From the IMG/VR virus record IMGVR_UViG_3300048833_000622, positions 1-31,934 of that record: a stretch of DNA of 31,934 nt; one strand, written 5' to 3'. Each line of letters starts with the position of its first letter. Position 1 is the stretch's first letter. The notes under the pieces were generated by a model. The model saw only the letters and a list, made by a program, of their open reading frames with translations. It searched no databases and had not been told where the DNA came from. Position numbers and translations under genes: made by a program. Positions 1 through 31,934 of the stretch are shown here, piece by piece. The DNA comes from a virus.

Positions 1-951
1 CTGCTCGGCGTGCATCTGAGCCATCTTCCAGCCGCCAGGCATTGTTAGTAGAGATCGCTTCTCCAGCTCGATTGGCTCAAACGGTTCAGCGGCGTCGGCT
101 TCACCACCTGCAGGCGCGTCGGTGTAGAGAATCCCAGCGAAGTCAGCCGCTGTTTCGGCAGCCGCTAGAACAGCGAGCGTGAATCGACGAAGTTGTGCGA
201 AGAGTGGCAGTGCTGGCGTGATGTCAGGAATACCACGGATTTGCCCGGGCCGATCGCTGCGAAAATAGTGCAGAATCGAACTGGCATCAATGGTGTCATA
301 GTTCTCGGTCAACGAGAATGCGTCATCGCCTGGGTGTTCTCGGAGTACATCGTATGAAATCGGGTTGCCATGCTCATCAAAGCGAATGCCATCAAGATAG
401 CGATAGCTATCGAGAGCCAAGATTGGCGATGTGACTTGCTCGGCTTCTACGAGCTTCAGATCAAGTTGAACTGGCGAATCGATTCTTGGATTGCTAGTCA
501 GCAAACCAAACAATTCACCATCCGAAACGCGAGCGAGTCGCATCGTGCGAAGCTTCTCTGCCAAGCCAACGGCATCAGCCCAGCCAAAGAACTCTTGCTC
601 AACAAAACGGTTGGCAAACGCATCCGCAGTCAGCATCTGCAATCGAGGTCCGGTACCAACACAGTCGTTGGCCAGAGTCAGCGAAATACCGCGAGCATAG
701 GAATTGTTAGCGATCTCATATCGCGAACGGATGCGTAGTGTGCGGCGCACTTCGGGGCTATTGGCCGCACTGGCCGATAGTCCGTCAGCGGCCGCCCAGT
801 GGCGAACGTTGTCGACCGTGGTGGTCGCTGCGTCGTAGCGACCAAGCAATCTCATTAACGACCAGGGGTGTCGGGTCGAGCGTCCACGGACGAGCGATCG
901 ATCAACTCGATCATCGTTCTTGCTCAACATCCTTGACAACAACTTCAACAT
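1..951 (-). CDS. Phage portal protein, lambda family (partial, C-terminus off the left edge)
   Basis: Translating the minus strand from the ATG at 951 gives 317 uninterrupted residues that run off the window edge. The portal is the ring at the capsid vertex through which DNA is packaged and ejected. Family marks are RRTLRIRSRYEIANNSYARG (about residues 65-84), the following ANDCVGTGPRLQ, and late in the visible part the RPGQIRGIPDITPALP segment, typical of lambda gpB-type (Phage_portal_2) portals. The gene follows the gpW-like gene by 71 bases in the usual lambda order terminase, gpW, portal. A second in-frame ATG lies seven codons in, so the start is uncertain. Only the N-terminal half or so is visible; whether it is intact cannot be judged. 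Confidence 0.88.
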   Translation of the reverse strand, partial: MLKLLSRMLSKNDDRVDRSLVRGRSTRHPWSLMRLLGRYDAATTTVDNVRHWAAADGLSASAANSPEVRRTLRIRSRYEIANNSYARGISLTLANDCVGTGPRLQMLTADAFANRFVEQEFFGWADAVGLAEKLRTMRLARVSDGELFGLLTSNPRIDSPVQLDLKLVEAEQVTSPILALDSYRYLDGIRFDEHGNPISYDVLREHPGDDAFSLTENYDTIDASSILHYFRSDRPGQIRGIPDITPALPLFAQLRRFTLAVLAAAETAADFAGILYTDAPAGGEADAAEPFEPIELEKRSLLTMPGGWKMAQMHAEQ

Positions 952-1022
952 CCGTGAATCAATCCCTACTGTTAAACCCGACACCCCTGCCAATAGAAAC
1001 AAGCTCGATCAGGTGCGAACGA

Positions 1023-1220
1023 TTAGTCCGCGCCCGGTGGCACGAGCTTGTTGAATCGGAGACCACGCTTTAGTTGAGAGGCGGCTGCCTTGGACGCTAG
1101 ATACTTGTCTGCAGCGATCTGTTCGGTGAGCTTATGCTGCTCGACGCTGCCGGCATCGCCCGATGCCTTCGCGGGTGCTTTCGCACTCTCGCGAATTGAG
1201 TCCCTCAGATCGTCTGGCAT
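1023..1220 (-). CDS. Small gpW-like head-tail joining protein
   Basis: This encodes 65 residues, charged and mostly helical, with a central KLTEQIAADKYLASKAAAS helix and a basic end (QLKRGLRFNKLVPPG). Size and position between large terminase and portal match lambda gpW, which closes the head and helps attach the tail. The family is inferred from synteny and size; sequence similarity to gpW itself is weak to my eye. GGACGGAA lies about 7 bases before the ATG as a ribosome site. Promoter-like element A ends about 36 bases upstream of the start, so this gene is probably the first of the head operon, separate from the terminase. Confidence 0.6.
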   Translation of the reverse strand: MPDDLRDSIRESAKAPAKASGDAGSVEQHKLTEQIAADKYLASKAAASQLKRGLRFNKLVPPGAD

Positions 1221-1226
1221 GAGAAG

Positions 1227-1312
1227 TTCCGTCCATTGTCAAAGGTAGCTGTGTCTCTCTACCCCTTGAACTACTCACGAAACATGCAAACTGGCGAAAA
1301 CGATGGACGGAA
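1227..1312. repeat. 10-bp inverted repeat flanking element A
   Basis: TTCCGTCCAT at 1227-1236 and its exact reverse complement ATGGACGGAA at 1303-1312 bracket the promoter-like element at 1257-1300. The left arm also carries the ribosome site of the gpW-like gene. It may be an operator pair, an RNA structure or chance. Confidence 0.4.
1257..1300 (-). promoter_or_regulatory. Promoter-like element A (TTTCGCCAGT-N12-TGAGTAGTTCAA)
   Basis: Read on the minus strand: TTTTCGCCAGT, a 12-base spacer TTGCATGTTTCG, TGAGTAGTTCAA, then GGGGTAGAG. It points at the gpW-like start, about 36 bases downstream. Three more copies occur in the window with identical spacing and always toward a gene (5906-5948, 18315-18357, 22211-22254). 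The sequence is not palindromic, which fits a directional promoter better than a dyad operator. Promoter activity is inference. Confidence 0.7.
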
Positions 1313-1423
1313 TTTAGAAAATAGTTGGATTCGCAGCTTTCATGACGTGAACGAGAGCCAAGACTGTGGCACTTTCCGTACAAGTCAATTTCAAGGGTTT
1401 CGCTGACAAAGCGGAAAGACTCA

Positions 1424-3691
1424 TCATCCCCGTCGTCGCCCCTGCATTTCCTTGAAACTCAGGCGATTTCGCTTCAAGGGGATGTCTCGATCGGTACCGA
1501 AGAGCACCACGCCTTGCATGGATGCCGCAACCGCGGAACCGACGAGACAATCGAACCAGTGGTTGTCGGGTTGCTCGGGTCGTTGTTTCCATTCGTCAAC
1601 TGATCGGCCTCGCCCTTCCGTTTTGATGAAATACTCGGAGGTGAGATGCTCGGAGAGCATACGGTGGGTTTCGGCGCTGCTACCGAAAAGCGATAAGCAG
1701 CCGCGATCGCCCATGGAGACTCGCATCCGAGCATTGATAAATGACTTCCACCAGTTGGTATCGTAGACAACGTGTCGGATGGCACGCTTGCCATGCACAT
1801 TGGGAACCCGCCAGTTGAGACCGACCCGGTCTCCGGGCCGACGTCGATACTCGCTAAACGGTTGACTTGAAGCACCTACGAATCTCCCGTGACTTGGCAT
1901 GATCACGGCGGCATGCTTGGATTGCCGGCAGAACTGATAGACCACGTCGGTCGATTGGCCCCAGTTGGCGTCGATCAAGCAGCGACCGATTCGCATTGCA
2001 GCCCCATCGTCTCGTTGCCACTCGCGATCGAGTAGCTTCGATGTCAGCGACTCAAGACCGGCGTAAATCGAACCTTCGAGCCCAGTTCCCATTGCCTCGG
2101 AACTCAGCGTCTGGCGAGCTTCCCGTAATGTGAAGTACGGACGCTGCTGGTCAGGATAGCAACCATAGTCGATCACATAGCCCGTGAAGTCATCTTCCCA
2201 AGCGGCGACTACATAGAAGAGCAATTTCTGCTGAACGTCGATGAATGCGGTGAGGTGGTTGGCTCCGATAGAGACTAAGCCTCGATCCATGCGGTTGATC
2301 TTGCTTGCAACATCTGCAGGCTTGAGCATCCCATCGCCAACCGTCTCTGCAGGTAGCGGTTGGTTCTGGTATTCAGCGAAGAACGCAGCTTCATCCTGAA
2401 GCTTGAGGTTCATAGCATGCTGGATCGCCGAAAGTTCATCGTAGTTAAATCGCTCCTGCCAGGCGACGACGGCGCCGTCATCCATAGCGGCTTGGTTCTG
2501 ACGATAGAACTCGGTGGCTGCTTCACCACCATCTCCGCTTCGCATCCCTTCCGCGCGGATCTCGGCATAGCGTTCCCATAGCGTTTCGTTCTTTGGGAAG
2601 GAGTAAACCATCTTGGTTCGTTCGCCATTCCATTCGGGATGTCGATTGCGATCGAGGATATTGTCGGCCATATCGCCTGGGCGAATCACCGTGCAAGGCA
2701 TGATGCCCGAGATTTTCTTCCCTGGACCAGCTAAACCGAGCACTGCACCGGCAAGAATGCTTTCGCGATTTGCACATTGCGAGAGAGAACGGGCGCTTTC
2801 GTCCGTTTGGGGATCGTCGAGCACCACAAGGCTAGGACGGACGGTTCTACCATCAGGACGTTTGAACTTCATCCCTCGGATGCGGCCGGTTAGGCCGGCG
2901 ACTTTGATAATCGCACCGCTGGCACTGCTTCCTTCGATGGTTGGCAGCACAACCTCTTTCGCTGTCCATCCGATCTGCGTTCGTTTGCCGTTGTAAAGTT
3001 GCCCGTTCGCGCGATTCGAAATTCCGTCTAGGGCTTGGATCGGAAAGCAAACCTCGGGAAAGTCGGCTAAGAGCAATTCGTTGCTATCGAGTTCGGTTTT
3101 GATCGAATCGAGCATGTCGCAGGCGTGGCCCTCGTCGCTTCCGATCAGACAGACGAAGTTACGATGCCCATAGAGAACGGCCCAGATACATGCGACTTCG
3201 GCAATAGAGCTCTTACCACTGCCTCGGGCCATTGCGAGTGCAAATAGCCCTCCGTGCACAACCGCTTGCTCAATCTTGTTGATGACTTTGATATGGTCCG
3301 GAGACCAAGCGAGGTGAAATGTGAGCGGAAAGTATGTCTCACAAAAGTATCGGAAGTCACGCGATGCGCGATCTTTGCGATCTTTGTTCTCGACCTCTGG
3401 TAGCTCACCGATGTCACGGCCGGCCAGAGCGAGCGCTGCATTGCGTGCCCGAGCTCGCTCCTTCATCGCTTCGTATGAATCGACTCCTGAAATTTGTTTG
3501 GGCGTATGACGTACGACATGCATCCAGGCGCAGTACCGAAGGAGGTCGACCGTCTTATTATCACCGATGCGTGCGCCGGCGCGTTGACGATGCCGATAAA
3601 GCTGGCGTTCGCTGATCACCTCGCCGAGTGGCGTCGAGTTGAGTAGTCGACATAGCTCGCTTGGTTTTAGTTTTCGAGGGTCAGATGGCAT
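1424..3691 (-). CDS. Phage terminase large subunit (GpA type)
   Basis: 755 residues: the ATP-driven motor and nuclease that cuts concatemers and packages phage DNA. Walker A is RGSGKSS at about 156-162, Walker B VVLDDP at about 289-294. The nuclease half has TAFIDVQ (D about 485), CLIDANWGQ (D about 574) and a C-terminal DNHWFDC motif, the spacing expected of a GpA-like RNase-H-fold nuclease. The first 60 residues form a small helical segment (LKPSELCRLLN ... TVDLLRYCAWM) resembling the separate 68-aa small-subunit candidate at 4504-4710. AAGGAAAG about 9 bases before the ATG supports the start. Length is somewhat above the usual 600-700 residues because of that extra N-terminus. No frameshift is seen. 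Confidence 0.92.
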   Translation of the reverse strand: MPSDPRKLKPSELCRLLNSTPLGEVISERQLYRHRQRAGARIGDNKTVDLLRYCAWMHVVRHTPKQISGVDSYEAMKERARARNAALALAGRDIGELPEVENKDRKDRASRDFRYFCETYFPLTFHLAWSPDHIKVINKIEQAVVHGGLFALAMARGSGKSSIAEVACIWAVLYGHRNFVCLIGSDEGHACDMLDSIKTELDSNELLLADFPEVCFPIQALDGISNRANGQLYNGKRTQIGWTAKEVVLPTIEGSSASGAIIKVAGLTGRIRGMKFKRPDGRTVRPSLVVLDDPQTDESARSLSQCANRESILAGAVLGLAGPGKKISGIMPCTVIRPGDMADNILDRNRHPEWNGERTKMVYSFPKNETLWERYAEIRAEGMRSGDGGEAATEFYRQNQAAMDDGAVVAWQERFNYDELSAIQHAMNLKLQDEAAFFAEYQNQPLPAETVGDGMLKPADVASKINRMDRGLVSIGANHLTAFIDVQQKLLFYVVAAWEDDFTGYVIDYGCYPDQQRPYFTLREARQTLSSEAMGTGLEGSIYAGLESLTSKLLDREWQRDDGAAMRIGRCLIDANWGQSTDVVYQFCRQSKHAAVIMPSHGRFVGASSQPFSEYRRRPGDRVGLNWRVPNVHGKRAIRHVVYDTNWWKSFINARMRVSMGDRGCLSLFGSSAETHRMLSEHLTSEYFIKTEGRGRSVDEWKQRPEQPDNHWFDCLVGSAVAASMQGVVLFGTDRDIPLKRNRLSFKEMQGRRRG

Positions 3692-3866
3692 TCCGTTATA
3701 CTTTCCTTTGATTCTTCATGATGAATACGAGTCGAATTGCAACGTCGTGGCCCTGCGGATCAGTGAATTTCCATCGAGCGGAATCTGTCGGAGTAAAGTG
3801 ACAGTTAGAAGGCTCCGGAGTAAAATGGGGATTCGTTAGGATTCGAACGCAACCAGGATCATCACG

Positions 3867-4103
3867 ATGGTTATCAAAGGTACAGTCCACAATGGACAAA
3901 TCAGATTCGAAAACTCTGCATTGCCAGAGGGGACGCAAGTCTTGATTACGCCCATTCATCTTCCCGCCGCAAAGGTTGCGAAAGAGGATGATATGCAACG
4001 TCTAAAGGAAGAGATTCAGCGTATAGCGTCCCTCGCTTGCGAGAATGAAACTGATGATGGCTTTTCTGGTGCCGATCACGATAAACTTCTGTACGGGATC
4101 TAA
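3867..4103 (+). CDS. Antitoxin of a VapBC-type pair (DUF104-like N-terminus)
   Basis: 78 residues. The N-terminus, MVIKGTVHNGQIRFENSALPEGTQVLITP, is a short beta-rich segment like the DUF104/VapB-type antitoxins that bind DNA and their toxin. The C-terminal half is helical and acidic, as expected for the toxin-wrapping tail. The PIN-domain toxin gene starts two bases after its stop. The pair is transcribed opposite to the surrounding terminase genes and sits between the small and large terminase candidates. The 175 bases before the gene, up to the terminase start, contain CGGAGTAAA twice (about 3788 and 3817), a possible autoregulatory site. Function is inferred from pairing and the N-terminal pattern. 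Confidence 0.7.
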   Translation: MVIKGTVHNGQIRFENSALPEGTQVLITPIHLPAAKVAKEDDMQRLKEEIQRIASLACENETDDGFSGADHDKLLYGI

Positions 4104-4105
4104 GT

Positions 4106-4501
4106 TTGATTTTCATTGATACTGGAGTTTGGTTCTCTCTCCTTGTAGCGAAGGATCCGAACCACCAAAAAACGGCAAAATGGTTCGAATCACTTCATGA
4201 ACCGGTGGTCACAAGCGACTACGTTGTTGATGAAGCACTTACTCTCCTATTGATGAGAGGCGAGCGTGCCAAAGCGATCGAGTTTGGAAATCTTGTCATC
4301 GTTGGGCCAATCGCGATTTTGCATAAGATCACTGAAGATCAGTTCAATCGGAGTTGGATTCTGTTTCAAAGACTCGCATCATCCGGGTTAAGTTTTACAG
4401 ACTGTACTTCGCACATCGTTTGTATTGACTTAGGCATCAAAACGGTTGCATCATTTGATCAACACTTCCAAACAACCGGCCGTTTCCTTCTCGCTCCCTG
4501 A
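4106..4501 (+). CDS. PIN-domain ribonuclease toxin (VapC family)
   Basis: 131 residues, the normal VapC size. PIN-domain acidic residues are visible: D5 in FIDTGVWF, E43 in VVDEALTLL, D99 in SFTDCTS and D118 in ASFDQHF. VapC toxins are Mg-dependent ribonucleases that cut tRNA or rRNA when free of antitoxin. The start is a TTG two bases after the antitoxin stop, implying translational coupling. It ends 2 bases before the end of the convergent gene at 4504. The pair may stabilise the element or act in phage defence; the sequence does not decide. Confidence 0.85.
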   Translation: MIFIDTGVWFSLLVAKDPNHQKTAKWFESLHEPVVTSDYVVDEALTLLLMRGERAKAIEFGNLVIVGPIAILHKITEDQFNRSWILFQRLASSGLSFTDCTSHIVCIDLGIKTVASFDQHFQTTGRFLLAP

Positions 4502-4503
4502 AC

Positions 4504-4710
4504 TCATTCACCACGACCCATCTCCTTTGCTTGCCAAGCGCTATAGTTCACGAGGTTGATAGTGCCATCGGCGTTCCCGGGCGCACCTTCATGGAGATCC
4601 TGTCGAATCTTCTCGGCATCGATCCGCTCTCGGTAGGCAGCTGACAGAAGTTTCGCGGCTTGTTCGATCGAGAGCCTCGTCGGATCGACCGGCTGTTTGT
4701 CCTCACTCAT
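4504..4710 (-). CDS. Small DNA-binding-like protein, candidate terminase small subunit
   Basis: 68 residues. LSIEQAAKLLSAAYRERI, then DLHEGAP, then DGTINLVNYSAWQ is the pattern of short phage helical/winged proteins found just upstream of the large terminase. The same pattern appears in residues 8-57 of the large terminase here (L, LL, I, G and T-x-[NV]-L-x-x-Y-x-AW align over about 50 residues). The role, recognition of the packaging site, is inferred from position and this resemblance. GGAGG sits 9 bases before the ATG. An 11-codon reading frame (MNYQGTEEYDE, ATG at 4738) spans that ribosome site and ends over the start codon; it could be a leader minigene or chance. Confidence 0.6.
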   Translation of the reverse strand: MSEDKQPVDPTRLSIEQAAKLLSAAYRERIDAEKIRQDLHEGAPGNADGTINLVNYSAWQAKEMGRGE

Positions 4711-4841
4711 CGTATTCCTCCGTGCCTTGGTAGTTCATAACGTTGGGCCACCGTTTGCGCCCTGTCGCGTTCCTGCCTCCAGTTCGCCTGTTTATGCGAA
4801 GCATGTTTGGACACAACGGTGGCGTAATGTTGGGGCACCTT

Positions 4842-4880
4842 TTGTCGCTTAGAAAACATGCAAAATTGCTGAAAAAACAT
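4842..4880 (-). promoter_or_regulatory. Possible diverged fifth copy of the promoter-like element
   Basis: On the minus strand this stretch contains TTTGCATGTTT, an 11-base exact match to the spacer region of element A, with weaker matches at the two conserved boxes (AGCAATT for CGCCAGT; TAAGCGACAAAAGG for TGAGTAGTTCAAGG). It would point at the small terminase candidate about 130 bases away, an operon that otherwise lacks a copy. The conserved boxes match poorly, so this is only a candidate. Confidence 0.25.
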
Positions 4881-4985
4881 GATGCAATTCGCTGGATGAT
4901 TCGTTCCCCGCAGGGCTTCATGTGTGTTGTCGCGACGCGAAGATCGCTTCGCCAAACACACCTCGAACCCTCTGGGAGAATAAAG

Positions 4986-5843
4986 ATGAACGCAAACGAG
5001 ATTGCCTTTGGAATCGAATTCGAGACCACCCTCCCCGGCGCCGACACCACACCCATTGGCCCGTACCACAACGGATACCAAGTCCCCTGGTTGCCAACCG
5101 GTTGGAGAGCTGAACGCGATGGTAGCATCCGCCCTGAGAGCCCATGCCGCAAAGGATGCGAGTTCGTAAGCCCCAAGCTGAAAGGGTACGAAGGCCTCAA
5201 GGAAATCGAAGAAGCGATCGACCAAATCAACGCTCGTGGGGGACGTGTAAATTCGAGCTGCGGGCTTCATCTTTCGGTTGAATGGAATGGCAACGCAGCG
5301 GCACTCGCACGACTGATCTCCCTGGTTGGCAACCACGAGAAAGCGATTTTCGCGAGTACTGGGACTCGCCGCCGCGAACAAACGATCTACACCAAGCAGA
5401 TCAAGCAATACGGCGACAAAGACGCTGCGAAGAATCGATGTGAAGCGGATCGCTACCACCTGCTGAACCTTACCCACCTCGCTGCCGGTAGAAACCGTAT
5501 CGAATTTCGGGCTTTCGCAGGAACTCTCAACAAGACCAAGGTGGTCGGATACCTGATGGTGGTTTTGGGATTGGTAGAGCTGGCCCTGAACACCAAACGC
5601 TGCAGCGATTGGGACTACATCAAGAAGGAAGGAACCAAAAGCTGCTGGGATAGACCAGGCGCCGGCCTTGGGGAAACGGAGATCAACCGATTGTTCTACC
5701 GCCTCGGTTGGACCAAGGGTTGGTACAAGGGCGCTCTTCGCGACAAGGTTTACGGGGAGATCACAGGGGAAACCAAACCGGATTGGAAGGCGATCAAGAC
5801 CAAGCTGATCGAGCTTGCCCGCAAGTACGACCGCGCGGCCTAG
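4986..5843 (+). CDS. Putative amidoligase (Amidoligase_2 family)
   Basis: 285 residues from an ATG preceded by GGGAG. Amidoligases of this glutamine-synthetase-like fold form amide or peptide bonds using ATP. Marks visible are GIEFET at about residues 9-14, GCEFVSPKLKG near 58-68, NSSCGLHLSV near 90-99 and RNRIEFRAFAGTLN near 165-178, in the family order. The substrate is unknown; family members in phages and mobile elements are thought to modify peptides or cell-wall material. It is divergent from the packaging operon and followed at once by a strong terminator, so it is a single-gene unit. The reading frame could extend upstream to 4743, but the added stretch has no family match and poor coding character. 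Confidence 0.82.
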   Translation: MNANEIAFGIEFETTLPGADTTPIGPYHNGYQVPWLPTGWRAERDGSIRPESPCRKGCEFVSPKLKGYEGLKEIEEAIDQINARGGRVNSSCGLHLSVEWNGNAAALARLISLVGNHEKAIFASTGTRRREQTIYTKQIKQYGDKDAAKNRCEADRYHLLNLTHLAAGRNRIEFRAFAGTLNKTKVVGYLMVVLGLVELALNTKRCSDWDYIKKEGTKSCWDRPGAGLGETEINRLFYRLGWTKGWYKGALRDKVYGEITGETKPDWKAIKTKLIELARKYDRAA

Positions 5844-5857
5844 GACTAATCCAGACG

Positions 5858-5886
5858 AAACGCCGGGAAAACAATCCCGGCGTTTT
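5858..5886 (+). terminator. Rho-independent terminator after the amidoligase
   Basis: AAACGCCGGGA (5858-5868), a 6-base loop AAACAA and TCCCGGCGTTT (5875-5885), followed by a T: a perfect 11-bp stem with a T-rich end, 15 bases after the amidoligase stop. Confidence 0.9.
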
Positions 5887-5905
5887 GACGTTTTCTGGCC
5901 CACCA

Positions 5906-5948
5906 TTTCGCCAGTATGGCGTCGGCTTGAGTAGTTCAAAGATAGTGG
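5906..5948 (+). promoter_or_regulatory. Promoter-like element D
   Basis: TTTCGCCAGT (5906-5915), 12-base spacer, TGAGTAGTTCAA (5928-5939), then AGATAGTGG. It matches elements A, B and C with the same spacing. It lies just after the amidoligase terminator and points at the small-gene cluster starting at 6126. The leader is longer here (about 180 bases) than at the other copies and carries the palindrome at 5985-5998. Confidence 0.7.
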
Positions 5949-5984
5949 GCAATCGTCTTCGGCGTCGTCGCATATCGCGTTTTG

Positions 5985-5998
5985 TGCGACATGTCGCA
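5985..5998. promoter_or_regulatory. Operator-like palindrome TGCGACATGTCGCA
   Basis: A perfect 14-bp palindrome, 46 bases downstream of element D in the leader of the accessory cluster. The core GCGACATGTCGC recurs at 19209-19220 and, as the 10-bp core, at 19092-19101, both upstream of the sigma-like gene. A dimeric repressor site shared by the two units is likely; the binding protein is unknown. Confidence 0.6.
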
Positions 5999-6125
5999 GA
6001 TCAGAGAAACCTGTGAGATTTGCCATTAATCCTCGCATGTTCGGCTTGAGGTTATCTAAACCGCATGGCTCCATGGTGTCATCGCGTAAGCGATTCGAAA
6101 CCGAGTTCCCAACGGAGACACAAAC

Positions 6126-6383
6126 ATGACCAACGCAAGCAACCCACACGCAGCGACCGACGCGACCCTTCGCCAAATCTTCAAGGCGATGGACGCCCAC
6201 CAAGCCCAAGAGATCCGCGAAGCCTACTACAAGGCGATCGAGGGACTGATGACCTTGGCTGAAACCCTCGAAGTCGCCGACGCACAACAAACCCCCAGCG
6301 CCGGCCCGCTTCTCACCGAACACTTCCACGCGGTCCAAGCGTTGGACGCCATGAAGAACAGCCGCCTCGGCAAGATCCTCTAA
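6126..6383 (+). CDS. Small helical protein of unknown function
   Basis: 85 residues, not recognised. It is largely helical and alanine-rich (QIFKAMDAHQAQEIREAYYKAIEGLMTLAETLEVADA), with a middle turn and the end HFHAVQALDAMKNSRLGKIL. There are no cysteines, membrane segments or catalytic motif. GGAGA lies about 9 bases before the ATG. It is the first gene after element D and the palindrome, so it leads the accessory cluster; the next gene follows by 30 bases. Codon use is typical of the neighbours and strongly coding-like. Intracellular; role unknown. Confidence 0.75.
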   Translation: MTNASNPHAATDATLRQIFKAMDAHQAQEIREAYYKAIEGLMTLAETLEVADAQQTPSAGPLLTEHFHAVQALDAMKNSRLGKIL

Positions 6384-6413
6384 ACCCAAGAACATAACGA
6401 AGGAGAAATCAAC

Positions 6414-6671
6414 ATGAAGCTCGACACCTTGATCGAAATCCTGAACGACTACCGCGAAGAGTTCGGAGGCGACGCGGAAGTGCGATTGATGACCCAGCAA
6501 AACTGGCCCTTTGAGAACCGTATCTGCGGTGTAACGAGCGGCCGCGACATGAACGAATCGGATGAGGACGATGACCAAGATGTCGCCGACGACCAAACGG
6601 TCTACATCGTCGAAGGGGGGCAAATCTGCTACGGCAGCAAGAGGGCTTGGGAAAACTACAAGGATAGCTGA
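6414..6671 (+). CDS. Small acidic protein of unknown function
   Basis: 85 residues with a strong ribosome site (GGAGA). The pattern LIEILNDYREEFGGDAEVRLMTQQNWPFEN, then a very acidic patch (ESDEDDDQD) and VYIVEGGQICYGSKRAWEN recalls small proteins of phages and plasmids with no assigned role. The acidic segment might mimic DNA or bind a basic partner, as some phage anti-defence proteins do, but nothing here proves that. It is second in the accessory cluster, 6 bases ahead of the next gene. Confidence 0.75.
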   Translation: MKLDTLIEILNDYREEFGGDAEVRLMTQQNWPFENRICGVTSGRDMNESDEDDDQDVADDQTVYIVEGGQICYGSKRAWENYKDS

Positions 6672-6677
6672 ACGCAA

Positions 6678-6917
6678 ATGTATATCGGACAACTTCATTT
6701 GGTAACCGACCTCGAAGACGGAGATCGGGCCTATCCAGAGGCGAACGTCTCGTACGAAATCGAATCGATTGACGACTCTTCGCTCAATACGACCGTCGCG
6801 TATGTCGAGCGACGAGGGAATCGGCTGATTGCAAGAGGATACAACGGACGGGATTACGCCGTCTCGGGCGTCGATGGTTACGAACTTTACGCGGTTCGAA
6901 AGCCGCCACAGCGATGA
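6678..6917 (+). CDS. Small protein of unknown function
   Basis: 79 residues, starting 6 bases after the previous stop, hence co-transcribed. It looks mostly beta-structured: MYIGQLHLVT, VSYEIESIDD, TVAYVERRGNRLIARGY and YAVSGVDGYELYAV. No family recognised. A terminator-like hairpin follows at 6939-6972, closing the three-gene unit. Confidence 0.65.
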   Translation: MYIGQLHLVTDLEDGDRAYPEANVSYEIESIDDSSLNTTVAYVERRGNRLIARGYNGRDYAVSGVDGYELYAVRKPPQR

Positions 6918-6938
6918 TGATTGCCCGCTTCGCGACAT

Positions 6939-6972
6939 CGCCCCACGTTTGCGACGTGAGGGCGTTCTTTTC
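6939..6972 (+). terminator. Probable terminator after the three-gene unit
   Basis: CGCCCCACGT (6939-6948) pairs with ACGTGAGGGCG (6954-6964) with one bulged base around a 5-base loop, followed by TTCTTTTCTC. It lies 21 bases after the 6917 stop. The remaining 190 bases up to 7163 are AT-richer and probably hold a promoter for the next unit, but no clear motif is seen. Confidence 0.6.
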
Positions 6973-7163
6973 TCGATTGGCGTCATTTCCCCCAGATGCA
7001 ATGCGATGCGACTGTGGCCAAACGGTTGCGACTGTGGGGCTCGGAAACATTCTTCAAAAAAGCATCGAACTACTTTTTGAATTGCCTTGCTGTTTATCAA
7101 CGTGCATGGCTCATGTGTGTATACGCCAAAACGAATTGATAACCCAAACGAAGAGATGCATAG

Positions 7164-7478
7164 ATGACCCACCACGACCTCGACCTGACGATCACCAAGA
7201 TCAGCCACCGAACCCCTGGGGCTGGAGGTTCTTGGGTCCAAGGGAAGATCAACAACGAATACCGATTCGATGCCCTGGTCTTCTCCGAGCACGCGGAATG
7301 CGAATCGTACGAATTGGGTCGGAGCAAGATTTCGAAGCTTTGTATCCAACGCTTTCCCGATCGCGCGGTGATGTTCAACTTCGACCGCGGGCTGGATGTC
7401 GCTGCGGTCAACACCGAGGTTCAGGTGGTGGTTGATTTTCTTTGCGAAGGACTCTCCGACTTGGTCTTTGGTCAATAA
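7164..7478 (+). CDS. Small protein, possibly DUF7678-like
   Basis: 104 residues. WVQGKINNEYRFDALVFSEHAE, GRSKISKLCIQ and FNFDRGLDVAA follow a pattern I associate with DUF7678 proteins of plasmids and phages (WxxGxI ... RISKLxI ... YDRGWD); this assignment is from memory. The biochemical role is unknown. It starts an apparent second transcription unit after the hairpin at 6939-6972. The ribosome site is weak (AAGAGA). No membrane or secretion signal. Confidence 0.7.
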   Translation: MTHHDLDLTITKISHRTPGAGGSWVQGKINNEYRFDALVFSEHAECESYELGRSKISKLCIQRFPDRAVMFNFDRGLDVAAVNTEVQVVVDFLCEGLSDLVFGQ

Positions 7479-7571
7479 GCCGAAACGCGGAGAGGATCCG
7501 CGTCGCCGATCGGTGGTTCGATCGGCCTGACGATGGCAGCCAACCACGAACATGAACACAAGGTGATCAAG

Positions 7572-8156
7572 ATGAAGAAGGCAGACGTAAAGATCGGCGG
7601 TAAGTATTTCGCGAATGTTTCCGGCAACCGATGTGAGATCCGAATCGATGCGGAGAAACCGCGTGGCGGATGGGATGCTACGAATCTGGCCACAGGCAAG
7701 AAGATTCTTATCAAAAGCGCACAGCGTCTTCAGGGGGAGGTGACGACGCGAGCCGGCCAAGCCAAGGTGACCACCGAGGGAAATGTCACCGTGGTCGAGA
7801 ATGAGCCGGCAACTGTCGAATCGTTCGGGGAGACTGCGACCAAGGTGGCCGTTCTGAAGAAGCCTAGTAAAGCCAAACCAGCTGCAACCGAATCGGCGGC
7901 GGCCGAATCGAAGACGAGTGGCAAAAAGCGAATGAGCTGCATCGAAGCGGCATTGAAGGTCCTCTCCGAATCGGCTGAACCCATGAACACGCAACAGATG
8001 ATTGCCGCTATGGAAGCGAAGGGGTACTGGACGAGCCCGGGAGGAAAAACTCCTCACGCGACCCTCTACAGCGTGATCCTTCGCGACTTGGCTAAAGGCG
8101 ATTCGAGCCGGTTTGTAAAGGCCGAGCGCGGACGCTTTACGGTTTCCAACAAATAA
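7572..8156 (+). CDS. HARE-HTH domain protein
   Basis: 194 residues from an ATG preceded by AAGGTGATC; an in-frame ATG at 7533 is less likely because it lacks a ribosome site. Residues 1-55 form a small beta domain (KIGGKYFANVSGNRCEIRIDAE), residues about 60-118 are a low-complexity Ala/Lys/Thr linker, and the last 75 residues form a winged HTH: SCIEAALKVLSESAEPMNTQQMI, then GYWTSPGGKTPHATLYSVI, then RFVKAERGRFTV. This is the HARE-HTH pattern also found in RNA polymerase delta, ASXL proteins and restriction-linked proteins, where it is proposed to sense DNA modification. Here it may be a regulator of the cluster. Confidence 0.82.
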   Translation: MKKADVKIGGKYFANVSGNRCEIRIDAEKPRGGWDATNLATGKKILIKSAQRLQGEVTTRAGQAKVTTEGNVTVVENEPATVESFGETATKVAVLKKPSKAKPAATESAAAESKTSGKKRMSCIEAALKVLSESAEPMNTQQMIAAMEAKGYWTSPGGKTPHATLYSVILRDLAKGDSSRFVKAERGRFTVSNK

Positions 8157-8174
8157 GCCGAAGGCGATGCAATC

Positions 8175-8393
8175 ATGCGAATTCGATTGAAGAGAGGCGA
8201 CCGCATACGGTTGGTCTCGATGCCTGATGATCCCGATCCAGTCCCGGTCGGGATGCTTGGAACCGTCAAGGAGTTTCATGAACATCGAGACTGGATGCAG
8301 GTTGAGGTCGATTGGGACAACGGTCGCTACCTGATGCTGACCCTTCCCGATGACTGCATTGAGATCATCGATTCCCATAACTCTGAATCGTAA
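8175..8393 (+). CDS. DUF4314 family protein
   Basis: 72 residues. MRIRLKRGDRIRLVSMPDDPDPVP, then GMLGTVKEFHE, then MQVEVDWDNGRYLMLTLPDDCIEII is the SH3-like DUF4314 pattern seen in phages and plasmids; no biochemical role is established. AAGG lies before the ATG. It is 18 bases after the HARE-HTH gene and 12 before the next, so one operon. Confidence 0.85.
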   Translation: MRIRLKRGDRIRLVSMPDDPDPVPVGMLGTVKEFHEHRDWMQVEVDWDNGRYLMLTLPDDCIEIIDSHNSES

Positions 8394-8405
8394 AGGGACC
8401 ACACC

Positions 8406-8726
8406 ATGTCGACGCGAGCAACGATCGCTCATGCACGCAGCGATGGGAGCTACCGCGCTACCTACCTGCATTTCGATGGATACCCGGAACATGCTGGGGT
8501 GATTCTCAACCAATGGTACAACTCCATCGAGAAGGCCTCGGCGTTGATCGCCGGAGGAGAACTGCGAAGTTTGAACTCGAGCGATGGGGCACCCGAGTAT
8601 TTCTCTCGGGCACAACCCCCAAAGCATCTTTGCGACCGGATGTCGCTCATGACGTTTGCACGTGGCTGCGATGCGAACTACCTTTATGTCTTCGAAGACG
8701 GGCATTGGCACTGCTACAAGCTTTAG
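8406..8726 (+). CDS. Conserved phage/plasmid small protein (MSTRATIA family)
   Basis: 106 residues beginning MSTRATIAHARSDGSYRATYLHFDGYPEHAGVIL. This N-terminus is widespread in phages and mobile elements without assigned function. AAGGGA before the ATG supports the start. The middle holds a helical segment (NSIEKASALIAGGELRSL) and the end an aromatic strand (NYLYVFEDGHWHCYKL). It is last in the plus-strand cluster and ends 2 bases before the end of the convergent methyltransferase; no terminator separates the two. Confidence 0.75.
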   Translation: MSTRATIAHARSDGSYRATYLHFDGYPEHAGVILNQWYNSIEKASALIAGGELRSLNSSDGAPEYFSRAQPPKHLCDRMSLMTFARGCDANYLYVFEDGHWHCYKL

Positions 8727-8728
8727 CT

Positions 8729-10102
8729 CTACTTGGCATCCGCAGCACGCATCGGGATCGGAGACTCGCCGGTCCGTTCCAAGATCGCCGGCTTGCCAGT
8801 GAATCGCTGGTAGCGATCAACGATGACGTCGGCGTAGAGGCAATCGAGTTCCATCAAAAAGGCATTGCGACCGCATTGCTCGGCGCCGATCAAGGTCGAG
8901 CCACTACCACCAAACAAGTCGAGAACATTCTCGCCAGGCACGGAAGAGTACTGCATCGCTCGCACCGCGAGCTCCACTGGCTTTTCCGTGAGGTGGATCA
9001 TCGATTGAGGATTGACCTTCTTCACTTGCCACAGATCGGTTGCATTGTTCGGCCCGTAGTACTTGTGACCAGCCCCTTCCTTCCAACCGTAGAACGCCCA
9101 CTCGTGCGCGCCCATGAAATCCTTCCGAGTCAAAACGGGATGCTGCTTGTCCCAAATGATCGATTGGGAGAAATACAAACCATGCTTAGCAAGGAACGGA
9201 GGGTAGTTGCCACAGTTGGCGTAGCCTCCCCAGATGTAGAAGCATCGGCCAGGCAACAGAACGCGTGCGATGTTCCCAAACCACGCATCGAGCAATCGAT
9301 CGAACTCGTTGTCGCTGACAAAGTCATTCGCGAGGGGACGATCCTTGGGCCGGAGCTTCTTGTGCGTTGCAGCATGCTTCGGTTTCCCTGTCTCATGATC
9401 GACGCCAAAGGAAGCTGCGTTCCCTTGCCCTTGCTTAAGTTTTCCTGACGCAGCGTCGTTCGTGAACGAGGACAAGCCGGCCGCAATCGCATTGTTCGAT
9501 CGAGGTTCTACCTTCACGTTGTACGGCGGATCTGTGTTGCAAAGATGAATTGCATTGCCGGCCAATAAGCGATCTAGATCAGCAGGACTCGAAGAATCCC
9601 CACAGAGCAAACGATGGTTCCCGAGGATCCAAAGATCCCCTGGCTTCGTGATCGCAGCATCGGGAGGTTCAGGGATTTCATCGGGATCAGTAAGGCCTTC
9701 GTTGACACCGGTATCCATCAGTTTCGCAAGTTCCTCCGCGTTAAACCCAAGCAACCCGAGGTCGTAGTTGGCTTCCTGCAATGCCGACAATTCGATGGGC
9801 AACAAGTCGTAATTCCAATCAGATAGCTCTGCAGTCTTGTTATCAGCGATTCTGTAAGCCTGCACGGCTTCCGGTTTCAAATCGCGTGCTACGTGGACTG
9901 GAACGACAGATAGCCCAAGCTTCTTTGCTGCCTTCCATCGCGTGTGCCCGACAATAATTACGCCATCGGCATCAACAACAATTGGTTGACGAAAACCCCA
10001 CTCTTGAATACTTTTGGCGACAGCATCAACGGTCCCGTCATTGATACGTGGGTTGTTTTCGTACGGTCGAATCTGATCGATAGACGTTAGCTTAATTTCC
10101 AT
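8729..10102 (-). CDS. ParB-like domain / DNA methyltransferase fusion
   Basis: 457 residues. Residues 1-110 are a ParB/sulfiredoxin-like domain (IDQIRPYENNPRIND, GFRQPIVVDADGVIIVGHTRWKAAKKLG, YRIADNKTAELSDW). The rest is a beta-class amino methyltransferase: catalytic DPPYNV at 191-196, the target-recognition region between, then TEKPVEL and the AdoMet-binding DLFGGSGSTLIGAEQ near 405-420. The order (motif IV before I) fits N6-adenine or N4-cytosine enzymes. Phages use this fusion to mark their DNA against host restriction or for regulation; no cognate nuclease adjoins except the HNH gene upstream. GAAGGA precedes the ATG. It is the last gene of the replication operon. Confidence 0.92.
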   Translation of the reverse strand: MEIKLTSIDQIRPYENNPRINDGTVDAVAKSIQEWGFRQPIVVDADGVIIVGHTRWKAAKKLGLSVVPVHVARDLKPEAVQAYRIADNKTAELSDWNYDLLPIELSALQEANYDLGLLGFNAEELAKLMDTGVNEGLTDPDEIPEPPDAAITKPGDLWILGNHRLLCGDSSSPADLDRLLAGNAIHLCNTDPPYNVKVEPRSNNAIAAGLSSFTNDAASGKLKQGQGNAASFGVDHETGKPKHAATHKKLRPKDRPLANDFVSDNEFDRLLDAWFGNIARVLLPGRCFYIWGGYANCGNYPPFLAKHGLYFSQSIIWDKQHPVLTRKDFMGAHEWAFYGWKEGAGHKYYGPNNATDLWQVKKVNPQSMIHLTEKPVELAVRAMQYSSVPGENVLDLFGGSGSTLIGAEQCGRNAFLMELDCLYADVIVDRYQRFTGKPAILERTGESPIPMRAADAK

Positions 10103-10108
10103 AACTAG

Positions 10109-10681
10109 TTAATTCCTTCTTCGAGAAACGGGAGGGGGAAACGGAATGTGTGACCAAGTCTTTCCAACGATTGCGTCATAAGCTGTCATCTTGTGAACTC
10201 GTAACGCTTTTGCTGCGTCCACAATGCTCGCACCAAATTCGACAAGGCATCTCAACCTCACGACCGTTTCCGCTGATAGCCTTGCCATATGGTGCTCAGT
10301 TCCTCGATGCGCACCGTGCGCGACACCGAGCCGAACGTTGTCCGCTGCGTTTTCCTTCTGCGTGGCCCAGCGAAGATTGCTTACGTGATTGTTTTGTTTG
10401 TTGCCGTCGTAATGAGCTACTTGGGCCTTGGGAAATGGTGGAGGTCCTAGGAACGCAATCGCAACCAGACGATGCGCTTGAACCGTCCAATATTTGCGAC
10501 GTTGGCTCAGCGAATACCTTGGATAGCCATGCACATCCAAACGACACTTCATTACATAGCCGGCTGGAGCCATCTTTGAAGCACTCTTTCGTCTCAGCCG
10601 GCCTATCGATGAAATCTCGTAGAGTTCTTCGTATCCAGGGACTGGAAGCCAAACTTCATCTTCGATTTCGTTACTTAACAT
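10109..10681 (-). CDS. HNH homing-type endonuclease (NUMOD4-HNH)
   Basis: 190 residues from the ATG at 10681, which overlaps the previous stop by 11 bases; the frame is open to 10732 but that start is less likely. Residues about 5-35 match NUMOD4 (EDEVWLPVPGYEELYEIS, then GRLRRKS). The nuclease part follows: VQAHRLVAIAFLG, VAHYDGNKQNNHVSNLRWATQKENAADN, the HNH_3 pattern with its His and Asn residues. The C-terminal stretch IVDAAKALRVHKMTAYDAI looks like a small HTH that would place the enzyme on DNA. Such genes spread by cutting sites next to their insertion point and are common free-standing riders in phage operons. Confidence 0.87.
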   Translation of the reverse strand: MLSNEIEDEVWLPVPGYEELYEISSIGRLRRKSASKMAPAGYVMKCRLDVHGYPRYSLSQRRKYWTVQAHRLVAIAFLGPPPFPKAQVAHYDGNKQNNHVSNLRWATQKENAADNVRLGVAHGAHRGTEHHMARLSAETVVRLRCLVEFGASIVDAAKALRVHKMTAYDAIVGKTWSHIPFPPPVSRRRN

Positions 10682-11120
10682 GAGGTTTGACCTCGCCTTT
10701 TTTGATTTCGGCCAGCCGCTGGGATTTACCAACGATGTTTCCGCACCAGTGCATTCTGCTGATACTCTCGAAAAGCTGATCGCAGTCGATCTGCGGACCC
10801 AGCTGATCGATCATGAAAACAACCGCCTTTTTTGTTGGCCTTACATGGGTCGTTCGATCGCGATTGGATTCGGAGATTCGGGTGATGAAACCGGAGCGTT
10901 CCAGCCGTCGCACAGCCCGCGTGTAAGCCATCTTCTGAGCGGCGGTGATGTTGCCACGCTTCCACGTAGACGGAGTGAAAGGAACTCCGACTTCGCGAAT
11001 CGAGCGCACGAATCGCTCGTCGCTCCGTTGCAGTCGGTCGCTTAATTCGATGAATGTCTCGATATCCGCCATCATGTTGCAGAGCAGCTCGAATTCGGTT
11101 GTCTTAAGTTGGTGATTCAT
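10671..11120 (-). CDS. Winged-helix DNA-binding protein
   Basis: 149 residues. Residues about 65-96 (AYTRAVRRLERSGFITRISESNRDRTTHVRPT) are a recognition helix and beta-wing like MarR-type or phage winged-helix regulators. The N-terminus is helical (ELLCNMMADIETFIELSDRLQRSDERFVRSIREVGVPF). The C-terminal part is of no known type. It is probably a regulator or a replication-linked DNA-binding protein. It overlaps the HNH gene by 11 bases. The 289 bases upstream (11121-11409) hold nothing recognisable. Confidence 0.65.
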   Translation of the reverse strand: MNHQLKTTEFELLCNMMADIETFIELSDRLQRSDERFVRSIREVGVPFTPSTWKRGNITAAQKMAYTRAVRRLERSGFITRISESNRDRTTHVRPTKKAVVFMIDQLGPQIDCDQLFESISRMHWCGNIVGKSQRLAEIKKGEVKPHVK

Positions 11121-11409
11121 GGTTCTAGGACAATGCGTTACAGAAACAAACTCTGTCTAGTAAGGCTCCTGTTCCCGCGGCCCAAGAACGCGGTTTAGGG
11201 CGGGGGAGGACCCATTACATTTCGTTGCACCCGATCCGCGAGTGCCACTTTGGCAGACGCAACGTGGGGGCCACTGTTGGGGTACTGACGCGTCCTCTGG
11301 TAGGCTTGGCGTTCGATACGAATGCAGTGTGTCGGTTGCGACGTGCGCTAACGTGTGCGATTGGTTGCGATCTCGACTGGTTACGCATGAGTAGCCTCGG
11401 ATGATGTTG

Positions 11410-11547
11410 CTAACCAACGAGGTCGATCGGCTCATAGTCCCACATCCAATTCGCTTGATCGAAAAAGCACGCCCATCGGGCGTCCAAACGGGAACGGAAC
11501 TGGACGTCGTTGTAGAGGGTGGACCGAGACTCAGATGCGTTATTCAT
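11410..11547 (-). pseudogene. Truncated phage protein with YxxxxFRSRLxARWAxFFD motif
   Basis: 45 residues: MNNASESRSTLYNDVQFRSRLDARW, then CFFDQANWMWDYEPIDLVG and stop. This is the N-terminal pattern of larger phage and plasmid proteins (usual form YRSRLEARWAVFFDxLGIxxxYEPE) that normally continue into a nuclease-like body. Here a TAG follows directly after the YEPIDLVG segment, and no downstream frame continues the pattern, so the gene looks cut short rather than frameshifted. It could still be expressed as a small protein. It lies between the iterated repeat region and the winged-helix gene, suggesting a past rearrangement here. Confidence 0.5.
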
Positions 11548-11600
11548 TCCGAGATTGCCTTTCGATTTTGGGATGGGTGAAGAATGTAGTTTGAGGCATT

Positions 11601-11935
11601 CCCGGACGTCCGGACGTTTAGAACGTGTTTCCCTATACGATCTACATACGGGAAAATACACATACATTTACCCGTCCAATAACTAACTCCTGACAAACGT
11701 CCGGAACGTCCGGAACGTCCTAAGCCGTCAATGAAAATGCTGGGTAAAACGTTAGGACGTTTCGAAATCTTTATGTCCGGGAAATGTCCTAAACGTCCGG
11801 AAGTGAACTCTGAGCTTCGCATGTGGGAGCAGTGAAAGTGATCGAACGTCGAACTGCTATCAGCGATTGTGATAGTGATCATGAAAACAGCTCCATTTCC
11901 CGGACGTTCCCGGACGTTTGATTTTCAACGTCCGG
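11601..11935. repeat. Iterated ACGTCC array (iteron-like), possible replication origin
   Basis: The hexamer ACGTCC (or GGACGT) occurs about ten times in 335 bases: at 11604/11606 (overlapping, palindromic CGGACGTCCG), 11612, 11697, 11706, 11715, 11755, 11793, 11902, 11912 and 11928. Two ATGTCC variants lie at 11773 and 11784. Three copies at 11696-11720 repeat with a 9-base period (AACGTCCGG). A common longer form is AACGTCCGGAA. An AT-rich stretch lies at 11640-11690. The last three copies lie inside the 3' end of the primase-helicase gene. Repeats beside a primase-helicase suggest a replication origin or initiator-binding region; this is inference. No convincing gene lies in 11548-11878. 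Confidence 0.65.
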
Positions 11936-14548
11936 AAGTCCTAAGCGGGCATTGTGGGCCGACTCAACGAAGACCTGATACTGGTTGTATTGGCCGTTGA
12001 AGGAGCGTTTGAATACCGCGTAGGAGCCGTCATCAAGCTTGAAACGCTCGCCAACGAATCGCCCCGCCAGCTTGCCCATGCGTGTGGTCTGAGATCGGGG
12101 TGTGCCATCACCGAGTTCGGATTGCAGCACAAAGTGCTTGTTAGCCAGGTCGGTTAACTCAGACGACGACCAGATCCCCTGTGGATGATGCGCGAGCGCC
12201 GTGACGAGCTCTTCGAACTCGCGGCGCGTCTCATCCATCTCACTGGCGGCATCTTCGGCATTGGCCATGAAGTCCGGTTCACCATTGGCTTCAAGAATTC
12301 CGCCGATGATGTTGCCCCAACCCTTCTTGTTAAACCGGGTTTGAATCTTGGCGAGAGGCATGCCGCTGGCTTTCCAGCGTTCGACCATGTTTACCAGCTC
12401 ACCAAGCAGCTGCAGCCGATGCGTTTGAACGTATGCCTCGGGATCATCCATCGAGAATGAACGCCTAGATGGGTCCCCCTCGTATTCCAAGTTGATAACA
12501 ACGCAGCGTGTAATAAGGTCGCGACTCACATCAGGCGAGTTAGCGGTGATGCAGAATAGATGCGAGTTCTCAGCGCGGATCTCTTGCGAGAATCCCAGCA
12601 AACGAAAGGATAGAATCGGATCGGTGATGGATCGCTCGAGGCAGGCGGAGTCGATCTTTGGATTACGACCACGTGCCTTCGCATTGTCGATGATGATGGT
12701 CGTAACACCGCGCCGGACGATCGTTCCCAATCGCTTCTCGAATTCCTCGTCGTTCGCATTGTAGGATGCAGTCTCCACATGATGGCCATCCCGGAGGATT
12801 GCCAGAATCTGTGCAAGAACCGACTTGCCCAACTCGGGTTGATTCCCGTTGAACAGTACGGCCGGCTTCGAACCGATGAAACGTGAGACCAGTAGCCCCG
12901 TTAACAAGATACCTATGTAATTGGTGCGATCAGCCGGCTTCCGCCAACAGAAGTCTCGCAGCAATGCGTCGAGATGTTTGGTCCCTTCAACAGGTTCGAT
13001 GTTGGGACCAGCATAAAAGAAACCAGTCTGGGGATCGAAACCTGGGCTGACCAACCGCCAATCCTCTGTGTAGATCGGATTGTGGCTAAACAGACGGATG
13101 GCTGGAAGGCGTTCTCTTTGCCCTATATTGTTGAGCCAGGTGTTTGCATAAGACGATGGGAGCGGTTTGTACTCACCCCCATCGTCATTCACGAAATAGA
13201 ACTCGACGTGCTGATTGAGTAGACCCGTCAATTCCGCCGAGGAAAGAACCGGTGAGATCGATTGCTCCCTCACCACGACCATTTGTTCCACCCGATTGAA
13301 ACAGGAGCCGGTAGCAAGCAATCGCTCGGTGATCTGGTCCATGGTTGTGGCCACAGGCGTTGATCGCGAGTCGATCGTAATGGTTCGGCGCTCGTCCGAA
13401 TCCTCTACCTGTTGATCACCCGATGGTGCAGCTACAGTCGAGCTTTCCCTTGGCAAACGCTTCTGCAAGCGATCGCACAAAGTGGCTCGCACATCGTACT
13501 CGCCACTTTCCCAGGTTAATTCGAAGTAGCGGCGACCTTGCTCTGCGAACTTTCCGACAGATTGCAGCCGATTCCACACTTCATCCTTCTCGATCCCGTT
13601 TCGAATCGCATAACAGCAGACTGCGAAGTCAGCCTCGGAACGAGTGCCATCGGGAGCGATCGCACAAGCAGCAATCAACTCGGAGAGCTTGTCCAACTTA
13701 CCAGCCGATAGCTTGCGAACCGCTGGTAAGGGCATCGCATCAATCTGCCGTCGACGCTTGGTAGACTCGCTCGTCTTTGCAAACTTCTGAAAGGCATCCA
13801 GGGAATACCGCCGGCTGCTATCGCATTCGATCAATTCAGCCATGACCGGTGCGCGACCATTGCGTTGATCTTTGCGATTCAATGTTCCAGGAAGCCGGAG
13901 CAACCGAGTGAGGTCCGTTGTATGATCGGCGCTGATGGCGGCCGCGATGCCAGTTAATAGGTCCTGGGCCTGAAGTGCTTTCGGGCTTGTTTTGGTCAAA
14001 TGATGGCGTTGATCCACAAAGACACGATCGTTGCCATCCAGTATGTATCGTCTTGGCTTCTTTCGCCCATCGCTGCCAAGAGCCCACTCCGTTTCAACGG
14101 GAGGTGGATCGCCAGCGTCGTCGATCAGGAATGGGCGATCAAGCAGCCAGTAGAGATGCACACCGGTCCCACTACTGACGATCGCGGTAGGCGAAGGCAT
14201 CGACTGGGATGCGCATCGTTCAAGGGATTGCGCAACGGTGCATCCATCGAGATCGGCCCACAGGCATCGAATAACGCGAATCTGCCAAGCGAGGTCAAAT
14301 CGCCCTTTATTTCCGACTCGGGGGCAGACTCCGAAAAACAAATTGGTACGTTCGGACTCAGAGCTTTTGACCAGTCGATCGAGTGTCTGCTCGAGAGTTA
14401 CCGCCTTGGCGGGTCGATAGCAAACATTGCGATAATCCACTCGGCTACGCTTTCGTCCACTTTCATTCCATGTCTCCACGGGACGAAAGAGGATGAGATC
14501 GGAGGGATCATACAATGTTGTCAATAAGCTGATCGCTGGGTGAGTCAA
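11879..14548 (-). CDS. Primase-helicase (Prim-Pol-like N-terminus, SF3/D5-like ATPase)
   Basis: 889 residues. The N-terminal archaeo-eukaryotic-type primase core shows WADLDG (about 97-102), SSGTGVHLYWLLD (about 126-137) and LTRLLRLPGTLNRKD (about 213-227). The ATPase half has a Walker A-like GNQPELGKSV (about 567-576) and Walker B TTIIIDNAK (about 616-624). It should unwind and prime element DNA. The preferred start is TTG at 14548, 9 bases after AAGGG and overlapping the previous stop as TTGA; a TTG at 14557 is possible. The 3' end contains three of the ACGTCC repeats, so coding and the iterated array overlap. It is the main replication gene of the operon. Confidence 0.85.
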   Translation of the reverse strand: MTHPAISLLTTLYDPSDLILFRPVETWNESGRKRSRVDYRNVCYRPAKAVTLEQTLDRLVKSSESERTNLFFGVCPRVGNKGRFDLAWQIRVIRCLWADLDGCTVAQSLERCASQSMPSPTAIVSSGTGVHLYWLLDRPFLIDDAGDPPPVETEWALGSDGRKKPRRYILDGNDRVFVDQRHHLTKTSPKALQAQDLLTGIAAAISADHTTDLTRLLRLPGTLNRKDQRNGRAPVMAELIECDSSRRYSLDAFQKFAKTSESTKRRRQIDAMPLPAVRKLSAGKLDKLSELIAACAIAPDGTRSEADFAVCCYAIRNGIEKDEVWNRLQSVGKFAEQGRRYFELTWESGEYDVRATLCDRLQKRLPRESSTVAAPSGDQQVEDSDERRTITIDSRSTPVATTMDQITERLLATGSCFNRVEQMVVVREQSISPVLSSAELTGLLNQHVEFYFVNDDGGEYKPLPSSYANTWLNNIGQRERLPAIRLFSHNPIYTEDWRLVSPGFDPQTGFFYAGPNIEPVEGTKHLDALLRDFCWRKPADRTNYIGILLTGLLVSRFIGSKPAVLFNGNQPELGKSVLAQILAILRDGHHVETASYNANDEEFEKRLGTIVRRGVTTIIIDNAKARGRNPKIDSACLERSITDPILSFRLLGFSQEIRAENSHLFCITANSPDVSRDLITRCVVINLEYEGDPSRRSFSMDDPEAYVQTHRLQLLGELVNMVERWKASGMPLAKIQTRFNKKGWGNIIGGILEANGEPDFMANAEDAASEMDETRREFEELVTALAHHPQGIWSSSELTDLANKHFVLQSELGDGTPRSQTTRMGKLAGRFVGERFKLDDGSYAVFKRSFNGQYNQYQVFVESAHNARLGLPDVENQTSGNVREMELFS

Positions 14549-14814
14549 ACTGAGCAACCCTTATTTGCTTGGTCGCCTGTTGGGACCCGTACTCCCATCG
14601 ATTTCAAGACTCGCGACCCATGGCCCGTTTCACAAAACCGAACCACTGGCTCGTTTTCATCGGATAGTGATGCAAGCTGAGCCCAGCTAACGCTTTTCCA
14701 TTTGCGACAGCGGTATGCACGAATGGCAATCCCAGAATCATCGAAACGAACAACAAGGTTGAGACTTGGGAAATGCCGGACGATTGGTCGACTGAAACGG
14801 GTGAGTTGCGACAT
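14545..14814 (-). CDS. Small protein of unknown function
   Basis: 89 residues, basic (MSQLTRFSRPIVRHFPSLNLVVRFDD, then IAIRAYRCRKWKSVSWAQL). It starts 2 bases after the RusA stop and overlaps the primase start by 4 bases, so it is translationally coupled to both. No family recognised. The tight packing between RusA and primase suggests a role in replication or nucleic-acid binding. Confidence 0.65.
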   Translation of the reverse strand: MSQLTRFSRPIVRHFPSLNLVVRFDDSGIAIRAYRCRKWKSVSWAQLASLSDENEPVVRFCETGHGSRVLKSMGVRVPTGDQANKGCSV

Positions 14815-14816
14815 GG

Positions 14817-15197
14817 CTAGGCGATCTCCATTGCGGGAGAAAGCGATAGTTCGGCCGCATCATCAACCTGCACTTTGATCTCGCCCTTTGCTTTGGAGTC
14901 GTGCTTAATGGATAGCAACCAAACGACCTGCGAGTCGTCCCAGAACACGCCAGCATGTTGCAATGCATCGAGAACAGCTTTTTGCACGTTATCGCAATCG
15001 CGACGCCGATCATCGGGCGGTGCAATATCAATGCGAATCGCAATGGGTCTCATCAGCGGCTTGATACCCTTGGCAATTACGATACGCCGGACTTGATGCC
15101 TATAGGTGCGTGCATCCTTGGATAGAACAGGCCGGCCCTGGTAATAACTGAAGTAATGATTGACCGAGGGCGGATAGGGGAGATCAAACTCAATCAT
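14817..15197 (-). CDS. rusA: RusA-family Holliday junction resolvase
   Basis: 126 residues from the ATG at 15197, preceded by AAGGATGAGG; an upstream in-frame ATG at 15218 has no ribosome site and lies against the tRNA-like element. Family marks are YPPSVNHYF near the start, the acidic DRRRDCDNVQKAVLDAL (about residues 62-79, with D67, D69, N70 and K73) and VFWDDSQV (D87, D88). RusA dimers cut four-way junctions symmetrically in a metal-dependent way, here probably resolving recombination intermediates before packaging. It lies between the tRNA-like element and a small coupled gene. Confidence 0.9.
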   Translation of the reverse strand: MIEFDLPYPPSVNHYFSYYQGRPVLSKDARTYRHQVRRIVIAKGIKPLMRPIAIRIDIAPPDDRRRDCDNVQKAVLDALQHAGVFWDDSQVVWLLSIKHDSKAKGEIKVQVDDAAELSLSPAMEIA

Positions 15198-15226
15198 GAA
15201 GGCCTCATCCTTTGGCATTGAAAAAG

Positions 15227-15372
15227 GGATCGGGCAGGACTCGAACCTGCACGCAGGCCGGATTCCACGGAAAGGTCGTTACGGGGTACAACGTGCCTCC
15301 TGCCTTCCGGTGTGTCACTCCAGCATCTGCTCAACTGACCTGTTTATGCGGCTACCATTTCGCCACCGATCC
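15227..15372 (-). tRNA. tRNA-like element with an enlarged middle (non-canonical)
   Basis: On the minus strand the ends pair perfectly: GGATCGG (15372-15366) with CCGATCC (15233-15227). A canonical D arm follows the first (GCG, AAATGGTAG with the GG pair, CGC), and a perfect T arm precedes the second (GCAGG TTCGAGT CCTGC). Between them lie 96 bases where 35-45 are usual. A 5-bp stem with a 7-base loop TACCCCG (stem CGTTG/TAACG, about 15294-15278) and a following possible long variable arm could be the anticodon region, but U33 is missing. It could be a tRNA with an insertion, a decayed tRNA, or a tRNA-mimicking RNA or processing site. It fills the 170-base gap between SSB and RusA genes. Confidence 0.5.
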
Positions 15373-15388
15373 ACAAACGCAGATATGT

Positions 15389-15850
15389 CTAAAACGGCAT
15401 ATCCCCAGCAGCAGCTTCGCCACTCGATGCAGCCGCAAGTCGAATGCGTCGATTGAAGTAGACGTTGGTGTAGTCACCTCGAGTCCGCTTCGTGACTTCC
15501 AAGGTCACATCGAGCAATTCTTCCAGTCGTCCAGACAGTTCGCTGAATTTGGCGAGTTCTAAACCAAGAGTCTTCAAGTCGCCCTTCACGTAAGGGATGG
15601 AAGCCTGTGTGATCACCGAATTCTTGAAGATGTGACGGCCTGCCTGTGCGCCAGACATCACTTCCAAATCGAACTTGATCATCGGATCGCCCTTCTGACT
15701 TGATTCAAGCTTCACCGACTCGATGCGAGCTTGATACTTGCCATCGGGGACTTCGTCGTACTCCGGTGCCTCCGCAGTTTCGAACTCTTCATCGAACGAC
15801 GACAAATCGACCGCGGGGTTGTTGGGTTCGTATTCTTCGTAATCGCTCAT
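15389..15850 (-). CDS. DUF669-like phage single-stranded-DNA-binding protein
   Basis: 153 residues. An acidic start (SDYEEYEPNNPAVDLSSFDEEFETAEAPEYDEV) leads to an OB-fold-like core: PDGKYQARIESVKLESSQKGDPMIKFDLEV, then GRHIFKNSVI and YTNVYFNRRIRL. The C-terminus GDMPF resembles the acidic tip by which SSB proteins recruit partners. The core matches DUF669-type phage proteins, which act with Sak-type recombinases. Its ATG shares a base with the stop of the Sak4-like gene (TAATG), so the two are made together. Confidence 0.82.
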   Translation of the reverse strand: MSDYEEYEPNNPAVDLSSFDEEFETAEAPEYDEVPDGKYQARIESVKLESSQKGDPMIKFDLEVMSGAQAGRHIFKNSVITQASIPYVKGDLKTLGLELAKFSELSGRLEELLDVTLEVTKRTRGDYTNVYFNRRIRLAAASSGEAAAGDMPF

Positions 15851-16650
15851 TACTTAACAGCCTTTCCTGCTGGGGTGCTGCCCGGATTGGAAGAAGACGC
15901 AGCAGGGCCTTTGCCGGGCGCAGGGCTCTGTGCGGTTGAATTTGACGTGTTGCCGCTGAATGCCGAATTGAAAGCGGCATAGCTCAGCGGCAGCAATTCT
16001 GGCAAGCGACCCGTGCGATCGCCGGCTTCGTAAGTTGGATGTGGCTTGGTTCGGAGCACGCGATCGACAACAAGATTGCCTGCAGCGTCCTTACGCGAGA
16101 CCGAGTCGCCGTAGAGGATGATGTCGACCAGACCCAACACAACGTTGCGAGCCCGATCAGGCAAGCTTGGGGTAGTTTTGGTGTATTCGCCTGTTCGAGT
16201 TTCGATCGTCTTGTCGACTGCATGCGAAATGAGAATCAAGCCGTATGGCAAGCTGGCCAAGCGAGTCAGCACGCGATGCCATTCGTTCTTGACCAAAGCC
16301 CAGCCTTTGCCGTGGCCCATATCCCCTTCGTACTCGATGCCATGTTTGGCACAGACGTAGTCCGAGCACATCTTGAAGGCGTTGTCGACCGTGTCGATCA
16401 CCAACGTCTTGAAGTTGTGATCACCCTTGGCGATGAGTTTGCAAGCTTCCAAGAATGTTTCCCATGAATAGGTTGGCACCTTGAATACTTCCAAGTGGTT
16501 GAGACCTGGCTCGCATTCAAAGAACATGGCTTCGGGGAACTGGGAGGCGAACGAGCTCTTGCCAAGCTTGGGAACTCCGTAGAGCAAAATCGATTGCTTT
16601 GCCAGGTCGGTGGTCGGCTTGGTCTTGGCGGTTGGTAGAGTCAGTGTCAT
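15850..16650 (-). CDS. Sak4-like single-strand-annealing recombinase ATPase (AAA_24)
   Basis: 266 residues from the ATG at 16650, with AAGGAAAA upstream. Walker A is GVPKLGKSS at about 25-33, Walker B TLVIDTVDN at about 82-90, followed by the GHGKGWALVKNEWHRVLTRL and LILISHAVD (sensor-like) segments of Sak4/AAA_24 RecA-fold proteins. These help anneal or exchange strands together with a phage SSB. The last 40 residues are a disordered Ser/Pro/Ala tail. It lies directly upstream of the DUF669-like gene and downstream of the Cas4-like nuclease: a full phage recombination set. Confidence 0.87.
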   Translation of the reverse strand: MTLTLPTAKTKPTTDLAKQSILLYGVPKLGKSSFASQFPEAMFFECEPGLNHLEVFKVPTYSWETFLEACKLIAKGDHNFKTLVIDTVDNAFKMCSDYVCAKHGIEYEGDMGHGKGWALVKNEWHRVLTRLASLPYGLILISHAVDKTIETRTGEYTKTTPSLPDRARNVVLGLVDIILYGDSVSRKDAAGNLVVDRVLRTKPHPTYEAGDRTGRLPELLPLSYAAFNSAFSGNTSNSTAQSPAPGKGPAASSSNPGSTPAGKAVK

Positions 16651-16670
16651 CAATAAGTTTTCCTTTCAAA

Positions 16671-17717
16671 TCAAAACTGGGGTGCTTCAGAATCAACACG
16701 AGATAGCTCGTCGTTAGGGAGAGCGATCTCGTACAGGTTGTCAGCGACGATTGGATTGAATCCCGACTGGCAATAAGCCAAGTACTCGCAAGGTCGTTGG
16801 TACGAGAAACAGTTCGAGGTATTGAGAAGCCATTTGCCGCGACGGCGGGCATCGAGGTATTGCTGCGTGATCTCCCAGACTTCTTCTTGCAACATGGCAA
16901 GGCGGTCTTCGGAGAGATAAATGAATTCGCGATGGAAGGCTTCAGGACGTGAATACCATTCCGTTAGTCGGTCCTGGAACTCTTCGTCCGTCTCGGGCAT
17001 CTGGCGCTTGGCGGTTGATTTGCCGCTCTTGTTCTTGGATGCCAATTCGGCTTTGCGAGCCTCGTACTCTTCCTGCGTTTCACCTTTTCCTTGCTTGAGC
17101 CGACTTTTGAGCAATACGTTGTAGATGACGCCAACGATTGGGTAGCCCAACTCCCGCAGGTAGTAGCAGTACAATGCGATCTGCGTGTCGGTCCACAGTT
17201 TGTCGAGATAACTCGCATCAACGGTGGATGCTGTTTTGTGCTCAAGCAGATACATACCATCGTGGCAGCGCACGATGCCATCGACCTTGCCAGCCATTCG
17301 GAAAGTTTGACTCTGCCGACCAGTATCCGGATTGCGGATCTCGCCTACAAACTCCTTCTCGACTTCGACAACCTCGAACTCCTCATTTGCATACCGTTTG
17401 GCGTAGCCACGAATCATGGCCATCGCCAGATGCCACTGAACCATCAAATTGGGTTCAACCAACCGATTCTCAAAGGCATCATCGATATAGGTGAGGACAT
17501 CACGAAGCCGAGACTCAGCCTCTTGCGACCGATACCAAAGCTCGATCGCCGTATGGATCACGCTCCCGAACGACAGAGCCTCTGCACGCTCAAGCGGTCG
17601 CAATTTATCGAGAAAGCGGTTTTTATACTTTCGTGGACAATTGCGAAACGTATTCAGCGCTGAGTAGGTCAGCAGTGTCTTATCGTTAACAGCAGATTGC
17701 GTTGTAACTTGGGACAT
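16671..17717 (-). CDS. PD-(D/E)XK nuclease, Cas4/AddB-like with Fe-S cysteines
   Basis: 348 residues. Catalytic motifs are FGSVIHTAIE (about 50-59), D146 in GKVDGIV and E159-x-K161 in LLEHKT, the RecB/PDDEXK_1 pattern. C27 (FRNCPRKY) and the C-terminal C303, C310 and C316 (NCFSYQRPCEYLAYC) match the four-cysteine 4Fe-4S staple of AddB and Cas4. A charged insert (about 205-255) separates the halves. It likely resects DNA ends for the Sak4/SSB pair downstream. No CRISPR locus is nearby, so adaptation is not implied. Confidence 0.88.
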   Translation of the reverse strand: MSQVTTQSAVNDKTLLTYSALNTFRNCPRKYKNRFLDKLRPLERAEALSFGSVIHTAIELWYRSQEAESRLRDVLTYIDDAFENRLVEPNLMVQWHLAMAMIRGYAKRYANEEFEVVEVEKEFVGEIRNPDTGRQSQTFRMAGKVDGIVRCHDGMYLLEHKTASTVDASYLDKLWTDTQIALYCYYLRELGYPIVGVIYNVLLKSRLKQGKGETQEEYEARKAELASKNKSGKSTAKRQMPETDEEFQDRLTEWYSRPEAFHREFIYLSEDRLAMLQEEVWEITQQYLDARRRGKWLLNTSNCFSYQRPCEYLAYCQSGFNPIVADNLYEIALPNDELSRVDSEAPQF

Positions 17718-17756
17718 AGTTTTTCCGTTACAGGATCGGGCTAATTGAATCGAGTA

Positions 17757-17981
17757 TTAGTGGAAATTCACTTCGTACGAGCCTTGTTCATCAATGAGGT
17801 ATCCATTGAGTCGCTTCGCGCCACGCTCGCGAGCTATCTGCGCTTCTCTGACTTTCAATGAAGCGTTAATTCGCGCACAATCTCGGCAGATGCGGTTTCC
17901 AGCGCCGCTCGATCGAAACTCTTGATTGCACTTGAGGCAGCGTCGCACTCCGGGGTCGGTTGGTCGTAATGGCTTGTTCAC
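17757..17981 (-). CDS. Small zinc-ribbon protein
   Basis: 74 residues from a GTG start. RCLKCNQEFRSSGAGNRICRDCARIN gives a CxxC-x13-CxxC pair that should bind one zinc; the rest is a basic helix (SLKVREAQIARERGAKRLNG). It resembles small phage regulators of transcription or nucleic-acid-binding proteins. Second gene of the long minus-strand operon after element B, 39 bases ahead of the nuclease gene. Confidence 0.75.
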   Translation of the reverse strand: MNKPLRPTDPGVRRCLKCNQEFRSSGAGNRICRDCARINASLKVREAQIARERGAKRLNGYLIDEQGSYEVNFH

Positions 17982-18029
17982 GGTGTCACTTTCAAGAGGC
18001 AGGGATGAGGATGCGAATCAACCAGGCAG

Positions 18030-18269
18030 CTAGAGCAGCTCGAGTTCCTCAACCTCGAAGTTGCGTTCCTGATCGGAAGTGACCAAGTAATGCTTGAAGT
18101 CGATCTTGGTAACGAAGCGGCTTGGCTCAACCAGTTGGTCTCTCAGTCCCGTACACGCTTCGTTGAACTCCCTGGATGCTGCTTCGAAATGCTCAACAGC
18201 ACGCAGGTACCGTCCGACTGCACGGGAAATGTTGACACGGGTCTCGACATTGGTTGTGGATGCTGACAT
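18030..18269 (-). CDS. Small helical protein, first gene of the replication operon
   Basis: 79 residues from the ATG at 18269, preceded by GAAGAGA; the frame stays open to a GTG at 18290 through another ATG at 18281. Predicted helices: NISRAVGRYLRAVEHFEAASREFNEACTGLRDQL; then a beta segment RFVTKIDFKHYLVTSD and an acidic end (NFEVEELELL). No family recognised. It begins 20-45 bases after element B, which identifies it as the head of the operon that continues down to 8729. Confidence 0.65.
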   Translation of the reverse strand: MSASTTNVETRVNISRAVGRYLRAVEHFEAASREFNEACTGLRDQLVEPSRFVTKIDFKHYLVTSDQERNFEVEELELL

Positions 18270-18314
18270 GGATCTCTTCATTGCAGTCACTTGGGAACGG
18301 TGGGTTGATTTGCC

Positions 18315-18357
18315 CTCTACCTCTTGAACTACTCAGCAAAGTGGCAAACTGGCGAAA
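18315..18357 (-). promoter_or_regulatory. Promoter-like element B
   Basis: Minus strand: TTTCGCCAGT, 12-base spacer TTGCCACTTTGC, TGAGTAGTTCAA, then GAGGTAGAGGG. It lies between the end of the sigma-like gene (18373) and the first replication gene and points at the latter. It is closest to element A: the first spacer bases TTGC are also shared. Confidence 0.7.
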
Positions 18358-18372
18358 GACTTCGAAAACTTT

Positions 18373-18957
18373 TCAGGCGATGTACTCGCGAAGACCTTCG
18401 GCCTCGAATTGATCGGCGATCTGACGGATCCAACATCGAAGGGTCGACCTTGGGACGCCCATGAGCTCCGCCACCCGAGGTAGGGAGTGTGTTTTTCGCA
18501 ACTCAAGCATCTGTTGCCATTGTTCAGGCAGTCGTGAGATCGCTATGGCGAGATCGGAAGCCAAGTCTTTCAATTCATTGACCGACTTGCGGTTGAGCTG
18601 TAACCTGGCGTCACAGATCGACTCATCGAGCGTGTACTGCAAATCGACAGGAAGCTCACCGGGGACGGGTACGGGCACATTCAATGACTGGATTTGACTC
18701 TGGCCCTTGAACGGAGAAGCCCCGTCCCTGATCAGTGTGCTGGTTTGTCGTTCAACGACGGTGGTGACAAAAACGTTTCGGTGAGCGATCTGCGGGTCAA
18801 ATGAGGGTATGGCCTCGATGACCTTTGTTAGGAGAGCGTGTTCGATCGATTCTAGATCTTGCTCTGAAAAGCCGGCCCTCTTCACGATCTGCATTGCTTT
18901 GCGGCGAATGATGCCGCGGGTGAACTTGTCGTTGATAACATCAAATGACTGGGACAT
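18373..18957 (-). CDS. Sigma-70-family (ECF-like) RNA polymerase sigma factor
   Basis: 194 residues from the ATG at 18957, 9 bases after AAGGA; an ATG at 18966 is too close to that site. Region 2 is seen in FTRGIIRRKAMQIVKRAG, then DLESIEHALLTKVIEAIPSFDP and NVFVTTVVERQTSTLIRD. Region 4 is ISRLPEQWQQMLELRKTHSLPRVAELMGVPRSTLRCWI, an HTH ending near residue 185. The joining segment is Pro/Val-rich. Such factors direct RNA polymerase to special promoters. Being inside the element, next to element B, it is the natural candidate for reading elements A-D, but that is inference. Two palindromes lie upstream at 19092 and 19209, suggesting repression of this gene. Confidence 0.82.
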   Translation of the reverse strand: MSQSFDVINDKFTRGIIRRKAMQIVKRAGFSEQDLESIEHALLTKVIEAIPSFDPQIAHRNVFVTTVVERQTSTLIRDGASPFKGQSQIQSLNVPVPVPGELPVDLQYTLDESICDARLQLNRKSVNELKDLASDLAIAISRLPEQWQQMLELRKTHSLPRVAELMGVPRSTLRCWIRQIADQFEAEGLREYIA

Positions 18958-19091
18958 GCGTGCCATTCCTTGGCCGGCACACCAGCACAGCGTCCTAGCG
19001 ACAGACCGTCCCGAAGGGCTTGGAAGCGGTGCTGATCTGCTACGGCAAGGGAAACTTGTCGAAGCGTCGTTGGCCTGTCGCTCATGACTGA

Positions 19092-19101
19092 CGACATGTC
19101 G
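19092..19101. promoter_or_regulatory. Operator-like palindrome CGACATGTCG (copy 2)
   Basis: A perfect 10-bp palindrome 135 bases upstream of the sigma-like start, with the same core as 5985-5998 and 19209-19220. It lies in the 268-base gap between the sigma-like gene and the 350-aa gene. Confidence 0.55.
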
Positions 19102-19208
19102 CTGCTAAGCCGAAGAATCTCGAAAGTTGCTTGGCAGGCAATGAATTGGACAGCGAAATCCCGAGGCTTTCGAGAATAGGAAAATCCAAGAAATCGGCGA
19201 ACGACTCA

Positions 19209-19220
19209 GCGACATGTCGC
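19209..19220. promoter_or_regulatory. Operator-like palindrome GCGACATGTCGC (copy 3)
   Basis: A perfect 12-bp palindrome, identical to the core at 5986-5997 and 117 bases from copy 2 (close to 11 helical turns, so both could face the same side). It is 15 bases from the end of the 350-aa gene, within the upstream region of the sigma-like gene. Confidence 0.6.
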
Positions 19221-19234
19221 AGCGACAAGCCAGA

Positions 19235-20287
19235 TCAAGGTTCTGGATCGAGAGCAAAACGAGTCTGCCAACCGCAACGATCGGGCATCCAACGAATCGG
19301 ATCGTCGGAAATGCCGAAGAATTCACAAAGCGTTTCGCTAAGCCGTTCCTTACGTTTCTGGTTTTGACGGCTGGCACCAGGTGATGTCCAAGTCAACGTG
19401 CCATAGCTTTTCGCAAACGCTCGCAACAATTCCCATTGAACATTCGAGCGTTTGTTGCCAGTCCGGGAAAACCCCATCTCGGTAAAGTGGTAGCGACCAA
19501 CCACACCGTTGGCCGTAATGGAAACAGTATCAATATCCAGAAACCGAATTTTGATTGCTGACCAGGAACAATTTGGTGGAGTTGGGAATCCTGGCGCGGT
19601 GATTTTGGCTGATTGCTTCGGCAGAAACTGCTGCAGAAAAGATGTGATACCTTCCAGGGCCGGTTGGGTAAACGCAATCGCGTTCAACTCCGTTGGCTGA
19701 GTTACTTCGGCAAGAGACAGCAACAAACCGCGTCGTTCATTCAGCAGACGACCACAAAAGGAGTCGACCGGTTTGGTTCGCAAACGCAATACTACAAACG
19801 GCTGATTCGTTTGGTCGGCAATAGTAGTCAGAGCGTCTAACAATGGCCCTGACGCTAAGAACAAGGGAAACGCGAATCCCATTTGTGGATGCGCAGTCCC
19901 CCAATGCCAAACTGGCTTTATGCTGGCAGAGGTTGCCGATCGATGAAGACCATTTTGAGCGCAGAGCGATTCGGCCACTCGCACCCAATCGATACCAAAG
20001 ACCGTAACTTCAGCACGTTCAATGGATCGGCTAGTGTGGGATTCCTCATCGTAGATCAAATATCGACAAGGCTCATCTTCCGCAACTCGGAGCCATCGGC
20101 TCCTATCTCCCTGCCATGGAACCGCGCTGGCAATCTCCTGAGTTGGAACGAGCCACCGTCTGGCTTGTTCGAAATCAGTATCTAAGAGGATTCGCCAGTG
20201 CGCGAGCGACGTTCGCTGATCAGGCACCGAGGCTGCTGTGAGCCAAAGACGCTCCACCCAACTTGAATGGCACAATGATTTTGCCAT
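19235..20287 (-). CDS. Unknown protein with a probable C-terminal winged-helix domain
   Basis: 350 residues if the ATG at 20287 is used, which gives a 68-base overlap with the upstream gene. A GTG at 20227 would give 330 residues and an 8-base overlap, which is more usual. The N-terminal 230 residues are not recognised (EPCRYLIYDEESHTSRSIERAEVTVFGIDW; VVLRLRTKPVDSFCGRLLN). The C-terminal 100 residues (FLDIDTVSITANG, YHFTEMGF, VQWELLRAFAKSYGTLTW, then RKERLSETLCEFFGI) look like a winged helix with a basic loop, a pattern seen in planctomycete regulators; this is from memory. It is probably co-transcribed with the 404-aa gene. Confidence 0.75.
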   Translation of the reverse strand: MAKSLCHSSWVERLWLTAASVPDQRTSLAHWRILLDTDFEQARRWLVPTQEIASAVPWQGDRSRWLRVAEDEPCRYLIYDEESHTSRSIERAEVTVFGIDWVRVAESLCAQNGLHRSATSASIKPVWHWGTAHPQMGFAFPLFLASGPLLDALTTIADQTNQPFVVLRLRTKPVDSFCGRLLNERRGLLLSLAEVTQPTELNAIAFTQPALEGITSFLQQFLPKQSAKITAPGFPTPPNCSWSAIKIRFLDIDTVSITANGVVGRYHFTEMGFSRTGNKRSNVQWELLRAFAKSYGTLTWTSPGASRQNQKRKERLSETLCEFFGISDDPIRWMPDRCGWQTRFALDPEP

Positions 20288-21434
20288 TGGTAAATCCTCG
20301 ATCGTTCAGAAACCGCTCGATAATATCCGCATCACCATCGCGAGTGTAGACTGCGATATTCGGCGGCTTGATCGCTACCGATCGAGTTCTTCTTCCATCG
20401 ATGAACCGCAATTCAATCCTGGCTTCTGCGATTCGAACATCGATATCCAGGCTTTCGTAGTACGCGATCCGTTCATCGAGGATTTCGATCAAGTTATCTC
20501 GCTTCGTTGTTACTAGTTCCGGCTTCGCGCCCGCGATGAAGAGTGTCACTGATGTCAGAGTTGCTGAAAGCAGTTCAGGTACGTTGACCACGGACAACGC
20601 AGCCTCGCTGTACAGTCGCAGCGGTTCGGTTGTCCAGATGTCACCTGGCGGGAACAAATTTTCGTCACCGAAGAAGAACCTGCCAAACGAGGAACGATAC
20701 ATCTCCTTCTGAATTGCAGTTGCTGCATTGATTTTCAACTCGCCGGTCAGTCGATTGAACTGCAGCAAGTCTTCATGCAATGGCTGAAAACTCAAGATGT
20801 CGCGGACACCGTCGACCAAAACATCTTGTAATTGCCAAGGCCGACCATGGCTAACCGTGAGATCGAGGGAATCGTCGCTCAGTTGCACCGCCGCAACAGT
20901 ACCTCGGCCGCATTTTTTCGATTCAAAGTACGATCCAACGGCACTCTCAAACGCAACGCGATAGAGTTCCAGCGGCTCTTGCAAGCTTGGCACAAAGTCA
21001 CTGTTAGCTTGGAAGTACGAGTATGTACGCCGAGTCGTTAGCGACTGCAGGCGATGAATCGTCTCAACATGGTCACGATGCCGTAGGATTGCTTCAACCG
21101 CTACATCGGCAGGCATGATTTTTTCGTCACTGTGAAAGGCTTCAGCTAACTCGTCGATCTGGTGGAGCAGGGTCTCCATCATCGATTCGCGAGCCAACTC
21201 ATTAACCATGTGTACCGCGCGCATCAATTCCGCGGGTGTTTGACCATCAGGAGCTCTGAGGATCTGACCCAGGAGCTCGAACTGGGAATCGGTTAGTTTC
21301 CCTCCTTTGGGAAGTGTTAGGCCTCGTGAAGCAATATATTCGTTGTGGGGCGAGAGAAACTTCAATAACCGATCGTGTTGGACGGATTTCAGCACTCGCA
21401 AGTTAGTAAATCGTTGGTACTTGGCTGTGGTCAT
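20220..21434 (-). CDS. Unknown 404-residue protein
   Basis: Not recognised. The first 150 residues are helical and charged (RFTNLRVLKSVQHDRLLKFL; LMRAVHMVNELARESMMETLLHQIDELAEAFHSDEK; EAILRHRDHVETIHRLQSL). The middle shows beta segments (VAAVQLSDDSLDLTVSHGRPWQLQDVLVDGVRD) and an aromatic stretch (RSSFGRFFFGDENLFPPGD). The C-terminal third has a Val/Ile-rich core and a small domain with VYTRDGDADIIERFLNDRGFTNGKIIVPF. There is no ATPase, nuclease or membrane motif. The start has a weak ribosome site. It lies downstream of the XRE regulator across a large inverted repeat, and overlaps the 350-aa gene, suggesting that the two proteins form a complex. Confidence 0.75.
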   Translation of the reverse strand: MTTAKYQRFTNLRVLKSVQHDRLLKFLSPHNEYIASRGLTLPKGGKLTDSQFELLGQILRAPDGQTPAELMRAVHMVNELARESMMETLLHQIDELAEAFHSDEKIMPADVAVEAILRHRDHVETIHRLQSLTTRRTYSYFQANSDFVPSLQEPLELYRVAFESAVGSYFESKKCGRGTVAAVQLSDDSLDLTVSHGRPWQLQDVLVDGVRDILSFQPLHEDLLQFNRLTGELKINAATAIQKEMYRSSFGRFFFGDENLFPPGDIWTTEPLRLYSEAALSVVNVPELLSATLTSVTLFIAGAKPELVTTKRDNLIEILDERIAYYESLDIDVRIAEARIELRFIDGRRTRSVAIKPPNIAVYTRDGDADIIERFLNDRGFTNGKIIVPFKLGGASLAHSSLGA

Positions 21435-21519
21435 TTGGGGCTCGAAAAAACTAGTAGATCATACGTACTTCCATGGGAAAAATAGGATTCCAGTGACTCC
21501 GACTAACTGGCAAGATGCC

Positions 21520-21636
21520 GATTGAGGAAGGGTCGACGGCGGTTCTACCACCGAGCGCTCCAGTCGTTTGCGTCCATTCGATTCATCCTTGGTCATGCTC
21601 CTGATGCCTTCCTAGCGATCGACCCTTTCCTCAATC
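21520..21636. repeat. 117-bp unit bounded by 17/18-bp inverted repeats
   Basis: GATTGAGGAAGGGTCGA (21520-21536) is the reverse complement of TCGACCCTTTCCTCAATC (21619-21636) apart from one extra T. The 82 bases between contain a smaller hairpin (CGGCGGTTCTACCACCG). It lies in the gap between the XRE gene and the 404-aa gene, both minus strand. It could be a MITE-like insertion, an attenuator or a small structured RNA. No clear target duplication is seen. No other copy was noticed in the window. Confidence 0.6.
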
Positions 21637-21655
21637 TGCAATTGCTAGCATTGCA

Positions 21656-22084
21656 TTACGATGTGACACGACTGGTCAGCATCTTCCAAAAACTTTCCAT
21701 TTCCTCGGGAGTTGCATCCTCGCAATTTACCCTCACGAGATTCTGTCCATCTTTGGGTTCCACCTTTTCACGCAATCCAGAACTCGACTCGGATGAGTAG
21801 ACCCAATTCTCTGAATCGCAGAGAGAGAACGTTTCAGGTAGCCTAAACGTGGGGCATTTCTCCGTGAGCAAGTCATCGACATCGCAACCCAGGAAATCGG
21901 CGATGTCATAGACCACATCTCGGCCAACCTCGCTATATTCGCCGCGTTCGATTCTTCTCCAATCTTCCTGCAAATTAGACTCACGAACACAATCGTCTAG
22001 CCTGTACCTTGCGATCTCGCGGAACTTTCGAACCTTAGCGCGATCGAGTTTAGGTGCATTGTCAGTTGTTGAGGCTTTAGCCAT
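21656..22084 (-). CDS. XRE-type HTH regulator, candidate repressor
   Basis: 142 residues from the ATG at 22084, preceded by GGAGAG; the frame continues to an ATG at 22204, which would add 40 hydrophobic residues of unclear value. KVRKFREIARYRLDDCVRESNLQEDWRRIERGEYSEVGRDVVYDIADFLGCDVDDLL is a lambda-repressor-like HTH (about residues 17-73). The C-terminal half is acidic and not recognised (no peptidase Ser/Lys dyad seen). It is divergent from the integration cassette with element C in between, the classical place for a lysogeny repressor. It may bind the GCGACATGTCGC palindromes; that is a guess. Confidence 0.7.
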   Translation of the reverse strand: MAKASTTDNAPKLDRAKVRKFREIARYRLDDCVRESNLQEDWRRIERGEYSEVGRDVVYDIADFLGCDVDDLLTEKCPTFRLPETFSLCDSENWVYSSESSSGLREKVEPKDGQNLVRVNCEDATPEEMESFWKMLTSRVTS

Positions 22085-22210
22085 TTCGGAACTCTCCAAG
22101 TGAATGGTGACGGGAACAAAAACGCCAATCTTCAGCACAGCTTTGACTCCTCTGGTCACAACGCTTTTCGAAATCCAAAGATCTCCGTTTTCCGGAATTT
22201 TCATGCGTGT

Positions 22211-22254
22211 CGTTGCCAGTTCCTGCTTGAGCTGAGTAGTTCAAGGGGTAGAGG
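22211..22254 (+). promoter_or_regulatory. Promoter-like element C
   Basis: TTGCCAGT (22213-22220), 12-base spacer, TGAGTAGTTCAA (22233-22244), then GGGGTAGAGG. One base of the first box differs from the other copies (TTGCC for TCGCC). It points at the integration cassette; the first ATG is 43 bases downstream. Confidence 0.7.
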
Positions 22255-22296
22255 CGTTTGTTAAACGGAGTCTACGTAGCGGAAACCGGAACACTG

Positions 22297-22467
22297 ATGA
22301 GCATGCTAACCAATCTATCGACCTTGAGCACCGAGACTAGACGCATGGAACTCGCGAAGGTGCTTGCTGCTGGTTTGATCCGGACTCTGTTGCAAAAGGC
22401 ATCCACGGCAACGGAAGAGGACAAAGAAACCAGAAAAACTCCCAGCAATGGACTTGAAGATTCTTGA
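22297..22467 (+). CDS. Small protein leading the recombinase operon
   Basis: 56 residues from the ATG at 22297 (the frame is open back to a TTG at 22258, inside element C's downstream edge). One helix (TETRRMELAKVLAAGLIRTLLQKAS) and a charged Thr/Glu/Lys tail. Small genes of this type often precede DUF2924 and recombinase genes in planctomycetes and proteobacteria (recalled context). Function unknown; possibly a recombination directionality or accessory factor. Confidence 0.6.
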   Translation: MSMLTNLSTLSTETRRMELAKVLAAGLIRTLLQKASTATEEDKETRKTPSNGLEDS

Positions 22468-22541
22468 GAACTACCGCTCATTGTGTCCACGCGGGTTAAC
22501 TCGCGTCTGAGTTCTCAACCATTTACCAAGTCGAGGCAAGA

Positions 22542-23030
22542 ATGAACATCGATCGGGAAGTCGCACTCATGAAGCTCATGAGCGTGGGTGAGCTTCGCAA
22601 GAAATATTGCGAGGTATTCAAAGAGCCAACCAACGCACGGAACAAAGTCTGGCTCATCAAGCGTATCGCTTGGCGTATGCAGGCGAACATCGAGGGAGAT
22701 CTCTCGGAGCGAGCGCGGCGGCGGGCCATGGAGATTGCAAACGACGCGGACATACGCATGATGCCACCACGCGAACGAAAGCCGCGAGAGTTCGTCCAGC
22801 AGCCGAATACGGTTGTGGTGAATGTTGATTCAAAGCCGACGCGTAGTCTATCGGTAGGTCAGTCCCTCCAGCGGGTCTACAAGGGCCAAAACATTGTTGT
22901 GGTCGTCCGAGGCGATGGCTTTGAATGGCAAGGGCAGAAGTATAAGTCTCTGACCGCCGTTACCAAAGCCGTGACAGGTAAGCACTGGAACGGATTCAAC
23001 TTCTTTCGCGTGGACGGAGACAATGCCTGA
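22542..23030 (+). CDS. DUF2924 family protein
   Basis: 162 residues. MSVGELRKKYCEVFKEPTNARNKVWLIKRIAWRMQA is the helical N-terminal half; the C-terminal half has GQSLQRVYKGQNIVVVVRGDGFEWQGQKYKSLTAVTKAVTGKHWNGFNFF, the DUF2924 signature. It is regularly found immediately before large serine recombinases in mobile elements and probably assists DNA binding or recombination; no biochemical function is established. Its stop overlaps the recombinase start (TGATG). Confidence 0.88.
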   Translation: MNIDREVALMKLMSVGELRKKYCEVFKEPTNARNKVWLIKRIAWRMQANIEGDLSERARRRAMEIANDADIRMMPPRERKPREFVQQPNTVVVNVDSKPTRSLSVGQSLQRVYKGQNIVVVVRGDGFEWQGQKYKSLTAVTKAVTGKHWNGFNFFRVDGDNA

Positions 23031-24589
23031 TGTCAAACAAACACAATGGCAAGCCCGAGGCGAGGAAGCCATTTCGATGTGCGATTTACACTCGTAAATC
23101 GACGGAAGAGGGACTGGAGCAAGAGTTCAATTCATTGGATGCGCAGCGCGAAGCCGGCGAGCTCTACGTCAAGAGCCAGAAGCATGAAGGCTGGGAATGC
23201 ATTGAGACCAAGTACGATGACGGAGGATTCACCGGTGCGAATATGGATCGCCCCGGTCTTCGAAAGTTACTGGCTGACATCGCAGCCGGCAAAATTGACT
23301 GCGTAGTAGTCTATAAGGTCGACCGTCTCAGTCGAAGCTTGCTAGATTTCGCGAAAATCATCGAGGTCTTCGATCGCCATCAGGTCACTTTTGTCAGCGT
23401 GACCCAGTCCTTTAACACGGCATCGTCCATGGGCCGGCTCACCCTCAACGTGCTTCTATCCTTCGCCCAATTCGAGCGAGATATGATCAGCGAACGGACT
23501 CGAGACAAAATGCGAGCAGCTCGTCGCAAGGGGCGTTGGATCGGAGGCAAACCAATCCTCGGCTACAACGTCGTCAACACGAAGCTGGTCGTTGATCCTG
23601 TCGAGTCGCTACGAGTTCAAGAGATTTTCAGATTGTACTTGGAAATGAAATCAACCCTGCAGGTTGCTCGGGTGTTGAACCAGCGTGGTTGGCGAATCAA
23701 AGAGTGGACCACCAAGAAGGGTAGAACGATAGGTGGCGGCGAGTTCAACAAGAACAAAGTCACTGCCGTCCTGACCAACGCAACGTACATCGGCATGATC
23801 GAGTACGAAGGCCAACTCCATCCTGGCCTTCAAGAAGCGATCATCAAGCGAGACGAATTCGACCGGGTTCAGGAGACCCTAAAGCAGAATAGCCGCATGA
23901 AGAAAGACCTCATGCGATGCAAACACAATGCTTTGCTTCAGGGACTGCTTCGCTGCGCTGCCTGCAATTGTGGGATGAGCCATTCGTACACAAAGAAAGG
24001 CTCGACTCTTTATCGCTACTACGTGTGTCACAAGGCTCAAAAGCAAGGCTGGGCAAGTTGCCCATCTCCATCGTTGCCTGCCGCTGAGATCGAGGGTTTC
24101 GTAGTCGACCAGATCCGCAGCGTTGGTCAAGACCCGGGTGTTGTTCGCGATACGTTGGCCCAGAGTCGCGTTCAAACCCAGACGACTGTAGAACGACTCA
24201 AGAAAGAAAAAAACTCGCTGGAGCGGGCAATCCTCGGTCACTACGAACGAATGAACCAAGCGATCGCCGACGAAGCGGATGAAACGGCGTTTGCAGACAT
24301 CCAGGATCAGATTCGCGAGAAGGAACAACGAGTATCCGAGGTCGTTGATGAGATGACCTCGGTATCCAGCCTGATGATCGATGAGTCGGATGTCCGCGAT
24401 GCGCTGGGGCGATTCGATGAAGTTTGGACAGCATTGTCGCCCGCTGAGAAAGCCAGAGCCCTCCATCAGATCGTCGATTCGGTTCAGTACGACGGCCACA
24501 ATAAAGAGCTGTCTATCTCCTACCACCCGATCGGAATCAGAACATTCAGCCAAGAACAACGAAATAAAGAGGGAGCCGCCACATGCTGA
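23030..24589 (+). CDS. Large serine recombinase / integrase
   Basis: 519 residues. The resolvase catalytic domain (about 15-165) has IYTRKSTEEG with nucleophile S24, VVYKVDRLSRS and FAQFERDMISERTRDKM. The Recombinase domain (about 175-290) contains GYN, LRVQEIFRLYLEM and TNATYIGMI. A zinc ribbon (RCAACNCGMSH, YYVCHKAQ, CPSPSLPA; about 305-355) and a coiled coil (about 385-440, VERLKKEKNSLERAILGHYERMNQAI) follow. Such enzymes integrate phages site-specifically via a covalent serine-DNA intermediate. The gene is in a four-gene cassette driven by element C. The position suggests an attachment site nearby, but none could be located without the empty site. Confidence 0.95.
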   Translation: MSNKHNGKPEARKPFRCAIYTRKSTEEGLEQEFNSLDAQREAGELYVKSQKHEGWECIETKYDDGGFTGANMDRPGLRKLLADIAAGKIDCVVVYKVDRLSRSLLDFAKIIEVFDRHQVTFVSVTQSFNTASSMGRLTLNVLLSFAQFERDMISERTRDKMRAARRKGRWIGGKPILGYNVVNTKLVVDPVESLRVQEIFRLYLEMKSTLQVARVLNQRGWRIKEWTTKKGRTIGGGEFNKNKVTAVLTNATYIGMIEYEGQLHPGLQEAIIKRDEFDRVQETLKQNSRMKKDLMRCKHNALLQGLLRCAACNCGMSHSYTKKGSTLYRYYVCHKAQKQGWASCPSPSLPAAEIEGFVVDQIRSVGQDPGVVRDTLAQSRVQTQTTVERLKKEKNSLERAILGHYERMNQAIADEADETAFADIQDQIREKEQRVSEVVDEMTSVSSLMIDESDVRDALGRFDEVWTALSPAEKARALHQIVDSVQYDGHNKELSISYHPIGIRTFSQEQRNKEGAATC

Positions 24590-24984
24590 CCGCCAAGCAC
24601 AAATTGGAGTTCAAGTCCGGCAAGCGAACAGCCAAGACCATCGTCGAAGCTGAAACGCAAGTCGAGTTGCCAACACCAGGCCGCTTACCTCGCATCACCA
24701 AGATGATGGCCCTTGCAATCCGGCTAGATCAACTCATCAAATCCGGTCAAGTCACAGACCAAGCCGCGCTAGCAAGGGTGGGGCATGTATCGCGTGCAAG
24801 GCTCACTCAACTTTTGGACCTAACGCTGTTAGCACCCACAATCCAGGAAACGATCCTCTCTCTTCCAGAGTTAGTTGACGGGCGAGCTGCCGTTACTGAG
24901 ATGCAATTGCGACAAATCTCGCGTCTCCAGTGCTGGATGAAGCAAAAAGCTGCTTGGGATCGTCTGTATGCGTCCTGCTATTGA
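24583..24984 (+). CDS. Small HTH protein of the recombinase operon
   Basis: 133 residues; the ATG overlaps the recombinase stop by 7 bases. PRITKMMALAIRLDQLIKSGQVTDQAALARVGHVSRARLTQLLDLTLLAPTIQETILSLP is a ParB-like HTH of the sort often found as the third gene of DUF2924/recombinase cassettes. It probably binds DNA and may control excision or expression. The end (LRQISRLQCWMKQKAAWDRL) is helical and basic. Confidence 0.8.
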   Translation: MLTAKHKLEFKSGKRTAKTIVEAETQVELPTPGRLPRITKMMALAIRLDQLIKSGQVTDQAALARVGHVSRARLTQLLDLTLLAPTIQETILSLPELVDGRAAVTEMQLRQISRLQCWMKQKAAWDRLYASCY

Positions 24985-25008
24985 TAGACGAATAACAGCC
25001 TTGCGGGA

Positions 25009-25035
25009 TGCATCACCCTGATGTAAAGTGATGCA
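25009..25035. promoter_or_regulatory. Operator-like inverted repeat upstream of the RHH gene
   Basis: TGCATCAC (25009-25016), 11 bases, GTGATGCA (25028-25035): a perfect 8-bp inverted repeat, with TGATG appearing again inside the spacer. It sits 27 bases before the ribbon-helix-helix start and is a natural autoregulatory site. There is no T-run, so a terminator is less likely. Confidence 0.55.
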
Positions 25036-25062
25036 CCGCTTTCCAAGGTGCGGGAGAAACAA

Positions 25063-25266
25063 ATGCCAGAGCAAGAGCACAAAAGATCTGTACGGACGAC
25101 GGTTAGCGTTCCCGTCGACGACTACACCAAACTAGAGAGGCTGGCCACACTGAAAAAAGTTTCAGTGGCTTGGGTTATTAGGGATGCGATCGAAACATAT
25201 CTGAAGTCAGATTGCCAAGTCGTCAATGAGTCGACAAGCAAATCGAAGGCCTCTACAAACCGATGA
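25063..25266 (+). CDS. Ribbon-helix-helix (CopG/MetJ-like) protein
   Basis: 67 residues from the ATG at 25063 (GGGAG before it); a GTG at 25048 overlaps the ribosome site. RTTVSVPVDDYTKLERLATLKKVSVAWVIRDAIETYL is a ribbon-helix-helix: one strand for DNA contact and two helices for dimerisation. Lys/Ser/Thr tail. It may be a small autoregulator bound to the inverted repeat just upstream, or an antitoxin-like remnant; no toxin gene follows. It lies at the junction between the phage cassette and the lower-GC restriction locus, 26 bases before the first methyltransferase. Confidence 0.78.
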   Translation: MPEQEHKRSVRTTVSVPVDDYTKLERLATLKKVSVAWVIRDAIETYLKSDCQVVNESTSKSKASTNR

Positions 25267-25292
25267 AAAGTTTTGAAACAGCAAATTAGCGC

Positions 25293-26669
25293 ATGATGCC
25301 ACCCCCAAAAAACAGCGTAGCACCCCAAGAACAAAAGCCATTTCGCCCTATCCAGTACCTTGGGAGTAAGCTCCGCCTACTGTCGCAAATACACGATTTA
25401 GTGAGTCGCTTTGCTGTGGAAGGCGATGATGTTTGCGATCTGTTTTGCGGTTCTGGAGTTGTCTCGCAGTATCTCTCCAGTCACTACCGTATTACAGCTT
25501 GTGACATTCAGAATTACTCTGCCACAATAACGAAGGCGATTTTGCATCGAAGCGAGATGCGATCCGACGATGTCGATAAATTTGCTAATCGAATAGCTTC
25601 TGGTGAAGCACTTAAACGACTACAAGCTGAATACGCTCCACTCATCAATCACGAAATTTCATGCATTCAGCAAGCTCAAGAAGGAAAACCCGAGTCCCTG
25701 CTCATTTTTTCGGAGTATGCTTCCGAGTACATGTACCATAATTCGCCAGCGACACTGGACATTCCAGCGGCTATTCAGCAATCGCTAGCCTCAGTAGCGG
25801 AGAACCGAAGACTAAACCAACGCGCGCGGCCTCCCCTCGTATCTTTTTATTACGGAGGCGCATATTTCTCGTTTGCACAAACAGTTGTTCTAGATGCGAT
25901 TCTTGAGACTATTAACGCGATCAAATCGCCGACAAATCAAAAAACGATCTTGCTGGCGGCATTGCTTAGTACTGCAAGCTCGATAGTGAATACTGTTGGC
26001 AAGCAGTTTGCCCAACCAATGAAGCTCCGGACTCGCGCTGGAACACCTAAAGCGCTTTTGGTGGAGCGAACGATTCGCGACCGATCATACGACGTGCTGG
26101 ACATGTACACTCGCATTCTTCATGAATACCTTGCTGCAGGACCGCTTGCTAATCGCGAACATTCAGTTGAATGCTGTGACTTCAGGGAAATACTTGCCAG
26201 GCGAAAAAAACCATTTGCGTGTATTTACGCGGACCCGCCATACACCATCGATCATTACAGTCGATTCTACCATGTTCTTGAAACGATTTGTTTGCAAGAT
26301 TACCCAGAGCTTGACAGCATGAGACGGAACGGACAAACGAGAATAATGCGTGGCTTGTACCGCTCAGGTAGACATCAATCGCCTTTTTGCATTCCATCAG
26401 AGGTCGAAGGCGCGTTTCGCAGTTTACTCGAGAATGCTGCAAGGCTCACGTCCCCTCTCGTATTGTCATACTCGCCATTCAATCCAGGAAACAACGATCG
26501 GCCGAGACTATTGACTCTCGAGGGTATTACTGAGTTGGGGAGGCAATTTTACCCTAGGGTAACGGTAGTAGATGCGGCTCCTCACTCTCATCGCAAGCTC
26601 CACTCGACAAACAAGAACCAGGATGCAATCAGCAACGCAGAGACATTTGTTGTGTGTTCCATGGACTAA
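25293..26669 (+). CDS. D12-class (Dam-like) adenine-N6 DNA methyltransferase 1
   Basis: 458 residues (or 457 from the next codon, also ATG). QYLGSKLRLLSQI near residue 21 and DLFCGSGVVSQYL at about 49-61 form the AdoMet site; the catalytic YADPPYTIDHYSRFYH is at about 312-327. The large middle is helical and probably holds target recognition. Long for the family (Dam is about 280), as expected for restriction-linked D12 enzymes. It is followed 8 bases later by a second enzyme of the same class, suggesting one for each strand of an asymmetric site. It would protect self DNA from the nuclease encoded convergently at 28033-31200. Confidence 0.88.
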   Translation: MMPPPKNSVAPQEQKPFRPIQYLGSKLRLLSQIHDLVSRFAVEGDDVCDLFCGSGVVSQYLSSHYRITACDIQNYSATITKAILHRSEMRSDDVDKFANRIASGEALKRLQAEYAPLINHEISCIQQAQEGKPESLLIFSEYASEYMYHNSPATLDIPAAIQQSLASVAENRRLNQRARPPLVSFYYGGAYFSFAQTVVLDAILETINAIKSPTNQKTILLAALLSTASSIVNTVGKQFAQPMKLRTRAGTPKALLVERTIRDRSYDVLDMYTRILHEYLAAGPLANREHSVECCDFREILARRKKPFACIYADPPYTIDHYSRFYHVLETICLQDYPELDSMRRNGQTRIMRGLYRSGRHQSPFCIPSEVEGAFRSLLENAARLTSPLVLSYSPFNPGNNDRPRLLTLEGITELGRQFYPRVTVVDAAPHSHRKLHSTNKNQDAISNAETFVVCSMD

Positions 26670-26677
26670 GGAAATGT

Positions 26678-28036
26678 ATGGAAAAGTATCTCGGAAACAA
26701 GCGTGTCCTCGTTGAATCGTTAGGGGCGTTCGTTGATGCTAATTGCCCCGAAGCAAAGTCAATTCTCGACATATTCGCCGGAACGACGAATGTAGGAAGG
26801 TACTTTCGAAAACGGGGCTTCTCCGTTACGTCGAACGATATAAATCGATTTAGCTTTATACTAGGCTCCACTTATCTTGCTCTTCGGAAATACCCGGTAT
26901 TTGAGGGACTTTCTGACGTGCCTTCGCCAACGCCAGAGCATTCGAGTCGTCTTGAAAAAGCGTTTTCGAGTGCGGCCGCCAGAGATAAAAGCCAGTTTTT
27001 CCCACTCGATCGACTGGAAAGCGTCTGGTCATCCTTCTTGGACTCTAGGGCAGTCGATGTTATCGCTTACTTGAACAGTTTCACTTCGAGTTCGAAAAGC
27101 AGTACTTCCTACATCACGGATTATTTCACTCAATTCGGGAGGCACTCCACTTTCAAGAGCGTTCGCGGTTCTGTTGGCAAGCGAAACTACTTTTCAGAAG
27201 AAAATGCGAGAAAGCTAGACGCCATCTTGGGTTGTGTACGAGACTGGTGGCAGGAAGGAAGGTTAACAACTGATGAAGTGAATTTCGTGATGACATCAAT
27301 CATTGAAGAAGTTACGCTCATTGCAAACGTAAACGGTACGTTTCATGACTTCAATCGAAATCGCTTATGGCCCAATTCGTTGCAAGAGCTGTTTTTGAAG
27401 GTACCACTTTCGTTTGTAAAAAATGTGCGGTGCAGAGTACATTGTGCAGACGCTGTCGATCTCGCTCGCACGCTTCCACCTCACGACATTCTCTACATCG
27501 ATCCCCCATATAACTTCCGGCAATATTCAGCATATTATCATTTCTTGAACTTTATTGCGGCCTATCCCTTCCTTCAGTCTGTCGACGAATATCTGGCGGA
27601 ACTCGATTTCGTGAGGGGGCAGAATGCGCATGACGATTTCACAAGTGATTTTTGTTTTCGAGATCGATTTATTGACGCCCTCCGATCGCTAATTCGAAAC
27701 TCCGCATGTCACTATGTCGTAATGAGCTACTATGGTGGTCGCAATCATTGGAACCACTGGTCCAAAGGCGACACCCACAAAGACATTGGTTTTGAGATTT
27801 TGAGCGAGGTATTCAACGAATCTGAGTTTTTCTGTCGAAGCAAGAGCTTGTCAGCAACACAGGTCCGTCAGAATTACCAAAGCCGTAATGGAGAGCAAAA
27901 GCGAATGATCGATGAGTACTTCTTTTTCGGAGAACGCAATGGAAGAACATTCCATCGAGACTCGCTTCCCGCTAAGGAGCTACCGCTATCGCCGCAGAAC
28001 ACAAGACTTGCTCTGTGGCATTTTCGTGGCACCTAA
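26678..28036 (+). CDS. D12-class adenine-N6 DNA methyltransferase 2
   Basis: 452 residues from the ATG at 26678 (AAGGAA upstream; a GTG at 26654 would overlap the first gene). EKYLGNKRVLVESL at the start, ILDIFAGTTNVGRYF at about 30-44, catalytic LYIDPPYNFRQYSAYYHFLN at about 272-291. Motif order and flanks match the first methyltransferase, yet the two differ strongly elsewhere, so they are not a recent duplication. The gene ends with a 4-base overlap with the convergent nuclease gene. Confidence 0.88.
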   Translation: MEKYLGNKRVLVESLGAFVDANCPEAKSILDIFAGTTNVGRYFRKRGFSVTSNDINRFSFILGSTYLALRKYPVFEGLSDVPSPTPEHSSRLEKAFSSAAARDKSQFFPLDRLESVWSSFLDSRAVDVIAYLNSFTSSSKSSTSYITDYFTQFGRHSTFKSVRGSVGKRNYFSEENARKLDAILGCVRDWWQEGRLTTDEVNFVMTSIIEEVTLIANVNGTFHDFNRNRLWPNSLQELFLKVPLSFVKNVRCRVHCADAVDLARTLPPHDILYIDPPYNFRQYSAYYHFLNFIAAYPFLQSVDEYLAELDFVRGQNAHDDFTSDFCFRDRFIDALRSLIRNSACHYVVMSYYGGRNHWNHWSKGDTHKDIGFEILSEVFNESEFFCRSKSLSATQVRQNYQSRNGEQKRMIDEYFFFGERNGRTFHRDSLPAKELPLSPQNTRLALWHFRGT

Positions 28037-29373
28037 ACCGTAGAAATCGTCGATTGCTGTTTCTCTGCTAGTATCACTATTTGGTCAGCAAGATCCATCA
28101 GTTTTGTACCGTGCGAGTAAGCGCGGATGATCATGTCAGGATTCAGAGTGAACACGTAGATCTTCTCAAATGCTGGATCTGGTGTATCGTTGCTGGTGAG
28201 CATTGAAACATGACCAATACAATCCACTGTAGTTGTTCGCGGATCGGGAAAGAGTAACCCGTTGATTATCGACTTACCTTCCTTTGAAAAGCTGGCAACA
28301 TAGAACAGTTGCTTTACAAGATCTCCCCATCCACAAAGCGACTCAGGTAAGGGATAGTAATACTTAGCATCTAGTATAAGCGTTTTGTCCTTTTTCTCCG
28401 CAAGTAAGTCAGGTCTTTGCTTTCCGCCGGCTAATGTGAGCGCGGAAGAGAAGGGGGGCGAGTAAAAGCTCCATTGAGGCTGGGACAGCTTGTCCTTCAG
28501 CTGTTCATTTTGGTTCTGTATTACATACGAACAAGCAGTTTCCCAGATTGCATGAAATCGATTTGTCCCAAATACCTTTAGCAACGATGCGCCTCTAAGT
28601 GGGGCATCTTCTTCGAGGAATGATAGGATTCCATTTAGCAACTGGATATCATCAGAATAAAACGTACGCGACAGTTCCGTGCGAACGTGTCGCGCCATCA
28701 CCTGATGATTAGCTAGCAAGTCGGCTATCGGGATTATCTCGATCTTGTCGGCTATCGCGTTCCTGATTGACTGCTCCATAGGCGTTCTGTACTTGTCATT
28801 GAGGTGTACCAATATGGAGCCGTGGAGCCGTGTTACAATATTTGCCTGTTCCTGAATCGCAACGCTGATGGGTGATGCATATAGACACGACCCATTGGTA
28901 TGGATTGGAGTTTTAGAGGCGATAGTTTTTGGCCAATGGACTTTCTCGTGGCTGTCGTGTTTGTCGAAATGCACTTGGCATGTATACAAACCCTCCATGA
29001 TAAAGCGTCGGTGCAGTGAGGCATATAGCTCGTACTCCCGCTGCGGTGCTTTGCTTTGAAGCCTAAGCTCTTGAATTGTGTCGGGCGTGACGGCTCTTTG
29101 CAGGGGCTGATCTTCCCAGTATCGTCGAAGCGAATTCGCTACTGCTTGAAAGCGATTAACCGCTGTCTCGTCGCCGATACTGTATTTAGGCAGGAAGACA
29201 CAATACTGAGTACTGGAAATGAAGCAACCGACGAGCCTTGCAACCAGGTCCCCATTCGGGGCAGGTACGATAGCACCAGCCTCAATTAGACGAGCGAACT
29301 CACTGTCACTTATTTTTAGTTTTTCGAGCCACGAAACCTTTTTTCGGGACTCCGTTTCGTAACAGATTATCAT
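28033..29373 (-). CDS. LlaJI-type restriction endonuclease subunit (McrC-like)
   Basis: 446 residues. The nuclease core shows HAIWETACSYVIQ (E278), then KQRPDLLAEKKDKTLILDAKYYYP with PD at 321-322 and D335-x-K337, a PD-(D/E)XK arrangement matching the LlaJI R2/McrC nucleases. The N-terminal half (MIICYETESRKKVSWLEKL) should dock onto the motor and DNA. The motor gene lies 6 bases upstream. In this family the nuclease is inactive without the AAA+ GTPase partner. Family identity is by pattern and by the four-gene context; McrC proper is the alternative. Confidence 0.8.
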   Translation of the reverse strand: MIICYETESRKKVSWLEKLKISDSEFARLIEAGAIVPAPNGDLVARLVGCFISSTQYCVFLPKYSIGDETAVNRFQAVANSLRRYWEDQPLQRAVTPDTIQELRLQSKAPQREYELYASLHRRFIMEGLYTCQVHFDKHDSHEKVHWPKTIASKTPIHTNGSCLYASPISVAIQEQANIVTRLHGSILVHLNDKYRTPMEQSIRNAIADKIEIIPIADLLANHQVMARHVRTELSRTFYSDDIQLLNGILSFLEEDAPLRGASLLKVFGTNRFHAIWETACSYVIQNQNEQLKDKLSQPQWSFYSPPFSSALTLAGGKQRPDLLAEKKDKTLILDAKYYYPLPESLCGWGDLVKQLFYVASFSKEGKSIINGLLFPDPRTTTVDCIGHVSMLTSNDTPDPAFEKIYVFTLNPDMIIRAYSHGTKLMDLADQIVILAEKQQSTISTV

Positions 29374-29379
29374 GCTCTA

Positions 29380-31200
29380 TCAGTCTGCTGATAAGTCGTT
29401 TGCGATACCTAATGGATCACCTTTACCATTATCCCAACTCTCTTGCACGTGCGAGAAGCTATCGAAGTCCATCAGCTCCTTCTGCTGGAACCGTAATACA
29501 TCTTCCCATAGATATAGCAAAAGCTTATTCAGAATCTTTGCTGGATCGCTCATTTCTTGAACGGTAAGAAAATATGGCCCAATAAGTTTGTCTTCGTGGA
29601 TTGCCAGCGTGCTAAGTTTTCGGTTGACTAGCTCCCGAAACGAATCCCAATTGTGCTTTGTACCGGCATAGACGATCTGTGCAGCATCAGACGGATACTC
29701 ACAGGGAGTACGGTGTCCACGATACTCAAATTCCCAGCGTCGCCTGAATGCCGAGTCGATAGGTCGCACTCCTTGATCAGCCGAGTTCATCGTTGCCCAA
29801 ATGTAAAGATTTGCTGGCAGCCGAACCGTATCTCTGAGCAGCGGAGTCCCCAGGGAAGCGAGAAAGTTCCGAAGGTCAGGCGACGGCTCAATGCTATAGG
29901 TGCTCGTTCCGTCGCTATTTCGATCTAGAAGCTGAAACATGTCTCCAAATACAGCACCGCAGTTTGCACGATTAATTTCTTCAATGATGAGAATGACATT
30001 GTGGCCAGGATTCAGCGTCGCCTTAATTGTTGCTTCTAGCAGCGGACCGCAAAGGAAGCGGTAGTCGATGACTGGACGCCCAGCTATGAACGGTGAGCCG
30101 GTTAGATCAAATAACTCCGAACTGACTTTCTCGTACACCGGCGATGGTTTATAGGTTCCGACGAAATCAAAGTATGAGGTTTCTTGATGAAATGTGGTGC
30201 GAATTATGTGCGGTGCGGGATCTGTCTTCTTCGCCTCACCATCCAGATATCTGCTCTTGCCTGAACCGGGACAGCCGCAAATTATCCATTGTCGTGGATA
30301 CGGGAGCGGTGGACTTGAGACGCCGTCTGGCAACAAAAACCTTTCCATTCTGTTACGCGCTTTCTTTGCGATTCGATTGACAATCTGAAGACGTGAATTT
30401 AGGCGAGGAAAGTCCTGCCCCATTTCATCGCGTAGTGCGAGATAGCTTTTGACACAGGGTTGAACTCGATACCGAATATCCGCTTGAATAGTGTTTTTGG
30501 CTCGAGGCCTCACATAAACGTAAAGCATTTTGCCGATTGGATCAGTGGGCTCGTTTGCCGGGAATGACTCAACTAGGTTGTCCCATGCGCTTCGAGCCTC
30601 ATTTTCTTCAACAGAATCCAATCGAAAAAAACGGCCAACTTCAAATCCTGTCGAGTGAATCAGCTGCAGAAACAAAAGAAAATCGAGGTCATCCGCAATG
30701 GCGTTTCGGCGTCCCTCGGGGATGTTGTCGATCAGAAGCTGCAGGTTATGTAGTAGTCCTCGAAAAAATGATAATGACTTTGACTCGCCCTCAGGAGTCT
30801 CGCAAAGCTTTTCTACGAGTTCTCGAAAAATGATCTTCTCGAACTCAACGATATCGCTTGAACGATTTGTATACCGTAAGTCTTCCGGGGCGAGGGATTT
30901 GGCGTCAAGAAACGCAGCTAGCTTAAGCCCGGTTTGGGTCAAGGCTAAGGGGGCTTCTTGAATGACACCAAGATTCAATAATGTATTACTGTATCGCTCA
31001 ATAGAGCGGTCGTTTGAAACTGGCAAGCTGCCGGAGCTTCTGATCGCCAGAATTTGTGCAGCAAGTTGCTTCACGTTCTTTAACTCTGACGAGTAGAACG
31101 AGCAATGAAGTGTTTGCAGATTCCCATGATTATTGGTATCCGGTGACAGATCCAAGAAGCGTAGAAACAAGAGGCCTTGTTGATTCGTTGGCCATGTCAT
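29380..31200 (-). CDS. McrB/LlaJI-type AAA+ restriction motor
   Basis: 606 residues from the ATG at 31200, with AAGGGACG upstream; an ATG at 31245 lacks a ribosome site. The first 300 residues (NSTLLNLGVIQE; KIIFRELVEKLCETPEG) are a DNA-recognition region. The AAA+ core has Walker A GCPGSGKSRYL (about 309-319), Walker B VILIIEEINRANCG (about 402-415) and WATMNSADQGVRPIDSAFRRRWEF (about 468-491), the McrB-specific MNxxD and arginine-finger pattern. McrB-type motors use GTP, load on target DNA and drive the nuclease. It is the first gene of the restriction unit, opposite to the two methyltransferases. Confidence 0.9.
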   Translation of the reverse strand: MTWPTNQQGLLFLRFLDLSPDTNNHGNLQTLHCSFYSSELKNVKQLAAQILAIRSSGSLPVSNDRSIERYSNTLLNLGVIQEAPLALTQTGLKLAAFLDAKSLAPEDLRYTNRSSDIVEFEKIIFRELVEKLCETPEGESKSLSFFRGLLHNLQLLIDNIPEGRRNAIADDLDFLLFLQLIHSTGFEVGRFFRLDSVEENEARSAWDNLVESFPANEPTDPIGKMLYVYVRPRAKNTIQADIRYRVQPCVKSYLALRDEMGQDFPRLNSRLQIVNRIAKKARNRMERFLLPDGVSSPPLPYPRQWIICGCPGSGKSRYLDGEAKKTDPAPHIIRTTFHQETSYFDFVGTYKPSPVYEKVSSELFDLTGSPFIAGRPVIDYRFLCGPLLEATIKATLNPGHNVILIIEEINRANCGAVFGDMFQLLDRNSDGTSTYSIEPSPDLRNFLASLGTPLLRDTVRLPANLYIWATMNSADQGVRPIDSAFRRRWEFEYRGHRTPCEYPSDAAQIVYAGTKHNWDSFRELVNRKLSTLAIHEDKLIGPYFLTVQEMSDPAKILNKLLLYLWEDVLRFQQKELMDFDSFSHVQESWDNGKGDPLGIANDLSAD

Positions 31201-31859
31201 TGAATTTTTGCGTCCCTTGAACCCGGTACTCCTAGCTCCCGCCATAAAACACTTATGGTAACTGGAATCAGAGGTTACGGTAGCTATGTAGGCATATTTC
31301 CTAGGCGCAGGATAGTCGATCGGCCCATTTGGCGTTACTGATCGATCGCGGCAGAACGTCTTTGATTTGAAATGAGCGATGAGTTGCGGGTTGTCGACGT
31401 GCCTTCCTGATGATCCACCCTAACTGCGATCAACAGAGCTCTCCCTACATGAGCATTTCTCATGATGCTTGCTCACCTCTGCCTTTCTGCACCTCCAGTC
31501 TCGACGGATCGTAGTCAGGTTTAGCTTCTTGGCCTGGGGCAATGAGAGAATGGCTCAAATATTGCGGCGGTTTGGCTAATTCACCCAAACTATACGCCGT
31601 CAGTTATGCCAATCGAAGTCAACGGAAAAAGAGGCTCTTGCAAACGCATATGAACCTCTGTAGGGCCAGCTTAGCTCGATAGAAGCGACCTCTCAGGCTA
31701 AGTTAACTGGCGTGTCGCCGTTAAGCAGAGAATCTGAGAGTTGCAGACAAAATTGCGCGGTCCGGTCTCGAAAATGCGATTTTGGGTCGAAATGAGAGCA
31801 CTCTCTGTTTGGCGGCCGGCAGGGCGAGAATCGCCGAAACCCTTGGCAAACAACGAAAA
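31201..31859. other. Gene-poor region upstream of the restriction unit
   Basis: About 660 bases without a supported gene. It must hold the promoter of the restriction genes, but no clear motif is seen. On the minus strand an open stretch of about 48 codons ends at 31460 (translation includes KPPQYLSHSLIAPG and DPSRLEVQKGRGEQAS); it has no start codon and may be a fragment of an older gene. Nothing points firmly to an attachment site. Confidence 0.5.
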
Positions 31860-31893
31860 AAGCCGAGGGGTTTATTCCTCGGCTTCTCTGTTA
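31860..31893 (-). terminator. Terminator for a minus-strand gene beyond the right edge
   Basis: AAGCCGAGG (31860-31868), 8-base loop, CCTCGGCTT (31877-31885). Read on the minus strand the stem is followed by a run of T (five more A on the plus strand at 31856-31860), the form of a rho-independent terminator for a leftward transcript coming from outside the window. Confidence 0.75.
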
Positions 31894-31901
31894 AATCGTA
31901 C

Positions 31902-31918
31902 CCTCGGAAATTCCGAGG
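31902..31918. repeat. Perfect 8-bp inverted repeat
   Basis: CCTCGGAA, one base, TTCCGAGG. It shares CCTCGG/CCGAGG with the terminator just to its left, so the two may form one folded region. No function can be assigned. Confidence 0.5.
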
Positions 31919-31934
31919 ATTTGAAAGGCTCCCC

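Follow-up and report, generated by a model that had tools for sequence, protein, structure and literature searches.

The window, by which we mean the whole stretch of DNA analysed, is a linear IMG/VR virus record of 31,934 bases from a virus of Planctomycetes bacteria. On its minus strand (18373..18966) lies the gene of an element-encoded, ECF-like sigma factor of class A (the four classes are described below), recognised as a sigma factor from its open reading frame, the NCBIfam model TIGR02937, PHROG 1740, and an AlphaFold2 model searched with Foldseek. The protein has 197 aa when counted from the first ATG, and the 194 aa given in the preliminary description, which was made from sequence alone, corresponds to a second ATG at 18957. 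The same description had placed a sigma-70-like gene between palindromes upstream and a promoter-like element downstream, and this arrangement is confirmed.

Four sites, A to D, share one geometry, GCCA-N15-GAGTAGTTCAA, with GCCAGT and GAGTAGTTCAA common to all and a gap of exactly equal length, and every site points into the operon downstream of it. We treat them as putative promoters, A, B and C being of class A. Site A (1256..1296, minus strand) lies between terminase and the head operon, whose first gene is gpW-like (1023..1220, minus strand) and is followed by a portal gene running off the window. Site B (18314..18354, minus strand), with the sequence CGCCA-N15-GAGTAGTTCAAGAGGTAGAGG, is ~20 nt 3' of the sigma stop codon and upstream of the replication operon, which opens with p86 (18030..18290, minus strand) and continues with p74, a PDDEXK nuclease, a RecA-like ATPase, a RusA-like protein and a primase. 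Site C (22214..22254, plus strand) precedes a small ORF and the integration genes, those of a DUF2924 protein and a large serine recombinase (22542..24589, plus strand). Site D (5909..5949, plus strand; CGCCAGTATGGCGTCGGCTTGAGTAGTTCAAAGATAG) precedes a plus-strand operon of p85 and other small genes (6126..8726); it is kept in G004, and a diverged copy is present in L009. With up to 3 mismatches, the core GTAGTTCAAGNGGTAGAG occurs 3 times in the window against 0.03 expected from shuffles. When site B is the query, A and C match at 26-27 of 29 positions and D at 20, the best shuffle reaching 19.

Upstream of the sigma gene are two copies of the palindrome CGACATGTCG (19092..19101 and 19210..19219), candidate operators whose function is inferred. 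The pair, ~118 bp apart, is kept in the class A relatives L005, G004 and G007 and is absent from L218, a class C swap; another copy lies downstream of site D (5987..5996). A Cro/C1-type HTH protein with a weak HTH_26 match is encoded divergently from site C (21656..22204, minus strand) and is a candidate repressor. Control of the sigma gene through the palindromes and this HTH regulator is possible and is inferred only. In many family members the region directly upstream of sigma encodes two conserved proteins, which in the window have 404 aa (20220-21434) and 350 aa (19235-20287) and lie on the minus strand. Neither p404 nor p350 could be assigned to a family, and a role for them in regulating sigma is conceivable.

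Some other genes of the window are recorded here as side observations. After the integration module, 25293-31245 holds two Dam-like methyltransferases and a McrB/McrC-like pair, named by reading their translations, which are likely to be defence cargo; in G389a a type I restriction-like set has a similar role. Between terminase and p68 (3867-4501, plus strand) is a small gene pair resembling an antitoxin and a PIN-type toxin. In L006 (7121-8905) and in the ATPase ORF of G004, the RecA-like ATPase gene is broken by an intein-like insert (AQPLDAKVLTPNGFVPMADISVGDAVIGANG).

The sigma protein

The preliminary description had stated that sigma regions 2 and 4 are visible. This holds through TIGR02937 and a family profile, while Pfam finds the region 4 or C-terminal HTH alone and below cut-off (Sigma70_r4_2, E=0.02; HTH_23, 3e-5). 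TIGR02937 (sigma70-ECF) spans residues 20-182 with E=5e-6, again below the model cut-off (26.2 bits against 42.9), and two relatives, L066 (45.4 bits) and L071 (45.8 bits), pass that cut-off. The sole PHROG match of the window protein at E<=0.01 is PHROG 1740, RNA polymerase sigma factor (E=6e-5); at the same threshold there is no match to the ArpU/RinA-type late activator models. When the profile of the 37-member family is compared with solved structures, region 2 aligns with RpoE, FliA and SigH, and region 4 with RpoS and SigE (PDB profile 127-184 to SigE).

The AlphaFold2 model has two helical domains (residues 14-82 and 129-189) joined by a low-confidence linker, with a pLDDT of 78, a pTM of 0.41 and an undefined packing of the domains. 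Foldseek ranks sigma factors highest for this model, led by the ECF factor SigE, a SigH chimera and AlgU, and these matches extend along almost the whole protein; the undefined packing keeps the global TM-scores low. In its domain layout the window protein agrees with an ECF factor, with a region 2 (predicted to bind core and the -10 element), a region 4 HTH (predicted for the -35 element), and two linked domains without regions 1.1 or 3 in only 197 aa.

Relatives in Planctomycetota and their sites

No relative came out of an initial scan of genome contigs with the sigma alignment; loci were obtained by scanning with the DNA pattern. A profile search places sigma relatives in 32 of 392 planctomycete genomes, while INPHARED contains no relative of the window sigma at E<=0.01. 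Across ~85,000 species the box pattern has 4 matches, all in Planctomycetota. Among the 22 viral matches to the pattern, many are without the class A extension and resemble chance occurrences. The preliminary description had spoken of an unusual planctomycete case, and this has to be corrected: the family is widespread in the phylum and is not confined to one unusual phage.

In part of this diverged family a site of the same geometry can be recognised near the sigma stop codon. Of the 27 non-redundant members, 11 have the pattern G[ACT]CA-N15-G[ACG]GT[AT] there, where 0.22 would be expected; with other spacers from 8 to 24 it occurs in 0 or 1 members, and on the reverse strand with spacer 15 in none. 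Because this pattern was defined after looking at the data, we give more weight to the spacer scan and to a test of motifs shared within each element. In this test the stretch after sigma is compared with the stretches before the element's own gpW and DUF2924/recombinase genes, and the best shared 42-mer is set against 100 shuffles. All 100 shuffles are beaten (p<=0.01) in the window, G004, L005, G005, G032, G389a, G389b, G389c, G228, G180 and G332; G007 (p=0.02) and G365 (p=0.07) follow, and the shared 42-mer is not significant in G396, G394, G360, G019, G160, G042 and others. A separate scan gives three related sites in G394, and distant members such as G299, G017 and G042 have no convincing site.

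Since the shared sequence varies between elements, the sites are private versions, and these versions recur upstream of gpW/portal or DUF2924/recombinase. Homologues of gpW downstream of a site are also present in G389a, G032, G228 and many IMG/VR contigs. The single 6.96 Mb contig of G389 holds three prophage-like elements; their sigma genes also number three, and two of these are almost the same.

Four classes and two natural swaps

Four groups of sigma sequences can be separated, and each has its own group's promoter downstream: GCCA and GAGTAGTTCAAGGGGTAG in class A, GTCA and GGGTATTCCTACAGATAG in class B, GTCC and GTGTAACCCTACAGATAG in class C, and GACG and GCATAGTTAGTACTGGAG in class D, in every case with N15 between. 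Sigma identity within a class is at least 59% (A), 66% (B), 51% (C) and 49% (D), against 16-36% between classes. The remote L275, labelled A solely by a chance match with 6 mismatches, was left out of this comparison, and the sigmas L264, L265 and L269 fall outside all four classes. Class D sigma ORFs overlap with their promoter at the 3' end. Class B sites occur in 42 IMG/VR contigs and, where the neighbours are recognisable, at gpW/portal or DUF2924/recombinase. All promoter classes also have a second conserved box (GGTAG, GATAG or AGTAG) ~12 nt beyond the -10-like box on its 3' side, close to where transcription is expected to begin.

The separation of the classes is not absolute, because some phages have tandem promoters of two classes. 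Class B and class A promoters precede gpW in L206 (4193 and 3990, minus strand), and class B and C promoters do so in L182 (1099 and 1272, plus strand) and in L202 (1815 and 1642, minus strand), whose record encodes a class B sigma (L225). Such tandems may be intermediates of class switching or operons that respond to both classes.

Two elements provide natural swaps. In the contig IMGVR_UViG_3300042521_004430 (L218, L220), 7,474 bp of replication genes match L005 at 92.5% identity, and 1,447 bp of the head region match L009 at 88.6%. The sigma of this contig is of class C, and the promoters after sigma and at the head operon are both of class C. The MAG prophage G003 (L121) has an integration module that matches the window at 84.9% identity along 2,423 bp. 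The promoter there is of class B, and the sigma fragment of the prophage agrees with a class B sigma at 100% of 105 aa. In both swaps the promoter goes with the sigma and not with the adjacent gene, as the comparison shows, and we count the two swaps as decisive for the reading below, on comparative grounds and without biochemistry.

Proposed mechanism

In the reading that we favour, the sigma factor would bind the host core RNA polymerase, and the resulting holoenzyme would read private promoters made of a -35-like GCCA, 15 nt, and a -10-like GAGTAGTTCAA. Once made, the factor would turn on the head, replication and integration operons and the fourth, small-gene operon together. What is shown by comparison is the protein family, the sites, their fixed geometry and positions, and that their divergence and swapping are coupled to the sigma gene. 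Polymerase binding, initiation and transcription are inferred. With this division, and in the absence of RNA or biochemical data, we consider it very likely, as one joint claim, that the gene product is a phage ECF-type sigma factor and that it reads private promoters.

The preliminary description had claimed a private promoter class and a single factor for head, replication and integration genes. The former is supported by co-divergence, the fixed spacer, a promoter class for each sigma class and the two concerted swaps. The latter is supported in that the sites target these operons across diverged phages, with no evidence from transcription.

Tandem arrays without a sigma gene

Four planctomycete MAG loci have the class A box and no sigma nearby, and their alignment revealed tandem promoters of different classes. 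The full array has the order B, C, A, D with steps of ~114, 113 and 92 bp, and most of the ten arrays scanned have all or nearly all of it. The best example is the candidate satellite of G717 (G717:C96 13667-20160; L212/L213), with four well-preserved sites, followed by an intact 886-aa primase, an 83-aa protein, DUF2924, an intact serine recombinase and p133, and ending near 20,160; no sigma, terminase or portal was detected in it. Further candidates with the four-class array are L248, L249, L251, L215 and L214, and G847, G849, G913 and G777 follow the plan of G717 with different primases and some broken genes. These satellite-like elements are ~6.5 kb, and neither sigma nor structural genes were detected in them. 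G717 and its relatives, and not the window, have the satellite make-up of an integrase and a replication gene without structural genes. The recombinases of five candidate satellites form one clade (100/100) apart from those of phages.

No empty site was found for the G717 satellite, where only the right flank (an HNH gene) is conserved, and neither attachment sites nor a packaging site of the satellite-like elements were found. A 'tail' after promoter A in the arrays, which follows terminase in some phages, was considered as a packaging site and rejected, because it is also present at the 3' end of class D sigma genes.

We regard the arrays as probably belonging to candidate satellites that listen for several helper sigmas, the helper's factor serving as the induction signal; mobilisation and packaging by the helper are inferred. 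The preliminary description had held that related elements with the boxes but without the gene would refute its proposal, and taken literally such elements exist. They do not refute private promoters, because the best reading of them is as satellites, pieces of decayed prophages or contig fragments.

Alternative explanations

The protein could instead be a sigma-like late activator, as are ArpU, RinA and Ogr, which binds both boxes and recruits the host sigma holoenzyme. In favour of this, only the C-terminal HTH comes near significance in Pfam, one relative has a weak match to a PHROG late activator, and the co-divergence of protein and site would look identical. We consider it unlikely, however, given ECF profile matches over the full length, including region 2, that are above cut-off in two relatives, the alignment of region 2 to the solved RpoE, FliA and SigH, and the sigma factors at the top of the Foldseek list. 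The two boxes with a fixed 15-nt gap are also as for -35 and -10 elements, although adjacent host -35/-10 elements are not excluded. It is less likely still that the boxes are signals for packaging, recombination or replication, or tRNA-like remnants. Sites do lie near terminase and recombinase, and box 2 resembles the GTAGTTCAATGGTAGA of tRNA-Gly D-arms; but the sites are oriented into the downstream operon, and their sequence tracks the sigma class and not the neighbouring gene. A D-arm origin of box 2 was rejected, as no tRNA was found and the pattern is confined to Planctomycetota.

For the arrays a different concern remains, namely that they are relics accumulated in decaying prophages without any sensing of helpers. 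Several are decayed or lie beside broken genes (G777, G001, G003), dual promoters are also present in ordinary phages (L206, L182/L202), and the lack of an empty site fits as well, so this explanation stays possible. Against it stand an order and spacing that stay the same (B-114-C-113-A-92-D) across several genomes, the good preservation of sites, primase and recombinase in G717, the separate recombinase clade, and the retention of array and integration module where the primase differs from one element to the next.

Relation to known systems

T4 gp55 and SPO1 gp28 are phage sigma factors with a private promoter class, and such factors have been described chiefly in lytic phages that infect a small number of model hosts. 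The window sigma is like them as a phage-encoded factor that gives the host polymerase, here by inference, a private promoter class; unlike them it is ECF-like and belongs to a temperate planctomycete phage. Neither gp55 nor gp28 is known to have a promoter at the 3' end of its gene or to swap classes between backbones. With ECF sigma factors (TIGR02937, and the Rhodopirellula/Verrucomicrobium subfamily TIGR02989) it shares regions 2 and 4 only and two-box promoters, but it is phage-borne, no cognate anti-sigma was identified, and its relatives are far below the TIGR02989 cut-off. Bacillota phages encode sporulation-type sigma factors, described as altering host dormancy (PMC9429907); these are phage-borne too, whereas the planctomycete sites are inferred to drive the element's own operons.

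Late promoters of satellite P4 use Ogr of the helper P2. The arrays would likewise answer a helper transcription factor, which is inferred, but they consist of four separate tandem promoters, each for another phage sigma class. PICI-type satellites are small integrated elements with an integrase and a primase and without structural genes, as are the G717-type elements; the latter differ in their large serine recombinase with DUF2924 and their sigma-class promoter array, their packaging being inferred. In the open-access literature searched, with most subscription journals outside its scope, there is no report of a planctomycete phage sigma or of helper sigma factors inducing satellites.

A bolder reading is that these phages fall into transcription classes with a swappable set of sigma and promoters, and that the B-C-A-D array of the satellites answers four helper sigmas, any of which, though unrelated, would switch on the satellite's primase and integrase operon. 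We lean towards this reading by a narrow margin. Orthogonal sigma/promoter pairs would help in Planctomycetota, where genetic tools are scarce, and dozens of natural pairs would show how specificity is determined by regions 2 and 4. With the satellite arrays it would become possible to test how a single parasite recognises helper phages of several kinds, and the temperate phages of a whole phylum seem to use exchangeable sets of sigma and promoters.
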